Assembly (NCBI GenBank): GCA_020860565.1
Contig: JAJBUA010000064.1
Span: forward strand, 1-42,161
Direction: 5' to 3'
DNA: 42,161 nt
DNA from: Clostridiales bacterium
GTDB taxonomy: Bacteria; Bacillota; Clostridia; Lachnospirales; Lachnospiraceae
Positions within the stretch are counted from its first letter, which is position 1. Each line of letters begins with the position of its first letter. Made by a program: the position numbers and the translations under genes. A model generated the notes under the pieces. That model was not told where the DNA came from. It did no database searches and was given only the letters and a program-made list of their open reading frames with translations. Positions 1 to 42,161 of this stretch are shown here, piece by piece.

Positions 1-740
1 CCGGTATCAACCAGTTTATCAAAGCCGAGTGCGCAGCCTAGTCCTTCTTTGACCAGGATCGATGCGTTGAAAATCAGGTCATAGGTGGCGACGATATTCA
101 GCTTGTCCTGTTTCTCTCCGAACCATCGGGGGAAATCCTCGGTTACACTCTGGCGGGAGGTGATAATGGGCAGATTCAGTAAATCTTCCAATCGGATAGA
201 GGTCCGATCTGCCAGAGGATGGTCTTTTCTCATGAGCAGTCCCCAGTCATCGGAAGAGGGAATTTTCAGATAATTGTATTTTTCCGGATCAGCCTCCTGA
301 ACGATGATGGCAAAATCCAGAAGCCCTTTGTCCAGCCGTTCTGTGACGGAATCGGTCCCGCTGCTGTAAAGATGATACCGGATACGGGGATATCTGTTCT
401 GCAATGCTTTTGCGGCGTGGGCCAGAAAGCGGATTCCGTCGGATTCGGCGCAGCCGATCCGGATGTCGCCTCCGCTGATGTCATCCATGGATTTAAATTC
501 ATCCGTGGTTTTATCTACCATGTCGAGGATATCTTCCGCCCGCGTGCGCAGCAGCATCCCTTCGTCGGTCAGTTTCACACTGTAATTGCTCCGTACGAAT
601 AATTTTTTCCCTAATTCTTCTTCTAATTCTTTTAATTGCCGGGACAGCGTGGGCTGGGAAACATGAAGATGTTCAGCCGCCCTTGTGACACTTCCCCTGC
701 GGGCGACCTCCAGAAAATATCGCAATACCCGTAATTCCAT
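1..740 (-). CDS. LysR-family transcriptional regulator (3' end outside window)
   Basis: Partial gene: translation starts at the ATG at 740 behind a GGAGGT site and runs off the left edge after about 246 residues. It begins MELRVLRYFLEVARRGSVTR, a typical LysR winged helix-turn-helix (residues 1-60, with HVSQPTLSRQLKELEEELG), followed by the start of the periplasmic-binding-like effector domain. It is divergent from the hydrolase/HgdB-like operon that starts at 1036, the usual LysR regulator-target layout, so it probably controls that operon. It resembles the second LysR in the window (25465-26358) in the N-terminal domain. The effector is unknown. Confidence 0.9.
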   Translation of the reverse strand, partial: MELRVLRYFLEVARRGSVTRAAEHLHVSQPTLSRQLKELEEELGKKLFVRSNYSVKLTDEGMLLRTRAEDILDMVDKTTDEFKSMDDISGGDIRIGCAESDGIRFLAHAAKALQNRYPRIRYHLYSSGTDSVTERLDKGLLDFAIIVQEADPEKYNYLKIPSSDDWGLLMRKDHPLADRTSIRLEDLLNLPIITSRQSVTEDFPRWFGEKQDKLNIVATYDLIFNASILVKEGLGCALGFDKLVDT

Positions 741-920
741 AATACTACCTCCGAGAGATGATACCTTGTTGAAAGTTCTGTTATATGCGAAAGAGCCGTC
801 TCTGCGGAGGAAGAATATCTGCAGAGACTACGTTGTTGGTATATATACTATAGCTTATCAGAAATTCACAATATGGAGATAGTATAGCAGAAATAGTTAT
901 TTGATACAAGAATAACTGGA

Positions 921-965
921 AATTACTTTTAAGTATTTTACATTTCTGCATTCGGAATGTACAAT
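921..965 (+). promoter_or_regulatory. Promoter with putative LysR operator for the hydrolase/HgdB-like operon
   Basis: A TTTACA (937-942) and a TACAAT (960-965) are separated by 17 bp, giving a plausible sigma-70 promoter 71 bp before the ATG at 1036. The -35 is overlapped by TTTTAAGTATTTTACAT. That sequence resembles elements overlapping the -35 regions upstream of 8351, 24080 and 25315, suggesting a shared LysR-type operator. The motif match is seen in the sequence; the regulator is inferred. Confidence 0.55.
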
Positions 966-1035
966 GTCGTTACAACGGAGTATGAAAACGGCAGAGCAAC
1001 AGACTAACAGGGATTTCGAAAGAAAGGAGAATTCT

Positions 1036-2250
1036 ATGAAAAAGAACTGGAGAAAGATGATGGCAGGGGCATTGGCACTGGCGGTATTGATGAGCACAGG
1101 ATGCTCGGCTCAGAGCAGCCAGACCACCACGGAGGCACAGACGACAGAGCAGACCGCTGCGGCGGAAACAGAGGCGGAGACGACTGCCGTCGCGGAGACG
1201 GAGGAGAAAGCAGAAGAAGAATCTGCCGCGCAGACCACAGGAGCCGTTAATTACGGAGAGATCGAGGACACCACAATTCAGGTGGAAGACATTGTGCTTA
1301 CGGATGAATGGGACAAGGTCTTTGAACTCAGCGATGAAGTGAACCACCGGAAAGTGACTTTTGTCAACCATTTCGGCAACACGCTGGCAGCTGATCTGTA
1401 CGAGCCGAAGGAATATACCGGTAAGCTTGCGGCTGTCGCTGTCTGCGGACCGTTTGGCGCAGTCAAGGAGCAGAGCTCCGGTCTTTACGCGCAGGAGATG
1501 GCGAAAAGAGGTTTCCTCGCGATCGCGTTTGACCCGTCTTATACCGGTGAAAGCTCCGGATATCCCAGATATTTTAACTCGCCGGACATCAATGTAGAGG
1601 ATTATCAGGCGGCGATTGATTTCCTGTCCGTGCAGGACAATGTTGACCCGGAGCGGATCGGTATCATCGGCATCTGCGGCTGGGGCGGCATGGCTCTCCA
1701 GACGGCGGCGCTGGATACCAGAATCAAGGCAACGGCGGCGATGACGATGTATGATATGAGCCGGAATACCGCGCTTGGATATTTTGATTCGGTTGATGAA
1801 GAGGGCAGATATGAGGCGCGTGTCACGTATAACAACCAGCGGACGGAGGATTACAAAAACGGTTCCTACACTCTGGCAGGCGGCGTGGCGGATGAGATTC
1901 CGGAGGATTCTGCGCAGTTTGTGAAGGATTATTATGACTATTATAAGACTGAACGTGGTTATCATCCACGCTCGCTCAATTCCAACAACGGATGGGCGGC
2001 TACGGCCAGCGGTTCCCTGATGAATATGCGGTTATTCGAGTATGCGCCGGAGATTCGCAGCGCGGTTCTTCTGGTACATGGAGAAGAGGCACATTCCCTG
2101 ATGTACAGCGAAGCAGCTTATGAGCTTCTTGAGGGAGACAACAAAGAGCTGATGATCATCCCTGGGGCAAACCATACCGATCTGTATGATCAGATGGATA
2201 TCATTCCCTTTGATAAGCTGGAGAGCTTCTTTATGGAAGCGTTTCAATAA
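1036..2250 (+). CDS. Exported alpha/beta hydrolase lipoprotein
   Basis: Start chosen at 1036 because AAAGGAG lies just upstream; in-frame codons further upstream have no ribosome site. The 404-residue protein begins with a lipoprotein signal (KK, hydrophobic stretch, MSTGC with Cys23 as the likely lipidated residue). A Thr/Glu/Ala-rich linker follows (about 25-70), then an alpha/beta-hydrolase domain. The nucleophile elbow reads GIIGICGWGG, so the candidate nucleophile is Cys214, as in dienelactone-hydrolase relatives. VHGEEAHS and PGANHTDLYD probably supply the acid and His. It is the first gene of the operon and a close paralogue of the leaderless hydrolase at 8351-9325; the clearest difference is the added export signal and linker. 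The substrate is unknown; an ester, lactone or thioester is possible. Confidence 0.85.
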   Translation: MKKNWRKMMAGALALAVLMSTGCSAQSSQTTTEAQTTEQTAAAETEAETTAVAETEEKAEEESAAQTTGAVNYGEIEDTTIQVEDIVLTDEWDKVFELSDEVNHRKVTFVNHFGNTLAADLYEPKEYTGKLAAVAVCGPFGAVKEQSSGLYAQEMAKRGFLAIAFDPSYTGESSGYPRYFNSPDINVEDYQAAIDFLSVQDNVDPERIGIIGICGWGGMALQTAALDTRIKATAAMTMYDMSRNTALGYFDSVDEEGRYEARVTYNNQRTEDYKNGSYTLAGGVADEIPEDSAQFVKDYYDYYKTERGYHPRSLNSNNGWAATASGSLMNMRLFEYAPEIRSAVLLVHGEEAHSLMYSEAAYELLEGDNKELMIIPGANHTDLYDQMDIIPFDKLESFFMEAFQ

Positions 2251-2255
2251 ATCCG

Positions 2256-3500
2256 ATGTCAAGGGAAGTCCTTTTATACAGGCAGGAAATTCGGGATGCG
2301 CTGGACAGGCTGAACCAGGCCGCACCGCTATGGAAAGAACTGGATTACTTTTTCGAAACAGCGGAAAACGGATGTCTTTTGACAAAGGATAACTGTAAGA
2401 AAGGAACCGTTATTGCGCTGGGGAGCAGTGTGCCAGAGGAACTGCTGCTCGCCTCTGGCGCATGTTGTCACCGGGTGTTCGGAGGCAGCATGCAGACAGG
2501 CGCTTGGGGCGGCGACAGGCTGCCGAGAGATGCGGACGGCGTAAGCCGTTCCGCATTGGGATATCTCATCGGCGCTGAAGATATTTCCCCGCGTGACATT
2601 CTGATTTTGATCCCGGTTGTGAGTGATAATAACCGAAAGCTGGCAGGGATACTGAGACAGTCCGGATATCGGGTACACACCATCGATTTTCCTCCTGCTA
2701 AGGATTTATGGGCGGAGGAAAAATGGCTCCGACAGTGGGAAGACTGCAGAGAGGCCCTCTCTGCCCACACGGGCAAACGGATTGGCTTCCGGGCGCTTGG
2801 ACGGGCCTGTAAGGATTTGTCCGATTGCCGCGCACAGATACGCCGTTTTCTTCAAATTGCGTATGAGAGAAGGGATCTGGTGTCTGGCAGCCTGCGGATG
2901 TTTCTTCTGTTCAGTTATTTCTGGGCGACGGATATCCGGGAGTGGACGTTTCATCTGTCTGTTCTTGTCGAAGAAATGAAAAAAACAGCCCAAAGACGAG
3001 ATTTGTCCGGCATTAATCATCGTGCAAATGTCCTGCTGATGGGGTCTCCTGTGTATTTCCCCAATTATAAGGTACCGTTTCTGATTGAGGACGCGGGAAT
3101 GTATATCAGTGCTCATATTGACAGTACGACATGGGAACTGGCAGGGGTGGATGGTGAGAGCGATACAAAGAAATTGTCAGCGTCAGAACGTGCAATCCAA
3201 TTTTACCGGAACGACTGTTCGGGCGCATATGCTCAAAACAGAACCCTGATGGAGCGGATTTTGCAGGTTATCAGACAAAGACCGGTTGACGGCGTGATTT
3301 ATCAGGTGCTGAAAGGCCAGGTGGAGCCGGATTTTGAGATGGAGCGGTTTGAAAAATGTTTTGAAGCGCAGGGCCTTCCGGTATTCCGTCTGGAAACGGA
3401 TTACAGCAGTCAGGATACCGGACAATTATCCATCCGTCTGGACGCGTTTATGGAACTGCTGACTCAACAGCGATACCGGAAAGGCGCAAAAATCATATGA
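2256..3500 (+). CDS. HgdB/YjiM-family (2-hydroxyacyl-CoA dehydratase-like) protein lacking cluster cysteines
   Basis: This 414-residue protein aligns throughout with the protein at 5316-6614 and belongs to the HgdB/BcrC/YjiM family. Shared landmarks are PEELLLASGA, RDADGVSRSALG, IPVVSDNNRKLAGIL, LLMGSPVYFPNYKVP, DGVIYQVLKG and ETDYSSQDTGQLSIRLDAF. Positions that bind the Fe-S cluster in relatives are replaced: Asp94, Ser123 and Gln355 stand where the partner has Cys107, Cys137 and Cys370. The partner's Cys335/Cys337 pair is also not preserved; a single Cys321 falls between these positions. It is therefore probably a structural or substrate-binding partner rather than a cluster carrier. The ATG lies 5 bp after the hydrolase stop and overlaps the next gene by ATGA, implying translational coupling. 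Confidence 0.82.
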   Translation: MSREVLLYRQEIRDALDRLNQAAPLWKELDYFFETAENGCLLTKDNCKKGTVIALGSSVPEELLLASGACCHRVFGGSMQTGAWGGDRLPRDADGVSRSALGYLIGAEDISPRDILILIPVVSDNNRKLAGILRQSGYRVHTIDFPPAKDLWAEEKWLRQWEDCREALSAHTGKRIGFRALGRACKDLSDCRAQIRRFLQIAYERRDLVSGSLRMFLLFSYFWATDIREWTFHLSVLVEEMKKTAQRRDLSGINHRANVLLMGSPVYFPNYKVPFLIEDAGMYISAHIDSTTWELAGVDGESDTKKLSASERAIQFYRNDCSGAYAQNRTLMERILQVIRQRPVDGVIYQVLKGQVEPDFEMERFEKCFEAQGLPVFRLETDYSSQDTGQLSIRLDAFMELLTQQRYRKGAKII

Positions 3501-5323
3501 AAAGAAAATACGGAGCCGCGTTGTTATATATGGCCTGTGGCCTGCTGACTGTCGCGGCTTTTTTTGCTAAAGATTTCGTGCTTTATGATTTCCATATGGA
3601 ACCATCGGATTATACGTTCCGCCTGACGGATCAACCGCGTCCGGACTGTGCGGTTTCGGATGTCTGGTTTGATTATGGCGACGGGGGAAAAGAACTCCTC
3701 ATCGGCGTATCGGAAGAGGTTTCTTTGGAAGATGTGCAGGTGTATACACTCACAGCAGATGGCAGTACCGCTGTGAACAGGGAAGAGCTTTCTTCGAATC
3801 AGGCGGAGCTTATGAGCAACTACATGATTGCTGTGCTTCCGGAACGTCTGAAAGATATTAATGGAGACGGAAATCCGGAACGAATCCGGGATTTTGCCCG
3901 TGCGGATATCGGAGAACCGGCATTTAACCCGACGCCACAGATATTTAACTGTGAAGACATCCCCTTTGAACTGGTGTTTTCCGAACGAAAATACATAAGG
4001 GTATTTTTCCATAACCAGCTGTTGACGGAGGGAGAGATTACGGTTACATCCGCCGACGGCAGCTCAAAGATTTATCCGATCGACAGCCGTGGCTGGATTG
4101 GCGGTCTGCCCATCCGGGATATTCGGGAAGGGTTTACGGCTGAGTATATCTCGGAAAATGATCAGGCGGTTTATCGGATGCAGTATGCACTGGAGGATTA
4201 TCCGCTGGGCGGTTTGCATTTCTGGAAAGCGCAAATCCCACTGTTGATGGTGTGTGCTCTTGCGGTCATCGGGATTATCCTGATCCAGACTGTTCGCTGT
4301 AAAACAGAACGAGACACTCCTGCTTACCGGATATACAGCCGGGAACATGCGGGATTTTATCCAGGAACCTCGCTGCTGGAAAAAACGGACTCCAGATTTT
4401 TGCTGATTCGCTGGCTCTGTATGCTGACGGGAATGTTTGTGCTCACGTATCTGGGAAAACTGACCGGGCAGGGACAGGTCGGAAATGAAATCGCCATTCC
4501 ATCCTTCGCGTGCCCGTTTAACATGGATCAGATTGTGGAAATGCCCTGTTATTATTTATCCCATCTGCCGAACCTTTTGCTGCGCGGTGGAGAGGCATTT
4601 CCTATGCGCACGGTCCGCTATATCGTCCTGTTTACGGTTACGCTCCTTTTGTCCTTTGTGTTTCTGGGACGAATTCTCTGTGGGTTTCTGTGTCCGGCCG
4701 GATTGATCCAGGATGTGATGGATCAGATACGCCGCGCGCTGCACATCCGCCCGGTTACGGTGACGGATCGGATGTATCGCATTCTCCAGCCGGTAAAATG
4801 GCTTTGGATCGTTCTGTTTTTCGGCGCGTTTTTTGCCGGGATTGACTTTTGTGATATTTGCCCGCTCAAAGTATTTAATACCGCGCAGGGAGGCTTCTGG
4901 ACGAATCTTTATCTGGGAGGGTTTCTGGCCGTTATCATACTTGTGGGAAGTTTTTTTATCCGACGGTTCTGGTGTCTGGTCTGTCCGCTCGGTTATCTGA
5001 TGGGGCTGTTCCATAAATATAATCTGTTTCATCTGAAAAAAGACTGCGTTGCCTGTACGGAATGCGGCGGGTGTTATGAAGTCTGTCCGATGCGCTTAAA
5101 GGAGATTTACACAGAACGGGAAACGGAAAATATCCAGACGGTCGATTGTCTGATGTGCGGCGAATGTATCGGCAAATGCCCGGAAACGGGAGCGCTTTCG
5201 TTTACTTTTTGCGGGAAGAAGATTTACAGCTCGGATCGGATGACGTTTCTTTCCCGTTATCGGACCATGCAAAGAAAAGAAACGCCAGCTGAAGCGAAGA
5301 GGGAGGAGGATCACGATGAGTGA
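3497..5323 (+). CDS. Membrane-bound polyferredoxin (NapH/NosR/CcoG-like) with extracytoplasmic domain
   Basis: The 608-residue protein has an N-terminal membrane segment (about 7-24) and a large predicted extracytoplasmic domain (about 25-245) that I do not recognise. Further membrane segments lie near 246-266, 303-320, 373-393, 433-449 and 472-489. Cysteine pairs of the NapH/NosR type follow membrane helices: CGFLCP (395-399), CDICP (452-455) and CLVCP (493-496). Two cytoplasmic 4Fe-4S motifs follow (Cys520/523/526/530 and Cys551/554/557/561). Such proteins carry electrons between the quinone pool or membrane and soluble partners. Its position between the two HgdB-like genes suggests it exchanges electrons with that system. 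It overlaps the upstream gene by ATGA and the downstream gene by 8 bp. Confidence 0.85.
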   Translation: MKRKYGAALLYMACGLLTVAAFFAKDFVLYDFHMEPSDYTFRLTDQPRPDCAVSDVWFDYGDGGKELLIGVSEEVSLEDVQVYTLTADGSTAVNREELSSNQAELMSNYMIAVLPERLKDINGDGNPERIRDFARADIGEPAFNPTPQIFNCEDIPFELVFSERKYIRVFFHNQLLTEGEITVTSADGSSKIYPIDSRGWIGGLPIRDIREGFTAEYISENDQAVYRMQYALEDYPLGGLHFWKAQIPLLMVCALAVIGIILIQTVRCKTERDTPAYRIYSREHAGFYPGTSLLEKTDSRFLLIRWLCMLTGMFVLTYLGKLTGQGQVGNEIAIPSFACPFNMDQIVEMPCYYLSHLPNLLLRGGEAFPMRTVRYIVLFTVTLLLSFVFLGRILCGFLCPAGLIQDVMDQIRRALHIRPVTVTDRMYRILQPVKWLWIVLFFGAFFAGIDFCDICPLKVFNTAQGGFWTNLYLGGFLAVIILVGSFFIRRFWCLVCPLGYLMGLFHKYNLFHLKKDCVACTECGGCYEVCPMRLKEIYTERETENIQTVDCLMCGECIGKCPETGALSFTFCGKKIYSSDRMTFLSRYRTMQRKETPAEAKREEDHDE

Positions 5324-6614
5324 GAATGGGATTGACGAACGGAGAAAATTACTTTTCCGCCAAAAATCCATGCGGGTAGCTTCCTCTTATCTTCGTCGTA
5401 TCGCTGCGCTGGGGAATCTTCCGGAGTCGGTTCGGCCTTTTCTGGATGTATTGAAGCAGGTATCGGTCGATTTTCAGCCGGTTTCCATGATCGCGGAAAG
5501 GAAAACGGTTGGAACATTCTGTCTGATGGTTCCACCGGAGCTGGTAGAAGCGGCGGGAGCGGTACCGGTGCGTCTCTGCTCCGGCAGTTATACCGCTTAT
5601 TCTATAGGCGACGGGATAGCGCCGAGAGACGCCTGTCCTCTGGTCAAAGCCGTGCTGGGGATGGAGGAAATGGGAATTTCCCCTCTGTATGAGGATTGTA
5701 AGCTTTTCATTATTCCTGTTACCTGCGACTGTAAAAAGAAGCTGGCGGGGATGCTGGGAGAGCGGCGTCCTACAGCTATTCTCTCTGTTCCATCGTCAAA
5801 GGAACAGGATTCCGACACGGAGCAGTTTTTGCGGGAATTGTACCGCCTGATTCCGGTTCTGGAACAATATACCGGGGGACGTGTTACTGCCGGAACATTG
5901 GCTGAAAGCATTAACCGGCGTGGTTATGCGCAGTATGAGATGAGCCGTTTCTTTACTTTTCGCCGGAATGTACCATATCTCCTGTATGGCACACAGGCTA
6001 TGGCGATCATGAACGCGCTGTCTTATATGCCTGCTCTGGAATGGGGGGAATGTCTGCACAGGGTGAATGAGGAACTTGCGGGGCGCCTTGCCAAACGTCA
6101 GTTTGTGGCAAGGGAAAATCGTCCACGCATTTTGATAACCGGTTCTCCTGTTACATTTCCCAATATAAAAATTCCGCTTCTCATCGAGGAAATGGGAGGG
6201 ATGCTGGTGGCGGATGAGACCTGTCTGGGGGAGCGCAGCCTGTATGATCCGGTTGTCGTTACGGACAGAAGTCTGGACGGTATGATGCGGGCGATTGCAA
6301 ATCGTTATATCCGGCCCTGTACCTGCCCGTCGTTTGTAGAAAACCGCCAGCGCATCTTTCGTATTCGTCAGATGATAAAAGACTACCAGGTACAGGGAGT
6401 TATCTGCCATATTCTGCGGGGGTGTCTGGTTTACGATTATGAATATCAGAGACTGGAGGAAGAACTGGAAGAACTTCACATTCCCGTTATCCGCGTGGAA
6501 AGCGATTACAATGAGGAAGATGTGGAACAGCTTCGTATTCGTATTGAGGCGTTTATTGAGCTGATTAAGCGGAGAGATGTTGTACGGAAAAAATCAGGAG
6601 AGAAAGTGCTATGA
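5316..6614 (+). CDS. Double-cubane-type HgdB/YjiM-family cluster protein
   Basis: The 432-residue protein starts behind GGGAGGAGGA. It carries the full family signature: RDACPLVK (Cys107), TCDCKKK (Cys137), ADETCLGE (Cys303), RPCTCPSF (Cys335, Cys337) and HILRGCLVYDYE (Cys370), ending with ESDYNEEDVEQLRIRIEAF. The spacing resembles that of E. coli YjiM and the double-cubane [8Fe-9S] cluster protein family as I remember them. Classical 2-hydroxyacyl-CoA dehydratase subunits use only three cysteines. I therefore favour a double-cubane protein: a cytoplasmic reductase needing ATP-driven electron injection from the downstream activase. The substrate is unknown. A true 2-hydroxyacyl-CoA dehydratase is less likely because no CoA-transferase, acyl-CoA dehydrogenase or Etf gene is nearby. 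Confidence 0.8.
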   Translation: MSENGIDERRKLLFRQKSMRVASSYLRRIAALGNLPESVRPFLDVLKQVSVDFQPVSMIAERKTVGTFCLMVPPELVEAAGAVPVRLCSGSYTAYSIGDGIAPRDACPLVKAVLGMEEMGISPLYEDCKLFIIPVTCDCKKKLAGMLGERRPTAILSVPSSKEQDSDTEQFLRELYRLIPVLEQYTGGRVTAGTLAESINRRGYAQYEMSRFFTFRRNVPYLLYGTQAMAIMNALSYMPALEWGECLHRVNEELAGRLAKRQFVARENRPRILITGSPVTFPNIKIPLLIEEMGGMLVADETCLGERSLYDPVVVTDRSLDGMMRAIANRYIRPCTCPSFVENRQRIFRIRQMIKDYQVQGVICHILRGCLVYDYEYQRLEEELEELHIPVIRVESDYNEEDVEQLRIRIEAFIELIKRRDVVRKKSGEKVL

Positions 6615-7396
6615 AATCATATTTTGCAGGATTAGACGGAGGTTCCACCTATCTGAAGGCCGCTCTTTTAAAGGACGGTCAGGTAGTGGGTACGATGGCG
6701 CGCAGCACGGGGATTGATAATAATCAGTCGGCGGCCTCTCTGTTGGATGAACTCTGTTATCAATCCGGAATTTCGAGGGACGATATCGGCTATACGATGG
6801 CAACGGGATACAGCAGGAAAATTCTTTCCGTCGCGGACGATGATATTTCTGAAATCACTGCTCACGCCTGCGGCGCCCGGATTACCGCTCCGGATGGTTT
6901 CCTTCCTGGCATGATCGTTGATATTGGCGGTCAGGACAGCAAAATCATCTATCTGGACAGGGACTACAATATTAAAAATTTTACAATGAACGATAAATGC
7001 GCTGCCGGAACCGGCAAATTTATGGAGGTCATCGCACAGCTTCTGGAAACAACCATCGATCAGGTCGGCCCATTATCTCTCGAAAGCAGGGAGCCCTGTG
7101 ATATCAACAGTACCTGTGTAGTTTTTGCACAGTCGGAGGTTATCTCACTGGTTGCCCGCCAGTTCGACCGGAAGGATATCCTGGCGGGGATGCACTTATC
7201 CATGGCAAAACGAATCATTAAGATGATGAAAAAATCAGAACGAAACGGAGATATCCTGATGACCGGCGGAGGGGCGATGAATATCGGTATCCGGAAGGCT
7301 TTTGAAGAAGAGCTGATGAGACCTGTGTATGTGGCGGATCATCCGCAGTTTAACGGGGCAATTGGGGCGGCGCTGATTGCCAGTGAAAGGGGATAA
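6611..7396 (+). CDS. HgdC-type ATP-dependent activase (archerase) of HgdB-like proteins
   Basis: This 261-residue ASKHA-fold ATPase matches the BadF/HgdC family in length and motifs: GLDGGSTYLK (phosphate 1), DIGGQDSK (phosphate 2), MNDKCAAGTGKFM with Cys130, DINSTCVVFAQSEV with Cys169, and LMTGGGAMN near the C-terminus. In this family the two cysteines of a homodimer jointly hold one [4Fe-4S] cluster, and ATP binding drives a very low-potential electron onto the partner's cluster. The start overlaps the preceding stop (ATGA) and has an upstream AGGAGAGAAAG. It is the expected partner of 5316-6614. Confidence 0.93.
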   Translation: MKSYFAGLDGGSTYLKAALLKDGQVVGTMARSTGIDNNQSAASLLDELCYQSGISRDDIGYTMATGYSRKILSVADDDISEITAHACGARITAPDGFLPGMIVDIGGQDSKIIYLDRDYNIKNFTMNDKCAAGTGKFMEVIAQLLETTIDQVGPLSLESREPCDINSTCVVFAQSEVISLVARQFDRKDILAGMHLSMAKRIIKMMKKSERNGDILMTGGGAMNIGIRKAFEEELMRPVYVADHPQFNGAIGAALIASERG

Positions 7397-7403
7397 AACA
7401 GTG

Positions 7404-8081
7404 ATGACAGTATATTTGCCTGTTTTTGTTACGGCAGCGGTCGTCGGTCTTGGGTGTGGAACCTGTTGCGGCTCAGTTGTCAGTGTATTCCTGTCTTCCT
7501 ATGTCATTTCCCATGGGAATGGAGTAAAAACGGGAATTTCAGCCTTTGCAAATTTCTTTTTCGGAAAGATTCTGAGCGTGACCGTCCTCTGCACAGCCGC
7601 TTCTCTGGCTGGAAATTGTTTTATTGACGCGGACGGATATATTGGTTCTTTTAATCTGCGTTTGATGGTCCGGCTGGCAATGGGCGGAATCGGCCTGATT
7701 ATGGCTGCCCGGTGGGGGATTGAGGAGAGAAAGCAACGCAGTGGATGTCAGAACTGTAACAGCTGCGGCGTGAAAGCAGATGAATTGCCTTTTGGCGTCT
7801 GGCCTGCTTTTGTGGCCGGCATGGTATATGGTTTTACCCCGTGCGCTCCTCTATTGTTAGTCATGGGGTGCGCGTTTACTCTTTCCGCTCCGCTGGCAGG
7901 ATTGACAGGCGCAATATTCTCGGCTGCAAGTGCTGTCAGTCCTGTTTTATTTCTTGCTGTTCTTTCCGGGGCGTTGTCCGGCAGAATGGCCAGGGAAATT
8001 CCAAAGTATGTGAAATGGTTCCGGCTGGCGTCCTATGTATTGTTGATCGTTATGCCGTTATCCATTCGTGTTCAGGTATGA
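7404..8081 (+). CDS. CcdA/UreH-like membrane thiol-redox protein with CxxCxxC loop
   Basis: A hydrophobic protein of about 225 residues with roughly six membrane segments. The N-terminal helix contains GLGCGTCCG (Cys18-22) and a later helix contains GFTPCAPLL (Cys147). This is the arrangement of membrane-embedded cysteines in CcdA/DsbD-beta proteins, which pass reducing equivalents across the membrane. A loop between them carries CQNCNSC (115-121), which could bind a metal or Fe-S cluster. ATG 7404 is chosen; GTG 7401 is equally well placed behind AAAGGGG. It starts 8 bp after the activase stop and ends the operon. A TauE/SafE or metal-transport relative is an alternative. Confidence 0.7.
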   Translation: MTVYLPVFVTAAVVGLGCGTCCGSVVSVFLSSYVISHGNGVKTGISAFANFFFGKILSVTVLCTAASLAGNCFIDADGYIGSFNLRLMVRLAMGGIGLIMAARWGIEERKQRSGCQNCNSCGVKADELPFGVWPAFVAGMVYGFTPCAPLLLVMGCAFTLSAPLAGLTGAIFSAASAVSPVLFLAVLSGALSGRMAREIPKYVKWFRLASYVLLIVMPLSIRVQV

Positions 8082-8203
8082 AAAACTTCAGCATCACTCA
8101 TGAGGGAACGGTTAATAAAATATAGAGAGCAATGAACGATCCATAAAGGTCAGTGAAGGTTAGTGAAAAACCAGCCAGATATACGTTATGGGAATAATCA
8201 GAA

Positions 8204-8247
8204 ATAGAAATTAAGTATTTGTCATTTCATCTGTTCCGATATAAAAT
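8204..8247 (+). promoter_or_regulatory. Promoter with putative LysR operator for the cytoplasmic hydrolase
   Basis: The 8082-8350 gap has no gene. It contains TTGTCA (8219-8224), a 17-bp spacer and TAAAAT (8242-8247). Overlapping the -35 is ATAGAAATTAAGTATTTG (8204-8221), which matches the element at 24179-24196 (opposite strand) at 17 of 18 positions. The downstream AT-rich leader has no obvious terminator. Confidence 0.6.
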
Positions 8248-8350
8248 AATGACAGACATTTAGTACCAATAAAAGAGAAAACAGGATGTGAAATGAATCT
8301 GGATTTTATAACAATCTGAATTTGAAATCAATCGGAAAGGACAGAACACA

Positions 8351-9325
8351 ATGAATGAACCGCTTATGTTAACAAATGAATGGGACAAGACATTCCCACA
8401 GAGTGAAAAGATCGAACACAGTAAGGTGACGTTCCATAACCGGTATGGGATCACGCTGGCTGCTGACCGGTATGTGCCGAAAAACGCTAAAGGTAAACTC
8501 CCGGCGATCGCGGTGTGCGGACCGTTCGGCGCGGTGAAGGAGCAGGCGGCCGGTTTGTATGCGCAGACTATGGCGGAGCGAGGCTTCCTGACGATCGCCT
8601 TTGACCCTTCTTATACGGGTGAGAGCGGCGGAACGCCGCGTTATATGGCATCTCCGGATATTAACACGGAGGATTTCATGGCTGCGGTGGACTTCCTCTC
8701 GGTGCAGGACAATGTTGACCCGGAACGGATCGGGATCATCGGCATCTGCGGCTGGGGAGGTATGGCATTGAACGCGGCGGCGCTGGATACCCGTATCAAG
8801 GCGACAGTCGCTTCCACCATGTATGATATGACCCGTGTGAACGCCAACGGTTACTTTGACAGCGAGGACAGCGAAGAGGCCAGATATGGGAAACGCAAGG
8901 CTCTCTGCACTCAGCGTACTCTGGATTACAAAAATGGCACTTACGCTCTGGGCGGTGGCGTTGTTGATCCGCTTCCGGAGGACGCTCCCTTCTTTGTAAA
9001 GGATTATTACGACTATTACAAGACCAGCCGGGGCTATCATGCCCGCAGCCTGAATTCCAACGGAGGCTGGAATGTGACCGGGTGTGAGTCCTTTATGAAT
9101 ATGCCGATTTTGCAGTACAGCCAGGAGATCCGCAACGCTGTACTCATTATTCATGGAGAAAAGGCACATTCGTGTTACTTCAGCAGGGATGCTTTTGCGA
9201 AACTGACGGGTGAGAACAAGGAACTGATGATTATTCCGGGAGCCGTGCATACAGACTTGTATGACCAGATGGATGTGATTCCATTCGACAAGATCGAATC
9301 TTTCTTTGGAACGTATCTGAAATAA
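8351..9325 (+). CDS. Cytoplasmic alpha/beta hydrolase, paralogue of 1036-2250
   Basis: This 324-residue protein starts behind GGAAAGG and lacks a signal peptide. It aligns over its whole length with the lipoprotein at 1036-2250: LTNEWDKTF, AVCGPFGAVKEQ, FDPSYTGESGG, GIIGICGWGGMALNAAALD, YYDYYKT and PGAVHTDLYDQMD. The candidate nucleophile is Cys133 in GICGWGG, with IHGEKAHS and the HTDLYD His as likely acid and base. It has its own promoter with the shared operator and ends before a bidirectional terminator. The pair probably handles the same compound class inside and outside the cell; this is inference. Confidence 0.87.
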   Translation: MNEPLMLTNEWDKTFPQSEKIEHSKVTFHNRYGITLAADRYVPKNAKGKLPAIAVCGPFGAVKEQAAGLYAQTMAERGFLTIAFDPSYTGESGGTPRYMASPDINTEDFMAAVDFLSVQDNVDPERIGIIGICGWGGMALNAAALDTRIKATVASTMYDMTRVNANGYFDSEDSEEARYGKRKALCTQRTLDYKNGTYALGGGVVDPLPEDAPFFVKDYYDYYKTSRGYHARSLNSNGGWNVTGCESFMNMPILQYSQEIRNAVLIIHGEKAHSCYFSRDAFAKLTGENKELMIIPGAVHTDLYDQMDVIPFDKIESFFGTYLK

Positions 9326-9360
9326 ACAGAGACATGAGTCAGTTGAAATGAAGAGTCATA

Positions 9361-9405
9361 AAAAATTTGCATTTCTGACTAACAGGCAGAGGTGCAAATT
9401 TTTTG
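9361..9405. terminator. Bidirectional terminator between convergent genes
   Basis: A long stem pairs AAAAAATTTGCA...CTG with CAG...TGCAAATTTTTT (with G-U wobbles) around a short loop. It provides a T-run on both strands. It lies between the stop of the + strand hydrolase and the stop of the - strand XRE gene and can serve both. Confidence 0.85.
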
Positions 9406-9413
9406 TGTACGGT

Positions 9414-10052
9414 TTAATACTCTAAAATATCTTCTGCCTGACAGTCAAGTGCATGACAAAGCGCCATTACTGTTTGAAAGGATGCTTTATTGATGCTTTT
9501 TGCACCAAGTTCATACTGTTGCAGTGTTCGTAAATTTACATTTGCTTTCCCGGCAAGCTGTGCCTGAGTTAAGCCAATTCTTTTTCGCTGTGCCTGAAGT
9601 GCGGTTGTCCCGATTTTGCCTGAGATCATAGCATTTACGGTATCCACAAACTTATCTTCGGGTGCTTCGTGTAAGATCGGGTAGAGTTTATATATCTCTG
9701 CCATAGATATATAATCATATATATTTTTGAAAGAGCGTGCGGTGTACCATTGATAATATGCCAGAATCCATCCGCACCAGTATTCCGCAGAATAATCATA
9801 TATTGTCTGGCTTTCGGGGAAGTTCATGTCTTTTCCCGATTCCGAAATAATGTTAATTGTTAGTTCTGTGCCTGACATGCCGGATATTATTTTTGGATTT
9901 CCGTTTCCGAATTGTTCTGCATATTTACCGCTGATAAAGTATTGCATGAATTCTTCCATATCTATTTTACAGGCGTTGACTGCATAATCAAAAGCCTCGC
10001 CTAAGTTTCGCATTGCATCGTCTAAATATTCCTCAGCGTAAGCGTGGGTCAT
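9414..10052 (-). CDS. XRE-family helix-turn-helix protein (putative antitoxin)
   Basis: Start chosen at 10052 (MTHAYAEEYLDDA), which overlaps the 3' end of the DUF3990 gene by 20 bp; earlier in-frame codons lie deep in that gene. The 212-residue product has an unrecognised N-terminal domain (about 1-140) and a C-terminal Cro/C1-type helix-turn-helix (RKRIGLTQAQLAGKANVNLR). Overlap with an ADP-ribosyltransferase-like gene and a DNA-binding domain fit an autoregulating antitoxin. The promoter upstream of the pair carries an inverted repeat that could be its operator. Confidence 0.75.
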   Translation of the reverse strand: MTHAYAEEYLDDAMRNLGEAFDYAVNACKIDMEEFMQYFISGKYAEQFGNGNPKIISGMSGTELTINIISESGKDMNFPESQTIYDYSAEYWCGWILAYYQWYTARSFKNIYDYISMAEIYKLYPILHEAPEDKFVDTVNAMISGKIGTTALQAQRKRIGLTQAQLAGKANVNLRTLQQYELGAKSINKASFQTVMALCHALDCQAEDILEY

Positions 10053-10710
10053 CCGGTTTGATCTCCTCTCTGATAATATCTCGCATAAATATACCGTTAA
10101 TGTCATCAGTTTCCAGTTCTTTGTAGTATGCGGCACGGGCATCTTGATCCCTTTTTACTCTTTTTGCATAATAGACACGGTTATCGGCAAGGGTACTGTC
10201 GATATAGGTTATGGCATCAAATGCTTTTTTAGATTTGATTACATACTGTTCCCCGAGTTTGCCGAGTTTCATTGCCCGACTTAACTGTGACAGCGAAATT
10301 TCATTACTCAAAAATGATCTTGCGAATGAAAAATACGAATCGTCCGCCCGATAACCCACGATTACATCATAATCCGTATATTCCGGAAGAAAATTTTTAA
10401 TGAGCCAGTCCTTTCCACGAACGGCAACCGGAGTTGACAATCTTGCTTTTCTGTTTTGAATCAGAATGGCAAGCCAGTTCAAAATGGTATATTCATCGTC
10501 GGATAAATTCAGAATTCTGAAATTTTGCGTATCAAGCTCATACTTGTTTGCATATCCGTTCGTATTCAAACTGCAGGACCATTCTTTTGCGAGTTCGATA
10601 TGCTCGGTACAATAAAAACCTCTGCCATAATCGTTATTTGCTTTTCCTTTTTCGAACTCAGGCTTTTCTATGATGATGGGTGAACCGTGATACAAAATAA
10701 GTTTATCCAT
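10033..10710 (-). CDS. DUF3990-family protein (ADP-ribosyltransferase-like putative toxin)
   Basis: The 225-residue protein opens with LILYHGSPIIIEKPEF and NDYGRGFYCTEHIELAKEW. This is the DUF3990 signature, which resembles the NAD-binding part of ART/PARP-fold enzymes (His in YHGS, Tyr in GRGFY). It precedes and overlaps the XRE gene, forming a two-gene unit. A toxin-antitoxin or phage-defence role is inferred from gene order and fold; no target is evident. Confidence 0.75.
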   Translation of the reverse strand: MDKLILYHGSPIIIEKPEFEKGKANNDYGRGFYCTEHIELAKEWSCSLNTNGYANKYELDTQNFRILNLSDDEYTILNWLAILIQNRKARLSTPVAVRGKDWLIKNFLPEYTDYDVIVGYRADDSYFSFARSFLSNEISLSQLSRAMKLGKLGEQYVIKSKKAFDAITYIDSTLADNRVYYAKRVKRDQDARAAYYKELETDDINGIFMRDIIREEIKPDDPRLR

Positions 10711-10726
10711 AAAGGATTCTCCTTGT

Positions 10727-10775
10727 ACTTCTTTAGAGTTACTTATAAGATACTTCCAAAGAAGTAGTTTGTCAA
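10727..10775 (-). promoter_or_regulatory. Promoter and inverted-repeat operator of the DUF3990/XRE pair
   Basis: On the minus strand TTGACA (10770-10775) and TATCTT (10747-10752) are 17 bp apart. Arms ACTTCTTT (10727-10734) and AAAGAAGT (10758-10765) flank the -10, a good position for autorepression by the XRE protein. The rest of the gap up to 11011 shows no gene or clear structure. Confidence 0.6.
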
Positions 10776-11011
10776 GCGCTGTGAAAATAATTCAGTTGTT
10801 TTGCTTCAATAACATACATCGATTCCGGCTGCTCAAGCTCAGTGTCAATGAGGCAAGCTGAAAATGACTCAGGGAGAAATCGTAAAATTGTTCGAAGGGT
10901 TTAACAGCCTTTTCAGCACATCATACAGGTTGTTGTATATTGTTGGGTGAAAAACGGGACGGTAAGAGCAGGCGAACGGGGGATTGTCAGGATAGGATAA
11001 ACTTATTACGC

Positions 11012-11040
11012 TTGATACTTTTCATTAATCAGATTATAAT
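11012..11040 (+). promoter_or_regulatory. Promoter of the nitroreductase lipoprotein gene
   Basis: TTGATA (11012-11017) and a perfect TATAAT (11035-11040) are separated by 17 bp, 34 bp before the ATG at 11074. An AAGGAGGA ribosome site lies between. Confidence 0.75.
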
Positions 11041-11073
11041 AATCTCAATCATTGATGAAGGAGGAACCGTTTT

Positions 11074-11841
11074 ATGAAGAAAAGATGGCTTGTTTCCCTG
11101 TTGGTTGCAGCTGCTTTGACCGCTTGTTCCAGTGCTGCCGCAGAGACGACAGCAGAAACAACAGCAACAGTAACGGAAGCGGCAGAGTCAGAAGTGTTGA
11201 CGGATGCGGAAACGGAAACAGAAACAGCGGAGACGGAAGAGATAACCGCAGATACCACTGATGAATCGGCGAACGCAGGGATCAGCGAAGCGTTTGCACA
11301 ATATTTGACCGAAGTGAAGACCAATCAATATTTTGAAGATACTCCGGTGCCGGAGGAAGATGCGCGCATGATTCTGGAAGCCGGAATCAACGCACAAAGC
11401 GGGATGAATATGCAAAACTGGCATTTCACCGCGGTAACCTCTCATGAGGTTTTACAGCAGATTGCCGACGATATGAGCGCAGGCATGCCGGCCGGAGCTA
11501 TGGGCGGAACTGCAAAGGCGGGAATTGCCGACGCACCGCTGGTCATTCTGATTTCCTGCGGGGACGGCAAGGAGTATGACGCGGGTCTTGCGACTCAGGC
11601 GATGAACTCCGCGGCTCTGGCCCTTGGTTACGGAACGAAAATTATCTCGTCTCCATCCATGGTTCTGAACGGCGAGAAACAGGCGGAATACAAAGAGCAG
11701 CTCGGTATCCCGGACGAGATGGCATTTGTGGGAGCGCTTCTGATCGGCGAGGCGATAGACACAAGTACGCTCGACGCAGATGCGATCACCGGTCCGACCG
11801 AGAGAAATGATTTTTCTGAGATGACGACGTTTATAAATTAA
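11074..11841 (+). CDS. Exported nitroreductase-family lipoprotein
   Basis: The 255-residue protein has a classic lipoprotein signal (MKKRWLV..., LTAC, lipidated Cys18). A Thr/Glu/Ala-rich linker (about 22-70) resembles that of the hydrolase lipoprotein at 1036. A nitroreductase-fold domain follows (EEDARMILEAGINAQSGMNMQNWHF, AGIADAPLVILISCGDG, GLATQAMNSAALALGYG). Nitroreductases are FMN-dependent and normally cytoplasmic; anchoring outside the membrane implies an extracellular reductase. It is monocistronic, with its own promoter and terminator. The substrate and the way flavin is loaded are unknown. Confidence 0.85.
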   Translation: MKKRWLVSLLVAAALTACSSAAAETTAETTATVTEAAESEVLTDAETETETAETEEITADTTDESANAGISEAFAQYLTEVKTNQYFEDTPVPEEDARMILEAGINAQSGMNMQNWHFTAVTSHEVLQQIADDMSAGMPAGAMGGTAKAGIADAPLVILISCGDGKEYDAGLATQAMNSAALALGYGTKIISSPSMVLNGEKQAEYKEQLGIPDEMAFVGALLIGEAIDTSTLDADAITGPTERNDFSEMTTFIN

Positions 11842-11858
11842 TAAATTCAGGCATATCA

Positions 11859-11893
11859 GACCTCCCGTGACTTTTGTCAGGGAGGTCATTTTT
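11859..11893 (+). terminator. Intrinsic terminator after nitroreductase lipoprotein
   Basis: The stem GACCTCCC-TGAC/GTCA-GGGAGGTC has a TTTT loop and is followed by ATTTTTG. Confidence 0.92.
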
Positions 11894-12063
11894 GATTCCA
11901 TAGGATTCTTTTTTATCGCGCGACACTTGCCGGGTATTGTTGCTTGATTAGCGTCTGGTGAGAGAATAAAATATAATCACGCAACAGGTGTCGGGAGATA
12001 ACCGGAAACACAGGGTAAGAGTTTCCATATGCGGATAAAAATGATGGCAGGAATGAGGTGCGA

Positions 12064-13422
12064 ATGATGCAAAAGGAAAGAAACGACGCGCAGTATAAAA
12101 AAATGACTGAGGGTTCCGTGAACCGGATCATTCTTTCGCTGGGAATACCGGCTACGATCAGTATGCTGGTTACCAATTTATATAATATAGCGGATACTTA
12201 TTTTGTCAGTCAGATCGGCTTAAGTGCCAGCGGAGCTGTGGGTATTGTTTTTGGCTTTATGTCCGTTTTGCAGGCAATCGGTTTTATGTTCGGTCAGGGA
12301 GCCGGAAGCAATATCGCAAGAAGCCTGGGAGAAAAGGATGAAGAAGCAGCCGGAGAATAGGCCACGATATCTTTTATGACTGCGTTTATTTTAAGTATCG
12401 TTATCGGCGGAATATGTCTGGCTTTTTTAAATCCCTTTTTAAGGCTTCTGGGCAGTACGGAAACAATTTTGCCATATGCAGCCATCTATGTAAAATGTAT
12501 CATTGCCGCCGCGCCTTTCACCGTCTGCGGCTTTGTCATGAATAACATTCTGAGGTTTGAGGGTAAGGCAAACTATGCGATGATAGGTCTTGTATCCGGC
12601 GCGCTTTTAAATATGATCGGCGATCCGATTCTTATCTTTTATTTTGGCCTGGGAATATACGGAGCCGGTCTTTCCACGGCATTTTCGCAGATCGTCAGCT
12701 TTTTTATTCTTCTTTCGTTTTTTGTGCGGGGAAAAACGTCAGTCAAACTGAAGTTTGCGCACATTAAGCCTGACCTGAATAAATTTAAAGATATCGTAAC
12801 CATTGGGTTCCCTTCTATGTCGAGACAGGGACTTCAAAGCATTTCAACCATGCTGTTAAATAATTATGCCGCTGTTTACGGAGATGCCGCAGTTGCCGCT
12901 ATGAGTATCGTTTCGAGGATCGTATTTCTGGCATTTGCTGTCGGTCTCGGAGTTGGCCAGGGTTATCAGCCTGTGAGTGGATACAATTACGGGGCAAAAA
13001 AATACTCAAGAGTAAAGCAGGCGTTTCGATTTACCCTGATTTTAAGCGAGGGAATTTTAGGCTTCTGTGCTGTTATCTGTTTTTTTGCCGCTCCCTATGC
13101 GGTCAGTATCTTCCGAAAAGATCCGGAGGTGCTGGATATCGGGGTACTGGCGTTAAGGCTTCAGTGTGTGAGCATGCTTTTTCAACCGTTAGGCGTAGTT
13201 TCCAATATGACCTTCCAGAGTACGGGAAAGGCGTTTCTGGCGTTTGTTTCCTCATTATTCCGAAACGGTCTTTTCTTTATACCCACTATCATAATAGGAA
13301 CGCATTTTTTTGGTATTTTGGGAATTCAGTCGGCGCAGGCTGTAAGCGATATCCTGACGTTTGCTGTCATGCTTCCTCTTATTATGTATTATTTTAAAAA
13401 TCTTCCGGCTGATGGGAAATAA
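12064..13422 (+). pseudogene. MATE-family efflux transporter interrupted by an in-frame amber codon
   Basis: A MATE transporter of about 450 codons whose reading frame is continuous except for TAG at 12358-12360. The N-terminal part (MTEGSVNRIILSLGIPATIS ... GEKDEEAAGE) and the C-terminal part (ATISFMTAFILSIVIGG ... YFKNLPADGK) are in the same frame with nothing missing, so a single nonsense change is the simplest explanation. ATG 12064 or 12067 follows a GAGG site. An internal ATG at 12376 could start a truncated protein lacking the first helices, probably inactive. Readthrough or a sequencing error remains possible. MATE proteins export drugs or metabolites using cation gradients. Confidence 0.75.
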
Positions 13423-13441
13423 AGTTTTTGGCGGGTGTGTA

Positions 13442-13465
13442 GGGTACCTGACCCTATCATATTCC
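13442..13465 (+). repeat. Short direct repeat, copy A
   Basis: GGGTACCTGACCCTATCATA continuing TTCC, 20 bp after the MATE stop. It is related to copies at 14224 and 15897, and together they bracket the RelB/YafQ and AAA-ATPase modules. Confidence 0.6.
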
Positions 13466-13655
13466 GCATTCGTTGAAATGAAGTATTCAAAATATGTTGG
13501 AGACAGATATCTCTTGTCCCAAAAAGTTGTAGATGGGTTTCAGTGGTCAAAACCAAAGCAGATGTTAAAATAATTGACATTATAGGGGAGACAGAATATA
13601 CTAATGCTTAGTAAGATAACTTAGTTATAGAAACGTGAAAGCGAGGCAAATGATT

Positions 13656-13910
13656 ATGAGTAATAGTAATGTTGTTACCTGTTCGTTTTCTATGGACAGG
13701 GATATTTATAACGCTTATAAGAGCATTGTAGTTAAGAATGGTGAAAATGTAAAAGGGAATATTGTAAGATACATGCAGTCGGTTATTCAGTATGGGACGC
13801 CTAATGCAGATACGATCGAAGCAATCGCGGAAGTGCAGGACTTGAAGAAAGATCCGAATAAGAAAACCTACAATAGTTTTGCTGAAATCTTAGAGGAAAT
13901 AGATGAATGA
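13656..13910 (+). CDS. RelB/DinJ-type antitoxin
   Basis: The 84-residue protein starts at ATG 13656 behind GCGAGG. It has an N-terminal ribbon-helix-helix segment (NVVTCSFSMDRDIYNAYKSIV) and a C-terminal acidic tail (SFAEILEEIDE) that would wrap the toxin. Its stop overlaps the start of the YafQ-like gene by ATGA. It probably binds its own promoter in the AT-rich stretch before 13656; no clear promoter boxes were assigned. Confidence 0.85.
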   Translation: MSNSNVVTCSFSMDRDIYNAYKSIVVKNGENVKGNIVRYMQSVIQYGTPNADTIEAIAEVQDLKKDPNKKTYNSFAEILEEIDE

Positions 13911-14185
13911 ACAAATATAAGATTGTTCCAACCAGTCGTTTTAAGAGAGATTTAAAGACGGCAAAAAAGAGAGGATATGATCTTGATTTGCTTGGCGCGG
14001 TAGTAGATACGCTTGCTTTGGGAGAGCCTTTACAGGAAAAGTATAAGGATCATAACTTATCAGGAAATTATAGCGGGTGCAGGGAATGTCATATTACGTC
14101 AGACTGGCTGCTGATCTACGAGATAGACGGAGATAAACTGATTCTATATCTCACCCGCACAGGAACGCATAGCGATTTGTTTTAA
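13907..14185 (+). CDS. YafQ/RelE-family mRNA interferase toxin
   Basis: The 92-residue protein has the compact RelE-superfamily fold of YafQ: SRFKRDLKTAKKRGYDLDLL, a middle KDHNLSGNY, CHITSDWLLIYEID, and the C-terminal LTRTGTHSDLF with the conserved His and Phe. YafQ toxins cut mRNA on the ribosome. It is coupled to the upstream RelB-like antitoxin by a 4-bp overlap, and the catalytic region looks intact. Confidence 0.9.
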   Translation: MNKYKIVPTSRFKRDLKTAKKRGYDLDLLGAVVDTLALGEPLQEKYKDHNLSGNYSGCRECHITSDWLLIYEIDGDKLILYLTRTGTHSDLF

Positions 14186-14223
14186 AGCTTGCAGACGGAA
14201 AATCGGAATCGTATGCGTTGTAT

Positions 14224-14247
14224 GGGTGTTTGATCCCATCATATTCC
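14224..14247 (+). repeat. Short direct repeat, copy B
   Basis: GGGTGTTTGATCCCATCATA followed by TTCC. It shares the ATCATATTCC tail with copy A and lies between the toxin gene and the AAA-ATPase gene. Confidence 0.55.
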
Positions 14248-14314
14248 AAAAAAGAAGACTGTTAAAATCCGAATGGTCATGTTACAATGAAAAATATCAG
14301 GGAGGTTGCGGACG

Positions 14315-15895
14315 ATGGCAAAATATTTTAACGTGAACGGATTATGCAGGCCGGAGAAGCACTACATGGTCGATCTGACTTCCCGTCTGGAACAGATTAA
14401 GAGGATGGTGGACAACGGAGATTACTTTACAATCAACCGGGGGCGTCAGTATGGCAAGACGACCACGTTGAATGCTCTTGCGGAGTATTTGAGGGGTGAT
14501 TATGAGGTGGTGAGTCTGGATTTTCAGACTATGAGTACGTTGTCCTTTGAGGATGAGCAGACATTTGTGGCAGCATTTGCAGAAGAATTACTGGACAGTG
14601 CAGGCGATTTTCCTGAAGAAGTAGAGGAACAGCTTGAGAATTTCGCGGAAGGAACCGCCAGACGCAATTCCCTTAGTGGATTATTCAGGGTCATAAAGAC
14701 GTGGTGCGGAAGGCTGGACAAGAGAGTGGTTCTGATTATTGATGAAGTGGATACCGCGACAAATAATCAGGTATTCCTGGATTTTCTGGCGCAGCTGCGG
14801 GCTTATTATCTGAAACGCCCGAAGGTTGCCACCTTCCAGTCTGTGATTCTGGCGGGGGTTTATGATATCAGAAATATTCGGAGGAAGATTCGTCCGGATG
14901 AGGAGCATAAGACGAACAGTCCCTGGAACATTGCGGCAGATTTTAATGTGGATATGAATTTTTCTGCTTCCGATATTGCCGGTATGCTTCGCGAATACGA
15001 GGTGGATTATCACACGGGAATGGATATTGAGGATATGTCGAATCGTATTTATGATTATACCAGTGGATATCCATATCTTGTCGCCAGATTGTGTAAATTC
15101 ATGGATGAGCGGATTTCGGGAAGCGAGGAGTTCCCTGAGAAAGCGGATGCCTGGACGAAAGATGGTCTGGTGGAAGCGGTTAAGCTTCTGGTTAATGAGA
15201 CGAACGCATTGTTTTTGTCGCTGAAGGGAAAACTGGAGGATTATCCGAAGCTTCGTATGGTTCTTTATGACCTGCTTTTTACAGGGAAACCGATTCCTTA
15301 TACGGCAATGAATGATTCGATTGAGATTGCCGCCATGTTTGGATTTATCAGGAATGAAAAGGGAACGGCTGTTATTCATAACCGGATTTTTGAGACGGTT
15401 CTTTACAACTGGTTTATATCGGATGAATACATGGACAGTAAGCTTTATGACGCAGGTCTGCAGGGAAAGAGCCAGTTTATCACAGGCGGCCATCTGAATA
15501 TCCGGCGGATACTGGAACGCTTTGTGGAGAGCTTTGACGATTTGTACGGCGATCAGGATGAGACATTTCTGGAAGAGGCGGGAAGAAGGTATTTTATGTT
15601 GTTTCTGAAACCAATTATCAACGGAGAGGGGAACAGTTATGTGGAAGCCAGAACACGCAACCGGGAGCGGACAGATCTGGTCATAGATTATCATGGAGAA
15701 CAATTTGTCATTGAATGTAAAATCTGGCGCGGCAATGCGTACAACGAGCGCGGAGAGCAGCAATTAATGGATTATCTGGATTATTATCATCTGAAGAAGG
15801 GATATATGCTTAGCTTTAATTTTAATAAAAAGAAACATATCGGGGTACAGGAAATCGCGCTGGGAGATAAGGTGCTGGTGGAGGCTGTAGTGTAA
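14315..15895 (+). CDS. AAA-ATPase-like protein with C-terminal PD-(D/E)XK nuclease domain (PF09820/DUF1703)
   Basis: ATG 14315 is 9 bp after GGAGG. The 526-residue protein starts MAKYFNVNGLCRPEKHYMVD, as this family does. It has a Walker A-like GRQYGKTTTLNAL and a Walker B VVLIIDEVDTA, a winged-helix-like middle, and a C-terminal nuclease-like core (RTDLVIDYHGEQFVIECKIW, then GEQQLMDYLDYY). The family is abundant in gut Firmicutes and Bacteroidetes, often near mobile elements, and its function is unknown. The gene is bracketed by short repeat copies B and C. Confidence 0.88.
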   Translation: MAKYFNVNGLCRPEKHYMVDLTSRLEQIKRMVDNGDYFTINRGRQYGKTTTLNALAEYLRGDYEVVSLDFQTMSTLSFEDEQTFVAAFAEELLDSAGDFPEEVEEQLENFAEGTARRNSLSGLFRVIKTWCGRLDKRVVLIIDEVDTATNNQVFLDFLAQLRAYYLKRPKVATFQSVILAGVYDIRNIRRKIRPDEEHKTNSPWNIAADFNVDMNFSASDIAGMLREYEVDYHTGMDIEDMSNRIYDYTSGYPYLVARLCKFMDERISGSEEFPEKADAWTKDGLVEAVKLLVNETNALFLSLKGKLEDYPKLRMVLYDLLFTGKPIPYTAMNDSIEIAAMFGFIRNEKGTAVIHNRIFETVLYNWFISDEYMDSKLYDAGLQGKSQFITGGHLNIRRILERFVESFDDLYGDQDETFLEEAGRRYFMLFLKPIINGEGNSYVEARTRNRERTDLVIDYHGEQFVIECKIWRGNAYNERGEQQLMDYLDYYHLKKGYMLSFNFNKKKHIGVQEIALGDKVLVEAVV

Positions 15896-15896
15896 T

Positions 15897-15920
15897 GGGT
15901 ACCTGACCTCATCAATACAT
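15897..15920 (+). repeat. Short direct repeat, copy C
   Basis: GGGTACCTGACCTCATCAAT, starting 1 bp after the AAA-ATPase stop. It matches copy A closely over the first 17 bases. Confidence 0.55.
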
Positions 15921-15966
15921 GATGATGTGCCTGAAATGTATTTTTGATCGTATGAAAAACAGCGGT

Positions 15967-16027
15967 TGTTAAATTACATCACAACAGTCGGTATATTCAA
16001 AGAAAAGTTTCAGACATCGACAGTTTT
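15967..16027 (+). repeat. Left transposon end with putative TnsB sites
   Basis: Site 1, ACATCACAACAGTCGGT (15976-15992), matches both right-end sites at all but one position. A degenerate second site (ACATCGACAGTTTTTA) starts at 16014. The rest of the gap to the tnsA stop holds no gene. Confidence 0.75.
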
Positions 16028-16075
16028 TAGCAAGATATTGATTTTCTGAAAATGTATATTATCCTGTAAAAAAGT

Positions 16076-16855
16076 CTATTTAAATTTATTGCACATAACA
16101 TCGTTCATATTCATTTCTATCAGACTGGCAACTTTCGCAGGAATTACCCGCATCTGTTGCGCAATCTTTTCTGGAGAACCAAGGTATTCCTCCATAAGTG
16201 CAGGAAAGTCAAGCGGCATTGATTCCATATCTACTTTTATATATTTATGTGCAAGCAGCCACAACAGGAAACTCTGCGGTGTATTTACCGTACATGTATC
16301 ATAAAATGAAGTAACGACGGCGATATTGGAAGCAAGTACATGGTTCATTTCATCTCCAAAGACGATTTGGAAAGGTATTTGGTTCAGTTTCCAATAACTC
16401 ATTTCAATCCGTTGTATTTCGACCGCTCTGGCAACTGACAGATCTTCTATATCGCCAAAAATAACAGACCGGTCATTTTTGATGGAATATGCCTTCTGTC
16501 TTATCATTCCTTTTTCATCGACATAATCTACCAGAAGATCTGTTGTCATCGGATCGATTCCGTTGCCCGGATGTTTTACTCCGAAGCTGGCGGCAATCTT
16601 CTTAGTTTTCTCTATCTCAAGCGGGAACTGCTCTCGGATGTCGGTGACACGGTCATTCCATCGGAGGATGTAATAGAAACGAACCTCGTTTTGTGAGAGA
16701 AGATGGCGCTGGCGACCGTCCTTCCAGTCTTTGATAATGCCTTTTGTCCCAATGCTGGAAATCTCCCTCGCCTTGATCCACGGAGCGTAATCAACGCCTT
16801 TATTGGTTCCGCGTCCTGTCTGGTATTTACGCTTTATAGACATTCTTCTTGCCAT
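16076..16855 (-). CDS. tnsA: TnsA-like transposon endonuclease
   Basis: The 259-residue protein matches the TnsA endonuclease family. Its N-terminal nuclease domain has LLSQNEVRFYYILRW (Glu57), MTTDLLVDYVD (Asp106) and KAYSIKND (Lys126), a credible Glu-Asp-Lys type-II restriction-like active site. A C-terminal winged-helix-like part follows. In Tn7, TnsA nicks the 5' ends of the element while TnsB cuts and joins the 3' ends, giving cut-and-paste transposition. Here it is the last gene of a tnsB-AbiEi-like-tnsA operon, which is not the usual tnsA-tnsB-tnsC order. Confidence 0.85.
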   Translation of the reverse strand: MARRMSIKRKYQTGRGTNKGVDYAPWIKAREISSIGTKGIIKDWKDGRQRHLLSQNEVRFYYILRWNDRVTDIREQFPLEIEKTKKIAASFGVKHPGNGIDPMTTDLLVDYVDEKGMIRQKAYSIKNDRSVIFGDIEDLSVARAVEIQRIEMSYWKLNQIPFQIVFGDEMNHVLASNIAVVTSFYDTCTVNTPQSFLLWLLAHKYIKVDMESMPLDFPALMEEYLGSPEKIAQQMRVIPAKVASLIEMNMNDVMCNKFK

Positions 16856-16866
16856 AACAAATTACC

Positions 16867-17580
16867 TCATTTCGGTTCGATATTGAAGATTTCCTTAACC
16901 CATCTTTGCAGAGTTTTGTTTTGAGTAGATATATACGGAAGGAACATGTCGTAGGTGAGAGCGTGACCATGAATATGTTTTATAGCCTCAGCTTTTGATA
17001 TTTCCCCGCTGCATATCTTCATAAGGGAGCACGAAAGAATATTCAGTGCTTCTGCTATTTCTTTTGTCATATCGTTAATTTTGAATCGGCACCCCATGAG
17101 CCGGATTGTCTGTCCAAATGCGTTTACGAGCCGCCCTTTCAAACCAGATTCTTTGTTTGTCTGGATGCTTACGATATCTGGTTTTTCATTGATAAGCCCG
17201 TATTCATAAGCAATGCTTTCCCTGTAATATACTCCGATTGTCTTGCCGTTCCGGCAAAGATATTTTTCACGGATCAGCCGTTCCGGCGAAACTTCCAATA
17301 AGGAAAGGGCATAGATACCGCTTGCAACGCGGTAAATCACGCCGTCATTTGCCATATCCTTAATTCTTGCTTTAAGGATACTATATTCGATCCCCTTCAT
17401 ATGGATATCTTCAAGGAAGATCAGATCCTCATTCGTATATGCACTCTTGAGCTTGTCTAAAATCTGGTCTGAGACCGTTTCCTTTGGCTGGATTCTTTTC
17501 CTTCTTCCGTCAAGATGCAGGATCTCCGATTTGGTCGGGCGGTTGATTTCCTGGATGATCCTGGATTTCGGCAGGCTCAT
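16867..17580 (-). CDS. AbiEi/DUF6088-like winged-helix regulator inside the transposase operon
   Basis: The 237-residue protein has an N-terminal winged helix (about 35-90: SDQILDKLKSAYTNEDL, ILKARIKDMANDGVIYRVAS) leading to GIYALSLLEVSPERL. This is the signature layout of AbiEi-type antitoxins and DUF6088 proteins, followed by the AbiEi C-terminal region. Classical AbiEi sits beside the AbiEii nucleotidyltransferase toxin; none is present here. It overlaps tnsB by 71 bp, sits 11 bp before tnsA and occupies the place where tnsC would be expected. It may regulate the operon or the transposase. No zinc-finger or AAA motifs that would make it TniQ or TnsC are visible. Confidence 0.6.
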   Translation of the reverse strand: MSLPKSRIIQEINRPTKSEILHLDGRRKRIQPKETVSDQILDKLKSAYTNEDLIFLEDIHMKGIEYSILKARIKDMANDGVIYRVASGIYALSLLEVSPERLIREKYLCRNGKTIGVYYRESIAYEYGLINEKPDIVSIQTNKESGLKGRLVNAFGQTIRLMGCRFKINDMTKEIAEALNILSCSLMKICSGEISKAEAIKHIHGHALTYDMFLPYISTQNKTLQRWVKEIFNIEPK

Positions 17581-19834
17581 GGATTTTAATTTCTTCTTCG
17601 GTTGCGTTGCTTAAGTCTATTACAGATGCCCCGGCTGTGGCATCTGTATCTGCGACCGTTGTTTCCGGTGTCATTGGCTCCTCTTTGTTTTCAACCGGTA
17701 ATGTGGCTGTTGAGGATTCACGACTGGTTTCATCAATGAGGGCAGAGTCTTCCAGGTTCCCTGTGACAGCAAGGGCGTCTTCAGGCTTATCGCCAAGATT
17801 GAAACGCTCCGATACGCTTCTTGTCGATGATATCGATTGTTTTTCAGCTTGGCGGTTATTTCGCATGTCTGCCGTATTGTTATCGTGCGTCCTGTATTTT
17901 GATTTCTCTTTTATAATTCTTTTCGCCGCTCTGCGCTCTGCAATGTGAACCTCAAGATTCTGGCGGTTTTCCGCTGCACGGGTGGCTTTTTCCGCATCGG
18001 AAAGAGAATCAAATTGTTTTTGGCTCATTCCAAAATACTCTGCGTAACGCCAGTCACCTGTAGGAAGCGAAAGCGTCATCAGTATTCCGTTTTTGAGATA
18101 ATAGAGATGTCCCATATCCCTTAGATCGGAACGCGCCACAAAATTTTCTCTTTTTGATCCGAGCCGATACATTCTTTGGATTAATTCGTTATCATCCGCA
18201 TTATAATAAGTCAGTCCCTTCCACTGCACGCCGTCCTTTGAACAGGAGACTTTTTTCTCTGGTTTCAGCATTGCATAAAGTGCTTCATCCTTGTTTGAAA
18301 AATAACTTGGCGCCAGGAGTTTTTCTGTCCCATATTTCCAAAGTGCTGCTGGTATAGCGGGGATTTTATCCCGTTTCATTGATGCGCTCCTTGGATATGT
18401 CTTGATAGCATGCATATTATGCGAGATGACATGGTTCAGCACCAATGCAAATGCATCATCATAATTCAGACAAGCCTGCTCATGGTGTTTTGAACCATAT
18501 GTAGTACGGATGAGACCCTTTTCTTCAAGAAGGTCATCAAGTCTTAGTTTGATCTGATTGAAAAAGTTTTCAACCATTGGCTTAAGCGAACCAGTTGCCG
18601 GCGGGACAATTTCAAGATTGATACCCAGTTCACTGGCAATCCTTGAGACCTCGTCCGAAATAAAATCAGAGCCATTGTCGCTTCGTATTGTAAGCGGGCG
18701 GACGCCTGTGGGCCAGACATCCTGTATCGTATATCCATTATCAAAATGAAATTCAGCGTGACAGTATTTTTTATAAAGTTCTTCTTTATCTTCGAGAAGA
18801 CTGAGGTAACAGTTTGTCATTCCGACGATGCTGTTGTTATCCATTGCAAGTGATACGCCAAGGATGATTTCACTCATTACGTCGATCATCACATAAATAA
18901 TGGGACGGCCTACCGGAATATCCGGATATTCATGGGACACAAGGGCAATGTCCATTTCCTGTGCGTCAATTTCAACAACGTGTCCGGGGCCTTTTACGCC
19001 TTGTATAACGGTACCGATTTTTACACGGTTGTTGTTTCGTACCACTCTTGCGGTTTTTTTCGATTCGTCCCGCTGTCTGCTCGTAGTATGTTTTGACACA
19101 TAGTAGTAAAACTGCTTAAATGTCGGAATCTGTCCATCCGGCAATGGTTTACGAATATACTCGTATGTTCCATCATCACGTTCCCTGCTCGTCTCAAACG
19201 AATACTTTTCGTCAATTAAATCGTAATAAGCATTTTGAATTGTTCTGACTTCACTGTTCAGATATCGTTTCGTATAAGTGTCAAAATTTTTAAAATCTGT
19301 TTCGGACAAAATCGGTGCGGGCGCTTTACATGAAGATTTGGCACCGGATTGTAATGTTTTGGCCTTCTTAGGAACCATGTTGCTGAATGTTCGCTGGTCA
19401 ATAAGAGTGTAATTTTTCATTCCGCCTTGCAAATACCGAATCAGTAATTTCCATAAATAATCTCTTGATATTTTTGCCTCTGAGACTATTTCATCTACAA
19501 TCGGTTTTTTATGTTTTCCTGCAAGCTCATTAAATGAGGGCGCATAATAACTGACAATTCTATCCATATATCCCTTATATAGCCAAAATTTTTCAGCTTT
19601 TTCTTCAGATAAAGTGGATATATCTATAATTTGTGGGTCATCCTGAATGACAATAAATTTTCCTGTATTTATCAGGTTTCGAAGAATCTTCAATGAGAAT
19701 TTTTCAATTTTTAATGTTTTAATGTTCATCAAACATAAGACAGCAATACCGTCATAAACAGAAATAAGCCTGTACTCGGTACCCGTCTCTGGATTTTTCA
19801 GGTGAATTCCTTGGAATAATTCAGTTTCAGCCAT
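17510..19834 (-). CDS. tnsB: TnsB/TniA-family DDE transposase
   Basis: Start chosen at 19834 (MAETELFQGIHL), which lies 8 bp behind GGAGG; the ATG at 19849 would contain that site. The 774-residue protein has N-terminal DNA-binding regions and a retroviral-integrase-like core. The catalytic triad is Asp290 (VEIDAQEMD), Asp386 (IRSDNGSDF) and Glu422 (KPMVENFF). A Mu-type beta-barrel and a long, polar, probably disordered tail (from about 640) follow; the tail includes the stretch overlapping the AbiEi-like gene. It catalyses 3'-end cleavage and strand transfer and binds the repeated end sites. The core looks intact. Confidence 0.92.
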   Translation of the reverse strand: MAETELFQGIHLKNPETGTEYRLISVYDGIAVLCLMNIKTLKIEKFSLKILRNLINTGKFIVIQDDPQIIDISTLSEEKAEKFWLYKGYMDRIVSYYAPSFNELAGKHKKPIVDEIVSEAKISRDYLWKLLIRYLQGGMKNYTLIDQRTFSNMVPKKAKTLQSGAKSSCKAPAPILSETDFKNFDTYTKRYLNSEVRTIQNAYYDLIDEKYSFETSRERDDGTYEYIRKPLPDGQIPTFKQFYYYVSKHTTSRQRDESKKTARVVRNNNRVKIGTVIQGVKGPGHVVEIDAQEMDIALVSHEYPDIPVGRPIIYVMIDVMSEIILGVSLAMDNNSIVGMTNCYLSLLEDKEELYKKYCHAEFHFDNGYTIQDVWPTGVRPLTIRSDNGSDFISDEVSRIASELGINLEIVPPATGSLKPMVENFFNQIKLRLDDLLEEKGLIRTTYGSKHHEQACLNYDDAFALVLNHVISHNMHAIKTYPRSASMKRDKIPAIPAALWKYGTEKLLAPSYFSNKDEALYAMLKPEKKVSCSKDGVQWKGLTYYNADDNELIQRMYRLGSKRENFVARSDLRDMGHLYYLKNGILMTLSLPTGDWRYAEYFGMSQKQFDSLSDAEKATRAAENRQNLEVHIAERRAAKRIIKEKSKYRTHDNNTADMRNNRQAEKQSISSTRSVSERFNLGDKPEDALAVTGNLEDSALIDETSRESSTATLPVENKEEPMTPETTVADTDATAGASVIDLSNATEEEIKIHEPAEIQDHPGNQPPDQIGDPAS

Positions 19835-19928
19835 GTTATTGTCCTCCATGGATGTCGGTGCTTTTTATATGTTTCTACGGTAAGGCAAAGGTAGTTATAT
19901 AGTATGTTCACGAAATATTGTAAAAATT

Positions 19929-19958
19929 ATTATATCATTAGAACATATGTTCTATCAA
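19929..19958 (-). promoter_or_regulatory. tnsB promoter with LexA-like palindrome in the spacer
   Basis: On the minus strand TTGATA (19953-19958) and a perfect TATAAT (19929-19934) are 18 bp apart. The spacer contains the perfect palindrome GAACATATGTTC (19941-19952), extending to TAGAACATATGTTCTA. This matches the Bacillus-type LexA core GAAC-N4-GTTC. A second half-site TATATGTTCT lies at 19971-19980. A repressor bound here would block RNA polymerase. The rest of 19981-20171 holds no gene; a repeated GCTGATTTAA (about 20102 and 20155) is the only other feature. Confidence 0.7.
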
Positions 19959-20171
19959 GAAAAAACAAAATATATGTTCTGCCTTCCTGTAATGTTACAT
20001 ATAAGCATCTATGTAGTTATTTTCGTGCGTTTTAAAAATTTTAATTGCATAAAATATACATATGAAAACGATTCTCAGTTTGTCATTATTACAGATATAA
20101 GGCTGATTTAAATAACATCCTGCTTATCACATGAAAATAAGGTGTTATTAGAAGCTGATTTAAGAACTCAA

Positions 20172-20200
20172 AAGGCCAATCTAACAAGCAGATTGGCCTT
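20172..20200 (-). terminator. Terminator after the cargo operon
   Basis: A perfect 10-bp stem, AAGGCCAATC/GATTGGCCTT, has a 9-base loop. On the minus strand it is followed by a short T-rich stretch, 33 bp beyond the MATE stop. It ends the aldo/keto reductase-flavodoxin-MATE transcript. Confidence 0.8.
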
Positions 20201-20233
20201 CATTATGATTTGCATTGCCTTCTCATTACCTGA

Positions 20234-21565
20234 CTAAATAATTGAAAAGTTTTTCCACTTTCCAGATCTTTGGCGCAGAGAAAAAATAATCGCGCGGACG
20301 GACCAGTCACAAACCATTGCAATGGCAATTCCGATCACTCCCATGTTGCACACAACTCCCAGCAGCCAGGAAAGAAGCAGCCGCACGGCCATTGTAGATG
20401 TGATGGAAATTACCATCGTAAATCTTACATCGCCTGCCGCCCGCAGCCCATTGCTGAGCGCCCCGGAAAAGGGATAGGCAAGCGCATTAAAAATATTGTG
20501 AATCAACACCAGTTCGATCACAAGACGCTTCGTTTCCGGTTCTATCGCATAAAATCGCATAAAAACCGGTGTCAGAGCAAAAATAAGCAGATTCCAGGCA
20601 AAGGATAGTGCCAGGGTGATTTTTATCAGCTTTTTGAAATACATTTCCGCCGCATCCGGATCTCCATTTCCCATACACTGCCCAATGACCGTGATAAAGG
20701 CTGGCCCCAGAGCAACTCCCGCTGCTGCAGCCATAGACCAGATACTCTGCGCCACTCCGTTTGCGGCGATCTGGCTTGTGCCAAACAGGGCAACAATACT
20801 GGAAAGCGCTACTTTTACGAGTTGGAAAATGCCATTTTCAAACCCATTGGGAACAGCGATGTTTAAAATCTGTTTCATGGAAGTGCCGTTCCAATGGAGA
20901 ATCTTTCTCCAGTGATACACCACGCTGTTTTTCTTCTGGAAACAAAGAACCGTGATAACCACTGCGGAAAATGTCCTTGCCAGAAAGGAAGGCCACGCCA
21001 CTCCCGCCACTCCTGCATGCAACACAAATACGCCAATGATATTTCCGACCAGATTAAGCAGGTTTGACGCAGCTGACAGATACATGGTTACATCTGTTTT
21101 CCCCAGACTGCGGTAAATCGCCGCGCCGGAATTATAAACGGCTAATGCCGGATAAGAGTAGGCGGAAATCCTCAGGTACGTCACGCAGGCATCCATAACT
21201 TCCTGATCCACGCTCCCAAACAACAGCCGGAGCAGCGACTCATTCCCGGCTACCACCAGAGAGGCAATGACCAAAGAAAAGCAGGTAGAAAACAACAGCA
21301 ACTGGCTTGCAGATTCCCCGGCAGCGTCCATCTTCCTGTTTCCAATGTATTGGCTGATAATCACGGCTCCACCCGAAGCCAGGGCCGTGAAAAGGTAAAT
21401 CAGGATCATGTTGAACTGGTTGACCAGCGAAACACCCGATACCGCCGACTCTCCCGCATAGCTGACAATCAGGGTATCCGCCATGCCAACCAGCATTGCC
21501 AGAAGCTGTTCAAAAAACAGCGGTAAAATCATATTTTTTAAATCTCTGTCCGAAAAATAAACCAT
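20234..21565 (-). CDS. MATE-family efflux transporter (transposon cargo)
   Basis: The 443-residue protein is intact, with about twelve membrane segments in two MATE repeats: MADTLIVSYAGESAVSGVSL near the N-terminus and a related pattern ALFGTSQIAANGVAQSIWSM in the second half. It is the last gene of a four-gene operon, 28 bp after the secreted flavodoxin gene. MATE proteins export cationic drugs or metabolites by sodium or proton antiport. Linkage to flavodoxins and an aldo/keto reductase suggests export of a redox-active or toxic compound. It is only distantly similar to the broken MATE gene at 12064. Confidence 0.9.
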   Translation of the reverse strand: MVYFSDRDLKNMILPLFFEQLLAMLVGMADTLIVSYAGESAVSGVSLVNQFNMILIYLFTALASGGAVIISQYIGNRKMDAAGESASQLLLFSTCFSLVIASLVVAGNESLLRLLFGSVDQEVMDACVTYLRISAYSYPALAVYNSGAAIYRSLGKTDVTMYLSAASNLLNLVGNIIGVFVLHAGVAGVAWPSFLARTFSAVVITVLCFQKKNSVVYHWRKILHWNGTSMKQILNIAVPNGFENGIFQLVKVALSSIVALFGTSQIAANGVAQSIWSMAAAAGVALGPAFITVIGQCMGNGDPDAAEMYFKKLIKITLALSFAWNLLIFALTPVFMRFYAIEPETKRLVIELVLIHNIFNALAYPFSGALSNGLRAAGDVRFTMVISITSTMAVRLLLSWLLGVVCNMGVIGIAIAMVCDWSVRAIIFSLRQRSGKWKNFSII

Positions 21566-21593
21566 GGGTTCTCAACCGTTCTTTAAAAAACTC

Positions 21594-22463
21594 TTACTGT
21601 AAAACTCCTAAATTGATAAGCCAGCTTCTGATGCTGTCTGTACTGGCGCCAGTCAGGTCTCTTCCACTTAAAATATTGGCTCCCGAACAGTATTCCCTGA
21701 TATTGGACAGGCTGCCGCTGATGCCGCTTCCTCCGCTGGTACAGAATGGTATAACCGTCTTTCCGGAAAAATCATTTGAATTCATAAAAGTATTGACTAC
21801 CGGCGGAGTCGTTCCCCACCAGATCGGATATCCAATGAATACAATCTCATAGGAATCCATATCTGTCACATTCTCCACGATTTCCGGAAGCGTCCCTGCA
21901 TTAATTTCTCTTTGTGCTCTTGCTGTTGTCTCAGAATAACTGCTTGGGTATGGATCCGATGCCTGGATTTCAAACAGGGTTCCTCCCGTCTGTTGCTGGA
22001 TGGACTCCGCTACAGCTTTCGTTGTATTGGTTCTGGAAAAATAAGCGATTAATATACGGCTGTCTGCTTCGGAATCTACTTCTGCATCTATATCCGTATC
22101 CTCATGTAACTGGTCAGTGCCGCTGGAATTTGTACTTATAGTCTGTACAATTCCGTCCTCAACCCATGCGCCATCTTCATTGACCAGATATCCATCCGGC
22201 GTCTGTGTGTCTGCATACATCCATCCATACTCGTCAAATGCATAGCATTCCGCTACACCGTCCTGATCTCCGTCAATCCACTGCCACAATGGAGTTTCCT
22301 GCGTGCCGCTGTAATAGGTACCATCTTCAAGACTATACTGCCAGCGTCCGTTGTTTTCTCCATCTCCAGGGGTCCATCCATCAGCCAAAGCCGTGAAAGA
22401 CATCAGCTGAACCATCAGTGCCATCATAATCATGGTCATAACCATTTTTACAGATCTTGTCAT
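21594..22463 (-). CDS. Secreted flavodoxin with N-terminal wall-binding-like segment
   Basis: The 289-residue protein has a Sec signal peptide (MTRSVKMVMTMIMMALMV..., cleavage likely after ALA near residue 27). Trp/Tyr/Gly-rich motifs follow (WQYSLEDGTYY, LWQWIDGDQDGVAECYAFDEYGWMY), resembling cell-wall (choline-binding-like) repeats. The flavodoxin domain starts at about residue 137, with the phosphate loop YFSRTNTTKAVAE, then GYPIWWGTTPPVVNTFM and FCTSGGSGI. Such flavodoxin_4-type domains bind FMN and transfer electrons. Export of a flavodoxin fused to a wall-binding segment is unusual. It is third in the operon. Confidence 0.85.
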   Translation of the reverse strand: MTRSVKMVMTMIMMALMVQLMSFTALADGWTPGDGENNGRWQYSLEDGTYYSGTQETPLWQWIDGDQDGVAECYAFDEYGWMYADTQTPDGYLVNEDGAWVEDGIVQTISTNSSGTDQLHEDTDIDAEVDSEADSRILIAYFSRTNTTKAVAESIQQQTGGTLFEIQASDPYPSSYSETTARAQREINAGTLPEIVENVTDMDSYEIVFIGYPIWWGTTPPVVNTFMNSNDFSGKTVIPFCTSGGSGISGSLSNIREYCSGANILSGRDLTGASTDSIRSWLINLGVLQ

Positions 22464-22493
22464 TTTTTATGTCTCCTTTATTGATATTATTGA

Positions 22494-23204
22494 TTATCGT
22501 TCCGTCAGTTTCAGGCCGACAATCCATCCCTCCACGTCATCTCTTGACGATCCCGCTGCAAAGCGGGAACCATCCAGCCATATGGTTTTCTCCGTTGTCA
22601 TAGATTGAAGATGGTTTTGAGCTGTTCCGATTCCACTGCTGCCAGAAGTGCAAAATGGTATCATCGTGATTCCTGAGAAATCATAACTTTCCATAAAAGT
22701 ATCGATGATGCGGGGTTCTTCTCCCAACCATATTGGAAAAGCCACAAATATTGTGTCATAATTCTGTATATTTTCTATTTCTTCACTGCCGATAACAGGA
22801 CGGCAGGAACTATCATTCTGTTCCAGATTGGCGCGACAGTTGTCCACACGGTAATTCAGGTCGTCATCAGAATATGGGTCTTCCGGTACAATCTCATAGA
22901 GATCCGCGCCTGTAATGTCCGCCACATATTCCGCCAGTGTTGCCGTGTTGCCGGTACAGGAAAAATACGCTACGAGGATGTGTGCAGATGTGTCAGGGAT
23001 ATCTGTTACATCCGTTTCTGAAATTTCCTCCGCAGGTGTTTCGGGCGGCACCGACTCTTTTGTTGAATCATCCGTGGTGATCCCCTCCTGCTGTTCTGTT
23101 GCAGCCGCAATTTCCTGCGACTTGTCACCGTCATTGATCTGCCCACAGGCAATCATAGTATTTGTTATGCAAAAACAAAGGATCATGGCTATCCATCTCT
23201 TCAT
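22494..23204 (-). CDS. Flavodoxin lipoprotein
   Basis: The 236-residue protein has a lipoprotein signal (MKRWIAMILCFCITNTMIAC, lipidated Cys20), an acidic linker and a flavodoxin domain: ILVAYFSCTGNTATLAEYVA phosphate loop, FVAFPIWLGEEPRIIDTF and FCTSGSSGI. It is related to the secreted flavodoxin downstream and the anchored one at 24260, so the cargo carries three diverged flavodoxins, all directed outside the cytoplasm. The gap to the aldo/keto reductase gene is 12 bp. The electron donor and acceptor are unknown. Confidence 0.87.
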   Translation of the reverse strand: MKRWIAMILCFCITNTMIACGQINDGDKSQEIAAATEQQEGITTDDSTKESVPPETPAEEISETDVTDIPDTSAHILVAYFSCTGNTATLAEYVADITGADLYEIVPEDPYSDDDLNYRVDNCRANLEQNDSSCRPVIGSEEIENIQNYDTIFVAFPIWLGEEPRIIDTFMESYDFSGITMIPFCTSGSSGIGTAQNHLQSMTTEKTIWLDGSRFAAGSSRDDVEGWIVGLKLTER

Positions 23205-23216
23205 TGATACGTTTCC

Positions 23217-24080
23217 TCACTTTCCACTGAATACAGGGAAATGGCTAAATTCGCCATAGTCCCTTATTTTCTCCATTGCCGTCAGTGTCCTCATATCTTC
23301 ATCGGAAATAACGAAATCCACCTTCGCGTTACTCTTCATATGATCCGGATTTTCCGTTTTGGGAAGAGAAATCAACCCAAGCTGGAGCGTATACCGGATG
23401 CAGATCTGCGGAACCGTCACACCATATCTTTCCGCTATTTTCTCGATTTTCGGGTGCTTAAGAATCTTTCCGTGGGCGATTGGGGAATAAGCTTCTACCT
23501 TCATACCCTTACTCTTGCTGTATGCGATCAGCTCATGCGGTGTGTTGCTGATATGTGCCAGAAGCTGGTTAACAACTGGTCGAATGGAACAGCCGCTTAA
23601 GAGATTATCAATGTCCGGCTGCTCAAAATTGGCGATTCCGATGCTATGGAGCTTCCCGGCTTTCACTGCATCTTCCAGCGCTCTCCACGCTTCCAGATTC
23701 CCCTCATCATAAAAACGCTTATCTTCCCGGAAGTTTGCCCATGGCTGTGGGCTGTGGATCAGCATTAGGTCAATATAGCCGATATCCATTTTCTTTAGCG
23801 ACTCATCGATTGCAGCAGCCGCCTCCTGGTAAGTCTTCATTTCCGCAGCCAGCTTCGTAGTCACAAAGATTTCTTCCCGCGGCAGCCCGCAGGTACGGAC
23901 ACCTTCACCGACACCCCGTTCATTTTCATAAGCTTCAGCCGTGTCAATGTGCCGGTAGCCGATCTTCACCGCGTCACGGACCGCTTGCGCTGCTTTGTTG
24001 TCATCAACCAGCCAGGTTCCAAGCCCCAGCTTTGGAATCTGAATGCCGTCCGATAAAGCATAAGTTTCATTTAGTACCAT
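23217..24080 (-). CDS. Aldo/keto reductase
   Basis: The 287-residue NADPH-dependent reductase has the complete AKR tetrad: Asp and Tyr in HIDTAEAYENE, Lys in VTTKLA and His in LMLIHSPQPW. The C-terminal cofactor segment LISLPKTENPDHM is also present. It is the first gene of the four-gene cargo operon. ATG 24080 is preferred, 8 bp behind GAGGA; GTG 24083 is the alternative. In other bacteria, AKRs next to LysR regulators detoxify reactive aldehydes or ketones, a plausible role here. It has no signal peptide, so unlike its flavodoxin neighbours it is cytoplasmic. Confidence 0.92.
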   Translation of the reverse strand: MVLNETYALSDGIQIPKLGLGTWLVDDNKAAQAVRDAVKIGYRHIDTAEAYENERGVGEGVRTCGLPREEIFVTTKLAAEMKTYQEAAAAIDESLKKMDIGYIDLMLIHSPQPWANFREDKRFYDEGNLEAWRALEDAVKAGKLHSIGIANFEQPDIDNLLSGCSIRPVVNQLLAHISNTPHELIAYSKSKGMKVEAYSPIAHGKILKHPKIEKIAERYGVTVPQICIRYTLQLGLISLPKTENPDHMKSNAKVDFVISDEDMRTLTAMEKIRDYGEFSHFPVFSGK

Positions 24081-24110
24081 CACTTGTTCCTCCTCGTAAA
24101 AAACAAAAAT

Positions 24111-24151
24111 GGGTATGGATTCGATACCTTTCGTATCTCCTCCATACCCAC
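24111..24151 (-). terminator. Hairpin at the AKR operon leader, probable terminator of the upstream gene
   Basis: Arms TGGGTATGGA (24111-24120) and TCCATACCCA (24142-24151) enclose a second stem GATAC/GTATC. On the minus strand the structure is followed by ATTTTTGTTTTTT. It lies just inside the predicted start of the AKR transcript. It could stop readthrough from 24260-25315, attenuate the operon or bind a regulator. Confidence 0.65.
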
Positions 24152-24152
24152 A

Positions 24153-24196
24153 TTATAATTCTTCGGGTTTTTCATATCAAATACTTAGTTTCTATC
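24153..24196 (-). promoter_or_regulatory. AKR-operon promoter with LysR-type operator
   Basis: On the minus strand TTGATA (24176-24181), a 17-bp spacer and a perfect TATAAT (24153-24158). The upstream element ATAGAAACTAAGTATTTG (24179-24196) matches the one at 8204-8221 at 17 of 18 bases. Confidence 0.75.
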
Positions 24197-24259
24197 GGTG
24201 ATCCATGCTTAAAAGGCATCTAAGTTTCTAATGAACTAACCAACTACCTAACCACTACC

Positions 24260-25315
24260 TTACTCTGCCAAAGCGAATGTAATCTCTACGCTGCCTGGAA
24301 GTGTTTCAAACACATGAAGATCAGAAGTTACTTTGCCAATAGGGATCACGTCTACGGAAAGAGTGGGATGATCTGTCTGTGCATAGAAAATCGCCATATT
24401 GTGATGTGCTTCGCAATAGGTAATATCTCCGTCTTTAAAAGTGTTACTTCCGCCCGTCAAATTTTCATCCTCCGGATAGAAATCAACGCTTCCGTAATAT
24501 TCTCTTCCGCCATATCCAGACATGGAAATTGTTAATGGAAATTTGTTTTTAATCTCCTGTGCCAATGCTGTGTCATAAATGATTCCATCCAAAATAATAT
24601 TCCCAATGGTAATGGTGATTGCCGTTTCACCGGAGGCTGTCTGTGGTTCTTCCAGCGCATATCCAAGCTCCGTCAGCCAGTTTATAACTGTATCGGTCGC
24701 TTTTGAAACATCCGATGCCCGAACGTCCAATCCATTCGGCTGCGTATCTGCCTCCGGAATTGCATCTGTAATACTTTTATAACTACTTCCCGCTCCGTAG
24801 CCATTATGAGTACAAAACGGAATTACAGTTTTCCCAGACAGGTCATATTGATTCAGAAAAGAAAAAATTGCCTGAGGTGCATTGGATGCCCACACAGGAT
24901 AACCAATAAATATGGTGTCATACTTTGAAATATCCAGATTGCTTTCTTTTAATTCCGGTAAATACCCCCTGTTCACTTCGTCATGATTTTGATCAATTAC
25001 TGCCTGAAAATCGATGGGATAAGTTACCTCTGTTTGAATCGAATGCAGATCACCGCCAATATTTTTCTGGATTAATCGTGCAATATATTCAGTTGTTCCA
25101 ACCTTCTCCATTCCATCTATAACAAGACTGGCTGAAGTGGTGGCATCTACATCCTGTGTATATTCTGCATTCTTTCCGAGCGAGAAAAATACAATTAAAG
25201 TTTTCTCCCTCGTTTTTACAGGTAATGTACTCGCTGGCGTATCTTTTGAGACTAGACAGATTGTTGTCATCAGGATCACAAATACGGCAAGTATACTGAT
25301 TATTGGTTTTTTCAT
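24260..25315 (-). CDS. Exported flavodoxin fused to a cyclophilin-like domain
   Basis: Start chosen at 25315, the second ATG, which has better spacing from GGAGG. The 351-residue protein has a signal anchor or signal peptide (MKKPIISILAVFVILMTTIC). A flavodoxin domain follows (about 38-220: TLIVFFSLGKNAEYTQ, FIGYPVWASNAPQAIFSF, FCTHNGYGAG). The C-terminal cyclophilin-like domain (about 230-351) has ITITIGNIILDGIIYDTALA, FYPEDENL, MAIFYAQ and VIPIGKVTSD. This two-domain arrangement occurs in Firmicute flavodoxins of unknown role. It has its own promoter with a LysR-type operator and lies between the LysR gene and the AKR operon. Confidence 0.87.
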   Translation of the reverse strand: MKKPIISILAVFVILMTTICLVSKDTPASTLPVKTREKTLIVFFSLGKNAEYTQDVDATTSASLVIDGMEKVGTTEYIARLIQKNIGGDLHSIQTEVTYPIDFQAVIDQNHDEVNRGYLPELKESNLDISKYDTIFIGYPVWASNAPQAIFSFLNQYDLSGKTVIPFCTHNGYGAGSSYKSITDAIPEADTQPNGLDVRASDVSKATDTVINWLTELGYALEEPQTASGETAITITIGNIILDGIIYDTALAQEIKNKFPLTISMSGYGGREYYGSVDFYPEDENLTGGSNTFKDGDITYCEAHHNMAIFYAQTDHPTLSVDVIPIGKVTSDLHVFETLPGSVEITFALAE

Positions 25316-25363
25316 CATGGCCTCCTTATCTTTTTTTCATTCTGAGTCGGTTAGACATAAAAA

Positions 25364-25412
25364 TAATGTAAACGTAACCCAGAGAAATATACCTCGGATT
25401 ACGTTTACATTA
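25364..25412 (-). terminator. Long hairpin at the flavodoxin-cyclophilin leader
   Basis: Two 17-base arms (25364-25380 and 25396-25412) pair at 16 of 17 positions. On the minus strand they are followed by ATTATTTTTATG. As at 24111, the hairpin overlaps the predicted transcription start of the next gene and can terminate transcripts from the LysR gene. Confidence 0.6.
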
Positions 25413-25452
25413 TAAGATCAGACTATTTTTATATCCAATGCTTACTTTTAAT
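25409..25452 (-). promoter_or_regulatory. Promoter of the flavodoxin-cyclophilin gene with putative operator
   Basis: On the minus strand TGGATA (25432-25437), a 17-bp spacer and TATAAT (25409-25414). Upstream is ATTAAAAGTAAGCATTGG (25435-25452), a weaker version of the AAGTATTTG element. Confidence 0.6.
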
Positions 25453-25464
25453 ATAACAGAATGC

Positions 25465-26358
25465 TCAAAAAGCATGGGTGCTGTTGCGCAAAGTGTCTTT
25501 AACAAAAGAAATAAACCTGGAAGCAGCCGGACCAAATGGTTGCTGACGTTTCCATGCCAATACACTGGAAGCAGTCATGGGCGGAGACAAGGGCCTGGAC
25601 ACAATACTATTGTCCCAAAATTCGGTAGAACCCTGAATCGACAGGGAACACGCCAGTCCACTGCGAACCATAATGGAACTGTTGGACGGCAGATTGCTTG
25701 TGAATAAAATATGAAGCTTTTCAAAGTCCTCCCCAAACCAGTTTGCCACCTCATTTTTCACATTTAGACGGTGCGGCAGGATCAGCGGCATTTCTTTCAG
25801 ATCAGCAGCTGTCACAGCTTCTTTTTTTGCAAGAGGGGAATCTGGCGGAAGGATTGCTACCCATTCCTCCCTGACTGGTAGACGGATAAACTCAAACTTT
25901 TCCATGCTGATCGGCTCCAGAAGCAGGCCAATGTCCGTCAATCCTTGTTCCATCCGCTCCCTGATATGGTCTGCGGTAGCAGTGTAAAGATCAAATGTCA
26001 CAGAAGGATATTGTTCATGGAATGAACGAAACAGTTCTGGAAGTAATTGAACGGCTTTCAGATCGCCGCAGCCGACTGAAATAACCCCTTCGATCTGTTC
26101 ATCTTGATCCTTCAGTTCCTGCTTTGTTTTATCCACAAGCTCTAAAATTTCTTCTGCTCTTCGGCGCAGGAGCATCCCCTCGCTGGTTAAACGAATTTTT
26201 CTTGTCCCGCGCTCAAACAGACGAACGCCGGTTTCTTCTTCCATCTGCGCTAACTGACGGCTGAGAGTCGGCTGTGTAATATGCAAAACCTCCGCAGCTT
26301 TCGTAATGCTTTCTTCTCTGACAACAGCGAGATAATAACGCAACACTCGGATTTCCAT
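25465..26358 (-). CDS. LysR-family regulator of the transposon cargo
   Basis: Start chosen at 26358, the second of two ATGs, 7 bp behind GGAGG; the in-frame N-terminal extension further upstream lacks a ribosome site. The 297-residue protein has a standard LysR helix-turn-helix (MEIRVLRYYLAVVREESITK, HITQPTLSRQLAQMEEE) and a full effector-binding domain. It resembles the partial LysR at 1-740. Its likely targets are the two downstream transcription units whose promoters carry the AAGYATT element. It lies in the same orientation as its targets. Confidence 0.93.
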   Translation of the reverse strand: MEIRVLRYYLAVVREESITKAAEVLHITQPTLSRQLAQMEEETGVRLFERGTRKIRLTSEGMLLRRRAEEILELVDKTKQELKDQDEQIEGVISVGCGDLKAVQLLPELFRSFHEQYPSVTFDLYTATADHIRERMEQGLTDIGLLLEPISMEKFEFIRLPVREEWVAILPPDSPLAKKEAVTAADLKEMPLILPHRLNVKNEVANWFGEDFEKLHILFTSNLPSNSSIMVRSGLACSLSIQGSTEFWDNSIVSRPLSPPMTASSVLAWKRQQPFGPAASRFISFVKDTLRNSTHAF

Positions 26359-26439
26359 CATGATACCTCCTGATCCAATTCTATCATTTCCAGGCCTCAA
26401 AAGCAATGTTGGAAGAGTGCTGTAAATTCTTTCAAAGTA

Positions 26440-26487
26440 CAGTAAAAAAAATAGCGGCTCTCTCAATTTTTTGAAAGCCGCTATTTT
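26440..26487 (-). terminator. Strong terminator just inside the right transposon end
   Basis: Perfect 12-bp arms AAAATAGCGGCT/AGCCGCTATTTT (26448-26459, 26476-26487). On the minus strand the stem is followed by an unbroken T-run. It lies between nrdD and the cargo LysR gene, inside the element, and would stop transcripts arriving from nrdD. Confidence 0.9.
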
Positions 26488-26539
26488 GCTGTGTTTTTGA
26501 AATTTACAATATTATTGAACTAAATTTTTAAATAAATTT

Positions 26540-26585
26540 ACCGACTGTTGCGATGTCATACCGACTGTTGCGATGTAATTTTTCA
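26540..26585 (-). repeat. Right transposon end with two tandem putative TnsB sites
   Basis: The + strand unit ACCGACTGTTGCGATGT occurs at 26540-26556 and again at 26560-26576, a 20-bp period. It is followed by AATTTTTCA to the proposed terminus. The unit is the inverse of the left-end site at 15976-15992. Confidence 0.8.
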
Positions 26586-26602
26586 ATGTAAAGTATTCTT
26601 TC

Positions 26603-28780
26603 TTAGAGATGCAGCACCCGGTCGCGGATCTCCTGGGTTCGTCCCTGATTCCAGAACTGAGTGCCGATGTAGCCGCAGGTACGGCGGGCGACGCTCATCT
26701 TTGACTGGTCGCGGTTGCCGCAGTTCGGGCATTCCCAGACGAGCTTGCCAGAGGCGTCCTCGACGATCCTGATCTCGCCGTCGTAGCCGCAGCATTCACA
26801 GTAATCGCTCTTGGTGTTTAACTCAGCGTACATGATGTTCTCGTAGATGAATTGCATGACGGAGAGTACGGCGGGGATATTGTGCTGCATATTGGGCACT
26901 TCCACATAGCTGATCGCTCCGCCCGGAGACAGCTTCTGGAATTCGGATTCAAATGCGAGCTTGCTGAAAGCGTCGATCTGCTCCGAGACGTGGACGTGAT
27001 AGCTGTTGGTGATATAGTTCTTATCTGTTACGCCGGGAATGATGCCGAAGCGTTTCTGCAGGCATTTGGCAAATTTGTAGGTCGTGGATTCCAGCGGAGT
27101 ACCGTATACGGAATAGCTGATCCGCTCGGCGGCTTTCCATTCCGCGCACTTGTCATTCAGACGCTGCATGACGCTCAGCGCGAAAGGCCGTCCCTCCTCA
27201 GAGGTGTGGGATTTCCCGATCATGCGCATGCACATCTCGTAGAGCCCGGCGTAGCCAAGGGAGATCGTAGAATAACCGTTATAGAGCAGCGGATCAATGG
27301 TCTCGCCTTTCTTGAGTCTGGCCAGTGCGCCGTTCTGCCAGAGGATGGGGGCAACATCCGAAACCGTGCCGCGCAGACGCTCATGTCGGCAGCGCAGCGC
27401 CCGGTGGCAGAGTTCCAGACGTTCATCCAGAATCTCCCAGAAACGATCCATATTGCCCTCCGAGGAGCAGGCGACGTCGACCAGATTGATCGTCACGACG
27501 CCCTGATTGAAACGGCCGTAAAATTTATAGCTTCCGTCCGGATTCTTCTGGCTTTCTTCAACGGTCAGGAAGGAACGGCACCCCATACAGGTGTAGACCG
27601 CGCCCTTTTTGAGCTCTTTCATGATCTTGGCAGAGATATAATCCGGCACCATCCGTTTGGCGGTGCATTTTGCGGCAAGCTCGGTCAGATACCAGTATTT
27701 GGATCCTTCGGTGATATTGTCCTCGTCAAGAACATAAATCAGCTTCGGGAAAGCGGGGGTGATCCATACGCCTTTTTCATTTTTGACGCCCTGCATACGC
27801 TGTACCAGTACTTCCTCGATGATCATGGCAAGGTCGGCACGGGTCTTTCCTTCCGGCACTTCATCCAGATACATAAAGACGGTGACAAAAGGAGCCTGTC
27901 CATTACAGGTCATCAGTGTGATAAGCTGATACTGAATGGTCTGGATCCCGCTTTTGATCTCATCGCGGAGACGTTTCTCCACAATCTTGTTGATGATAGT
28001 CTCATCGAGAGGTTCTCCGCACTCAGTCCGTTCTTCAATGACATTCCGGCGCAGCTTCTGGCGGCTGATATCCACGAAAGGAGCCAGATGCGCGAGCGAG
28101 AAAGACTGTCCGCCATACTGGTTGCTGGCAACCTGGGCGACGATCTGTGTGGTGACGTTGCAGGCGGTAAAGAAGCTGTGCGGCTTCTCGATCAGGGTCT
28201 CACTGATGACCGTGCCGTTCTGCAGCATGTCCTCCAGATTGATCAGATCGCAGTTGTGTTCCTTCTGGGCAAAATAATCGGAGTCATGAAAATGAATGAT
28301 GCCTTCGTTGTGAGCCTGTACGATGTCCTCCGGGAGCAGAAGGCGCATGGTCAGGTCTTTGCTGACTTCGCCCGCCATATAATCCCTCTGAGTGGAGTTG
28401 ATGGCCGGGTTTTTGTTGGAATTTTCCTGTTTTACCTCTTCATTGGCACGGTCGATCAAAGCGAGGATGCCGTTGTCGGTGGTGTTGGCCTTACGTGCCA
28501 TCTCACGTTTATAGCGGTAACGGACATACTTCTGTGCCACCTCATAGCCGCGCATCTCCATGATGCCGGTTTCTACCATGTCCTGAATATCTTCGACATT
28601 GGCCGCGTGGGTCATGGTCTGGAGCCGTTTTTCGATGGTTTCGGCGATGGCGTCGATCTGATACGTGTTGAGCTGATGGATCTTGGGAATCTCATTATTC
28701 GCCTTGGTGATGGCGTTTTTGATCTTGTCGATCTCAAAAACGACCTCTTCCCCGTTTCGTTTGATTACTTTGAGTATCAT
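26603..28780 (-). CDS. nrdD: Anaerobic (class III) ribonucleoside-triphosphate reductase
   Basis: Start chosen at 28780 (MILKVIKRNGEEV) behind AAGGGGG. The 725-residue enzyme has an N-terminal ATP-cone allosteric domain (about 1-95) and the catalytic barrel. The C-terminal zinc ribbon has CECCGYDG and CPNCG, and the glycyl-radical loop has RRTCGYIG, with the radical Gly at about 703. It makes dNTPs under anoxia and needs the radical-SAM activase NrdG, usually encoded directly downstream. Here the transposon end begins 18 bp after the stop and no nrdG is present in the window. A NrdR-like box lies about 150 bp upstream. Confidence 0.96.
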   Translation of the reverse strand: MILKVIKRNGEEVVFEIDKIKNAITKANNEIPKIHQLNTYQIDAIAETIEKRLQTMTHAANVEDIQDMVETGIMEMRGYEVAQKYVRYRYKREMARKANTTDNGILALIDRANEEVKQENSNKNPAINSTQRDYMAGEVSKDLTMRLLLPEDIVQAHNEGIIHFHDSDYFAQKEHNCDLINLEDMLQNGTVISETLIEKPHSFFTACNVTTQIVAQVASNQYGGQSFSLAHLAPFVDISRQKLRRNVIEERTECGEPLDETIINKIVEKRLRDEIKSGIQTIQYQLITLMTCNGQAPFVTVFMYLDEVPEGKTRADLAMIIEEVLVQRMQGVKNEKGVWITPAFPKLIYVLDEDNITEGSKYWYLTELAAKCTAKRMVPDYISAKIMKELKKGAVYTCMGCRSFLTVEESQKNPDGSYKFYGRFNQGVVTINLVDVACSSEGNMDRFWEILDERLELCHRALRCRHERLRGTVSDVAPILWQNGALARLKKGETIDPLLYNGYSTISLGYAGLYEMCMRMIGKSHTSEEGRPFALSVMQRLNDKCAEWKAAERISYSVYGTPLESTTYKFAKCLQKRFGIIPGVTDKNYITNSYHVHVSEQIDAFSKLAFESEFQKLSPGGAISYVEVPNMQHNIPAVLSVMQFIYENIMYAELNTKSDYCECCGYDGEIRIVEDASGKLVWECPNCGNRDQSKMSVARRTCGYIGTQFWNQGRTQEIRDRVLHL

Positions 28781-28926
28781 AATTGCCCCCTTGCAAATTC
28801 TCTGTACATATGTGAAATGAACACAATATCTGGTGCTCTGGCTGCGCCACATATAGTGGCGATAACTATCATAACAGCTTTGCCGGAAGATTGCAAGAGG
28901 AAATTAAGAAAAGAAAGTTAAATTTA

Positions 28927-28942
28927 ACACTATATATTGTGG
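28927..28942. promoter_or_regulatory. Putative NrdR box upstream of nrdD
   Basis: ACACTATATATTGTGG fits the NrdR consensus (ACACWATATATWGTGT) at nearly every position. NrdR boxes usually occur as pairs. The nearest other candidates (ACACAATATCTGGTGC at 28821 and a palindrome CGCCAC/GTGGCG near 28845) are weaker and not at the usual spacing. It overlaps the stop of the neighbouring DUF4129-like gene. Confidence 0.5.
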
Positions 28943-29973
28943 TTTTTTAACATAACGACATCATCATGTAGACATGAATCGGGGCTGTAGCGTGCCTTCT
29001 CATAAAGCGCGTGCAGCCGGGGATCCGCAAGCCCGGCGAGTTCTTCGAGCTCAGCGGGCGTGGAGGCCGTGAGTCCGGCGGAAGATGCGCCGGGCTTTGC
29101 GTTGTTTTGTCCGCATAAAGCGGGCTCTGCAGGTGTCCGGATCTGACTGCCTGAGGCAGGAGACAGCGCCCTTCCAGATCCGGTGTGTGCAAGCCCCGCG
29201 TGGATTCGCTGGCGGTAGATTCGGCGGATCTGTTCATCCGGGGTTTTCGGCCGGGAGAAGATGTGCGAGAAACGCTCGCCCAGAGAGTGTGGCTTCGGGT
29301 GCGCAGAAGAAGAGTCATCTGCGGCTTGAGGTTTTAAGGAGATACGTACGTCATCATCCCAGTTGACAGGGTGGCTGAACCGCCGATAGAGAGTAAGGAT
29401 CAGCCGCGCAAGGACAAAAACGACGAGAGCTGCGATGAGGACGGCGCCGAGGATATTGAGAAGTTTTTCCAGCATCTCGACCCAGGAGGGAGTCTCAATC
29501 GCTTCGGCGAGTGCTGAGAGGTCCGGGGATTCGGTGTCGGCATCCGGCATGATATTGGCGGCGGCTTCCGGATCGGCAGTCACAGGGCGGGAGGCAAACC
29601 ATGCTTTGAGAGCAGTCCAAAGCGCTCCGGTGAGCAGTGCAAAGCCGCCCATCAGCGCTGACGCGGCGATCAGGAGCAGGAGGGCGCAGAAGAGGCCGAC
29701 CCGCGTGATCTGCGTGGAGGGCAGGTGGCTGGTATCCTGAAAATGCTTGAGGAAATGGTTGCTGCCGTGAAGGTTGATGTGCAGGATGACAAGGAGAATC
29801 ACGGCGAAGAGACCGGTAAAGCCGGCTGTGTGCAGCGCGGTAACGATGTTTGGGGATACGCCGGAGGATGCCAGCAGGCCGCCGAGGGCGTAGATGGCGC
29901 AGAAGGTTATGGTCAGTCCCAGATGGAGAGAGACGCAGGGGTTATTGATCCAGTGGTTGAGGAGTTTTTTCAT
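28930..29973 (-). CDS. Membrane protein with C-terminal DUF4129-like segment
   Basis: The 347-residue protein has four predicted membrane segments (about 17-37, 43-68, 92-118, 169-194), a long Ala/Pro/Ser-rich cytoplasmic stretch, and a C-terminal TPAELEELAG...HALYEKARYS. That ending is the DUF4129 motif found at the end of TgpA-type transglutaminase membrane proteins. It follows the MoxR and DUF58 genes in the same direction, as DUF4129 proteins often do, though a transglutaminase domain is absent. The module is thought to act in envelope assembly or protein maturation. The function is not established. Confidence 0.65.
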   Translation of the reverse strand: MKKLLNHWINNPCVSLHLGLTITFCAIYALGGLLASSGVSPNIVTALHTAGFTGLFAVILLVILHINLHGSNHFLKHFQDTSHLPSTQITRVGLFCALLLLIAASALMGGFALLTGALWTALKAWFASRPVTADPEAAANIMPDADTESPDLSALAEAIETPSWVEMLEKLLNILGAVLIAALVVFVLARLILTLYRRFSHPVNWDDDVRISLKPQAADDSSSAHPKPHSLGERFSHIFSRPKTPDEQIRRIYRQRIHAGLAHTGSGRALSPASGSQIRTPAEPALCGQNNAKPGASSAGLTASTPAELEELAGLADPRLHALYEKARYSPDSCLHDDVVMLKNHNI

Positions 29974-30021
29974 GAGATGAGTCCTTTGGGGTGGTAGTAT
30001 AACCTTATTGGTTAAGTGTCC

Positions 30022-30206
30022 GTCCCTGAGAGGGAAAATATCTTCCGAGGACCGCTTGCGCTTAGGTTTTCACGTAGCGGTACTCCATATGACGTGTCAC
30101 TGGCACGTCATATGGATACTAAGGCATAAATTCGCCGAAAGAGCGTTCGGCTCATTAAGTGCCGACGTGAAAAATGTCCTCTACAGATATTTTCCCTCTC
30201 AGGGAC
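30022..30206. repeat. 185-bp structured palindromic repeat (MITE-like or RNA element)
   Basis: Perfect 22-bp terminal inverted repeats (30022-30043 and 30185-30206, starting GTCCCTGAGAGGG) enclose further paired arms: GAGGAC/GTCCTC (30047, 30176), TTTTCACGT/ACGTGAAAA (30067, 30165), CCATATGACGTG/CACGTCATATGG (30085, 30104) and GCCGAA/TTCGGC (30134, 30146). The whole can fold as a branched structure. It encodes no protein and has no clear target duplication. A second, partial copy ends the window at about 42100. It separates the DUF58 and DUF4129-like genes. Confidence 0.85.
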
Positions 30207-30239
30207 TACTGCATTGGCAGAATGATATATATGAGTAGC

Positions 30240-31385
30240 TCAGCGGATCTCCCAGGGATAAAAACCTTCGGAGAGTCCATAGGCGGCCGGATCGAGGCGC
30301 AGCTCGTCGTCGGGGCGGATCGGGAGGATCCACTGGGAGCCGGGTGAGAGCGCGGCGAGTTCGGCGTATTTCTCTGCCAGGGATTCCCGCTGGCAGGGGG
30401 AGAGGAGCAGATAGACGGTCGTATTCTGGCCGTCGGCCCGCTGATGTTTTTCGATGAGCTCGTCGATCAGCTGTTCGGCGGAGCGTCGGTTGGTTCCCTC
30501 CAGATCTGCCCGCGCGAGGAGCTGCAGTGCCGCCCGCAGGTGGTCTTTTCCGGCGCCGTGACGCAGGTTCAGCTCATGCTGTGTGAAGCAGTCGCGCGCG
30601 TTGGAGCGGATGGATACGGGAGTTTCTCTGGCGATCAGCAGGTCGGTGAGGGTGGCGGCGAGCCGTATTGTTTCTTCTTTCAGATCGAGATCGGCCCACA
30701 GCCGGTCGGCGTCGCCGTCCAGAATCAGTGTGACCTGCCAGGAAGCGGCGGGTGTGTGGACGTTGACTTTGAGGGAACCGGTATGGGCGGTCGCCTTCCA
30801 GTTGACGTCGCGGTATGGGTCGTGGCGGGTGTAATCCCGGATATTCTGCAGGTCAAAAGGATCGCGGATCAGGGCATTCTGGATCGCCATTGAGCCGGAG
30901 AGCTGCCGGAGCGGGAGCTCGAGGCGTACCGGATCCACGAAGGAAGGATAAACATACAGGTAAGTTTCTGCCGGCAGCGAGACGAAGAACTGGCTGCTCC
31001 AGAGGAAATCATAACTGACCAGATCAAGCTGGCGGATGGCGTACAGACCTCGTTTGCGGCATTGGAATTCCAGATGCCGGATGATTTTCTGCCAGGGCAT
31101 GCAGGAGAAAATATCGCTCCGATAGTTCTGATCCGTGATGGTGGAATTTTCCTGATTTAAAAATACCAGATCTTTTCCCATCTGAAATTTGACATGGAGA
31201 GCCGGGAGCGGGAGATATTTGGCGTTGGTGATGACCTCATCCAGAGAGGCGGTGTCGCCTTCTGTGACTTCCTCTTCGCAGAAGGAAACCGTCGCGTTTA
31301 ATCCCCGCTGCCAGAAATGCCGGTACAGACTGCACTGGAGGATCCAGATGAGACAAGCCCCCAGGATCAGTCCCAGGCAGATCAT
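30240..31385 (-). CDS. DUF58 domain protein
   Basis: The 381-residue protein has an N-terminal membrane segment (about 1-20) and a beta-rich region. The DUF58 core follows: DPFDLQNIRDYTRHDPYRDVNWKATAHTG, a vWA-like fold with the conserved R-Y-x2-x-D-x6-NWK pattern. Its start overlaps the MoxR stop by 4 bp. MoxR-DUF58 pairs are widespread and thought to act as a chaperone-adaptor couple for envelope or secreted proteins. The next module gene is separated by the 185-bp repeat. Confidence 0.9.
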   Translation of the reverse strand: MICLGLILGACLIWILQCSLYRHFWQRGLNATVSFCEEEVTEGDTASLDEVITNAKYLPLPALHVKFQMGKDLVFLNQENSTITDQNYRSDIFSCMPWQKIIRHLEFQCRKRGLYAIRQLDLVSYDFLWSSQFFVSLPAETYLYVYPSFVDPVRLELPLRQLSGSMAIQNALIRDPFDLQNIRDYTRHDPYRDVNWKATAHTGSLKVNVHTPAASWQVTLILDGDADRLWADLDLKEETIRLAATLTDLLIARETPVSIRSNARDCFTQHELNLRHGAGKDHLRAALQLLARADLEGTNRRSAEQLIDELIEKHQRADGQNTTVYLLLSPCQRESLAEKYAELAALSPGSQWILPIRPDDELRLDPAAYGLSEGFYPWEIR

Positions 31386-32341
31386 GGGCGGCGCTCCCAG
31401 TCTTCCGTCGGGAGCGGGATGGTATTTAGAAGTTCGGTTAAAAGGCTGCGGACAGACTCGTGCTGATTGACGGAACGGGCAGGGATGATGCGGTGCGCCA
31501 GTACCGGGATAACGAGAGTCTTGATATCTTCCGGAACGACATAGTTTCGCCCCATGACCAGGGCGTGGGCGCGGACTGCGCGGCTGAGGGCCAGCGTTGC
31601 GCGCGGGCTGGCGCCGCAGAGGATCTGACGGTGCGAGCGGGTGGCCTGAATGAGATCGATCAGATAAGACTTGAGATCCGGATGGATATAGACATTAGCG
31701 GCGGTTTCACGCAGCCGGCAAATATCATCTGTGGTGCAGACCGGAGAAACCTCAGTCAGGGGGTTCTTTGTCAGGAAACGGTCGAGAATGGCCAGTTCCT
31801 CGGACTTATCCGGATAGCCCATGGAGAGCTGCATCAGGAAACGGTCCAGCTGCGCCTCGGGCAGCGGGAAGGTTCCCGCGGTTTCTACCGGATTCTGTGT
31901 GGCGATGACGAGGAACGGTTTCGGCAGCTGTAGTGTGGCGCCGTCGATCGTCACCTGACGCTCCTCCATCGCTTCCAGCAGACTGGACTGCGTGCGCGGC
32001 GTTGCGCGGTTGATCTCGTCAGCCAGCAGGAGATTGGTAAAGACCGGTCCTTTCTGCAGGACGAATTCGCCGGATTTCTGGTTATAGTAATTCAGTCCCG
32101 TCACATCGGACGGAAGCAGATCCGGGGTGAACTGGATGCGGGAAAAGGTGAGATCCAGAGCGGCGGACAGAGATTTCGCCAGCATGGTTTTTCCTGTGCC
32201 GGGGACATCTTCCAGAAGCACATGACCGTCGGCAAAAAGAGCGGTCAGGAGCAGATCGAGCGTGCTGCTTTGCCCGACAATCACGCTTCCGACGACGTCG
32301 CGGATGCGCTGGATAACGGAGAGAGAGGATTGATCAGCCAT
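31382..32341 (-). CDS. MoxR-family AAA+ ATPase
   Basis: The 319-residue protein has Walker A LLEDVPGTGKTMLAKSL, Walker B NLLLADEINRATPRTQ, the sensor-1 FLVIATQNPVETAGTFPLPEAQ and the arginine-finger/sensor-2 region GASPRATLALSRA. MoxR ATPases remodel or load cofactors into partner proteins, with DUF58 partners encoded next to them. It is the first gene of the operon, with GGAGG directly upstream of ATG 32341. Confidence 0.95.
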   Translation of the reverse strand: MADQSSLSVIQRIRDVVGSVIVGQSSTLDLLLTALFADGHVLLEDVPGTGKTMLAKSLSAALDLTFSRIQFTPDLLPSDVTGLNYYNQKSGEFVLQKGPVFTNLLLADEINRATPRTQSSLLEAMEERQVTIDGATLQLPKPFLVIATQNPVETAGTFPLPEAQLDRFLMQLSMGYPDKSEELAILDRFLTKNPLTEVSPVCTTDDICRLRETAANVYIHPDLKSYLIDLIQATRSHRQILCGASPRATLALSRAVRAHALVMGRNYVVPEDIKTLVIPVLAHRIIPARSVNQHESVRSLLTELLNTIPLPTEDWERRP

Positions 32342-32589
32342 AAAATGCGCCTCCTTAATTATGATCGTTGACTTTTATGTGTGGTGGCGCGCCGCGCCAG
32401 CGGCGCATATCTGTTTACTATTATAAGTGAAATCGCTGAGAGAATCAATGAATCAATTCAGACTTTAGATTTTTAAGTTATTCGGTTTGACCCTTGCAAT
32501 TAAAAATCAGATGTGATATTATGTTGACCAGTTGCATTTTGTGATATCAGGGTCAAAATCAGGATATTACTTCATTGCAGAAAATACAG

Positions 32590-32989
32590 ATACGTGCGGC
32601 AAAGCACGAGAGGCGTAGAAGGAGACTCTTGCCAGCAGGACTTCGACAGAGAGACGGCGTCACCGGTTGAGAGCGCGGTCAGGTTGGACTCGGTAAAGGG
32701 AACGCTCCGGAGCTGATATTTCGATACGATTCTTTGTATCATTGGGGTTAGATACTTTTGATTCCAACATTATCATATCGCAGGATCATGGAATGACAGG
32801 ATCGTGGGATATGAGACAAAGAAAGGCGAGGTAGGGATATCCGTCAGGCACTCGTTACGTGTCAGGAGAGGAGAGCGGTTTTTGCATTGGCCGGTCTCAA
32901 TGCGGGTGGTACCGCGGAGCATGTTTTGATTGACCAAATATGTCCCGTCCCGGAGTATGTAACAGTATTCCGTGACAGGGGCTTTTTTT
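32590..32989 (+). ncRNA. T-box riboswitch, probably Asn-specific
   Basis: The hallmark T-box sequence GGGTGGTACCGCG is at 32904-32916. Upstream structured sequence (AGAGAGACGGCG, then GAGAGCG) resembles the distal Stem I. A likely specifier triplet AAC (Asn) is at 32701-32703, just before GCTCC, which can pair with GGAG near 32621. A terminator follows. The downstream genes make Asn-tRNA(Asn) from Asp-tRNA(Asn), which fits an Asn codon. The 5' boundary and the specifier are my estimates. The stretch 32342-32589 holds no recognisable gene. Confidence 0.85.
32944..32989 (+). terminator. T-box-controlled terminator
   Basis: A long imperfect stem (CGGAGTA/TATTCCG core, flanked by CCCGTC with GAC-A-GGG) is followed by GCTTTTTTTG. 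It forms when the tRNA is charged and is replaced by the antiterminator around the T-box sequence when it is not. Confidence 0.85.
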
Positions 32990-33037
32990 GTTGCATAGGA
33001 AAGCGTGTCCGATGAAACAAAAAAGTCTCCGACAGGA

Positions 33038-33064
33038 GCTGAGTGCCAGTGGCACTCGGTTCGC
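33038..33064 (+). other. Hairpin between T-box terminator and aspS start
   Basis: GAGCTGAGTGCC pairs with GGCACTCGGTTC (12 bp including wobbles) around AGT. It has no T-run, so it is not a terminator. It sits in the 5' untranslated region about 80 bp before the ribosome site. Confidence 0.45.
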
Positions 33065-33147
33065 GCGGACGAGCCGGGAGAAATCCCCTGCCGATGATAA
33101 AGTCCCGCTCACGGAATCAGCGTAAGCAAACCAGGAGGAGAATGAAA

Positions 33148-34479
33148 ATGGAATTTTTAACCGGAGTAAAGAAGAAGGAAACGCTGGAGATCCACGAGAT
33201 CCTTGCGGGTGATTATACCGGAAAGACGGTAAAATTAAGCGGCGCGGTGCATAATATCCGTGATATGGGAGATGTCGCGTTTGTCATCGTGCGCAAGGCG
33301 GAAGGACTGGTTCAGTGTGTTTATGAAAAGGGGAAAGCGGATTTTGACATCAGAGATCTGAAAGAAGAATCGGCCGTCGAGGTTACCGGCGTTGTGGCGG
33401 CGGAGGAGCGCGCGCCGCAGGGCTTTGAGATCCGGCTGGAGGACGTGCGGGTGCTTTCGGAGCCGGCAGAGATCCTGCCGCTGGCAATTAATAAATGGAA
33501 GATGGGCACGTCGCTGGAGACGCGTCTGGCGCTTCGCCCGATTTCCCTGCGAAATGTCCGGGAACGTGCAAAGTTTAAGATTCAGGAAGGAATTGTACGG
33601 GGATTCCGTGAATTCCTCTCCGGTCAGGGCTTTACCGAGATTCATTCTCCCAAGATCGTCTCCCGCGGCGCGGAGGGCGGAGCCAATGTCTTTAAGCTGA
33701 ATTATTTTAATAAAAAGGCAGAGCTGGCACAGAGCCCGCAGGTATATAAGCAGATCATGGTCGGCGTCTTTGACCGGGTCTTTGAGGTCGCGCCGGTCTT
33801 TCGCGCGGAAAAGCATAACACGACACGTCATCTGAATGAGTATATGGGCCTGGACTTCGAGATGGGGTACATCGACAGTTTTGAGGACGTGATGGCGATG
33901 GAGACCGGCTTCCTGATGTATATGATGGAGCTGTTAAAGAAAGATTATGACAGGGAGTTAAAGATTCTCGGAGTGGAACTGCCGACGATCACACAGATCC
34001 CGCAGGTGCGTTTTGACCGGGCGAAGGAGCTGGCGGCGGAGAAGTACAACCATAAGATCCGCAATCCCTTCGATCTGGAGCCGGAGGAGGAGCAGCTGAT
34101 CGGGCGGTACTTTAAGGAAGAGTATGGCAGTGATTTTGTATTTATCACGCATTATCCGTCAAAGAAGCGTCCGTTTTACGCGATGGATGATCCGGCGGAT
34201 CCGAGATTTACCCTGAGCTTTGATCTGCTGTATAAGGGAGTCGAGATCACGACCGGCGGGCAGCGGATCCATGATTATGCAATGATTGTGGAAAAAATGG
34301 AGAAGCGGGGCATGAATCCGGAGGACATGAAGGACTACATCTCGATCTTCAAATACGGGATGCCGCCGCACGGAGGACTCGGTATCGGGCTGGAGCGTCT
34401 GACGATGCGGCTGCTGGATGAGCAGAATGTCAGAGAAACTTCGCTTTTCCCGCGGGATGTGACACGGCTGGAACCGTAG
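33148..34479 (+). CDS. aspS: Archaeal-type (non-discriminating) aspartyl-tRNA synthetase
   Basis: Start chosen at 33148 (MEFLTGVKKKETL), 9 bp behind AGGAGG; ATG 33142 is too close. The 443-residue enzyme has an N-terminal OB-fold anticodon-binding domain and a class II core: motif 2 FEVAPVFRAEKHNTTRHLNEY and motif 3 GGLGIGLERLTMRLL. It lacks the bacterial GAD insertion, so it is the short AspRS2 type. Upstream of gatCAB it probably charges tRNA(Asn) with Asp for amidation, and possibly tRNA(Asp) too. The T-box leader couples it to Asn supply. Confidence 0.93.
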   Translation: MEFLTGVKKKETLEIHEILAGDYTGKTVKLSGAVHNIRDMGDVAFVIVRKAEGLVQCVYEKGKADFDIRDLKEESAVEVTGVVAAEERAPQGFEIRLEDVRVLSEPAEILPLAINKWKMGTSLETRLALRPISLRNVRERAKFKIQEGIVRGFREFLSGQGFTEIHSPKIVSRGAEGGANVFKLNYFNKKAELAQSPQVYKQIMVGVFDRVFEVAPVFRAEKHNTTRHLNEYMGLDFEMGYIDSFEDVMAMETGFLMYMMELLKKDYDRELKILGVELPTITQIPQVRFDRAKELAAEKYNHKIRNPFDLEPEEEQLIGRYFKEEYGSDFVFITHYPSKKRPFYAMDDPADPRFTLSFDLLYKGVEITTGGQRIHDYAMIVEKMEKRGMNPEDMKDYISIFKYGMPPHGGLGIGLERLTMRLLDEQNVRETSLFPRDVTRLEP

Positions 34480-34646
34480 ACGTGTGGCAGCTGTTATGAG
34501 TGATAGTGAGAGATGATATTTTCAGAAGAAATTCCGATAAAGGGCAGCCGAGAGAACGGAAAAATGACCAACGAGAAAAAGAAAATCGTAGCAATAATAG
34601 GATCAATCAATGATATAAATAAGAATAAGATCAGAGGAGACCAGTT

Positions 34647-34940
34647 ATGGCAAATATCATAGATGATGAGACAATCGAATATGTAGGAATTCTGGCAAAA
34701 CTTGAACTATCCGATGAAGAGAAGGAAGCAGCCAAGAAGGATATGGGACGGATGCTGGACTATATTGATAAACTGAATGAACTGGATACGGCCGGCGTGG
34801 AGCCGATGTCTCACGTATTTCCGGTGACCAATGTTTTTCGTGAGGATGTGGTGACAAACGGCGACGGCAGCAAAGATACCCTGGCAAATGCTCCGGTGAT
34901 GAAGGAGCAGGCGTTCAAGGTGCCGAAGACGATCGGTTAG
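34647..34940 (+). CDS. gatC: Asp/Glu-tRNA amidotransferase subunit C
   Basis: The 97-residue protein has the GatC pattern [40 protein letters not shown] and the C-terminal FKVPKTIG. It stabilises the GatA-GatB complex. It starts behind GAGGAGA; the gap to gatA is 16 bp. The 167-bp gap after aspS has no obvious terminator, so the genes are probably co-transcribed. Confidence 0.95.
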
Positions 34941-34956
34941 AGAAAGGAGAGGCAGG

Positions 34957-36489
34957 ATGAGTATCTTAGAATTAACAGCGGTTTCCCTTGGCAAAAAGAT
35001 TCAGTCCGGGGAGGTGACCGCGGTTGAGGCCGCAAAAGCGGCGCTGGCACAGATCAAAGCGCGGGAGTCTCTCTTAAACTGCTATGTGACTGTCGATGAG
35101 GAAGGAGCGCTTGCTCAGGCGGCCAGAGTGCAGAAAAAGATCGAAAGCGGTGAACTTACAGGCCCGCTTGCCGGAGTGCCGGTGGCGATTAAGGACAATA
35201 TGTGTACGGAAGGGCTGCTTACGACCTGCAGCTCGAAGATCTTATATAATTTCAAACCGACCTATACCGCCGAGGCGGTGTTAAATCTGGAAAAGGCCGG
35301 GGCGGTCATCCTGGGCAAGACCAATATGGATGAGTTCGCAATGGGAAGTACGACCGAGACCTCCGCCTTCGGCGTGACCCGCAATCCGTGGAATCCGGAG
35401 CATGTGCCGGGTGGTTCGTCCGGCGGTTCCTGTGCGGCAGTGGCGGCAAATGAATGCTTTTACGCACTGGGATCGGATACGGGCGGTTCGATCCGCCAGC
35501 CGAGTTCCTTTTGCGGTGTGACCGGGATCAAGCCGACCTATGGTACCGTATCCCGTTACGGTCTGATTGCCTACGGTTCTTCGCTGGATCAGATCGGGCC
35601 GATCGCCAGGGATGTGACTGACTGCGCGACGGTACTGGAAGCGATTGCGTCGCATGACCATAAGGACAGCACATCGATTGCCCGTGAGGATCTGGATTTT
35701 ACCTCGGCGCTGGTGGATGATGTAAAGGGGATGCGCATCGGCATTCCGAGAGATTACTTTGGCGAGGGCCTGAACCCGGAGGTAAAGGATGCGATTCTGG
35801 CGGCGGCGAAGGTGCTGGCGGATAAGGGAGCGGTCGTCGAGGAATTTGACCTGAGCCTGGTGGAATACGCGATCCCGGCTTATTACGTGATCGCTTCCGC
35901 GGAGGCGAGCTCCAACCTGTCCCGTTTTGACGGCGTCAAATATGGTTACCGTACCGCGGAATATGAGGGACTCCACAATATGTATAAAAAGAGCCGCTCA
36001 GAGGGCTTTGGCGAGGAAGTAAAACGGCGGATTATGCTGGGTTCCTTCGTCTTAAGCAGCGGTTATTACGACGCCTATTATCTGAAGGCGCTGCGCACAA
36101 AAGCATTGATTAAGAAGGCCTTTGACAAGGCGTTTGAAAGCTATGACGTGATTCTGGGACCGGCGTCTCCCTTTACTGCGCCGAAGATCGGCGATTCGCT
36201 GGGCGATCCGCTGCAGATGTATCTGGGCGATATCTATACGATCTCGGTCAATCTGGCGGGACTGCCGGGGATGACGGTGCCGTGCGGCAGAGATTCGCAG
36301 GGACTCCCGATCGGATTGCAGCTGATCGGCGACTGTTTCAAGGAGAAAAATGTGATCCGCGCGGGGTATGCCTTTGAGTGCAGCCGTACTTATGAGGCTC
36401 CGGAACTTGCGAAACCGTGCAGCGATTGGGAGCCGGCAGGGCAGAGTGGGATTGCCGGTTCCGTGGAATTGAAAAAGGAGGTGCAGTGA
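34957..36489 (+). CDS. gatA: Asp/Glu-tRNA amidotransferase subunit A (glutaminase)
   Basis: The 510-residue amidase-signature protein has the Ser-cisSer-Lys triad visible as Lys79 (VAIKDN), Ser154 (PGGSSGGS) and Ser178 (DTGGSIRQPSSFC). It releases ammonia from glutamine and channels it to GatB. It is slightly longer than the usual 485 or so residues because of a C-terminal extension (after ELAKPCSDWEP). It starts behind AAAGGAG and ends 1 bp before gatB. Confidence 0.96.
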   Translation: MSILELTAVSLGKKIQSGEVTAVEAAKAALAQIKARESLLNCYVTVDEEGALAQAARVQKKIESGELTGPLAGVPVAIKDNMCTEGLLTTCSSKILYNFKPTYTAEAVLNLEKAGAVILGKTNMDEFAMGSTTETSAFGVTRNPWNPEHVPGGSSGGSCAAVAANECFYALGSDTGGSIRQPSSFCGVTGIKPTYGTVSRYGLIAYGSSLDQIGPIARDVTDCATVLEAIASHDHKDSTSIAREDLDFTSALVDDVKGMRIGIPRDYFGEGLNPEVKDAILAAAKVLADKGAVVEEFDLSLVEYAIPAYYVIASAEASSNLSRFDGVKYGYRTAEYEGLHNMYKKSRSEGFGEEVKRRIMLGSFVLSSGYYDAYYLKALRTKALIKKAFDKAFESYDVILGPASPFTAPKIGDSLGDPLQMYLGDIYTISVNLAGLPGMTVPCGRDSQGLPIGLQLIGDCFKEKNVIRAGYAFECSRTYEAPELAKPCSDWEPAGQSGIAGSVELKKEVQ

Positions 36490-36490
36490 T

Positions 36491-37927
36491 ATGAGCAGAC
36501 AGTATGAGACCGTCATCGGCCTGGAGGTCCATGTAGAGCTGGCTTCCAAAACCAAGATTTTCTGCGGTTGTTCCACTGCGTTTGGCGGAGCGCCCAATAC
36601 CCATACCTGTCCGGTCTGTACCGGGATGCCGGGATCGCTGCCGGTCTTAAACCGGCAGGTCGTGGAATATGCGCTGGCGGTCGGCCTTGCGACCAACTGC
36701 GGCATCAATCAGTATTGTAAATTTGACCGTAAAAATTATTTCTATCCGGATAACCCCCAGAATTACCAGATCTCTCAGCTCTATCTGCCGATCTGCCACG
36801 ACGGCTGGGTGGAGATCGAGACGGCGGCGGGCACCAAGAAGGTGCGGATCCACGAAATCCATATGGAAGAGGACGCGGGGAAACTGATTCATGACGAGTG
36901 GGAAGACGTTTCTCTGGTAGACTATAACCGAAGCGGCGTGCCGCTGATCGAGATCGTGTCAGAACCGGATATGAGGAGCGCCGATGAGGTAATCGCTTAT
37001 CTGGAAAAGCTGCGCCTGATCATCCAGTATCTGGGCGCGTCAGACTGCAAGCTGCAGGAAGGATCGATGCGCGCGGACGTCAACCTGTCGGTGCGCGAGG
37101 CCGGGACGGAGGCATTTGGCACCCGTACCGAGATGAAGAACCTGAATTCATTTAAGGCGATCGCGCGGGCGATCGAGGGTGAACGGGAGCGCCAGATCGA
37201 ACTGCTGGAAGACGGGAAAAAGGTCATTCAGGAGACGAGAAGATGGGACGACAATAAGGAATCCTCGCACGCGATGCGTTCCAAGGAGGACGCGCAGGAT
37301 TACCGGTATTTCCCGGATCCGGATCTGGTGCCGGTATGGATCGACGACGAGTGGATTGAGCGTGTCAGGGCAAAACAGCCGGAGATGCGTACGGAAAAGA
37401 TGGCTCGTTATCAGTCGGAATACGCGCTGCCGGAGTATGACGCACAGATCCTGACCGGCTCCAAGCATCTGGCGGATCTTTTTGAAGAGACGGTGGCGAT
37501 CTGCGGACAGCCGAAGGAAGTATCCAACTGGCTGATGACGGACGCGATGCGCCTGTTAAAGGAACGGGGGCAGGAAGTGGAAAGTCTGAACTTTTCACCG
37601 GAGAACCTTGCAAAATTAGTAAATCTGATTCATAATAATACAATCAACCGTACTGTAGCGCGCGGTGTATTTGAAGCGGTCTTTACCGACGACGTGGATC
37701 CGGAGCAATATGTAGAGGAAAAAGGTCTTAAGGTTGTCAATGATGAAGACGCTTTAAAGAAAAAGATTGAGGAAATTATCGCGGCGAATCCGCAGTCCGT
37801 TGCGGACTATAAGGCCGGAAAGCAGAAGGCGATGGGCTTTATCGTCGGACAGACGATGCGTGCCATGAAGGGCAAGGCCGATCCGGCGGTGGTCAACACG
37901 CTGGTGAAGGAGATGCTGGAAGCGTAG
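36491..37927 (+). CDS. gatB: Asp/Glu-tRNA amidotransferase subunit B
   Basis: The 478-residue protein starts YETVIGLEVHVELASKTKIF. It has the GatB zinc-binding cysteines (CGCST, HTCPVCTGMPGSLP), the kinase-like core (NRSGVPLIEIVSEPDM, EGSMRADVNLSVR) and the C-terminal YqeY tRNA-binding domain ending QTMRAMKGKADPAVVN. It phosphorylates and amidates Asp-tRNA(Asn) (or Glu-tRNA(Gln)) with ammonia from GatA. An AAGGAGGTG site inside the gatA end serves it. Confidence 0.97.
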   Translation: MSRQYETVIGLEVHVELASKTKIFCGCSTAFGGAPNTHTCPVCTGMPGSLPVLNRQVVEYALAVGLATNCGINQYCKFDRKNYFYPDNPQNYQISQLYLPICHDGWVEIETAAGTKKVRIHEIHMEEDAGKLIHDEWEDVSLVDYNRSGVPLIEIVSEPDMRSADEVIAYLEKLRLIIQYLGASDCKLQEGSMRADVNLSVREAGTEAFGTRTEMKNLNSFKAIARAIEGERERQIELLEDGKKVIQETRRWDDNKESSHAMRSKEDAQDYRYFPDPDLVPVWIDDEWIERVRAKQPEMRTEKMARYQSEYALPEYDAQILTGSKHLADLFEETVAICGQPKEVSNWLMTDAMRLLKERGQEVESLNFSPENLAKLVNLIHNNTINRTVARGVFEAVFTDDVDPEQYVEEKGLKVVNDEDALKKKIEEIIAANPQSVADYKAGKQKAMGFIVGQTMRAMKGKADPAVVNTLVKEMLEA

Positions 37928-37991
37928 AGCAGAAAGTTTTATGCAGCCTGCTGTTAAGAGTTCTGAATGAAACCATAGAAATTGTAACCGG

Positions 37992-38031
37992 CTCTGGGAT
38001 AGGATATGATGTGGTATCCTGCTGCCCGGAG
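37992..38031 (+). other. Imperfect hairpin between gatB and the aminotransferase gene
   Basis: CTCTGGG/CCCGGAG and AGGATA/TATCCT form a two-part stem. It has no T-run, so it is a weak terminator or a leader structure. Confidence 0.4.
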
Positions 38032-38065
38032 CAGTTATCTGACATTCTGACCAGGAGGAATGAAA

Positions 38066-39370
38066 ATGAAAGCATTTACAGAAATGAGCAATGAAGAATT
38101 GCGGGCACTATACAAAGAACTGAATGGGAAATATCATGAGTTTCAGAGCCGTGACCTGAGCCTGAATATGTCCAGAGGCAAGCCGAGCCTGGAGCAGCTG
38201 AATCTTTCGATGGGTATGATGGACGTGCTGAACAGTGAATCCGATCTGAGCAGCGACGATGGCACGGACTGCCGCAACTACGGCGTACTGACCGGCACGC
38301 CGGAGGCAAAGGAACTGATCGGCGATATGATGGAGGTCAATCCGGATAATATCATCATTTACGGCAATTCCAGTCTGAATGTCATGTTTGACACGATTTC
38401 CCGTTCGATGACACACGGCGTGATGGGGAGCACTCCCTGGTGCAAGCTGGACAAGGTGAAATTCCTCTGCCCGGTGCCGGGATATGACCGCCATTTTGCC
38501 ATTACAGAATATTTTGGCATTGAGATGATCAACGTTCCGATGACGCCGACCGGACCGGATATGGATCTGGTCGAGAAGCTGGTATCGGAGGACGACAGCA
38601 TCAAGGGTATCTGGTGTGTGCCGAAGTATGCCAATCCGACCGGCATCAGTTACTCGGAAGAGACGGTGCGCCGTTTTGCGCGCCTGAAGCCGGCGGCTCC
38701 GGATTTCCGCATCTACTGGGACAATGCTTACGGCATTCATCATCTGTATGATGATCAGCAGGATCACCTGGTTGAGATCCTCGCGGAATGCAAGCGCGCA
38801 GGCAATCCGGATCTGGTTTATAAATTTTCATCGACGTCGAAGATCACATTCCCGGGCTCCGGTATCGCCTCGATCGCGACGTCCCGCAATAACCTGGAAG
38901 ACATTGAGAAACAGTTAAAAATCCAGACGATCGGGCATGATAAAGTAAATCAGCTGCGCCATGTACGGTATTTTGGTGGTATTCACGGTATGGTTGAGCA
39001 TATGCGCCGCCACGCAGAGATCCTGCGTCCGAAGTTTGAGGCGATTCAGGAGATCCTTACAGAGGAACTGGGCGGTCTTGAGATCGGCCGCTGGTCCAAT
39101 CCCAAAGGCGGATATTTTGTGGCGTTTGATTCGATGGATGGCTGCGCAAAGCGTATCGTTGCGAAATGTAAGAAAGCAGGGCTGGTGATGACCAATGCCG
39201 GCGCGACTTATCCCTATGGTAAGGATCCCCGAGACAGCAGTATCCGGATCGCGCCGTCCTTCCCGCCGCTGGATGATCTGAAGCTGGCAATGCACCTGTT
39301 TGCACTTTGCGTGAAGCTGGTGAGCATTGAGAAGATCGTGGAAGACCGCAAAGAGGCTGGTCAGGAATAA
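38066..39370 (+). CDS. Aspartate aminotransferase, type Ic (PF12897-like)
   Basis: Start chosen at 38066 (MKAFTEMSNEELRALY), 7 bp behind AGGAGG. The 434-residue PLP enzyme has the fold-type I pattern: GVLTGTPEAKELI, PKYANPTGISYS, YWDNAYGIHH and the Schiff-base Lys in SSTSKITFPGSGIA. The substrate-binding Arg is in SSIRIAPSFP. It belongs to the Asp aminotransferase Ic subgroup rather than classical AspC. It interconverts aspartate and oxaloacetate with 2-oxoglutarate/glutamate, feeding the Asp used by the upstream AspRS/GatCAB genes. Confidence 0.88.
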   Translation: MKAFTEMSNEELRALYKELNGKYHEFQSRDLSLNMSRGKPSLEQLNLSMGMMDVLNSESDLSSDDGTDCRNYGVLTGTPEAKELIGDMMEVNPDNIIIYGNSSLNVMFDTISRSMTHGVMGSTPWCKLDKVKFLCPVPGYDRHFAITEYFGIEMINVPMTPTGPDMDLVEKLVSEDDSIKGIWCVPKYANPTGISYSEETVRRFARLKPAAPDFRIYWDNAYGIHHLYDDQQDHLVEILAECKRAGNPDLVYKFSSTSKITFPGSGIASIATSRNNLEDIEKQLKIQTIGHDKVNQLRHVRYFGGIHGMVEHMRRHAEILRPKFEAIQEILTEELGGLEIGRWSNPKGGYFVAFDSMDGCAKRIVAKCKKAGLVMTNAGATYPYGKDPRDSSIRIAPSFPPLDDLKLAMHLFALCVKLVSIEKIVEDRKEAGQE

Positions 39371-39403
39371 AAAAATCAAGTCAGGAGCAAGACAGGAACC
39401 GAT

Positions 39404-42127
39404 ATGGGGCGAAGTAAAACGGGCCGCCGTTTCTGGGAAGCGGCGGAATGGGAAGAAGTAATCCGATCCGGCGATGGCCTGATGCTGTCATTTGTGGTAC
39501 CGGTGATACTGATGATCATTATATTTGTGCAGAGAGGAATCTTCCCGTTTGGGGAAGAGTCCTTTTTGCGGACGGATATGTATCATCAGTACGCGCCGTT
39601 TTTTTCAGAATTCCAATATAAGCTGAGAACCGGAGGAAGCCTGCTCTACAGCTGGGATATCGGAATGGGAGTGAACTTTGCAGCCCTGTATTCGTATTAT
39701 CTGGCGAGTCCGTTTAACTGGCTGCTATACCTGTGTCCAAAGACGTATGTCCTGGAATTCATGACCTACCTGATCGTTTTTAAGACGGGGCTGGCCGGGC
39801 TTTCGATGTCCTGGTATCTGAAAAAGCACTGCCGCACGGATCATCCGGGCGTTGCCTTTTTTGGTATCTTTTATGCGATGTCCGGATACATGGCGGCATA
39901 CAGCTGGAATATCATGTGGCTGGACTGTATCGTGCTTTTTCCATTGATTGATCTGGCGCTGGAAGAACTGGTGCACGAGGGCAGGTGCCTGAAATATACA
40001 GTATTTCTGGGGCTGTCGATCTTTTCCAATTATTATATCTCGATCATGACCTGTATCTTCATGGTGATTGACTTTATCGCCCTGCTGGTGCTGGAAGACC
40101 GGATGAACCGCAGAAAATTCGTGACGAGATGCTTTCAGTTTGGCGCGTCCTCGCTTCTGGCAGGAGCACTTGCAATGGTGACGCTGCTGCCGGAGATCTA
40201 TACGCTGCAGTCGACGGCTTCGGGGGACAGTAAATTCCCGACAACCTTTACTGAGTATTTTTCCATCTTTGACATGATTGCGCGGCATATCGGCAATGTC
40301 GAGTCGGAGATCGGCCTGGACCACTGGCCGAATATCTACTGCGGAGTAGCGGTATTTTTGTTTTTCACCCTGTACCTGATGGTGAAAAAAATATCCGTGA
40401 AGGAAAAAGCAGTTTATTGTGTGCTGCTGCTGATTCTGCTGGGAAGCTTTGCGATGAATATCCCGAATTTCATCTGGCATGGTTTTCATTATCCGAACAG
40501 TCTTCCCTGCCGACAGTCCTATATCTATATTTTCCTGATGCTGGTGATCTGCTGCCGGACGTGCCAGTATGTAGAAGATTTTTCAGAAAGGCAGATCTAC
40601 GGGGCGTTCTGGGGAGCGGTGATCTTTATCATCCTGGCCCAGAAGCTGGTGACACAGGAGCATTTTCATTTTATCGTATTTTACGTGGCAATCTTTTTTC
40701 TGGCGTTGTATCTTGCCGTCATATGTTATTACCGGAAAGGGCCGGGATGTCGTGTCGCAGCTCTGCTGGCGGCACTTTTTGTGGTTTCGCTGGAGGCGGC
40801 GGTCAATATGGCCGTGACAAGCGTGACAACAACCAGCCGGACCGCTTATACAAAGGACAATGCGGATGTGCGGACGCTGACGGAGCTGGCGAGGGAGCAG
40901 TCGGAAGAATTCTTCCGCATGAAGAAAATCAGCAGTAAGACCAAGAACGACGGCGCATGGATGAATTTCCCTTCGATTTCGCTTTTCTCATCGATGGCAA
41001 GCGCGGACCTGTCTTCCCTGATGAAAAAGCTGGGCTGTGAGAGTTCGACCAATGCTTACGGCGCAGAGGGGACGACGCCTCTCACAGAGGCACTGTTGAA
41101 TGTCAGATACGGCATCTATTCGGAAGAGCCGGATGAAGACGGGCTGAAAACAGTGATTGCAGAGCAGAATGGGACCTGGCTCTGTGAAAATAATTATACG
41201 CTGCCTCTGGGCTTTGTCGTGGATGACGGCTGGGAGAACCGCTGGAACATCGATCTGGGAAATCCGGCGGATGTGCAGAATTCTCTGGCAGACAGCGTGG
41301 GCGCGCCGCAGTTTTTCTATCTCATGCAGGATGTCTGGGGAGAAGGCAAAAGCATGACCTTTATCCCGGCAGAAAGCGGTGTTTATTACGCATATGTGAC
41401 GGATAAAAAGATAACCGATGTGAGCGTTATGACCGCGGATAAGACAAAAAATTACGAACATGTAGACCGCGGATATCTCCTGAGCCTGGGATTCTGCCCC
41501 GCAGGGCAGGAAGTCGTGCTCTCGACGACACAGACAGACGTGACAATGCAGGCCAGCATCTACCGTGTCTCGCAGAAAGGACTGTCAGCAATCTGCGAAG
41601 AACTCGGCAGATATCCCTGGGGCGTAACAGAATGGACTGATACCTCCCTGAAGGGAACCGTAGACGCCGGAGGCGGAGGTTACCTCTTTACGACGATCCC
41701 GTACGACGAGGGATGGACCGCGACCGTAGACGGCGAAGAAGTCCTGCTGTCCAGGATGCTGGATGCCTTTCTTGCAGTACCGGTCGGAGTCGGGACACAT
41801 ACCATAGAACTCCATTACTTCCCACGCGGACTCAAAGCAGGAGCCATCATAACAGCACTCGCACTGCTGGCCGTGATTGCGCTGGGCATCGGCGAAAAGA
41901 CCATCCAAAGACGCAGAGAACGCTGGGACGACGATTTTGAGATTATCGAATATGAGGACGATGAAGACGAGTTCGAGTGTGAAGGAGACCAAAATTATGG
42001 AAATGAGTGTGAGAAAGATAGTGAAACAGAGGAGTGCAATGACGCAACAGAATTACAGAAAGATGCCAATGAAGTAGTCCATGATTTCACAACATCTGGA
42101 GAGGACATTTTTCACGTCGGCACTTAA
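39404..42127 (+). CDS. YfhO-family multispanning membrane protein
   Basis: The 907-residue protein has a YfhO/GtlB-type N-terminus: RGIFPFGEESFLRTDMYHQY and then GSLLYSWDIGMGVNF, with about a dozen membrane segments to residue 470. A large extracytoplasmic domain follows (about 470-835), then a last membrane helix (about 838-858) and a very acidic cytoplasmic tail (EYEDDEDEFECEGDQ...). YfhO-type proteins support glycosylation of teichoic acids or related envelope polymers outside the membrane. The final ten residues (SGEDIFHVGT) are encoded within a genomic repeat that also supplies the stop codon. An AGGAACC site precedes ATG 39404. Confidence 0.88.
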   Translation: MGRSKTGRRFWEAAEWEEVIRSGDGLMLSFVVPVILMIIIFVQRGIFPFGEESFLRTDMYHQYAPFFSEFQYKLRTGGSLLYSWDIGMGVNFAALYSYYLASPFNWLLYLCPKTYVLEFMTYLIVFKTGLAGLSMSWYLKKHCRTDHPGVAFFGIFYAMSGYMAAYSWNIMWLDCIVLFPLIDLALEELVHEGRCLKYTVFLGLSIFSNYYISIMTCIFMVIDFIALLVLEDRMNRRKFVTRCFQFGASSLLAGALAMVTLLPEIYTLQSTASGDSKFPTTFTEYFSIFDMIARHIGNVESEIGLDHWPNIYCGVAVFLFFTLYLMVKKISVKEKAVYCVLLLILLGSFAMNIPNFIWHGFHYPNSLPCRQSYIYIFLMLVICCRTCQYVEDFSERQIYGAFWGAVIFIILAQKLVTQEHFHFIVFYVAIFFLALYLAVICYYRKGPGCRVAALLAALFVVSLEAAVNMAVTSVTTTSRTAYTKDNADVRTLTELAREQSEEFFRMKKISSKTKNDGAWMNFPSISLFSSMASADLSSLMKKLGCESSTNAYGAEGTTPLTEALLNVRYGIYSEEPDEDGLKTVIAEQNGTWLCENNYTLPLGFVVDDGWENRWNIDLGNPADVQNSLADSVGAPQFFYLMQDVWGEGKSMTFIPAESGVYYAYVTDKKITDVSVMTADKTKNYEHVDRGYLLSLGFCPAGQEVVLSTTQTDVTMQASIYRVSQKGLSAICEELGRYPWGVTEWTDTSLKGTVDAGGGGYLFTTIPYDEGWTATVDGEEVLLSRMLDAFLAVPVGVGTHTIELHYFPRGLKAGAIITALALLAVIALGIGEKTIQRRRERWDDDFEIIEYEDDEDEFECEGDQNYGNECEKDSETEECNDATELQKDANEVVHDFTTSGEDIFHVGT

Positions 42128-42161
42128 CGAACCGGATGGTTTTCCGGTGAGTTTAGTACCG
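42098..42161 (-). repeat. Second, partial copy of the structured repeat (runs off the window)
   Basis: Bases 42100-42127 are identical over 28 bp to the complement of 30155-30182, and similarity continues to the window end. The hairpin GCCGAA/TTCGGC of copy 1 is ACCGGA/TCCGGT here (42131-42136, 42143-42148), preserving pairing with different bases. Confidence 0.85.

Follow-up and report, generated by a model that had tools for sequence, protein, structure and literature searches.

Clostridiales-type bacteria carry a conserved five-gene operon, identified in 19 genomes, all of a single class and with the window counted, in which two related proteins of the double-cubane family (A and C) and their activase (D) are accompanied by a NapH-like polyferredoxin (B) and a CcdA-like membrane protein (E). 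The window is the whole stretch of DNA that was analyzed, 42,161 nucleotides of one contig. The recurrence of the same genes together in 19 genomes means that their grouping is not a matter of chance, and it upholds the core of the original prediction, made from the window itself, that a double-cubane-type, activase-driven protein pair is linked genetically to a polyferredoxin of the NapH type and a CcdA-like protein. The genes present and their conservation, the loss of ligands from A and their retention in C, the invariant cysteines of D and E and the cysteine pattern of B can all be read from the sequences. Our preferred explanation, still a tentative one, is that A-E constitute a membrane-tethered, ATP-driven double-cubane electron-transfer system, in which a C-A heterodimer would hold one cluster and electrons would pass outward through B, with E as a thiol relay. 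A full-text search of an open-access collection of papers, in which papers were mostly judged at the level of title, abstract or passage and whose scope did not extend to the main papers on the double-cubane cluster protein (DCCP), returned no description of the gene set A-E, in line with the earlier remark that no such system was known to have been described.

Organization and Conservation of the Locus

The open reading frames of the window place six co-directional genes, joined by overlaps or short gaps as originally described, between positions 1036 and 8081, of which the last five (2256-8081) make up the conserved unit. The first, H1 (1036..2250, plus strand), encodes a predicted lipoprotein alpha/beta hydrolase of DLH/S15-like type; its reading frame opens at 964, and the lipoprotein signal, judged by eye, begins at 1036. 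A gap of 5 bases separates it from A (2256..3500), which is followed on the same strand by B (3497..5323), C (5316..6614), D (6611..7396) and E (7377..8081), with overlaps of 4 (A-B), 8 (B-C), 4 (C-D) and 20 bases (D-E). The start of E at 7377 is a TTG, and an ATG at 7404, which agrees better with the relatives of E, is the likely start; with it, D and E would be separated by a 7-base gap instead of overlapping. Downstream lies a second hydrolase gene, H2 (8351..9325, plus strand), with no evident signal peptide. At the other side, a LysR-type regulator gene (3..740, minus strand; family assigned by eye) runs off the end of the window. LysR-like genes occupy a similar divergent place in loci L034, L036, L146, L147 and L150, and the divergent LysR-type gene is a candidate regulator of the operon.

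Sixteen loci are uncut by a contig end, and A, the core of B, C and D are present in every one of them, with C interrupted in one (G003). E is present in 14; the remaining two, in genomes G473 and G236, keep A-D without it. It occurs once per genome in 11 of the 14 member genomes tested, and its matches among 195 relatives fell in nine operon genomes and, as one weak match of 49 residues, in G106, where the surrounding region contains no operon gene. No E was detected on plasmids by tblastn at 1e-5. Corrected pairwise distances for the five families correlate at 0.91-0.98 across 13 genomes, values that still include shared species history. A search of genome contigs for related loci returned a single locus, apparently that of G003. 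The threshold for A was E 1e-3 in the relatives and stricter in the other samples (class, 1e-15; phylum, 1e-25; family, 1e-30), so that divergent members resembling G156, whose own A matched at 4.4e-11, may be missed in those samples. Genes lying beyond contig ends (C of G445 and of G1188, A of G099) do not enter the counts, and the interrupted C of G003 was left out of the C alignment, tree and cysteine table.

The expected co-occurrence in other genomes therefore holds for A-E and fails for the hydrolase, which is not part of the conserved order. In two of the 16 uncut loci (the window and G003) the gene immediately before A is H1-like, and H-like genes lie within approximately 2.5 kb downstream of E in five (the window, G009, G1130, G1223 and G1038), a count limited by the G017 contig, which ends just after E. 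The hydrolases are local additions, accessory to the core, and the suggestion that they prepare or clear the substrate is not supported, as their genes are not conserved with the operon.

A Double-Cubane-Type Subunit and Its Ligand-Free Paralogue

A and C both match the Pfam family HGD-D (E 8.8e-47 and 7.5e-85), which bears out their description as two HgdB/YjiM-like proteins, but they are not equivalent, as A lacks the cluster ligands. By sequence, the closest solved relative of C is DCCP (7yyl, 1.4e-60, compared with 6.5e-21 for A); against the model NF040772, C scores 309 bits, under the curated cut-off of 350, and A 133 bits. Alignment to PDB sequences identifies six cysteine columns of C (69, 107, 137, 303, 337 and 370) in common with DCCP and BzdN, and all six are Cys in 16/16 C sequences and in 18/18 other DCCP-like proteins. 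These columns are probably the ligands of an [8Fe-9S] cluster; six Cys ligands of the double cubane are stated in section 8 of a recent structural paper (PMC11971306). C has two extra cysteines, 139 and 335, flanking two of the ligand columns.

A differs at these positions. Across 18 A sequences, the same columns hold, in order, G (17), D (18), Cys in only 5 (column 137), Cys in only 1 (column 303), S (15, with 3 gaps) and Q (18). No A sequence keeps Cys at more than one of the six columns: 12 sequences have lost all six, and the remaining 6 have lost five. A appears, from these alignments, to have lost its cluster ligands and to be an apparently empty partner of C. In an unrooted tree the two are nearest paralogues, A forming one clade (100/99) and C another (98/84) that split jointly from the other HGD-D sequences (98/96), and the A and C clades contain largely matching sub-groups. 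The ligand loss and the long branches of A in this tree might be taken as signs of a decaying, role-less copy of C. We find this barely credible, as A is a single open frame in all 18 genomes with its locus on the contig and occurs in every uncut locus, the residues that took the place of its ligands hardly vary (D 18/18, Q 18/18, G 17/18), and 38 of its columns are conserved in at least 17/18 sequences. Structure prediction for A was poor (pLDDT 40, from two sequences, the window and L003).

D, the HgdC/DCCP-reductase type ATPase, matches BcrAD_BadFG (3.4e-55) in Pfam and scores 222 bits against TIGR00241, above the cut-off of 125. Its C130, C163 and C169 are invariant in 17/17 sequences, and C130 and C169 are presumably the ligands of the bridging cluster. 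An HGD-D pair with an activase also belongs to the ordinary 2-hydroxyacyl-CoA dehydratases and benzoyl-CoA reductases of the same superfamily, and the operon might encode one of these beside bystander membrane genes. This is highly improbable: C is best matched to the double-cubane family (309 bits) and falls far under the equivalog cut-offs for HadC (79 of 700 bits), BzdN (69 of 454) and BcrC (49 of 421), A lacks the cluster ligands, and A-D with the NapH-like protein recur in 16/16 uncut loci. Moreover, no CoA-transferase or acyl-CoA enzyme was recognized by eye beside the operon in the window, as had been observed at the outset.

The Membrane Partners

The assignments of the polyferredoxin, the HgdC-type activase and the CcdA-like protein were each reproduced by Pfam or profile matches for B, D and E. 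In Pfam, B contains the membrane domain Fer4_5 (PF12801) and ferredoxin domains, and its cysteine table and hydropathy predict one transmembrane helix, an extracytoplasmic domain of approximately 200 residues, the NapH-like membrane domain and a C-terminal 2x[4Fe-4S] domain. It scores under the NapH cut-offs (69 vs. 234 bits for PRK09477; 76 vs. 213 bits for TIGR02163). Two CxxxCP/CxxCP motifs place Cys 395, 399, 493 and 496 in 18/18 sequences, and the eight ferredoxin cysteines are equally constant (18/18). Four further cysteines (339, 351, 452 and 455), predicted to lie on the outer side, form a complete set in every uncut locus that has E (14 loci). The two loci that lack E, those of G473 and G236, have lost three of these cysteines, and the remaining one is aligned in one alignment and not in another. 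Outer cysteines do not by themselves set the operon apart, given that 339, 452 and 455 occur in 15/21 other NapH-like proteins of the relatives; 351 occurs in 0/21.

Profile scans of the window B detected neither an FMN-binding domain nor any other domain known as an electron exit, and FMN-binding domains were also missing from seven other scanned window proteins and from the two separate N-terminal genes that were scanned. For the extracytoplasmic domain, neither a family nor a significant fold match emerged: its profile retrieved nothing from the PDB up to E 10 and did not match the E profile, and its model, which was poor (pLDDT 51; two sequences, the window and L003), gave no Foldseek match at E <= 0.001. 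Menaquinol made by the classical route is an unlikely donor for B, since menD is above cut-off in only 1/19 genomes (G1188); G115 has a partial match of 121 bits, and most of the other genomes have weaker matches below the cut-off. A Cys-rich peptide, F, was considered as an outer partner and set aside; it lies near the operon in 3/14 member genomes tested and is thus not core.

E of the window matches the Pfam family DsbD_2 (6.2e-8; 33 bits against a cut-off of 25), as does E of G376 above the cut-off; the divergent protein of G105 has no Pfam match. In CcdA, one Cys is located in each of two transmembrane helices. E has four invariant cysteines (15/15 sequences). Two are in hydrophobic segments, C27 in the first of these and C156 further along the protein, and the others form a CxxC (C124, C127) in the loop ahead of the C156 segment. 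Loop charge counts favored neither sidedness, and the E profile retrieved nothing from the PDB up to E 10. A role in cytochrome c biogenesis was rejected, as the cytochrome c assembly family PF01578 is found in 0/19 member genomes (9/14 in the control). A suspected link to the ArsEFG nitroaryl system was likewise dropped; with the limit set as loosely as E 10, the window E still had no match among the NCBIfam models.

Possible Routes and Destinations of Electrons

Activases receive electrons from ferredoxin-type donors. In the preferred, outward-directed explanation, D would draw electrons from ferredoxin or flavodoxin and inject them, at the cost of ATP, into a C-A heterodimer with a single [8Fe-9S] cluster in C. 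A would be a duplicated DCCP that has given up its cluster and taken on docking, regulation or substrate binding instead. B would accept the low-potential electrons at its cytosolic 2x[4Fe-4S] domain and relay them from the inner Cys site (395, 399, 493, 496) to the outer one (339, 351, 452, 455), beside the extracytoplasmic domain, and E would act as a CcdA-like thiol relay that maintains the outer cysteines, or their partner, in the reduced state. The system may exist to make strongly reducing electrons available beyond the membrane, where there is no ATP. Delivering electrons of double-cubane level to ordinary thiols would waste ATP, so this reading needs an unusual acceptor, and none was found. 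Export by this route is also not universal, as G473 and G236 lack E and the full outer Cys set; their A proteins are sisters in the tree, and the association of E with the outer cysteines may therefore rest on one event.

The electrons might instead flow from B inward, from its ferredoxin domain to D and on to C, with A shaping the pocket for a small cytosolic substrate and the outer cysteines and E setting or sensing the redox state of B. We regard this as unlikely, though less so than the other alternatives. Activases are fed by donors of the ferredoxin type, an ATP boost is thermodynamically sensible only ahead of a low-potential reduction, and A-D persist in G473 and G236 without E and the full outer set. 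RnfC-type proteins, above cut-off in 18 of the 19 member genomes, are counted in its favor, and they imply that reduced ferredoxin can probably be made. A soluble ferredoxin would then suffice, which leaves unexplained why 14/16 uncut loci retain a membrane protein that has outer cysteines and is accompanied by a CcdA-like protein.

Sulfur or selenium chemistry offers a further alternative, in which C would reduce a disulfide, persulfide or selenium species while B and E carry sulfur-linked electrons or thiols across the membrane. A Se/S-carrier protein (assigned by BLAST in all cases and as PF11823 by Pfam in the three checked) stands beside DCCP in 11/17 other-DCCP loci tested, and in G224 it comes right after SelA, SelB and a SelD-like gene. 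A STRING table in PMC5322559 ties a 2-hydroxyglutaryl-CoA dehydratase subunit and an activase to DUF3343, YedF or a Se-related LysR. C also has its extra cysteines beside two ligand columns, and E and B are cysteine-rich. Against this, the carrier is found in 0/18 member loci tested, the window not among them, and is lacking in 6/17 of the other-DCCP loci as well; we consider this alternative quite unlikely, more so than inward flow from B.

Relationship to Known Systems and Significance

The structural paper orders the superfamily by the sub-clusters lost per subunit (PMC11971306), and the pairings in known members are [8Fe-9S]x2 in DCCP, [8Fe-9S]+[4Fe-4S] in BzdNO and [4Fe-4S]+[4Fe-5S] in HAD. 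DCCP and its reductase from Carboxydothermus hydrogenoformans (PDB 6ENO, 7YYL) have the six Cys columns in common with C and, by profile, an ATPase of the same kind as D. The DCCPs described so far consist of two identical subunits, each with its own double cubane (PMC11971306), whereas C is accompanied by membrane proteins and by a ligand-free paralogue. BzdNO(PQ), the class I benzoyl-CoA reductase, is similar in having two HGD-D subunits, one with a double cubane, and an ATPase drive, but BzdO has a catalytic [4Fe-4S] cluster held by three Cys and binds CoA esters (PMC11971306), while A retains Cys at one column at most, and the operon has one activase gene and no CoA genes recognized nearby. 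HadBC and HgdAB resemble the operon in their HGD-D pair and activase, and differ in having one cluster in each subunit (PMC11971306) and in the low score of C to HadC. NapH-like modules have been published as carrying electrons to reductases, or away from oxidases, that lie outside the cytosol (PMC8238504). Two of these, NosR and PceC (PMC8238504), are like B in their PF12801 domain, C-terminal ferredoxin domain and N-terminal extracytoplasmic domain; unlike them, B has no FMN-binding match, and its genetic partner is a cytosolic ATP-driven reductase. The CcdA/DsbD_2 thiol relays are matched by E in family (PF13386), and the invariant C27 and C156 may correspond to the two transmembrane cysteines of CcdA, though E has the extra CxxC and PF01578 genes are absent from the member genomes.

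The function of double-cubane proteins was called unknown in the 2025 structural paper (PMC11971306). The boldest version of our model, improbable as a whole, makes this the first membrane-wired double-cubane member: a heterodimer with one [8Fe-9S] cluster, which the additional neighboring cysteines may modify, that would spend ATP in the cytosol to drive electrons of less than -500 mV along a NapH-like wire toward a reduction beyond the membrane. If the present explanation is true, a lone double cubane whose partner subunit is apparently empty would be a new variant in the cluster-loss series, in a pair bound genetically to membrane proteins that have cysteines at each of their predicted faces. 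It would also provide a small gene set, in genomes in which no PF01578 was found, for testing what an ATP-driven double cubane is for.

Gene Content and Conservation of the Operon

The original prediction described a candidate membrane-wired, ATP-driven double-cubane redox system of six genes, and all six were recovered, joined by overlaps or short gaps: a lipoprotein-like hydrolase (H1, 1036-2250), the HGD-D proteins A (2256-3500) and C (5316-6614), the NapH-like polyferredoxin B (3497-5323), the activase D (6611-7396) and the DsbD_2 protein E (7377-8081, probable start 7404). Pfam and NCBIfam both identify A to D, and Pfam only identifies E. A second hydrolase, H2 (8351-9325), lies downstream. 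A and C are the only HGD-D genes found in the window's genome (2.83 Mb, 95% complete).

Homologs of A were sought in four overlapping samples, comprising 195 relatives (E 1e-3) and 391 class (1e-15), 398 phylum (1e-25) and 397 family genomes (1e-30), and the operon was found in 19 genomes, the window's included. Matches in the phylum sample (17/398) were the window and 16 genomes at ≤29% identity, four of which were examined and hold ordinary genes resembling double-cubane cluster proteins (DCCPs). Contig ends truncate three loci (G099, G445, G1188); A, the NapH-like core of B, C and D occur together in all 16 uncut loci, with C interrupted in the assembly of a close relative, G003 (L034:10173-11510), where the frames of the other four genes are uninterrupted. 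E is present in 14 of the 16 and absent from the whole genomes of G473 and G236 (searched at E 1e-3).

The order A-B-C-D-E holds in 12 loci, among them G156, which has a small transmembrane-protein gene between A and B. G105 and G115 are arranged B-C-D-E-A, followed by B's extracytoplasmic domain as a separate gene, and G473 and G236 as A, small transmembrane protein, B core, C and D. B is two adjacent frames in G1130 and is shorter in G077, where most of the extracytoplasmic domain is missing. Among the 195 relatives, B matches exceeding 130 bits are operon copies throughout (next best, 70 bits), and E is found in ten: nine operon genomes and G106, where a weak 49-residue match lies in a region with no operon gene seen. 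Across 13 genomes, the five families give corrected pairwise distances that correlate at 0.91-0.98 (last 300 residues of B), a correlation that also mirrors shared species history. Of the five, D is the best conserved, with a mean corrected similarity of 0.75 (0.34 for A), and its C130, C163 and C169 occur in 17/17 sequences. The presence of hydrolases, LysR genes and flavodoxins changes between operon loci, and these are therefore context rather than core. The hydrolase drops out of the system as first proposed; the core idea of the prediction holds.

Loss of Predicted Cluster Ligands in A

Alignments to DCCP, to BzdN of class I benzoyl-CoA reductase (BCR) and to MbdN revealed six cysteine columns common to C, DCCP and BzdN; in the MbdN alignment only some of them are shared. 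Six cysteine ligands are reported for the BzdN [8Fe-9S] cluster (PMC11971306, section 8), to which the shared columns would correspond. These columns (69, 107, 137, 303, 337 and 370 in C) are cysteine in 16/16 C rows and 18/18 other DCCP-like rows; nine of 13 more distant HGD-D rows have all six and four do not. The 18 A rows instead carry, respectively, G (17), D (18), Cys (5), Cys (1), S (15, with three gaps) and Q (18). Such near-fixed replacements argue that A retains a cluster-free pocket rather than decaying. Two extra cysteines adjoin two of these columns in C, at 335 (16/16 vs. 0/18 other DCCP-like rows) and 139 (13/16 vs. 0/18); Cys 128 occurs in 16/16 C rows, yet also in 8/18 of the others.

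In an unrooted HGD-D tree of 65 rows, A forms one clade (100/99), as does C (98/84), and A plus C is split from all other rows (98/96). Long branches, of which A of G156 and of G473 are the chief ones, drew a warning from the program. The sub-groupings within A and within C mostly agree (G156/G473/G236; G105/G115; G077 with G485/G376), the disagreements concerning weakly supported positions of G156 and G1038. In the published superfamily scheme (PMC11971306), DCCP homodimers hold two [8Fe-9S] clusters, BzdNO [8Fe-9S] and [4Fe-4S], and 2-hydroxyacyl-CoA dehydratase (HAD) [4Fe-4S] and [4Fe-5S]. To this series the A-C pair would contribute [8Fe-9S] with no second cluster.

Membrane Components

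Twelve cysteines are present in 18/18 B rows, eight in the ferredoxin domain plus 395, 399, 493 and 496. From hydropathy, and with the ferredoxin domain taken as cytosolic, the latter four would lie on the inner side of the membrane, and four further cysteines (339, 351, 452 and 455) on the outer side. All 14 uncut loci that carry E have the full outer set. The E-less G473 and G236 are without 339, 452 and 455 in either alignment, and their 351 is Cys in one alignment and a gap in the other. Other NapH-like proteins of the relatives have 339, 452 and 455 in 15/21 cases and 351 in 0/21; outer cysteines are thus found more widely among NapH-like proteins, and it is the motif alone that stands out. 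PMC8238504 presents NapH-like modules as modular conduits for electrons, those in its set having an FMN-binding domain within or next to them; none was found in B.

C27, C124, C127 and C156 of E are present in 15/15 sequences. C27 and C156 lie within hydrophobic segments, as do the two cysteines of CcdA, and the CxxC (C124, C127) in the loop preceding the C156 segment.

The cytochrome c assembly family PF01578 is found in 0/19 member genomes (control positive in 9/14 known genomes), which rules out a role for E in cytochrome c. MenD is above cut-off in 1/19 and RnfC-type proteins in 18/19; these counts make a classical menaquinol donor improbable and point to a probable supply of reduced ferredoxin.

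Neighboring Genes

Exported or lipoprotein-like flavodoxins, an aldo/keto reductase and a nitroreductase whose start looks lipoprotein-like lie at window 21594-25318 and 11074-11841; 21594-22463 matches Flavodoxin_4, and the remaining flavodoxins and the aldo/keto reductase were named by eye. In several relatives the operon is likewise flanked by such genes, whose products could be outer electron acceptors. By eye, the window also holds three minus-strand genes (16076-19849) that resemble part of a Tn7-like element (TnsA-, TnsB-like), a MATE-type transporter apparently split over two adjacent frames (12058-13422) and a RelB/YafQ-type toxin-antitoxin-like pair (13635-14185).

Short proteins adjoin the operon at L087:5800-6321, L088:6355-6918 and L037:11222-11674. 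Each has a single hydrophobic segment at the N terminus and, at the C terminus, a motif of four cysteines (CGGCGxNCSLxxPRC type), and none matches Pfam above cut-off. At a separate site in G105 a DUF4405 membrane protein contains the motif twice (L126:7337-8494), and a similar one starts a MarR-like protein (named by eye) in G099 (L111). Directly 3' of E in G1223 comes a DUF362 protein whose start is lipoprotein-like, together with an ArsP_1-type permease (L147:5449-7381); in G191, a DCCP and activase precede a protein that resembles thioredoxin at a sub-cut-off score, and an ArsP_1 permease (L043:4608-5932).

A Se/S-carrier homolog (PF11823) lies beside the DCCP in 11 of 17 other DCCP loci tested (L042, L044-L047, L091-L095, L097) and was not found in L128-L131 (phylum sample), L043 or L096. 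In G224 (L097) the pair follows SelA, SelB and a SelD-like gene; a class-V aminotransferase lies upstream of it in L042. For ordinary DCCPs, such neighbors are a hint of a function connected with selenium or sulfur.

Proposed Mechanism and Significance

We propose that D would use ATP to energize C, which would carry one double cubane with A as its cluster-free half; B would couple A-C-D to the membrane and, via two cysteine layers, to the outside, and E may act as a thiol relay. Outward electron flow is favored because a soluble reductase has no need of a transmembrane cysteine path. A serious rival makes B the electron donor to D, and gains from the main objection to outward flow, that ATP boosting would be wasted on ordinary outer acceptors.

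Full-text searches of an open-access collection that lacks the main DCCP papers showed no such operon. The new findings that carry most weight are the loss of ligands in A and the shared inheritance with B and E. The operon is a real, conserved and, within the literature searched, undescribed variant of the DCCP/BCR/HAD kind.
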